26,590 nt of DNA from a virus: the IMG/VR virus record IMGVR_UViG_3300020451_000253, positions 1 to 26,590 of that record; one strand, given 5' to 3'. The translations under genes were made by a program, and so were the position numbers. The notes beneath the pieces were generated by a model, which did no database searches, was not told the DNA's origin, and worked only from the letters and a program-made list of their open reading frames with translations. Shown here piece after piece: positions 1 through 26,590 of the stretch (the first letter of the stretch is position 1; the number at the start of each line of letters is the position of its first letter).

Positions 1-3000
1 CCAAGCTAGAAGTTACAAATCCAGGCCAAGATTATGATGTTATTACAGGTCCTCCACTGATTATTAATGATTCTCAGGGATTTGGTGCTGTTGCTCATGC
101 TAACGTATCTGGATCTTTCAGAGAAGTCAAATTAGTTACTCCTGGCATCGGATATCAAGAGAAACCCAAGATCACTGTTAGTGGTGGTAACGGAAGTGGT
201 GCAGTTCTTGAATCTAACCTTGTCAGAGGTAATCTAGTATCCAACTTCAAGGCTGATGGTACATCAGTTGATACATTTGATGAAAGTGTCACCTTTCCAG
301 AGAGACATAACTTTGAAGAAGGTGAAGCTATAGTATATGACTCTAGAGGCAACCCACCTATCGTTAATATCGTTGATGGATCGACATACTATGCTGGTGT
401 CGTCAATGAGAAGACAATTAAGTTATTCAAAACACCAGAAGATGCAAAAGTAGGCATCAATACAGTAGACATTGGAAATATCAGTTATGGTTTCCATAAG
501 TTTACTTCATTGTTAGCTAAAAATACAATAACCAAGATTTATGTCAAAAACTCTGGTTCTGGGTACTCAAATAAGAAAGTAATTATACAAGGTAGATCAG
601 TAAACGGAGATACACAGTCTGGTATTAGTACATCTGATGATTATGTACTTGCATATAATCATAATTTCAGAAATGGTGAGATTGTTGAATATTCTACTGA
701 AGGAACTGTTGCAAGCGGTCTTTCTACAACAACACAATATGCAGTTAAGGTAATTGACAGCAATAGATTCAGATTATGTGATGTTGGTGTTTCCTCACAA
801 AGAAATCTAACGAATTATAACAAAAATAAAACAGTTGTAATTAGTGGATTTGGATCAGGCAAACATACTATAAAATACCCACCTATAGTAGTAAACGTAG
901 AGAGTTTATCTGGTATCGCTGCTACAACTATTATCAAACCAGAGCTCGAACCGTTAGTGTTTGGTGAAATTGAAAGTGTTTACTTAGAAGAGGGTGGTGT
1001 TGGTTACGGTTGCACTAATATCATGGATTTCCACAGGAGACCTGATGTTGGAATCGCTACAGTGGTATCTACAGCACTATTGAAGCCGATTATCATTGAC
1101 GGATCAATTGTAGACGTTCAGATACTTGCTGCTGGTAAAGGATACCGTCCAGACTCGGATATTATCGTCTATAGTCCCACAGGTAGTTTTGCAGATATCA
1201 AACCAATCATTACTAACAATAAAATAACTGGTATTACGATTCTTGATGGTGGTATTGGTTATGATTCAGCGACAACAACTCTGGATCTTCAAAATAGAGG
1301 TAAATCTGCTAAATTTATAGCAGATGTTAAAGAGTGGACAATAAACCAAGTTTTAAAGAACGATGCTATCATAAGTGACGAAGATTCGCTACTTACTAAA
1401 CCAAGTACGAACCCTGCCTTCCAATTACAGACAATCGGTATCTATCCTCCACAAAAACTTAGATTCCAACTTGGAGATAACATTGATTCGGGTAATATTG
1501 AGACACCTAACGCCTTCCACTCACCTATACTTGGATTTGCTTATGATGGTAATCCAATTTACGGTCCTTATGGTTATCAGACTCCAACAGGAGGAGCAAT
1601 ACAAAGATTACAGTCAGGATACATTCTTGATACTACTCTAAGGTCGGGTCTGAGACCTCCTGGCTTTGCTTTTGGATATTTCACCAATGATTACATCTTT
1701 GACAACTCAGGAGACCTAGATGTGCATGGTGGACGCTATTGTGTGACTCCACAGTATCCAGATGGTGTATATGCTTACTTCTACAGCGTAGATGTTGATT
1801 CTAGTGGTATTGCCAAACCAAAATTCCCATATTTGATTGGTGGATCATTTAAAGACACTCCTATCGATGAAAACTTCGTAACTTTCTTCAATCAGGATAT
1901 TGACATCACTGAAAGAGAACTTACAAGAAACGTAGCTCCATATTATCTCTCATATGGTAATTCTGACTATGATTTGATAGATGATGTCAGAGATGCCTTA
2001 AAACAAGAGTTTGAAGTCACTAAAATCAAGAGTTCTGGTATTTCTTCCGTAACTATCTTCTCTAGAGGGGATGGATACAAAGTAGATGATGTATTAGACC
2101 TAGACGGCACTGGAACCGATGGAACTGGAGCAAATATTGTCGTTGGATCTGTTTTGGGTAAACCTATCTCCACAGTGCAGATCGGAGTCACTACTTTTAC
2201 AGAAACTGAGCTAGTAAAGAATAAAAATGAAATTGTAGGTATAACAAGTATTCCACACGAGGTTGCAAACGGTGAAACTCTAATAATCAGTGGTATTAGT
2301 ACATCTGACTTCACAGAGTTCAATGGAGCTAAGAAAGTTACCGTTAATAACAAAACTTGTGGTCTTTCAGTAGAGTTAGGTAATGTAAGCACAACAGGCC
2401 CTAGTACTTCCATCTTTGTTACTGATGTAAGTGGTTTTGCTGTAAATGACACTATTGGAATTGGAACTGAGTCGTTTACCATTACTGCTATCGATTCACA
2501 GTTCTCTAGGTTCTTTGTAAACAGAGAAAACTTTGTTGGTGCTGCAATGACTCATGCAGTCGGAACAAACAATATTATTTTGAAACCGAAGAAGTTCTCA
2601 TTCCCAATAGGATTCTCTACATTGATGAGATACACCTTTGAGAACACTATCACCTATTTCAACCCACAACAGACAGTTGGTGTTGGTTCTACTGGCACAC
2701 ACTATACATTACCTCTTACTGGTCTAAGCACGGTACAAACAGTTGAAAATAGATTCGTTCCTCAACAAAGAATCTATATTAAAGATCATACTTTCTTTAC
2801 AGGACAAAAGCTAACCTATAATATGGGTATTGGTGGAACTTCTCTTGTATGGGCGAAAGTATCTGCTGGAGCAACATCTGGTGTTGGTACAGAGGTTCTT
2901 CCTAATAATGGTGATGTATATGCAGTTAACTTTGAACCAGATTATATTGGATTGTCCACTACTGGTATTCCTACTACAGGTGATGCAGTATGGTTCTACA

Positions 3001-6000
3001 ATGTGGCTTCTAATTCTGGATTTGCACATTCATTTACAACTAACTTCCCTAAAGTAACATCTAAGGTAGAAAGATTCTTTGGTGAAGTGGGAGTAACATC
3101 AGCTCATGGATTATTGACTGATGATGTTATCACATTAGACGCTTTACCACAATCTACCGAAACAACTGTAGTTAGATACGATCCAGTGATTGCTAAAGTC
3201 ACTACAGGTAGAATAGGATTTGCCGTATCTGCTTTCTCAACAGACTTGACTGAAATTACAATACCCGATGATTCTCTACAGAGTGGAGATAAGGTTGTAT
3301 TCTATAACAATGGTAATACTATTACTGGTTTAGTCAATAATGAGACGTATTTTATTCTTAGAGAAAGTAGTGATGCCATTCAACTTTGTAAGTATAAGGC
3401 AGATGTATTTGATTCTAACCCAGTATCAATATCAACTGTTAGTGAAGCATCCTCTAATAATTTAAGTTACATTGCAAAAGTCAATCCACCACTAGAGTTT
3501 ACGACTGGTAATACAATCACATTTGACGTATCTGATCAAAGTCTTTTAGACATGAGACTTGACTTCTTTGAAGATATTACTTTTAAAGAAAAATTAGATG
3601 TTAACGGAACTAATGATACTGGATTTAATATTACAAGAAGCGGCATATCTGGAAATGCAAACGCCACAGTAACTATCAATACAACAAACAATTGGCCTTC
3701 AAAGACATTCTATAGTCTAACTCCTATAGTTCCTTCTGACAATAGAAAGTTATATGGCACATCTGACACCGAAGTTGTAGGTAGAAACAATATTACTTTC
3801 AAAAATGTTGTTCTAAAGACTGATCATGCAATCATCAATAAAGATGATACTACATTTACTTTCAACTTAAAAGAAAAACCTCCTGAGCCACAGAAACTTA
3901 TATCGAGAGTTGGTGTAAGTACAATCACATATAGCACTGCATCTAAAAATGCAAGAGGGCCTATCAACTCTACTAAAATCAATTTCCCAGGCAAAGGATA
4001 TACTATCTTACCTAGAGTCATTGGTTTTGCAAGTACCCAAGGTCAAGATGCCATTGTGAAAGTTTCTTCTCCTGAGATTGGTCAAATAGACATTGTAGAA
4101 AGAATCAAAGATGGATTTGACTATCCAACTGACCCTACACTATTGCCATTCTTAAGTGTCCCTGCTATAGTTGATGTAAGTGGTATTGCAAGGATGGATG
4201 AGATACGAGTAATAGATGGTGGTATAAGATATAATCAACCTCCTAAACTTGCAGTAAGAGGTAATAGTAATGTGTCAATTGAAGCAACTATATCAGGGGG
4301 ATCTGTAGATAAGGTTAATATAATTCAAAATGCTTTTGAGTTTAGTGAACCTCTTAGTATTATAACAACTAATAATTCTAATGGATATGACATTGATGCG
4401 ATTACTCACAGTGGTACAACTGTAACTGCTGAACTTCTTTTGGATGCACAGTTCAATAGACCAGTAACAACTGGATTTGCAAGTACAGAAACTAAGTTAC
4501 CATTTGCTATTGGTGATCAAGTGTTTGTAGAAAACTGTAGAATAACACCAGCATCTAAACTTAATGGAGAGGCTAACTTTAACTCTGCCGACTATGACTT
4601 CTCATTCTTCAATGTAACAGGAGTTAGTACTGAAAATGCCACTGTCACATTCAGTATGGCAAATGCTCCTGGCATCTCTACTGTAACACTGGGTGATTAT
4701 GATGATGACTTTACTTTAGGTTCTATTGTCAACTACAATGACATGGCTAAGTTCAATATGACAATTATTGATGATGCTAAGTACCTGTCTGGTGAAAAAG
4801 TCACATCCACTAAGTTTGAAGGTTTTGTTGCTGAGAATGGTTGGAATGGTAAGATCAGTCAACTTAGATTGAGAGATACCATTGGTACTCTCTTGCCTGG
4901 CGATAGGTTGTTTGGTGAGGTGTCACAACTTCTTGGTTCAGTTAGAGATGTTAATAGATTTAGGGTCAGAACTACTCTTGGCGTAACTAGAGATAAAGTT
5001 TCTAAGAATGACATGAACGTTGGTATTCTCAACGATTTCAGTCAGAGGTTATCGGATAACTTCTATTTCCAGAAGTTCTCATACTCAATCAAGAGTAAAC
5101 TACCATATTCAACATGGAAAGAATCAGTTAAATCTATTGTTCACCCATCAGGTTTCTTAGAGTTCTCGGATCTGATTATAGAAAGTGATCCTATTGCCAA
5201 TGTCGCTACTGTAGGAATTGCTAAGTCTACTAACATGAGAGTCAAGGCAGTAGATACAAGCGTTAAGTTGATTGTCAATATTGATAATGAAATGTATATG
5301 GGCAAGAGAGATAACTTTGCAGTTGTTACTGAGGATGATCAATTAGAAAATGGTTCTGTACAAAGAATCTTCTTCCCAGAAGGCAGACCAATTAAGAGTT
5401 TCATTATGAACAAGACTAATAAAGTCTTGAATCTTGATGATATATCTTCTGGTTTTAATGGATCACATGACAGAACAGGAACACTAGTTGGTAGTAAACA
5501 GTTTGGATTGACTGTAGGCGGATCACCTGTATTCAAGAAATCATATAATGCTGCAGCATCTGCCGATGTAGATATTGCATCCAACCTTATTAGTATTGTG
5601 GGTCATAATTTCCAGAGTGGACAATCAATTTTATTAGACACTCAAGGTGGTTCTAAGATTGGTATTGCTACTACTTCTCATACTACAGGATCTAGAGATA
5701 TTGTCATGGCTGTTAAAACATCTGGTGTCGGTGGTAGTGCAATGTATGAAAATGGATATAACATACAGATTCCAGGCCCTGTTACTGGAATTGCAGTCAC
5801 AGAGAATCCTCCTGGCCCAGCGTTTAGATTTTATGGATTTGGAATGGCAGAAGGTGGTGTGCCTGGCATCTCTACTAGAGGTAGTGGTGCTACATTCCAA
5901 GTTAGGTTTGATTTTGATCAAACCACTGGACAATGTATATCAACAGCAGTAGTTCTAACTAATGGTGGAACTGATTACTTCGTTACCGACAACGTAAGTA

Positions 6001-6779
6001 TCGCTGGTACATATTTGGGTGGTGCAACCCCAGCTAATAATCTTACCTTCCCAGTTACTAAAACAACAGGATCTAGAACTGGTATTACAACAACATACAC
6101 TAATGTTCCATCAACTGTACCAGAGTTTGGCGGAACAGGTGCAACATTTAATGTTACTAGGGATAGTAATTTGGATGTTACTGAGGTTGAGGTTGTAACT
6201 GGAGGAACTGGATATGCTTCTACTAATATTATTTCTATCGCTGGTACATACCTTGGGGGAACAACACCAACCAATAACATCTTACTTTCTCCTGTGGAGT
6301 TAGGAACTAATGTTATGCCTGACACTTTATTTGTACAAAAGATAGATGATGTTAAGTTTAGAATTTCTGGTTTATCAACTTCGCTTCCTTTCACCTTTAC
6401 TGGTCTAGGAACTGGAACACACTTCCTCAAGGTTGCAGAACCAAATAAACAAGCTCTTATCTTAATTGATAATATTATACAAACTCCTATTACGAACAAG
6501 AAGTTATCTGTCCAAGTTGCCGATTCTGTCGGACCAACAGATCAGGGAATATCAGTAACGACTGGTATTGCATCTATTTCAAAGGGAGATGTCATCAAGT
6601 TAGATGACGAATTCTTGAAGGTAAAACAAGTAGGTGACTCAACATTTGCTCAGGCAAGGACTGCTGTTTCAAACAGTACAGTAGCTACTGGTTTTTATTA
6701 TGATACCAAAAGAGTGAACTCAAGTGTGACCACAATTGACAACACATTTGCTACTATGGATGATAACCCTCCATATTAA
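1..6779 (+). CDS. Giant YHYH-domain virion structural protein, 5' partial
   Basis: The reading frame is open from base 3 to the TAA at 6777-6779, so at least 2258 residues are visible and the start lies upstream of the window. A TTG at 510 is an internal Leu codon, because the frame continues unbroken upstream with the same repeat style. The protein is made of beta-rich modules. About a dozen GGxGY-like motifs are visible (near nt 150, 560, 1000, 1140, 1250, 2070, 3990, 4220, 5970, 6205), mixed with HNFxxGExV-type modules near 310 and 675. A YHYH-like domain lies near 1485-1850. Close to the C-terminus come a QTP module (6453-6500) and an LDDEFLK module (about 6600). Marine T4-like phages carry virion proteins of this type. 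Its place two genes upstream of gp8 suggests a baseplate or tail-tip role, perhaps in the slot of T4 gp7, but that is synteny only. No enzyme motif was seen. Confidence 0.85.
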   Translation, partial: KLEVTNPGQDYDVITGPPLIINDSQGFGAVAHANVSGSFREVKLVTPGIGYQEKPKITVSGGNGSGAVLESNLVRGNLVSNFKADGTSVDTFDESVTFPERHNFEEGEAIVYDSRGNPPIVNIVDGSTYYAGVVNEKTIKLFKTPEDAKVGINTVDIGNISYGFHKFTSLLAKNTITKIYVKNSGSGYSNKKVIIQGRSVNGDTQSGISTSDDYVLAYNHNFRNGEIVEYSTEGTVASGLSTTTQYAVKVIDSNRFRLCDVGVSSQRNLTNYNKNKTVVISGFGSGKHTIKYPPIVVNVESLSGIAATTIIKPELEPLVFGEIESVYLEEGGVGYGCTNIMDFHRRPDVGIATVVSTALLKPIIIDGSIVDVQILAAGKGYRPDSDIIVYSPTGSFADIKPIITNNKITGITILDGGIGYDSATTTLDLQNRGKSAKFIADVKEWTINQVLKNDAIISDEDSLLTKPSTNPAFQLQTIGIYPPQKLRFQLGDNIDSGNIETPNAFHSPILGFAYDGNPIYGPYGYQTPTGGAIQRLQSGYILDTTLRSGLRPPGFAFGYFTNDYIFDNSGDLDVHGGRYCVTPQYPDGVYAYFYSVDVDSSGIAKPKFPYLIGGSFKDTPIDENFVTFFNQDIDITERELTRNVAPYYLSYGNSDYDLIDDVRDALKQEFEVTKIKSSGISSVTIFSRGDGYKVDDVLDLDGTGTDGTGANIVVGSVLGKPISTVQIGVTTFTETELVKNKNEIVGITSIPHEVANGETLIISGISTSDFTEFNGAKKVTVNNKTCGLSVELGNVSTTGPSTSIFVTDVSGFAVNDTIGIGTESFTITAIDSQFSRFFVNRENFVGAAMTHAVGTNNIILKPKKFSFPIGFSTLMRYTFENTITYFNPQQTVGVGSTGTHYTLPLTGLSTVQTVENRFVPQQRIYIKDHTFFTGQKLTYNMGIGGTSLVWAKVSAGATSGVGTEVLPNNGDVYAVNFEPDYIGLSTTGIPTTGDAVWFYNVASNSGFAHSFTTNFPKVTSKVERFFGEVGVTSAHGLLTDDVITLDALPQSTETTVVRYDPVIAKVTTGRIGFAVSAFSTDLTEITIPDDSLQSGDKVVFYNNGNTITGLVNNETYFILRESSDAIQLCKYKADVFDSNPVSISTVSEASSNNLSYIAKVNPPLEFTTGNTITFDVSDQSLLDMRLDFFEDITFKEKLDVNGTNDTGFNITRSGISGNANATVTINTTNNWPSKTFYSLTPIVPSDNRKLYGTSDTEVVGRNNITFKNVVLKTDHAIINKDDTTFTFNLKEKPPEPQKLISRVGVSTITYSTASKNARGPINSTKINFPGKGYTILPRVIGFASTQGQDAIVKVSSPEIGQIDIVERIKDGFDYPTDPTLLPFLSVPAIVDVSGIARMDEIRVIDGGIRYNQPPKLAVRGNSNVSIEATISGGSVDKVNIIQNAFEFSEPLSIITTNNSNGYDIDAITHSGTTVTAELLLDAQFNRPVTTGFASTETKLPFAIGDQVFVENCRITPASKLNGEANFNSADYDFSFFNVTGVSTENATVTFSMANAPGISTVTLGDYDDDFTLGSIVNYNDMAKFNMTIIDDAKYLSGEKVTSTKFEGFVAENGWNGKISQLRLRDTIGTLLPGDRLFGEVSQLLGSVRDVNRFRVRTTLGVTRDKVSKNDMNVGILNDFSQRLSDNFYFQKFSYSIKSKLPYSTWKESVKSIVHPSGFLEFSDLIIESDPIANVATVGIAKSTNMRVKAVDTSVKLIVNIDNEMYMGKRDNFAVVTEDDQLENGSVQRIFFPEGRPIKSFIMNKTNKVLNLDDISSGFNGSHDRTGTLVGSKQFGLTVGGSPVFKKSYNAAASADVDIASNLISIVGHNFQSGQSILLDTQGGSKIGIATTSHTTGSRDIVMAVKTSGVGGSAMYENGYNIQIPGPVTGIAVTENPPGPAFRFYGFGMAEGGVPGISTRGSGATFQVRFDFDQTTGQCISTAVVLTNGGTDYFVTDNVSIAGTYLGGATPANNLTFPVTKTTGSRTGITTTYTNVPSTVPEFGGTGATFNVTRDSNLDVTEVEVVTGGTGYASTNIISIAGTYLGGTTPTNNILLSPVELGTNVMPDTLFVQKIDDVKFRISGLSTSLPFTFTGLGTGTHFLKVAEPNKQALILIDNIIQTPITNKKLSVQVADSVGPTDQGISVTTGIASISKGDVIKLDDEFLKVKQVGDSTFAQARTAVSNSTVATGFYYDTKRVNSSVTTIDNTFATMDDNPPY
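1485..1850 (+). other. YHYH-like domain inside the giant structural protein
   Basis: The segment starts with the signature GFAYDGNPIYGPYGY (nt about 1530-1580) and continues through GGRYCVTPQYPDGVYAYF to FPYLIGG at about 1845. This matches the order of the YHYH family core: an AxDGxPIYGPYG segment, then a G-x-[YF]-C-x-T-P-x-[YF]-P-x-G-x-Y-x-Y segment. The His residues that name the family are absent here: the matching place reads Tyr-Ala-Tyr-Phe. The domain function is not established; in phages it occurs in virion proteins. Confidence 0.75.
5880..6297 (+). repeat. Internal tandem duplication, about 80 codons, two copies
   Basis: Two copies of a unit run from G[ST]GATF to SIAGTYLGG[AT]TP[AT]NN. 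The first copy is at about 5880-6050 and the second at about 6132-6290. The SIAGTYLGG blocks are 237 bases (79 codons) apart, while the GATF blocks are 252 bases apart, so one copy has a 5-codon indel between them. Each copy ends in a GGT[DG]Y turn followed by the SIAGTYLGG strand. The repeat stays in frame and lies in the C-terminal quarter of the YHYH protein. Confidence 0.8.
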
Positions 6780-6780
6780 C

Positions 6781-6788
6781 TATAAATA
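6781..6788 (+). promoter_or_regulatory. T4-type late promoter box TATAAATA
   Basis: An exact copy of the T4 late promoter consensus lies one base after the stop codon of the YHYH gene and 30 bases before the ATG at 6811. In T4 this box is read by host RNA polymerase carrying the phage sigma-like gp55 with gp33 and the sliding clamp. Transcription would start several bases downstream and cover the 340-residue gene and the 2996-residue gene behind it. The downstream ACAAAAAAGACT resembles the sequence after the 16835 box. Confidence 0.8.
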
Positions 6789-6810
6789 ACAAAAAAGACT
6801 TCAATAAGTA

Positions 6811-7833
6811 ATGGCTAAACAAGGGATTAGTACTGGTTCGGCTCCCAATGATGGGACGGGCGATACCCTATTGGCAGGGACTATAAAGATCAATAATAAC
6901 TTCAACGAAATCTACGATATATTCGGAGATGGTGCTAACCTTGTAAGTTTTGTTTCTTTTGCTAGCACTGCTGGTTATTCTACAAATGCTGGTATTGCAT
7001 CAACATCTGTTGCTGCTGGAATCGCAGCGAGTGTTTCTGATGATATAAACATCAACACGAGTGGTGTTGTAACAACGAGTTATGGTGATATTGGTAAAAT
7101 TACAATTCAACAGCCTGGTGCGATTGCAGATGGCCCTATTGAAGTTGGAACTGCAACAACCATGTTCCGAATTAAGGCTGACGGTATGGTCGGCATTGGA
7201 ACATCTTTACCTACATCGCAATTAGAAGTTGCATCATTCTCTGCTGAAAGACCAACTATTTGGGCAGTTGCAAAAGGACTTGGACATGGATTGCGAGTAT
7301 CAGATGCTGCAGTAAGCGATAACAAATCTTTTGTAGTTACGAACGAGGCATATACTGGTATAGGTTCTACTGCTCCAACATGTAGATTAGATGTACAAGG
7401 TGATGTTCTAGTCAGTGGTGCAAGTACCCTGATGGATCAAGTCAACTTTAATTCCGATATTACGGAAAGAGTTGTAGGGAACTTTAGTGATACACTGACT
7501 GTAAGTGCAGGCGGCACAATAACTATGGATGTATCTCAGGGTTCTGTGATATTAGGTGGTATAACGACTTCGATTACGACATGGGCTTTCACTAATGTTA
7601 GTGGTCAGAATAGTAAAGCAACTACAGTTACACTTATAAACAATGCTGGAGTTGGATATACTTATGGTGATGCAACTACAGTAAACGGCACTCAAATTGC
7701 AAACGGTGTTAAATGGGTTGGTGGTAATCCTCCGCCTGCTACGAGTAATGATGATATACTAACGTTTAGCATAATTCGTGATAGCACTGGAGTTACCAGA
7801 GTTTATTGCAGTAGTTCTATCAACATCATATAG
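6811..7833 (+). CDS. Small tail-fibre-like structural protein, 340 aa
   Basis: The N-terminus MAKQGISTGSAPNDGTGD, followed by a KINNNFNEIY segment, is typical of short structural proteins in marine T4-like phages. The middle carries two copies of the fibre repeat GIG[TS]xxPTxxL[ED]V, at nt about 7190 and 7357; the second continues into GDVLVSG. Such repeats are common in trimeric tail fibres and in proteins with intramolecular chaperone ends, though no S74-type chaperone is seen here. The C-terminal 90 or so residues (TTWAFTNVSG, then GYTYGD, WVGGNPPP and DILTFSI) look like a beta-rich capping domain found at the end of many phage fibres. The ATG at 6811 is 23 bases after the late promoter box and has no clear Shine-Dalgarno sequence. 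The gene sits between two giant proteins and could be an accessory fibre or tip on them; that role is inference. Confidence 0.8.
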   Translation: MAKQGISTGSAPNDGTGDTLLAGTIKINNNFNEIYDIFGDGANLVSFVSFASTAGYSTNAGIASTSVAAGIAASVSDDININTSGVVTTSYGDIGKITIQQPGAIADGPIEVGTATTMFRIKADGMVGIGTSLPTSQLEVASFSAERPTIWAVAKGLGHGLRVSDAAVSDNKSFVVTNEAYTGIGSTAPTCRLDVQGDVLVSGASTLMDQVNFNSDITERVVGNFSDTLTVSAGGTITMDVSQGSVILGGITTSITTWAFTNVSGQNSKATTVTLINNAGVGYTYGDATTVNGTQIANGVKWVGGNPPPATSNDDILTFSIIRDSTGVTRVYCSSSINII

Positions 7834-7837
7834 AGGA
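7832..7837 (+). promoter_or_regulatory. Ribosome binding site AGAGGA for the 2996-aa gene
   Basis: AGAGGA overlaps the TAG stop of the fibre-like gene and lies 4 bases before the ATG at 7842. It is the only clean Shine-Dalgarno match before any start in the window. No late promoter box is present in this 8-base gap, so the downstream gene probably relies on read-through from 6781 plus this site. Confidence 0.7.
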
Positions 7838-7841
7838 ATAA

Positions 7842-10800
7842 ATGTCAACAAGAGTTACGCCAGGATCAGGAGCTCTACTCAGACCGTCATTTAACTCAGT
7901 ATATGGTGTTTACCAAATTGAAGTTTTAGACGGAGGTACAGGGTATGCTGCAACCGATCCTCCAAAGATTACTATTGAGGGAACAACCACACCAGCAACA
8001 GAAGGTGTATTTTTCCCTGTTATTAGTGGTGTTGGTACAATATCTGAAATTATCATATTTAACACTGGTGTAGGATACTATCCTGTATTCAGTACGACTA
8101 CCAATTCACAGGTGGTTGTGGAGAGAGGTGCCTTTGGAACTCTATCTACAAGTCATGGTGTTGGACTTAGTTCAGTGTTTACTGGTGATTATAATATTAT
8201 AGATGATAATATATTCTTTACAGATGCACCATATGGACAAGCAGGTCCTATAGGTCTTAAGACTAGTTCTTCTTTCTCTGGCAGATTGTTCTCTAGGAAG
8301 TTAGATCCATTTGATACAGCAGATAAAAACGTTATTCTTGATGATATAGCATTAGAATTTACAGGAGTTGCAGGCACACAATTTACTGTGAGTGAGAACT
8401 TAGGTGTAGTCACTTCTCTCTACAACAATGTCAACACAGGAGTAGATATAAGTAACAATCCGTTTATTCTAATTAACAATGTTGTTCAGACACCTGGCCT
8501 AGATTTTGAAGTCGTAGATTCATCAGAAAACAAACTTAATTTTCTAAGTGGAGTTCCTAGAGCTGGAAGAATTAACAAAGTAGGATTACAGTCAGGTTCT
8601 GGATACTACTTACCAATCAAAGCTGCTGCAAGAGTCGGTGTTGGAACAACTGGTAGTCTTGAATTTATACAGATAGAAGGAAAGGGACAAGGATATAGGG
8701 CAATACCAGAAATAACAGTCAGATCATCTCAAGGTTATGGTGCAAGTCTCAGCGCTACTCTTGGAACATCATCAGGAAGTGCAGTTGCTATATCTACCGC
8801 AGACTATAATCATATCGCTGGTATATGTACATTCACCACTAGTAGTCCTCATGGATTTGTAGAAAATGACAGAGTAAGAATTACTGGTGCTGGATTTACA
8901 TTTACTCCAGTATCTGCTCTAAGAAATATTAATACCTTTGGTTATAATTACATAACTGGTATTACAACCATTGGTGTAACAGGTGGTCATTATCTAGGAA
9001 CTGCAACTAACCAAAGTAGAAGTTTATTAATAAAACAGGTTCAGGTAACAGAGGGAATATCTACATTTACTTTCAGGGAAGACGCATATCCTGTTGTAGA
9101 AATTATTGATAACTTAAACGTATTAGTTGATTGTGGTGTCAGTACGCAACCATTAGCCTATGTTAGCGGGGGATTGGTGCAAGCAGGCGTTGATACTGCA
9201 ATCATGGAAGGTAGAAATGTAATTGGTTTTGATGTTTTAAGTGGACACACTGCGAATACATTCAGAGCTTTTGTTGGTATCTCTACATTTGAACATAATT
9301 ATGTAAGTGGTGGTGTTGTAAACAGAGCAGAAGCGGGTATAATTACAAGTTTTAGTATTGTGGAAGGTGGAACTGGATTCTATAAACCCAAAACAATTCA
9401 ATATCTGGAACAAACACCAATTAACGGTATTACAACAGTTACTGCTCATGGTGCTCAGGACGGAACAAGTATTAATATATCTCAAATAGATTTTGAGTCA
9501 TTCTCTGGTGTTGCAACAATTACTGCAGCATCTGCTCATGGACTAACGACTTCAAACGTTGTCAAGTTGTCTAATATTGTATTTGATACCAGTATTGGAA
9601 GTAAGACTTTCCCATCAGATTCACAAAAATATTTTGGTGTCACAGGTATTGTAAGTGCAACAAACTTTACAGTGAACATTGGTATGGCAGTAACAACCAC
9701 TGGTGTTCACACTGCGACAGCTGGTGTTGGTTCATTCATACCATTTGAAGGACATGAATTAGAAACTGATGACTTTGTAAACGTAACTGGTGTAGCAGTC
9801 ACATTTACCAGTGCTCCAGCTGTTCAAGTTGGTCATGTTGAGTATGATGAGACATCTGGTATTGCAACTGTCACAACTAGAAAGAATCATAATCTTACAG
9901 AAGATGATTGTGTAATACTATCTGGTATTGCCTTTACATGCGATTATGACCCTGCATTAGGTGTTTCCAGTGCGTTGTATGATAATGTAACTGGAGTTCT
10001 AACTGTAACGACTGCAGCACCTCATGGATACAAGGTAGGTAAAGATGTTATCTTAACTGGTCTTGCATTTACATGTGCTTTAGATAATGGTGCAAAAGAT
10101 CATTATTATCCAAGAAGTAGATCAACTGCATACGATACTTCTATCCCAATTACAGGATATGCTGGCACTGGGCTTTCAATGGATGTGGGTATATCTCGTG
10201 TCAAGAATCAATACATTCACAGATTTGAAGAGGCAGTTGCTGGGGCAATCATATATGGTGGTGATTATCCTCATCAATTCCTCCGTTCAGTAGATGAGCC
10301 ATTACTAACTGGAGGACCTTATCTACATGGGTTCTACAGTGCAACTGCAACATCTACCTTTGCTGGTGGCGACTATGCACACACATATGTAAGTTCTGAT
10401 GAAAAAACAATAAAAATTGGTGGCGATTATGCACATCAATTTGTAAGTGCAGATACTAATGCTGTTCAAATAGTTGGTGGATCACAAATCACACCTACAG
10501 ATGCTGATTATACTCCTAGTACTGGTTCATTATTATTGACTCTTAATGGACATGGTTTGACAGGACCTAGTCAACATTCACTTACAACTGCTAACTATAA
10601 TCCAATTGTAGGTATCTTAACTATAACAGTTCCTAGTCATGGATTCTCAAATGGAGACATGGTTAGAATTGCAGATAATTCTATCGGTTGGAAGTGTTCA
10701 TTAGATCAATTTACATCAACAAAATACTATCCAAGATCTACAGACCCTCTAAGTAACAATTGGGTTCCAATATCAAACAAGACAACTGACACTTTTGAGG

Positions 10801-13800
10801 TCTTTGCTGGTATTACTACTAGAGTAGATTACACTGTGTCTGGAGCGGATTATACACCGTCTGTAGGTATCATGACAATGAGTATTGGAGTTCATGATTT
10901 AGAGGCTGGACAAAGTATTAAGTTTAGAGATAGTTCACTTGGATTTACATGTACTGCTGACCAAAACACTGTAACTAAGTACTATCCTAGATCAAAAGAT
11001 CCTACTTACAACACCGCTGTACCTATTGTTAGTATTGCTGGAACAACCATCACAGTCAATGCTGGTATCACAACCATAGTTCCATATAACATAAGGTTTG
11101 CAGATTACACACCAGCGTTGGGTATCATGACTGTTTCTCTTGACAGACTACATGGTTTCCAAGCTGGAGAAACTATCAAGTTCAAAGCTGGAGCTCTTGG
11201 ATTTAGATGTGAACAAGACGGTTTCCAATCTAGTCACTTCTATCCAAGACCACAAGACCCTTACTACGATAAACCAGTAAGTATTGTTAGTTGTGCTGGT
11301 ACAATATTCACTGTTGATGTTGGAGCTACTGGTGGAGCAAACATCTATACATTCATACCTAATCAGGGTGTGGCGGTTGGTGGTGTTCTTGCTGGTGGTG
11401 ATTATCCATATACTTTAGTTGGTGTTGGAACTGATGCGGTCATTACTGGTGGTGGAGACTATGGCCCATACTGGTATCAGTCATCAGTTGCAAATGCTAT
11501 AGAAAGACCAACTCAATTGGTTCAAATTGCAGAAGGTTCTTTGAACTTCAAGTGTGCTAAAGATAACTATGCAACTGTTCATGCGTATCCTCGTAAGACA
11601 GACCCAGCGTATAATACAAATCTAGGAATCGTTTCTGCAACTACAGATACCTTTGAGGTAAGAGTTGGGCCTTCTACAATACAGGAACGTTCTATATCAA
11701 CATCCACATACAATGCTGGTACAGGTGAACTTGTACTTAACGTGGGTGCTGGACACTCTTATTACGATCACTCAGCTCATACAATTTCGACGGCGACGTA
11801 TAATGCTAGTACTGGTGTACTAGAACCAACCATTGCAAATCATGGTTTCGTTGCTGGTGAGTATGTCAAGTTTGACTTAGAATCAATTTCATTCAAATGT
11901 GATCTAGATGGATATACTGCAACTAAGGCATACCCAAGATATTCTGATCCATTCTTGAATGAGTGGCTACCAATCTATCATGTCGGTGTAAATACATTCT
12001 CTGTAAATGTTGGTGTATCTACCATTGTAAATGCACACTGGTTCCAGAGTGCAACTACTGGTGGTCTTAAGAAAGCTAGAGACACTGTTGGTATCAATAC
12101 TGCATCTATAAGATTCACATGTGCTAGAGATAATTTTGCAACAGAACACGCATATCCTCGTCCTGATGATCCTATCGGTGGTAATGTATCAGTCGGTATT
12201 GGTTCTACATCTGCTGACACTATAACAATCAATGTTGGCGTGTCAACAATAGTTAACTACGGTATTACTACTGCAGCCTATACTGCAACTACAGGTATCA
12301 TGACCGTGTTCTCCAATGTACACGGATTTAATGGTGCGTTACCTAAGAGTGTCACTTTTGCAACTTATGATGCTGGATCTGGTATTATGACATGTACAGT
12401 TGCTGGACATGGAATGGTGACTGGTAATAGAGTTCAGTTTGCAAGAGATTCCATAAGATTTAGATGCTTTATGGATAAACGGAAGACTATTAAGAGTTAT
12501 CCAAGAGCTAAAGATCCAGCAGATCAAAAGTGGTTATCAGTCACAACTGTTGACCTTGATAAGTTCTCTGTAAACGTTGGAACTTCACCTCTAGTTTACC
12601 ACAGTCCCACAAGTGGATCTTTTGATCCGTTTACTGGTTTGATGACTGTGGACATTGGATCTCATACACTTAAGAAAGGAACTTCTGTAAAACTTAAGAC
12701 TAGAGGATTCAAATTTACCTGTGCTTTAGATAATCATGCGACAAATCACTTCTACCCAAGGGCAAGCGGTATATCTGGCCCAGACCCTGCTTACAATACT
12801 GCTGTTAAAATTACTTCTACAACAGATACTACAATTACTCTGGATGTAGGAAAATCATCTAATCAATCAGAACATATTTTTGTTTCTGCATCTGCTGACT
12901 CTGTTATCAGTGGTGGTAATTATATTCACACATTTGAGAACGCAGATCTTAATGGAATGTTAATTGCTAGAGACACTATTGGTCTTGCAACAGATTCATA
13001 TACATGGAGATGTTCTCAGGACAACTATGCCACTGATCACACATATCCAAGAACAACTGATCCTATACACAATGTGGAAGTTGGTGTTGTTACTTCTACG
13101 ACAGATACATTCACAATTAACGTAGGTATCACATCTAGAGTCAAGTTCAATGTAACTAATGCAACTTATGACGCAAACAGTGGATTAGCAACAATAACCA
13201 CTGATACCTCACACGGATTATCAACTACGACTAGTGTTGGTTTAGCAACAGGCGGATTGGTTTATGCTTGTTCTATGGATCAATATGCAACAGAACATCC
13301 ATATCCTCGTACGACTGACCCTGCACATAACGCTGCATTATATCCAACTGCCGTAACATCTAACAATGTGACTTTGAATGTTGGTGTTTCTACAAGAGTA
13401 GAATACAATATCAATCATGCGGATTATAATGAATCTATTGGTATTATGACTGCCTTCTTACCAGCAGTTCATGGAATCACAACCGCAGCTGGTGTTGGTA
13501 GAAATATTAAATTGAAAACTGAGTCTATCTTATTCTCATGTTCTCAGGATAACTATGCTACAAAACAATTCTATCCAAAAGGAGGAGATCCTTATTACAA
13601 TGGATCATTAATTACTAGAGTTCTCAGTAATACTCAAATTGAAACTCAAGTAGGCCCATCTACCACACCTAGTTTCTACAACTCTGGTGGTAAGATTCAA
13701 GGTGTCATACTTGCACCTAGACTTAGAAATAACTCTCCTAGTGGTGAAGACTTTGCTTCTGGTGGTACATTTATTGATAAGATAATTGATAGTAAAACTT

Positions 13801-16800
13801 ATGTTGTAAATGTTGGTATTTCAACTGTTGATCACAACTATGCTAGGGCTGGTATCTCACAACAAGGTAAGAGAATTTCATCTTCTATCGAAAAGGGATA
13901 CTCTGGATTCAATGTTATTGAAAAATTAGATGCTGGAAAATTCAGAGTTGATGCTGGGGTTACAACACAAAGATCTCTATTTAAGAGAGGTGGTAGAATT
14001 GATAAACCAGTTTTCGTTGATATTGCACCTCCAGATCCATACTTTAATAGAAAGCTAGAATACGTTTCTGGTTCTACTGGTCTTGGAACAGATGCGGTGG
14101 TTGATTTCCGTATCAATGTTGATGGTAATATTGCTGAATATAACCTCACAGAAGAAGGAACTGCTTATAAGAACGAAGAAGTCCTAACTGTTTCTGGTAT
14201 TGCCACCGACCCAAGAGTAGGTGTTCTTACAGAATTCCAATTAACAGTTCAAGAATTAGAGAATGATACTTTCTCTGGATTCTATCCAGGCCAGTTCATT
14301 CTGTTTGATGATATATCACAGTTCTTCAATGACAAACGTAAGAAATTTACTCTATCAGTTACAACTGCTGGTGTTACCGAAATCTTAAGTCTTAAGACTT
14401 TGCCTGGTAGTGATATGGATATTACTAATAATATCTTTATCTACGTCAATGATATTTTACAGACTCCACAATCCTCTTATACATTTAAGGGTAGTAGAGT
14501 TATCTTTAGTGAGGCACCAAAGGCAAACTCTAAGTGTTCTGTATTCTACTTTAGAGGATCTAAGAGAGATGTTGAAACTGTAGAACCAGTAGCATCAGTT
14601 AAACAGGGTGACATTGTTAGAATCAAAGAAAATAGAAATGATCCTCTAGACAGAGATCAATTTGAAAGAACAACTAAGAGAATTATTGCTTCTGATGTTT
14701 TAGAAACATTCACTTACAATAGTATTGGTATTGATACTGCTGCTGATGCAGAGAGACCTTTATCATGGGAGAAACAGAGGCAAGACCAAATTCTTTCTGG
14801 TATTCTAATATCTAAATCTAGACCAGCTTTGAAGAGTAGAGTTCTACCAACCACAAGACTTATTAAGAATGTTGGTGATTTGGATGATAGTTTCTATGTA
14901 AACAATGCGTTCCCAGTATTCAACGCTATAGACAAGTTAATACAGTCTGAAAGAAATGTCACAATATTTGAAGATGTAAATGTAGAGCCTGGAATTGTTA
15001 CTTCTCTTGTTTCTACATCATCAAGTATATCATCACTTACAATTGGATTTGGTGGAACTGGATATGCTAATCTTTCTAATCCAACTGTTGCTATCTCATC
15101 ATCTCTAATAGAACGTGAAGATCCAATCTCTGCGTGGAAGTTTGATGCGATTACTGGTATTACTTCAGCTGTAGAATTCAAAGCAATATCCAAAGAAGCT
15201 CCATATGTTGCTGTTGGTACAAGTAGTTTCTACATGAATACTAAGAGTGGTACATTCTGGGAGAGAGGTAGAATTGGATTTGGTGGAACTGTCACATTCA
15301 ATGGTGTTGGCGTAGGTAATACTGTCTTCAGTCCTGATGTATACGTCATGGCGGTTGGTGATTATGGATCTATAGCAAGAGCAGTTGCGATTGGTAATAG
15401 TATCAGTGCATTTACTCCTCTAGCACTACTAGAACAAAGACAAATCCCTGCTATTGCTCAGATAAGTACATTCCCAAGTACATACACTGGTAATTTCAAG
15501 AGTGTTGTTTGGGAGGGAACTAGAGATACTTGGGTTGCAGTTGGTGCTGCTGGATCTATATTCACCGCTGTGGGTATGACAACTGATTCTGCATACAGTC
15601 AGTTCTCAGGAACACTACAGACTCTAAATGCAGTATGCTATGGACAGTCAGAATACATCGCTGTAGGTAACGGTGGTGTTATTCTTGCATCTAACGATGG
15701 AACAGCATGGGGTGATAAAGTAAGTAATACTGCTAACGACTTAAATGATATCATATATGATGGTAACAGATTCATTGTTGTTGGTGATAGTGGTACGATT
15801 GGTATTTCAACCAATAAGAACTTCTGGCAACCTTGGAGTCAACAGTTACCAGCTGGAACACAACACCCTGCTACATTTGACTTTGCTAAGATCAAGTTCT
15901 TTGATAATATCTACGTTGGAATTAGTACAGTGGGTCAACTATACTATTCATTCGATCTTGCGAACTGGAATTTAAGAACTGTAAGTCATTCTGAAGAAAT
16001 TCGTGATCTTGTTCAAACACCTTATGGTAATTTTGCAAGTAATAGAGTTATTACAGTTGGATCAGGAACAACTACTTTCTATGCAGACCCAGTAGTTAAC
16101 AGGGCAACTGCAACTGCATCTGCAACTGCTGGAGTTATCACATCAGTCACCATTACTAATGGTGGATTTGGATATAGAGTTGGTAGTAGTCCTCCAGTTA
16201 TTGTAGAATCAGATAAAACTAAGAGTGAAGAAATATTCTCAATCGATGCAAAAGGCGACTTTGGCGATATTGTAGGAATAAATACATGGCTACCAGGCTC
16301 TGCTAACGTATTACCTAGACTGGCATTTACACTCAAGTCTCAGTACAACGATAACACTAACTTAGGTTATGGTTATTCTTCACTAAATGATCTTGGAGTT
16401 AACTTTAGTGGATTATCACAGGGTGATTATTTCACAATCTATGATAGTTCTTTGGTTGTAGGGCATGCACTTACAGGTATAACAACCTCAAGTGGTTCAA
16501 ATCAACCTGTCGGTATGGTAACTTCTGGTGATTATCTTGGTGGTGTATTCAGAGTTGAACAAATCACAACAGGTGATGCCGTTTCTGGATTAGTTACAGT
16601 CACATGTGCTTTCCAGCCAGGACCTACTCCTTACGGTAATAACACAATTCAAGTTGGTGTTGCTACAACAGCAACCACTGACACATTCTGGGGTAAATAT
16701 AGTTGGGGACAAATCTTCGGTTATCAAAATCGTGGTGCTGGCAATCCAACAAGTTTCCTCGTCAATACTATGAACGGTAATGTAGGATTATCCACAGCTG

Positions 16801-16832
16801 CTGTGGTGTCCAGAAATAAACCAATGACTTAA
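7842..16832 (+). CDS. Giant repeat virion protein with YPR array and propeller-like end, 2996 aa
   Basis: Likely a baseplate-peripheral or fibre protein. Residues 1-330 hold GGxGY-type repeats (first at residue 31) and a QTP module at 208-219. Residues about 320-740 hold HGxxxGDxV-type modules. Residues about 745-1930 form an array of 12 units centred on CxxDxxxTxHxYPRxxDP. Residues about 2150-2400 form a nonrepetitive block with a second QTP module (from 2199) that resembles conserved segments of other marine phage structural proteins. Residues about 2455-2747 carry six or seven AVGxxGxI/W repeats like a beta-propeller. A last GGFGY module follows. No signal peptide, membrane segment or catalytic motif is evident. 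It lies between the fibre-like gene and gp8, so a late-expressed tail part is likely. The start at 7842 is supported by the AGAGGA site. The exact function is unknown, and I recognise no named family for the YPR array. Confidence 0.85.
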   Translation: MSTRVTPGSGALLRPSFNSVYGVYQIEVLDGGTGYAATDPPKITIEGTTTPATEGVFFPVISGVGTISEIIIFNTGVGYYPVFSTTTNSQVVVERGAFGTLSTSHGVGLSSVFTGDYNIIDDNIFFTDAPYGQAGPIGLKTSSSFSGRLFSRKLDPFDTADKNVILDDIALEFTGVAGTQFTVSENLGVVTSLYNNVNTGVDISNNPFILINNVVQTPGLDFEVVDSSENKLNFLSGVPRAGRINKVGLQSGSGYYLPIKAAARVGVGTTGSLEFIQIEGKGQGYRAIPEITVRSSQGYGASLSATLGTSSGSAVAISTADYNHIAGICTFTTSSPHGFVENDRVRITGAGFTFTPVSALRNINTFGYNYITGITTIGVTGGHYLGTATNQSRSLLIKQVQVTEGISTFTFREDAYPVVEIIDNLNVLVDCGVSTQPLAYVSGGLVQAGVDTAIMEGRNVIGFDVLSGHTANTFRAFVGISTFEHNYVSGGVVNRAEAGIITSFSIVEGGTGFYKPKTIQYLEQTPINGITTVTAHGAQDGTSINISQIDFESFSGVATITAASAHGLTTSNVVKLSNIVFDTSIGSKTFPSDSQKYFGVTGIVSATNFTVNIGMAVTTTGVHTATAGVGSFIPFEGHELETDDFVNVTGVAVTFTSAPAVQVGHVEYDETSGIATVTTRKNHNLTEDDCVILSGIAFTCDYDPALGVSSALYDNVTGVLTVTTAAPHGYKVGKDVILTGLAFTCALDNGAKDHYYPRSRSTAYDTSIPITGYAGTGLSMDVGISRVKNQYIHRFEEAVAGAIIYGGDYPHQFLRSVDEPLLTGGPYLHGFYSATATSTFAGGDYAHTYVSSDEKTIKIGGDYAHQFVSADTNAVQIVGGSQITPTDADYTPSTGSLLLTLNGHGLTGPSQHSLTTANYNPIVGILTITVPSHGFSNGDMVRIADNSIGWKCSLDQFTSTKYYPRSTDPLSNNWVPISNKTTDTFEVFAGITTRVDYTVSGADYTPSVGIMTMSIGVHDLEAGQSIKFRDSSLGFTCTADQNTVTKYYPRSKDPTYNTAVPIVSIAGTTITVNAGITTIVPYNIRFADYTPALGIMTVSLDRLHGFQAGETIKFKAGALGFRCEQDGFQSSHFYPRPQDPYYDKPVSIVSCAGTIFTVDVGATGGANIYTFIPNQGVAVGGVLAGGDYPYTLVGVGTDAVITGGGDYGPYWYQSSVANAIERPTQLVQIAEGSLNFKCAKDNYATVHAYPRKTDPAYNTNLGIVSATTDTFEVRVGPSTIQERSISTSTYNAGTGELVLNVGAGHSYYDHSAHTISTATYNASTGVLEPTIANHGFVAGEYVKFDLESISFKCDLDGYTATKAYPRYSDPFLNEWLPIYHVGVNTFSVNVGVSTIVNAHWFQSATTGGLKKARDTVGINTASIRFTCARDNFATEHAYPRPDDPIGGNVSVGIGSTSADTITINVGVSTIVNYGITTAAYTATTGIMTVFSNVHGFNGALPKSVTFATYDAGSGIMTCTVAGHGMVTGNRVQFARDSIRFRCFMDKRKTIKSYPRAKDPADQKWLSVTTVDLDKFSVNVGTSPLVYHSPTSGSFDPFTGLMTVDIGSHTLKKGTSVKLKTRGFKFTCALDNHATNHFYPRASGISGPDPAYNTAVKITSTTDTTITLDVGKSSNQSEHIFVSASADSVISGGNYIHTFENADLNGMLIARDTIGLATDSYTWRCSQDNYATDHTYPRTTDPIHNVEVGVVTSTTDTFTINVGITSRVKFNVTNATYDANSGLATITTDTSHGLSTTTSVGLATGGLVYACSMDQYATEHPYPRTTDPAHNAALYPTAVTSNNVTLNVGVSTRVEYNINHADYNESIGIMTAFLPAVHGITTAAGVGRNIKLKTESILFSCSQDNYATKQFYPKGGDPYYNGSLITRVLSNTQIETQVGPSTTPSFYNSGGKIQGVILAPRLRNNSPSGEDFASGGTFIDKIIDSKTYVVNVGISTVDHNYARAGISQQGKRISSSIEKGYSGFNVIEKLDAGKFRVDAGVTTQRSLFKRGGRIDKPVFVDIAPPDPYFNRKLEYVSGSTGLGTDAVVDFRINVDGNIAEYNLTEEGTAYKNEEVLTVSGIATDPRVGVLTEFQLTVQELENDTFSGFYPGQFILFDDISQFFNDKRKKFTLSVTTAGVTEILSLKTLPGSDMDITNNIFIYVNDILQTPQSSYTFKGSRVIFSEAPKANSKCSVFYFRGSKRDVETVEPVASVKQGDIVRIKENRNDPLDRDQFERTTKRIIASDVLETFTYNSIGIDTAADAERPLSWEKQRQDQILSGILISKSRPALKSRVLPTTRLIKNVGDLDDSFYVNNAFPVFNAIDKLIQSERNVTIFEDVNVEPGIVTSLVSTSSSISSLTIGFGGTGYANLSNPTVAISSSLIEREDPISAWKFDAITGITSAVEFKAISKEAPYVAVGTSSFYMNTKSGTFWERGRIGFGGTVTFNGVGVGNTVFSPDVYVMAVGDYGSIARAVAIGNSISAFTPLALLEQRQIPAIAQISTFPSTYTGNFKSVVWEGTRDTWVAVGAAGSIFTAVGMTTDSAYSQFSGTLQTLNAVCYGQSEYIAVGNGGVILASNDGTAWGDKVSNTANDLNDIIYDGNRFIVVGDSGTIGISTNKNFWQPWSQQLPAGTQHPATFDFAKIKFFDNIYVGISTVGQLYYSFDLANWNLRTVSHSEEIRDLVQTPYGNFASNRVITVGSGTTTFYADPVVNRATATASATAGVITSVTITNGGFGYRVGSSPPVIVESDKTKSEEIFSIDAKGDFGDIVGINTWLPGSANVLPRLAFTLKSQYNDNTNLGYGYSSLNDLGVNFSGLSQGDYFTIYDSSLVVGHALTGITTSSGSNQPVGMVTSGDYLGGVFRVEQITTGDAVSGLVTVTCAFQPGPTPYGNNTIQVGVATTATTDTFWGKYSWGQIFGYQNRGAGNPTSFLVNTMNGNVGLSTAAVVSRNKPMT
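10050..13660 (+). repeat. 12-unit protein-coding repeat array (CxxDxxxTxHxYPRxxDP)
   Basis: The Cys codon of each unit begins at 10074, 10695, 10950, 11208, 11553, 11898, 12120, 12465, 12720, 13011, 13269 and 13539. Spacings in codons are 207, 85, 86, 115, 115, 74, 115, 85, 97, 86 and 90. Eleven units have YPR and the last has YPK. Around the core each unit has SxxFxC before it and a TFxVNVGxST strand after it. Many units also carry a YxxxTGIMTV plus HGFxxGxxV segment. The 115-codon spacings look like the 85-codon unit plus one extra YxxxTGxxTxxxHG block. Copies are clearly diverged at DNA level, so the expansion is old and kept by selection. Confidence 0.9.
10250..10445 (+). repeat. GGDY[AP]H short repeats between array units 1 and 2
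   Basis: Three copies of GGDY[AP]H occur at about 10257, 10366 and 10420, with a GGPYLHGF variant at about 10312. They are 18 to 20 codons apart and are followed by an aromatic or hydrophobic strand and an acidic stretch. Relatives recur later in the array (GGDYPYTL near 11395, GGGDYGPYW near 11450, GGNYIHTF near 12912). They fill the unusually long 207-codon gap between the first two YPR units. Confidence 0.7.
15204..16082 (+). other. Beta-propeller-like domain near the C-terminus of the 2996-aa protein
   Basis: Residues about 2455-2747 contain blade-like repeats with the pattern [YF][IV]xVGxxGxI followed by a Trp-containing turn. They are seen at nt about 15204 (YVAVGTS), 15345 (MAVGDYGSI), 15528 (WVAVGAAGSI), 15654 (YIAVGNGGVI with SNDGTAW), 15771 (FIVVGDSGTI with FWQPW), 15910 (IYVGISTVGQL with ANW) and 16045 (VITVGSG). 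This resembles BNR/sialidase or Ycf48-like propellers. Six or seven blades are possible. The sialidase Asp-box is only partly present, so a structural or glycan-binding role fits better than catalysis. Confidence 0.6.
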
Positions 16833-16834
16833 CC

Positions 16835-16842
16835 CCTAAATA
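16835..16842 (+). promoter_or_regulatory. Late promoter box CCTAAATA upstream of gp8
   Basis: The CTAAATA form of the late box, described for T4-like cyanophages, lies 2 bases after the TAA of the 2996-residue gene and 33 bases before the gp8 ATG. It is followed by ACAAAAAGACT, almost the same as the sequence after the 6781 box. No other promoter is seen before the DUF4815-type gene, so gp8 and that gene probably share this start. Confidence 0.75.
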
Positions 16843-16867
16843 AAACAAAAAGACTAGTTTTTTTAAA

Positions 16868-18463
16868 ATGCCTGCTATAATATCCGAACAGTTTAGAATT
16901 TTAAATGCCGAAACCTTTGTTAAAAGTTTTGTCGGAGTCGGATCAACTGTTAACAAATACTACGCTTTTATGGGATTACCTAATTCCATAGAATCAAAGG
17001 CAGGCGGTACTGCCACATGGCCAACCGATACCCCATCACCCCTAGACGGATTTGAGGAAGAGTATTCTATCAAAGAGTCTATCATTGCTATGAAGAAAGT
17101 TACTGACAAGGATGTTCGCAGACTTGTTAGAAAGGTGTCATGGGTTGCTGGTACTACCTATGAGATGTACAGACATGACTATAATATTTACAATTTAACA
17201 CCAATTACTTCACAAGGTAGTTTGTACGATTCAAATTACTACATAGTAAATGAAGACTTGAAAGTTTACATTTGTCTCCAAAATGGATCAGACCCTGAGA
17301 ACCCCAAGGGTAGGCCTTCATATGACCAACCCACATTTGTTGACCTTGAGCCAAGAGCAGCTGGCACTAGTGGCGATGGTTACGTTTGGAAATATCTTTA
17401 TACGATTAAACCATCCGAAATCATTAAATTTGACTCTATTGAATACATACCAGTGCCCGAAGACTGGGGCAAACAAGGCGAGACTGTTGCAACAAAGGCT
17501 AATGCTATAGATGGAAAAATCGAAGTTGTTGTTGTTAATGATAGAGGCTCTAACTATCAACCGATCTCTACATCTTTTGCCAATGTTCCAATTCTCGGAG
17601 ATGGATCAGGAGGAAAGGCTACAATTACGATTGATTCTTTCGGAAAGGTTTCTGAAGTATTTGTTACTGACGGAGGAGAAGGATATACCCACGGATCCAT
17701 ACAGTTCTTCCCAGGCGCTCCTGGCAGTGAGTCTGGCGGTGTTCTTGCTAACCTTACCAATACTGGAATAGGAACTACATCTATTTCTAGTTTTAGTGTT
17801 ATCATTCCACCTAAAGGAGGACATGGATATGACATCTACAGAGAGTTAGGTGCATACAGAGCATTATTATATTCCAGATTTGAAACATTAGAAACTAACC
17901 CTGACATCATTGAAGGTAATGATTTTGCTAGGGTTGGACTTATAAAAAATCCCACTGTATTTGGTAGTAACACAGAATTACTAGACACTGCTATGGTCAG
18001 TGGTTTAAAAGCATTGAAATTAAGTGGAGTTACCACAGCAACAACTTATGCTGTTGACTCTGAGATCACTCAAACAGTTGGTGTAGGATCAACTGCGATA
18101 GGTTATGTAGCGTCATGGGACAAAGTTACTGGAGTATTAAAGTATTATCAACCAATGGGTCTTGCTTCAAGTGAAACTGGATATAAGATAATTCCATTTA
18201 CTTCAAACCCTGATACTGGATACGGAGTTACTATCCAAGGTTCATCTGTAACTGGTTCTTTATTGTCTGTTGATACCAATTATAACGGTGTCAGTACCTC
18301 AATAAATAATAAGACATACCAACTTGGTATGAGTTTTAGTGCTGGTATTTCATCTGCTGAGTTCAATACTAAATCTGGTGAAATAATTTACATCGATAAC
18401 AGGACTGCGATTCCTAGATCCGCAAGTCAAAAGGAAGACATTAAAATAGTGCTGGAGTTCTAA
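16868..18463 (+). CDS. 8: Baseplate wedge protein gp8, enlarged form (531 aa)
   Basis: In T4, gp8 is a dimeric baseplate wedge subunit that binds gp10, gp7 and gp6. Two diagnostic segments match T4 gp8: GDGYVWKYLYTI at residues 169-180 (T4 GDGYVWEYLFEI), followed by an EYIPVP segment, and SGEIIYIDNR at 503-512 near a C-terminal KEDIKIVLEF (T4 SGEMIYMENR, EEINILFTF). T4 gp8 has 334 residues, so this one is about 200 longer. At least part of the excess is a GGxGY-type insertion at about residues 219-310. The ATG at 16868 gives the N-terminus MPAIISEQFRILNAETF; no Shine-Dalgarno site is seen in the T-rich leader. The next gene starts 6 bases after the stop. Identification is firm from the two motifs, length and neighbours. 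Confidence 0.9.
   Translation: MPAIISEQFRILNAETFVKSFVGVGSTVNKYYAFMGLPNSIESKAGGTATWPTDTPSPLDGFEEEYSIKESIIAMKKVTDKDVRRLVRKVSWVAGTTYEMYRHDYNIYNLTPITSQGSLYDSNYYIVNEDLKVYICLQNGSDPENPKGRPSYDQPTFVDLEPRAAGTSGDGYVWKYLYTIKPSEIIKFDSIEYIPVPEDWGKQGETVATKANAIDGKIEVVVVNDRGSNYQPISTSFANVPILGDGSGGKATITIDSFGKVSEVFVTDGGEGYTHGSIQFFPGAPGSESGGVLANLTNTGIGTTSISSFSVIIPPKGGHGYDIYRELGAYRALLYSRFETLETNPDIIEGNDFARVGLIKNPTVFGSNTELLDTAMVSGLKALKLSGVTTATTYAVDSEITQTVGVGSTAIGYVASWDKVTGVLKYYQPMGLASSETGYKIIPFTSNPDTGYGVTIQGSSVTGSLLSVDTNYNGVSTSINNKTYQLGMSFSAGISSAEFNTKSGEIIYIDNRTAIPRSASQKEDIKIVLEF
17522..17730 (+). repeat. GGxGY-type beta module inserted in gp8
   Basis: Two successive turns, VVVNDRGSNY (residues 221-230) and VFVTDGGEGY (ending at residue 273), flank a GGKATITID strand. 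This is the same pattern as the repeats in the three neighbouring large proteins. T4 gp8 has nothing obviously similar at this place, between the GDGYVW segment and the C-terminal core. Confidence 0.7.
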
Positions 18464-18469
18464 AAGCAA

Positions 18470-21400
18470 ATGCCACAAAATACCAACTTAAATTCATCTC
18501 CATACTTTGATGATTTTAATGAGTTAAAAAATTATCAGAGGGTACTATTCAAGCCAGGTTTACCTGTACAGTCTAGAGAACTTACAACACTTCAATCTAT
18601 TCTACAGAGTCAGGTTGAGAAATTTGGTAAGCATTTCTTTAAAGAAGGTTCTGTTGTAATTCCAGGCCAGATTGCTTATGATTCAGAATATACTTGTGTT
18701 CAAATCGACGATGCACACTTAGGTATTCCAGTATCTTTGTATCTAGAGAATTTAAAAGGTAAAAAGATTAGAGGAGAAACTAGTGGTGTTACTGCTAAGG
18801 TAGAAACTTATATTGATAATAGAACTTCTGTAAAAGGAGCGTTCACTTTATACATCAAGTATCAAAGTTCTAGTGATACTGATTTTTCAAGAAAAACATT
18901 TGCAGATGGAGAGAACCTACTCTTAGAAGAAGATCTAAACTACTCCCTTTCCAGTATCAGATCTGGTGCTAGTTTTGCGACAACACTCATATCAAATGCA
19001 ACTGCAACTGGATCAGCAGCAAAGATTGCTACTGGTGTTTACTTCATTAGAGGATTCTTCGTTACTGTCTCTGACTCTACTGTAATATTAGATCAGTATG
19101 GTAGCACTCCATCATATAGAGTTGGTCTATTAGTAAAAGAAGAACTTGTAACTGCCTCTGCTACTGATAATGATCTATATGATAATGCAAGAGGATTCTC
19201 AAACTTTGCAGCGCCTGGTGCTGATAGATTTAAACTATCTACAACTCTAATCAAAAAGTCTCTTACTGACTTGAATGATGAGAACTTTGTAGAGTTGATG
19301 AGAATCGAGAACGGAGTTCTACAAAAATTTATAAAAGCTGGTGTAAATGAGTATAATTTAATTAAAGATGAGTTAGCAAGAAGAACATTTGACGAGTCTG
19401 GTCATTATTACATCAAACCATTCCCAGTCTCCCCTAAAGAATGTTTGAATGACAGAATAGGAAACAATGGTGCATACTACTCTAATCAACTAACGCAACA
19501 AGGCAATACACCTACAGATGATTTCATGTGTTTGTCTATAGGGCCTGGAAAAGCATATGTTAAAGGATATGAAATAGAAACTCTCAATACTACAACTGTT
19601 GACGTTCCTAAACCAAGAACTACTGCAAAAATTGAAAATGAATCCTTACCATTTAGTGTTGGTAGACAAATTGAATTAAACAATGTTTATGGATCACCTC
19701 TTATTGGTGTTAGCACTAGTTCTTATGTGAAACTATTCAATGAAAGAACTTCCACTGTTGGTACTGCCAATGGTAATCAGGTGGGTGTTGCTAGAGTATA
19801 TGATATGAAGTTGAAGAATGTTGGTTATGCCGATTCCTCTACAATTTTTGAATCATCTCTATATGATATTCAAACATTCACATACCTACAACTCAATACA
19901 AAAGCAACTGTAAACCTTCCAGCATATATTGTTGGACAAAACAGTAACGCTTCTGGATATGCTTATACTTCATCAAATGGATCTACGCAACTTACTTTGT
20001 ATCAGGTATCTGGTCAATTCCAAGTAGGCGAAGAATTTTACATCAATGGTGTTACTGCGAATAGAAGTATCACAGAGGTAGAAGACTATGGAGTAGAAGA
20101 TGTAAAACAGTTGGTCAGTAATGACATGACTAACTATCCGTTCACTGCTGATCCTACTTTAACTCTAGGACATTTAATTGCTCCTGTTGCAACACAGTTT
20201 ACCGTTAGTGCTGCATCTGGTGCTGCATCTACAATATCATCTCCTAGTGCTAGCTTTGTGAACTCTGGTATTAAGACTGGAGATATTATTCAATATAGTA
20301 TTTCTGGAAATACTGTTCCTACTTACAACAGAGTTACAGCTACAAATGCACTTGCAATCAGTCTTGAAGCAACCACAGACGTTGAGAATGTATGTTCTGG
20401 TGCATTACCATCTGCTGATACAAGTGTTAATGATTTATTCAAAGTTACTTTAGAAGTAAAGAATAACTCAAAGGCATTTTTATTCAGTGAACTTACAAAA
20501 CCAAATGTAGCGAGTGTAGATACAAATGGTGCTGATATACTATTCAAGAAATCATATACTATTACAGTTGCAAGTAATGCTTTTAGTGGAACTTTAGAAA
20601 CTGATGCAGACTTGACTCTAGAACCATTTGATGAAGAAGATTACAACCTTACATTTAAGACAACTGGTAAGACAGAGAATCTAACTAATCAGAAACTTAC
20701 AGTCAGTGGCAGAACAGTTACTCTATCTGGATTAGATAGTGCTTCTGGTGCAGCTGTATTGACAGTTACTTGGAAAAAAGTAAATGTAAAACCAAAAGCA
20801 AAAGTATTCAAGAGAGTTACAACATATACAATCAGTAAGTCTAATAAGACTCAATCTGGGACAGGATTGATGAAGTTAAATGATGGTTTGACATATGATA
20901 CAGCATACGGAAATAGAGTTCAAGATCAGAGATTGTCTCTTGGAGCTTGTGATGTTGCAGAAGTTCTTGCAGTTTTAGAATCATCATCAACCACTGATGC
21001 TCAATTCCCACTTCTAGAACTTACAAACTTAAATTCAAATATTTTGAACGCCATAATTGGTGAAACTATAGTGGGTAAGACCTCTGGAGCTTCTGCTGTA
21101 TTTGTTGCTACCAATGGTTCAAACCAAGTCAGTTTTGTTTCTCAGAATGAAAATTCTTTTGAGATTGGTGAGGAAGTTATCTTTGAAGAAACTCAAGTTG
21201 CTGGTGTTGTGCAAACATTCACACCTGGCGATAGAGACATCAGAAATAACTTTGAGTTTGATCCAGGCCAGAGACTAGATTACGTTGACTTCTCTGCACT
21301 TGTTAGAAAAGAGGGAACCGAAGCACCTACTAGAAGAATTACTGTTGTTTACAATAACTTTGTTATTGATGAATCAGATCCAGGCGACTTTGTAACAGTT

Positions 21401-24400
21401 AACTCATACGAGAGAAAACTATATGGTAGTGTTATACCATTCATCAATGGTATTCCCGCTTCTGATGTAATTGATCTAAGACCTAGAGTTACATCCACTA
21501 TTGCTGGTAAAGCACCTTGGGAGTTTGAAGCAAGAGTCTTTAATGCTGGTACATCATCTTCATCTCATATCGTTGCAAAAGACAAATCATTTAATTTGTC
21601 ATACGAATATTATCTTGGAAGAATTGATAAGTTGTTCTTAAGTAAGGAAGGAATCTTTACCCTATCTCAAGGTGTTCCATCTGAACTACCAAAACTTCCA
21701 AATACTATTGATAATGCTTTAGAAGTTGCTACTATTGCAATTCCGCCATACTTATTCGATACAGCTAATGTTTCTCTATCTTTAGCAAAACATAAGAGAT
21801 ATCGAATGAAGGATATCAATGTGATTGAGAATAGGTTGAAGAACGTTGAATATTATACTTCATTATCTCTTCTTGAAGTAGAGACCTCTAATATGTCTCT
21901 TCGTGATCCTCAGACTAATCTAGAGAGATTCAAGTCTGGATTCTTTGTTGACAATTTCAAATCTGTAACTGGTGGTGATGTAACTAGCGGTAATTTTAGA
22001 GCATCTATCGATGCAGCTTCTGGTAGATTAAGACCTCAACACTATACAACTTCTATTGACTTATTACTTGGGTCAGAGGCGATTGTTGGTGCTGCAACAT
22101 CTTCAAATCCGTCAGCTGACTATAGATTTGTAGAAGATCTTGGAGATACTAACGTCAAAAGAATTGGTGACGTTGTATGTTTGAACTATAGTGACACAAT
22201 TTACTTAGAAAATAACTTTGCAACTCGTATTGAAAATGTAAACCCATTCGCTGTTGTAAACTGGATTGGTCAGGTTGAGTTAAATCCAGGCACTGACACA
22301 TGGATTGAGACTAGAAGGACTACTGCTACCTATGATATAGAAGGTAGTTTCAATTCTACTATGGGAATTACTGGCGCTGACAGTAATACTGGTCTATCAC
22401 CTGTTGATTGGGGATCATGGGAAACAACTTGGACAGGATCAAGTATCGACACAGGACCAAGTTTGTTTAGTAGAACTGATACGGAAGTTACTGGTAGGAG
22501 TACTAAGAGAGGGAAGTTCCAAAAGATGCGTGGTATTCCAATTACTACAACAACTAACTTCCTTGATACAACATTTGATTTCAAAGAGCAAACAACTACA
22601 ACCACTACAAACCAAACAAGAGAAGGTATTCAGTTCCGTGTTGGCGAAAGATTTGATACCACAAGTCTAGGTGACAAAGTTGTAAACACAGAAGTTATCG
22701 CTACAATGCGATCAAGAAACATTGAGTTTATCTGTAGAAGACTTAAGCCAAATACAAGATTATATCCATTCTTTGACAATATCGATATGCAAAAGTATGT
22801 CGTGCCAAAACTTGTCGAAATTACTATGGTAAGTGGTACGTTTGGTGCTGGTGAAATTGTAGAAGGCAGTCGTGCAAATACAACGAATGATGCAATTAGA
22901 TTTAGATTGGCAAATCAGAACCATAAGTATGGTCCTTATAATAATCCTTCACAGGTCTATAAGCAGAATCCATACGACCCTGCATCTAGTATCTCATCTA
23001 CATACTCATCTACAACTACACTTCTAAACGTTGACACTGCAGCTTTAGAACTCCAGTCTGCATCTGGTTTCTATGGATATATCACCACTGGTATGAAACT
23101 TGTAGGACAATCTAGTGGCGCTATCGCAACTGTAACTGCAATCAGATTGATTACTGACAAAGCTGGATCATTGATTGGATCTCTATTCTTACCAGATCCC
23201 ACAGTTCCTTCTGCACCAATATTCAACACTGGTACTAAAACGTTTACTTTATCATCATCTCCTGTAAACTCAACCATCTCTGGATTTACAGATAGTTCTG
23301 GTGAAGCAACCTTTACATCATCTGGTACACTTCAAACTGTAGAATCTTCAACTCTTAGAACAAGAAATGCAGATGTACAGAGAATACCACAGTCTGCCGA
23401 TAGAACTCTGACTGATGAAAGTAGTAGATTAGTAATTGAAAATACCTTTGCAAATAGATCTACAACTCAAACAAGATGGGTTGACCCTCTTGCACAATCA
23501 TTTGAGGTTCCTGATATCAATGGCGTATTCCTTACCAAGTGTGATGTTTACTTCCAAGCAAAAGATACAAACCAATTACCTGTTACTTTACAAGTAAGAA
23601 CCTTACAGACTGGTTTACCTACTCAAGAAATCTTGCCATTTGGTGAGTGTATTCTTGATCCTGATGAAGTCATATTATCAGCTGATGGTTCTAAACCAAC
23701 GACATTCACATTCCCTGCACCTGTTTATTGTGAAGGTGGTGGAGAATTTGCCTTAGTTCTTCTATCTGCATCTAACGAATATTTCGTTTACATCTCTAGG
23801 ATGGGTGAAGAAGATATTACTACAGTTAATGCTGCAGATTCTGAGAAGATCATTGTATCTCAACAACCTCTACTTGGTTCATTGTTCAAATCACAGAACG
23901 GTGCTACATGGGATCCTAGTCAGTTAGAAGATCTTAAGTTCAATCTTTATAGAGCTAACTTTACATCAACATCTGGTAGAGTCAACTTCTATAATCCAGA
24001 TTTAGATATTGGAAACAGACAGATTGTTTCTCTTGCACCTAACCCAATTGACATGCTTGCTTATAATGCAGTAGTTGGTTTAGGTAAGAGTTTAACTTCT
24101 GCTGAACAGGCTGGTTTGACAGAGGGAACTACAATCTATCAACAAGCAAATCCAAACTTTAGTGCAAACTTAACTAAGGTTCTGGGTGCTATCGGTATAG
24201 GAAGTGATTTAGTAATTACAAATGCTGGTAGTGGATTTGCTGCAACATCTGTTGTTTACTCTGGTGTACCTCTTATATCACAGTTTGGTAAAGGATCGGG
24301 TGCTACTGTTAATTTGACAGTTGATAATAGAGTTGCTGTTGCGGCTACAGTGGCAATCGGTGGAACGGGCTATTCTGCTGGTGACGTATTAACAGTTAAT

Positions 24401-25987
24401 GCAACTAACACTGGTGGATTTGGTAAAGATTTAAGGTTAACGATTCCCAATAATGTAGGTATAATAAGTGCTTTCAATACTCTAGTTCTAGAGGGTATTC
24501 AAGGTGTGCCTAAAGTTGATTCATCATCTTCTATTGTATATGTTGGTGGTAGTGGAACAACTATTGTGAATGGTGGTTCTATCCAATACTTACAAAATGT
24601 GACTGATGGATTACACTTCCGTGTAAGACACTCCAATCACGGTATGTACTCGGAGACCGATCAAGTTACATTATCTGGTGTAGAAGCAGATGTTAAACCA
24701 GAGAAGTTAACATCTTCGGTTGAATCTGATAGTACAGAAGATATGACTGTGACTGCTGTTGGTATCTTTACTTCATTCGAGAATATACCAGTAAATACCT
24801 CAAACCCAGGCTATATAAAACTAGGAAACGAAATTATCAAGTATACTGGTGTTACAACTACAACATCTACTATAAACAATATAACAAGATCTATTGATAA
24901 TACTAAGGCTGGCGATTACGCAGTCAATGATAAGATATTTAAGTATGAGTTGAATGGTGTTTCGTTGAGAAGAATCAACGCATCTCATAATTTCTTACCA
25001 ACAGATACTTCTAAGTATCCAATTGATGTAGATCACTACTGGGTTAAGGTTGGTGTATCAAGTCGTGGAGTAGATAGAGCAACTGGAAATGCAAGTGGAT
25101 TCCCAGAACTATTCTTCAATGAGAATAAATCTGGCGGTAGTTACGATCAACAGTATGTACAAGTGGGTAATGGTTACGGTCCTATGGCAACTCAGAATAT
25201 TGCTTTCAATATTGTTAGACCTAACGTTGCAACTCTCTTACCAGAAGGAACTGAGATCGCTGCCAAGATTAGAACGTTCAGTGGTAACAGTCCTGATGGA
25301 AACTTGAAGGCATTTGTTGATCAGGGATATGAGTCTGTATCTTTGCAAAGTAACAATTACTTGTCTACTCCTAGAGTTATTGCTTCTAAGAGTAATGAAC
25401 TTGAGAAACTAATTGACTTCCCAGGCAGAAAATCATTTACATTACAGACAACTCTGACTACAGATGATCCTAAAGTAAGTCCTTTCATTGACTTGGATAG
25501 AGTCAACATGATCACCATCATGGATAGACTCAACTCAAAGGTTTCTGATTATGCTACAGATAGTAGAGTCAACTCAATTGATAATGATCCTAGTGCTGCA
25601 ATTTACTTATCTAAGATTGTTAATCTTGAGAAGTCTGCCGATGGATTGAAAGTTATGTTTGATGCTTACAGACACTCAACTAATGACATCAGAGTTCTTT
25701 ATAGGATATTCAGAATAGATGCTCCACCACAGTATCAATTATTTGAACTATTCCCAGGCTTTGAAAATCTAGATTCTGAAGGTAAAGTTATAGATGCGGC
25801 AAAGAATAATGGTAAATCTGATAGAAGAATTTTAGCATCTTCTACAGAGGGAGATTATAAAGAGTATGAGTTCAATGCTAAGAACTTACCACAGTTCAAT
25901 GGATTCCAAATAAAAATTATCATGTCAGGAACTAACTTTGCTTACGTTCCTAAGATTCGTGACCTAAGAGCTATAGCATCCATCTAA
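18470..25987 (+). CDS. DUF4815-type giant virion structural protein, 2505 aa
   Basis: The N-terminus (SSPYFDDF at 9-16, then FKPGLPVQSREL at 27-38, VEKFGKHFFKEGSVV) and GPGKAYVKGYEIE at 358-370 mark the DUF4815 family of marine T4-like phage structural proteins. Other conserved-looking blocks are YEYYLGRIDKLF and RYRMKDINVIENRLKNVEYY (from 1110), RSRNIEF plus LKPNTRLYPFFD (1414-1436), DPLAQSFEVPD (from 1672), and a C-terminal FQIKIIMSGTN block ending in LRAIASI. A GGTGY module lies at 1964-1968, and a GNEIIKYTGV then ELNGVSLRRIN module follows near nt 24800-24990. It occupies the position of T4 gp9/gp10 directly after gp8, so a baseplate or fibre-attachment role is plausible but unproven. The ATG at 18470 follows the gp8 stop by 6 bases; the nearest SD-like GGAG (18454) is too far for a standard site. 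Its stop overlaps the next ATG. Confidence 0.88.
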   Translation: MPQNTNLNSSPYFDDFNELKNYQRVLFKPGLPVQSRELTTLQSILQSQVEKFGKHFFKEGSVVIPGQIAYDSEYTCVQIDDAHLGIPVSLYLENLKGKKIRGETSGVTAKVETYIDNRTSVKGAFTLYIKYQSSSDTDFSRKTFADGENLLLEEDLNYSLSSIRSGASFATTLISNATATGSAAKIATGVYFIRGFFVTVSDSTVILDQYGSTPSYRVGLLVKEELVTASATDNDLYDNARGFSNFAAPGADRFKLSTTLIKKSLTDLNDENFVELMRIENGVLQKFIKAGVNEYNLIKDELARRTFDESGHYYIKPFPVSPKECLNDRIGNNGAYYSNQLTQQGNTPTDDFMCLSIGPGKAYVKGYEIETLNTTTVDVPKPRTTAKIENESLPFSVGRQIELNNVYGSPLIGVSTSSYVKLFNERTSTVGTANGNQVGVARVYDMKLKNVGYADSSTIFESSLYDIQTFTYLQLNTKATVNLPAYIVGQNSNASGYAYTSSNGSTQLTLYQVSGQFQVGEEFYINGVTANRSITEVEDYGVEDVKQLVSNDMTNYPFTADPTLTLGHLIAPVATQFTVSAASGAASTISSPSASFVNSGIKTGDIIQYSISGNTVPTYNRVTATNALAISLEATTDVENVCSGALPSADTSVNDLFKVTLEVKNNSKAFLFSELTKPNVASVDTNGADILFKKSYTITVASNAFSGTLETDADLTLEPFDEEDYNLTFKTTGKTENLTNQKLTVSGRTVTLSGLDSASGAAVLTVTWKKVNVKPKAKVFKRVTTYTISKSNKTQSGTGLMKLNDGLTYDTAYGNRVQDQRLSLGACDVAEVLAVLESSSTTDAQFPLLELTNLNSNILNAIIGETIVGKTSGASAVFVATNGSNQVSFVSQNENSFEIGEEVIFEETQVAGVVQTFTPGDRDIRNNFEFDPGQRLDYVDFSALVRKEGTEAPTRRITVVYNNFVIDESDPGDFVTVNSYERKLYGSVIPFINGIPASDVIDLRPRVTSTIAGKAPWEFEARVFNAGTSSSSHIVAKDKSFNLSYEYYLGRIDKLFLSKEGIFTLSQGVPSELPKLPNTIDNALEVATIAIPPYLFDTANVSLSLAKHKRYRMKDINVIENRLKNVEYYTSLSLLEVETSNMSLRDPQTNLERFKSGFFVDNFKSVTGGDVTSGNFRASIDAASGRLRPQHYTTSIDLLLGSEAIVGAATSSNPSADYRFVEDLGDTNVKRIGDVVCLNYSDTIYLENNFATRIENVNPFAVVNWIGQVELNPGTDTWIETRRTTATYDIEGSFNSTMGITGADSNTGLSPVDWGSWETTWTGSSIDTGPSLFSRTDTEVTGRSTKRGKFQKMRGIPITTTTNFLDTTFDFKEQTTTTTTNQTREGIQFRVGERFDTTSLGDKVVNTEVIATMRSRNIEFICRRLKPNTRLYPFFDNIDMQKYVVPKLVEITMVSGTFGAGEIVEGSRANTTNDAIRFRLANQNHKYGPYNNPSQVYKQNPYDPASSISSTYSSTTTLLNVDTAALELQSASGFYGYITTGMKLVGQSSGAIATVTAIRLITDKAGSLIGSLFLPDPTVPSAPIFNTGTKTFTLSSSPVNSTISGFTDSSGEATFTSSGTLQTVESSTLRTRNADVQRIPQSADRTLTDESSRLVIENTFANRSTTQTRWVDPLAQSFEVPDINGVFLTKCDVYFQAKDTNQLPVTLQVRTLQTGLPTQEILPFGECILDPDEVILSADGSKPTTFTFPAPVYCEGGGEFALVLLSASNEYFVYISRMGEEDITTVNAADSEKIIVSQQPLLGSLFKSQNGATWDPSQLEDLKFNLYRANFTSTSGRVNFYNPDLDIGNRQIVSLAPNPIDMLAYNAVVGLGKSLTSAEQAGLTEGTTIYQQANPNFSANLTKVLGAIGIGSDLVITNAGSGFAATSVVYSGVPLISQFGKGSGATVNLTVDNRVAVAATVAIGGTGYSAGDVLTVNATNTGGFGKDLRLTIPNNVGIISAFNTLVLEGIQGVPKVDSSSSIVYVGGSGTTIVNGGSIQYLQNVTDGLHFRVRHSNHGMYSETDQVTLSGVEADVKPEKLTSSVESDSTEDMTVTAVGIFTSFENIPVNTSNPGYIKLGNEIIKYTGVTTTTSTINNITRSIDNTKAGDYAVNDKIFKYELNGVSLRRINASHNFLPTDTSKYPIDVDHYWVKVGVSSRGVDRATGNASGFPELFFNENKSGGSYDQQYVQVGNGYGPMATQNIAFNIVRPNVATLLPEGTEIAAKIRTFSGNSPDGNLKAFVDQGYESVSLQSNNYLSTPRVIASKSNELEKLIDFPGRKSFTLQTTLTTDDPKVSPFIDLDRVNMITIMDRLNSKVSDYATDSRVNSIDNDPSAAIYLSKIVNLEKSADGLKVMFDAYRHSTNDIRVLYRIFRIDAPPQYQLFELFPGFENLDSEGKVIDAAKNNGKSDRRILASSTEGDYKEYEFNAKNLPQFNGFQIKIIMSGTNFAYVPKIRDLRAIASI

Positions 25988-26196
25988 TGAATAAAGTAAA
26001 AGTAAAGGATAGTGGATCTCTTTATAGAGATGAAGAATCAGGTGCAATATTAAATTGTTCTGATTCTGAATATAATAGTTACCTCAAATTGAAACAGAAA
26101 AAGATGGATGAGGCTGGTGAAATGGATAAACTAAAGAATGATGTTGATGAACTTAAAGACATGATGAAACTAATTTTAAGTAAATTAGATAAATAA
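25987..26196 (+). CDS. Small coiled-coil protein, 69 aa
   Basis: The ATG shares its A with the TAA stop of the DUF4815-type gene (TAATG), implying coupled translation. The N-terminal half (VKVKDSGSLYRDEESGAILNC) looks like a compact head, and the C-terminal half from about residue 30 is charged with leucines and methionines spaced in heptads (MDKLKNDVDELKDMMKLILSKL), a clear coiled coil. Short proteins of this plan follow DUF4815-type genes in marine T4-like phages, from memory, so this is probably a real conserved gene. It may trimerise or dimerise as a connector or an assembly factor for the giant protein before it. No function can be assigned from sequence. Confidence 0.8.
   Translation: MNKVKVKDSGSLYRDEESGAILNCSDSEYNSYLKLKQKKMDEAGEMDKLKNDVDELKDMMKLILSKLDK
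26188..26195 (+). promoter_or_regulatory. Late-promoter-like box GATAAATA
   Basis: This differs from the T4 late consensus by one base (G for the first T) and overlaps the stop codon of the 69-residue gene. It lies 28 bases before the ATG at 26216, close to the 30 and 33 bases seen for the other two boxes. The overlap with coding sequence (codons for Leu-Asp-Lys-stop) means the match could be partly chance, but the position argues for a working promoter. Confidence 0.6.
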
Positions 26197-26215
26197 CTAA
26201 AATCCCTTTTGACAG

Positions 26216-26554
26216 ATGACGGCAAGGAACATCAACTTAGTTTTAGATCAAGGTGTAGATTTTGAAGCGACTTTTACTATCAGAAATGAGAATCAGTCGG
26301 CTTTGAATTTGACAGGATACACTGGATCTGCACAGCTAAGAAAACATCCAGAGGCCTCAAAATCTACGCCTTTTACTGTTACATTTCCCAATAGGGTCAA
26401 TGGACAGATAAAAGTTGCAATGGCATCTACTGTCACTACAGTAATAGAGGGTGGAAGATATGTGTATGATTTAGTTCTAACTTCGCCTAATGCGTATAAG
26501 ACTAGACCCATACAAGGAAACCTTCTTGTAATTCCAGGCGTAACACGATTATAA
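26216..26554 (+). CDS. Conserved phage protein, 112 aa, likely beta-sandwich
   Basis: The protein begins MTARNINLVLDQGVDFEATFTI and continues LNLTGYTGSAQLRKH, a pattern I associate with a conserved small protein of marine T4-like phages. The order (hydrophobic strand, DQGxDFxxTFTI, LTGYTxxAQxRK, GGRYVYDL near residues 79-86, then a final LLVIPGVTRL strand) resembles the N-terminal domain of BppU-type baseplate proteins of other phages, where it attaches a fibre to the baseplate. That likeness is by eye only. It has no Shine-Dalgarno site. It begins 19 bases after the 69-residue gene, behind a late-promoter-like box, and its TAA overlaps the next ATG. A role in a small attachment or receptor-binding unit is possible. 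Confidence 0.75.
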   Translation: MTARNINLVLDQGVDFEATFTIRNENQSALNLTGYTGSAQLRKHPEASKSTPFTVTFPNRVNGQIKVAMASTVTTVIEGGRYVYDLVLTSPNAYKTRPIQGNLLVIPGVTRL

Positions 26555-26590
26555 TGGCAGATTACTTAGTCACCCTTAACGAGCCTGGCA
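26554..26590 (+). CDS. Start of a further gene, 3' partial (12 codons)
   Basis: An ATG at 26554 overlaps the preceding TAA (TAATG), as at 25987, and the frame is open to the window end with the sequence MADYLVTLNEPG. The overlap makes this a likely true start. The 12 residues are too few to identify it. They could start a structural protein of the same module, or, by resemblance to AxYxVTL starts, a plant-type ferredoxin, which some cyanophages carry. Confidence 0.55.
   Translation, partial: MADYLVTLNEPG

Follow-up and report, generated by a model that had tools for sequence, protein, structure and literature searches.

Host contact by marine T4-like cyanophages is poorly known. The giant proteins at their gp7 position (~3,000-5,200 residues) mostly owe their annotation to their place in the genome. 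The locus described here raises the question of what an array of repeated units carrying a YPR motif does inside one such protein. The window, meaning the whole stretch of DNA analyzed (26,590 nucleotides; IMG/VR record IMGVR_UViG_3300020451_000253), comes from an S-SSM7-like cyanomyovirus.

A split gp7-position protein

The genes that place the array are the following.

3..6779, + strand: P0002, N-terminal part of the giant gp7-position protein, with a YHYH domain; truncated by the left end of the window
6811..7833, + strand: P0004, gp9-type connector with the T4 gp9/10 N-terminal domain (PF07880, 2.9e-10), between the two gp7 parts
7842..16832, + strand: P0001, C-terminal part of the split gp7-position protein and carrier of the array (2,996 aa, the length given in an earlier note made from the sequence alone)
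16868..18463, + strand: gp8 baseplate wedge protein, which anchors the position of the locus (PF09215, 1.5e-9; phrog_438, 3.3e-162)

The order gp6-gp7-gp8 is found by combining the window, where gp8 follows P0001, with S-SSM7, where gp25-gp6 lies upstream; in the window gp6 falls beyond the edge, the first letters being already inside the N-terminal gp7 part. S-SSM7 has the identical arrangement (gp25, gp6, N-terminal gp7 part, connector, C-terminal gp7 part, gp8), and P0002 is 81% identical to residues 744-3007 of its "gp7" stop-to-stop ORF. In P-SSM2, S-CAM9, and S-SCSM2R the gp7 position is instead occupied by a single ORF of ~3,880-5,200 aa. P0002 is collinear with the N-terminal gp7 of these three phages and P0002 plus P0001 with their single ORF, and the end of P0002 and the start of P0001 coincide within 25 residues in all three. 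Judged from these alignments, a giant gp7-position baseplate protein is split here, a gp9-type connector gene lies in the gap, and P0001 makes up the C-terminal half. A P0004 homologue is present in S-SSM7 and Sf-FS3, and none was found among the ORFs of >250 aa examined in the S-CAM9, P-SSM2, and S-SCSM2R loci.

The giant gp7 of P-SSM2, S-CAM9, and S-SSM7 goes under the name "baseplate wedge initiator." The designation "gp7" derives from position and public annotation because homology to T4 gp7 is not seen by sequence: profiles built from the scaffold at either end matched no gp7 chain among PDB sequences, a set that may lack the T4 gp7 chain. According to the excerpted text of PMC3004832, T4 gp7 is a monomer present in six copies per tail, and the N-terminal domain of T4 gp9 binds it. 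A trimeric fibre is therefore not the default expectation here, and the earlier proposal that the units are laid out along a fibre finds no support here; the array is seated in a gp7-position baseplate protein.

Within P0001, the array lies in a segment bounded by conserved scaffold.

8043..8798, + strand: conserved scaffold N-terminal to the array segment (P0001 68-319), aligned to S-CAM9 gp7 2732-2984
8799..14123, + strand: segment absent from S-CAM9 gp7 (P0001 320-2094), with the whole YPR array inside
14124..16829, + strand: conserved C-terminal scaffold (P0001 2095-2996)
8787..8906, + strand: first HG-type block without YPR (residues 316-355; 17.0 bits)
9471..9698, + strand: second such block (residues 544-619; weak, 7.1 bits)
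9825..9950, + strand: third such block (residues 662-703; 11.5 bits), also with a sub-threshold E1_FCCH match

Where P0001 has residues ~320-2094, S-CAM9 has just 45 residues between the two flanking matches. The array is at the place first given for it, 10050-13660, but HG-type blocks without YPR begin upstream of that range, at residue 316.

YPR units and the blocks between them

The units and intervening blocks run as follows.

10056..10226, + strand: YPR unit 1
10209..10475, + strand: GGDYxH-type repeats in the 207-residue gap
10494..10676, + strand: two HG blocks preceding unit 2
10674..10862, + strand: YPR unit 2
10836..10931, + strand: HG block between units 2 and 3
10929..11117, + strand: YPR unit 3
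11100..11186, + strand: HG block between units 3 and 4
11190..11354, + strand: YPR unit 4; the 115 gap after it has no HG block
11535..11720, + strand: YPR unit 5
11697..11873, + strand: two HG blocks in the 115 gap between units 5 and 6
11880..12062, + strand: YPR unit 6, which together with the HG block ahead of it gives the top fold match (P0001 1310-1414)
12099..12293, + strand: YPR unit 7
12267..12443, + strand: two HG blocks in the 115 gap between units 7 and 8
12447..12632, + strand: YPR unit 8
12606..12701, + strand: HG block between units 8 and 9
12699..12890, + strand: YPR unit 9
12873..12968, + strand: GGDYxH-type repeats in the 97 gap
12990..13178, + strand: YPR unit 10
13152..13247, + strand: HG block between units 10 and 11
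13248..13436, + strand: YPR unit 11
13416..13514, + strand: HG block between units 11 and 12 (weak, 9.2 bits)
13518..13706, + strand: YPR unit 12, a YPK variant

The array was originally described as 12 copies of CxxDxxxTxHxYPRxxDP. There are indeed 12 units of the C-D-YPR-DP kind, but the strict motif is matched by only 4 of them (units 5, 7, 10, and 11); K or Q replaces H in 5 of the 12, unit 12 has YPK instead of YPR, and at the motif spacing units 1 and 9 have no DP. The unit cysteines fall at residues 745, 952, 1037, 1123, 1238, 1353, 1427, 1542, 1627, 1724, 1810, and 1900 (nucleotides 10074-13539), and the Cys-to-Cys spacings are 207, 85, 86, 115, 115, 74, 115, 85, 97, 86, and 90, exactly the classes reported earlier for the gaps after the first (85-90 five times, 115 three times, 74 and 97 once each). 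A profile built from the 12 units recovers all 12, its own training set, at 71-92 bits, with one extra match in P0001 at 4.5 bits. Since 200 shuffles of P0001 yielded a single match at 4.3 bits, the array is not a product of chance.

The near-invariant residues of the unit are few (C, D, YPR, and D). One rival reading makes the loop a metal or redox module in which its conserved Cys, Asp, and His bind a metal or Cys cross-links neighboring units. Among 512 non-redundant units, 92% have the Cys and 92% the Asp, as such a module would have it. His, however, is not conserved, being replaced by Lys in 20% of those units and by K or Q in the 5 window units mentioned above, and on this ground a metal site was rejected. 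A disulfide within the unit is precluded in 447 of 469 canonical units because these have a single Cys, and Y-P-R is not, to our knowledge, a usual metal ligand set. We regard a metal or redox role as very improbable.

What sets the gap lengths was read from block counts, because spacing periodicity is weak by Fourier test (best period 30, R 0.29). The extra ~30 codons of the 115 class had been ascribed to one added YxxxTGxxTxxxHGFxxG block, and a second HG block is present in the 115 gaps between units 5 and 6 and between units 7 and 8. The third 115 gap, between units 4 and 5, has no HG block but two GGDY-type stretches visible by eye, where the GGDY profile gives ≤3 bits. GGDY-type repeats occur in the 97 gap, the 74 gap has no HG block and just one GGDY match at 8.8 bits, and the 207 gap contains two HG blocks and five GGDY matches.

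A wider set of 383 non-redundant gaps, scored like the window at thresholds of our own choosing (5 bits in these gaps, 3 bits in the window), also ties gap length to separable blocks. All 26 gaps of 57-62 aa contained one HG block. Of 45 gaps of 76-81 aa, 33 had one GGDY block and none of the HG type, and of 27 gaps of 111-118 aa, 14 had two HG blocks. Gaps of 82-92 aa had one HG block and no GGDY in 108 of 118 cases, a class that is partly circular because 56 blocks taken from 85-residue gaps had served to train the HG profile.

Relatives by family and by predicted fold

No Pfam or NCBIfam family scores above its cut-off in P0001. E1_FCCH (PF16190) reaches 19.1 bits against a cut-off of 29.5; in one relative it totals 34.9 over the whole protein, with no single stretch above the cut-off. 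It appears at E ≤ 1 in 19 of 96 multi-unit pieces (best 9.2e-5) and in only 2 of 26 single-unit pieces. The sequence match is confined to the HG half, with the best stretches at profile positions 3-27 of 70, and every one of the 4 of 20 pieces matching at E ≤ 0.1 when scanned singly does so in that half. End_beta_barrel (PF12195) has no match in P0001 at E ≤ 1; among multi-unit pieces it appears at E ≤ 1 in 8 of 96 (best 2.1e-5), and among pieces scanned singly at E ≤ 0.1 in 0 of 20. Cthe_2159, called carbohydrate-binding (12 of 96 pieces, best 6.3e-6), Fn1_2 (8 of 96, best 5.3e-6), DUF7243 (8 of 96), and DUF5522 (6 of 96) were set aside because the fold matches point elsewhere. Against solved structures, profiles of the core, of multi-unit pieces, and of the whole unit found nothing credible by sequence; an iota-carbonic anhydrase chain at E 0.0044 from multi-unit pieces was discarded, its best single stretch having E 5.5.

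Phage protein families do hold the units. Single units match phrog_1276, phrog_701, phrog_5342, and phrog_18802 in 32, 33, 31, and 15 of 36 cases, and P0001 matches phrog_5342, named "tail fiber protein," at 6e-119. These names ("virion structural," "tail fiber," unknown) describe whole proteins and not the unit or its fold. The statement that the repeat has no named family thus holds for Pfam and NCBIfam above cut-off, while PHROGs keeps it in unnamed or loosely named families and the predicted fold points to FCCH and endosialidase. Among the papers listed, titles and abstract openings do not describe YPR units, which is not proof of absence.

The fold evidence comes from two single-chain AlphaFold models (pLDDT 77 and 83), in each of which one HG + C/YPR + VNVG stretch was matched whole to one barrel domain. 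The best VIA match is to residues 256-340 of phi92 endosialidase (4hiz; Z 8.2, rmsd 1.9 over 77 residues), followed by K1F endosialidase (1v0e) 424-508 (Z 7.5, rmsd 1.9 over 78 residues) and the FCCH domains of Uba1 and Uba6 (Z up to 7.9, rmsd mostly 2.3-3.0 over 73-82 residues, Foldseek E > 1e-3); per the tool, Z values of 7-8 are common when a model has no clear match, and within each model the matches cover only one unit. The first model reached Z 6.2 against 4hiz. Neither model matched the PDB in Foldseek at E ≤ 1e-3, the first model's top rows being unrelated alphavirus spike chains (E ≥ 0.065). The HG + YPR + VNVG stretch is thus predicted, on borderline matches, to be one small β-barrel of the endosialidase/FCCH kind.

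The likeness to the endosialidase barrel (PF12195) is one of predicted fold, on borderline matches, and there are differences. The barrel range is 85 residues in endosialidase against ~105 in the array model, so the array unit carries extra residues, which would be the YPR loop, and the array units, unlike the endosialidase barrel, stand in tandem in a baseplate-locus protein. The FCCH of ubiquitin E1, whose profile fits the HG...GD half, is ~25 residues shorter. Because the whole stretch matches one barrel domain, the HG and YPR blocks look like parts of a barrel. Of the suggestion that two sub-modules were duplicated independently, this leaves intact that separable blocks give the length steps, but HG and YPR do not look like two domains.

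These models also bear on whether P0001 forms a homotrimeric fibre, with three parallel chains and the units as fibre segments. The phrog_5342 name agrees with a fibre, as does the presence of related units in ORFs whose annotation is short tail fibre or fibre-like. Against it, the single-chain model of a unit matches barrel domains formed by one chain, and the scaffold is that of a gp7-position wedge protein, whose T4 counterpart is monomeric. We consider the trimer improbable.

Copy number, conservation, and a putative arm

The YPR unit was found in 329 of 50,697 phage records; a separate count in the fetched loci gave 1,192 matches, many redundant, across 197 ORFs. The phages seen with the C-D-YPR-DP loop are marine and mostly cyanobacterial, and the loop also occurs in contigs that are possibly co-binned phage DNA. 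Counts in the gp7-position ORF are 12 in S-SSM7 (split as in the window, with the same gp6-gp8 locus and collinear scaffold), 9 in P-SSM2, 7 in Sf-FS3, 1 in S-SCSM2R, 0 in S-CAM9, and 0 in S-PM2; P-SSM2, S-SCSM2R, and S-CAM9 share locus and scaffold but have one ORF. Array and connector may have been gained in this line or lost in others. S-PM2d081, the S-PM2 gp7-position protein, mutated early in a chemostat evolution study (excerpted text of PMC9910659); because it has no YPR units, that mutation bears on the scaffold and not on the array.

Among close full-length relatives, 26 of 26 have 12 units. All 12 best match the unit at the same position in 9 of 10 scorable relatives. Units of the window are mutually 13-53% identical, and Tandem Repeats Finder detects no array here. 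We therefore rejected recent tandem duplication and take the array to be old. Across 14 distinct orthologues, conservation is 0.821 in the array against 0.832 and 0.829 in the scaffold and slightly lower, 0.78, in residues 320-738 ahead of the YPR units. This equal divergence, with the frozen count, is unlike what is expected of a fast-changing receptor binder. It counts against the reading preferred below, and a hypervariable receptor binder was rejected.

The same facts, together with the scarcity of near-invariant residues, would suit a mechanical spacer or packing element, in which barrels without a ligand enlarge the baseplate or set a distance, for example, for connector and fibre. Yet further ORFs of these phages also contain one or two units, such as the 1,482-aa S-SSM7 ORF that has 2 and bears the annotation "phage tail fiber-like protein," and there they would not measure length, and the predicted fold is common to a sugar-binding barrel. 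A pure spacer is possible, though on balance doubtful.

The reading we prefer, and on which we are evenly divided, is that the variable segment is a single-chain barrel arm on the baseplate wedge, in a split gp7-position protein with a gp9-type connector. Residues ~320-2094, size-variable between conserved scaffolds, would form a train of small β-barrels, of which 12 would carry the C-x2-D...H/K-x-YPR..DP loop, joined directly or via extra HG/GGDY blocks. From each wedge this train could project as beads on a string, adjoining the gp9-type connector; in T4 the corresponding protein binds gp7. Such an arm would extend reach and give many weak contacts to cell-surface sugars. That the barrels bind glycans is suggested by their modeled fold; in K1F, polysialic acid has three sites, one of them the barrel, which is also a hotspot of host discrimination (excerpted text of PMC12632334). 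The fuller version, in which a wedge protein was turned into a length-adjustable adhesive arm with endosialidase-type sugar-binding barrels, exchangeable half-barrel blocks, and the connector at its base, we offer tentatively and consider rather unlikely as a whole; with barrels gained, lost, or spaced by half-barrel blocks, reach and avidity would be settable by unit number.

For these giant proteins, a defined repeat unit, a predicted fold, and per-phage counts are now available. With the natural series of 12, 9, 7, 1, 0, and 0 copies, one can test whether reach or host range depends on the array, or whether neither does.

A repeat within the gp7-position baseplate protein

The window, a 26,590-base virus record, holds seven genes, all on the plus strand:

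P0002, + strand: N-terminal part of the giant gp7-position protein
P0004, 6811-7833, + strand: gp9-type connector, 340 aa
P0001, 7842-16832, + strand: C-terminal part of the giant protein, 2,996 aa, bearing the YPR array
P0005, + strand: gp8
P0003, + strand: DUF4815 protein
two further small genes, + strand

Across its whole length, P0001 shares 80% identity with a protein annotated as gp7, baseplate wedge initiator, in Synechococcus phage S-SSM7 (Kyanoviridae, Lipsvirus). In a collinear BLAST alignment to the S-CAM9 gp7, which is a single ORF, the order was P0002 2-1896 and 2100-2211, then P0001 68-319, then P0001 2095-2991; opposite P0001 320-2094, S-CAM9 has only 45 residues. Because P0002 position 2211 continues straight into P0001 position 54-68 in S-CAM9, P-SSM2, and S-SCSM2R, the split falls at the identical point relative to all three, and no connector homologue was found among the ORFs of >250 aa in these loci. 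Unit counts over whole records (E ≤ 1e-3) were 14 for S-SSM7 (12 in the gp7-position counterpart of P0001 and 2 in a 1,482-aa ORF), 11 for P-SSM2 (9 of them in the gp7 ORF), 9 for Sf-FS3 (7 + 2), and 1 for S-SCSM2R. The S-CAM9 gp7 had none, with two weak partial matches elsewhere in its record, and six examined proteins from the same locus of S-PM2 had none either. The array occupies a variable segment at a baseplate-locus position and forms a copy-number series, unpolarised as to gain versus loss.

P0004 has an N-terminal domain of the T4 gp9/10 type and a C-terminal part (172-332) that matches segments of other cyanophage proteins, both fibre-like and virion structural ones; it resembles a short, self-contained adhesin, and its gene lies between those of the two gp7 halves. 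Two public labels at related loci are misleading: "large exoprotein, involved in heme utilization or adhesion" stands for the S-SCSM2R gp7-position protein (L005 2472-17990), and "Virulence Associated protein" for the S-PM2 match of the window DUF4815 protein (L212 16217-24460). A 21-base tandem repeat (1.9 copies, 26125-26166) lies within the 3' part of a 69-aa gene.

Composition of the units and of the gaps between them

The 12 units of P0001, with the spacings described in the earlier note, were borne out. A profile of these units recovered every one at 71 to 92 bits, while 200 shuffled copies of P0001 yielded a single match (4.3 bits). The proposed motif, CxxDxxxTxHxYPRxxDP, occurs complete as written in only 4 of 12 units. 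Among 512 non-redundant units from the fetched loci (65 of 1,192 hits, lacking the anchor or lying at an edge, being left out), Cys was present in 92%, the first Asp in 92%, the second Asp in 80%, and the YPR Arg in 98%, and the His position held His in 75% and Lys in 20%; because the units were anchored on [YF]P[RKAQ], this way of picking them favours Y, P, and partly R. The repeat is real, and neither Pfam nor NCBIfam has a name for it. One ORF (L206:1-7998) combines a Laminin_G_3 (LamG-like, 1.9e-16) domain with 15 YPR units.

Gap content was tallied in 383 non-redundant gaps between adjacent units, using an HG profile (56 blocks of 85-residue gaps) and a GGDYxH profile (45 pattern matches). 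Gaps of 57 to 62 residues had one HG in 26/26 cases, those of 82 to 92 residues one HG and no GGDY in 108/118, those of 76 to 81 residues one GGDY and no HG in 33/45, and those of 111 to 118 residues two HG in 14/27. Within the window, each of the five 85-90 gaps had one HG, the 97 gap had GGDY-type repeats, and the 74 gap had no HG and a sole GGDY match of 8.8 bits. The suggestion that the extra ~30 codons of the 115 gaps represent one added HG block held for two of the three, which have two HG, and failed for the third, which has none; equal-length gaps can thus differ in content. Trp units (Trp 19 to 25 residues after the Cys) were followed by another Trp unit in only 40/206 cases (odds ratio 0.40, kinship ignored), and 35 of 45 gaps of 76 to 81 residues were preceded by a Trp unit, which hints at two alternating unit types among the fetched loci.

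Distribution and conservation

Among 50,697 phage records, a two-unit consensus-like query matched 329, and each of these has a name starting with Synechococcus, Cyanophage, Prochlorococcus, or Marine. The window gp8 matched 528, of which 458 carry the three cyanophage names; the two sets were counted separately. A degenerate DNA pattern found at least 120 stretches in viral contigs and 19 in bacterial and archaeal genome contigs. One of the carriers, a 188-kb contig labelled Nonlabens xiamenensis (L195), is 98.7% identical to cyanophage P-TIM40 across the 8 kb compared and is apparently a cyanophage genome within a bacterial isolate assembly, so such labels are not evidence for units in bacteria. 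Other unit-bearing contigs, labelled Euryarchaeota, Planctomycetaceae, Flavobacteriales, and others, may be co-binned phage.

All 26 full-length relatives at ≥70% identity (the window copy and S-SSM7 included; 14 distinct at 97% identity) have 12 units and a nearly identical spacing ladder. Each unit was closest to the same-position unit in 9 of 13 distinct relatives, not in the L036 relative, and 3 of the 13, where the pattern found 11 units, were left out of this scoring. The array (0.821) is conserved to the same degree as the flanking scaffold (0.832 and 0.829), with single units spanning 0.737 to 0.912. On these comparisons the array is old and frozen inside its own lineage, yet variable from lineage to lineage.

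Predicted fold and possible role

AlphaFold models were made of units 10-12 (model 1; P0001 1688-1969, pLDDT 77) and units 5-8 (model 2; P0001 1229-1604, pLDDT 83). In both, one HG + C/YPR + VNVG stretch was matched, as one piece, to small β-barrels and the remaining units were barely covered. The best match of model 2 was phi92 endosialidase 256-340 (Z 8.2, rmsd 1.9, 77 aligned), with others to Uba1 and Uba6 FCCH (Z up to 7.9), K1F endosialidase 424-508 (Z 7.5), the T1 tail tube (Z 7.2), and an N4 tail protein (Z 6.1); model 1 best matched Uba1 FCCH (Z 7.9), with phi92 endosialidase at Z 6.2. Foldseek against the PDB gave no match at E ≤ 1e-3 for either model, the best being 3.3e-3 for model 2 (phi92 endosialidase) and 0.065 for model 1 (unrelated alphavirus spike chains); a viral structure library returned mostly cyanophage proteins, S-SSM7 on top. 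Of 96 multi-unit pieces searched with sequence profiles at E ≤ 1, 19 matched E1_FCCH and 8 matched End_beta_barrel; E1_FCCH was matched by only 2 of 26 single units and by 0 of 36 unit cores, and P0001 fell under the E1_FCCH cut-off. On this evidence, we regard a small β-barrel as the likely fold and claim no family membership. Each unit in the giant baseplate-locus protein is thus probably such a barrel, to which a conserved loop has been added.

We infer that the array may form an arm. This arm may bind sugars, by analogy with the K1F endosialidase barrel, which provides one of that enzyme's three sites for polysialic acid and is a hotspot of host discrimination (PMC12632334). A mechanical spacer without a ligand fits almost as well. 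Sequence searches did not find T4 gp7; by analogy with T4, where gp7 is described as a monomer present in six copies per tail and gp9 as binding gp7 (PMC3004832), the putative arm would be a single chain and the connector would be placed against the gp7-position protein.
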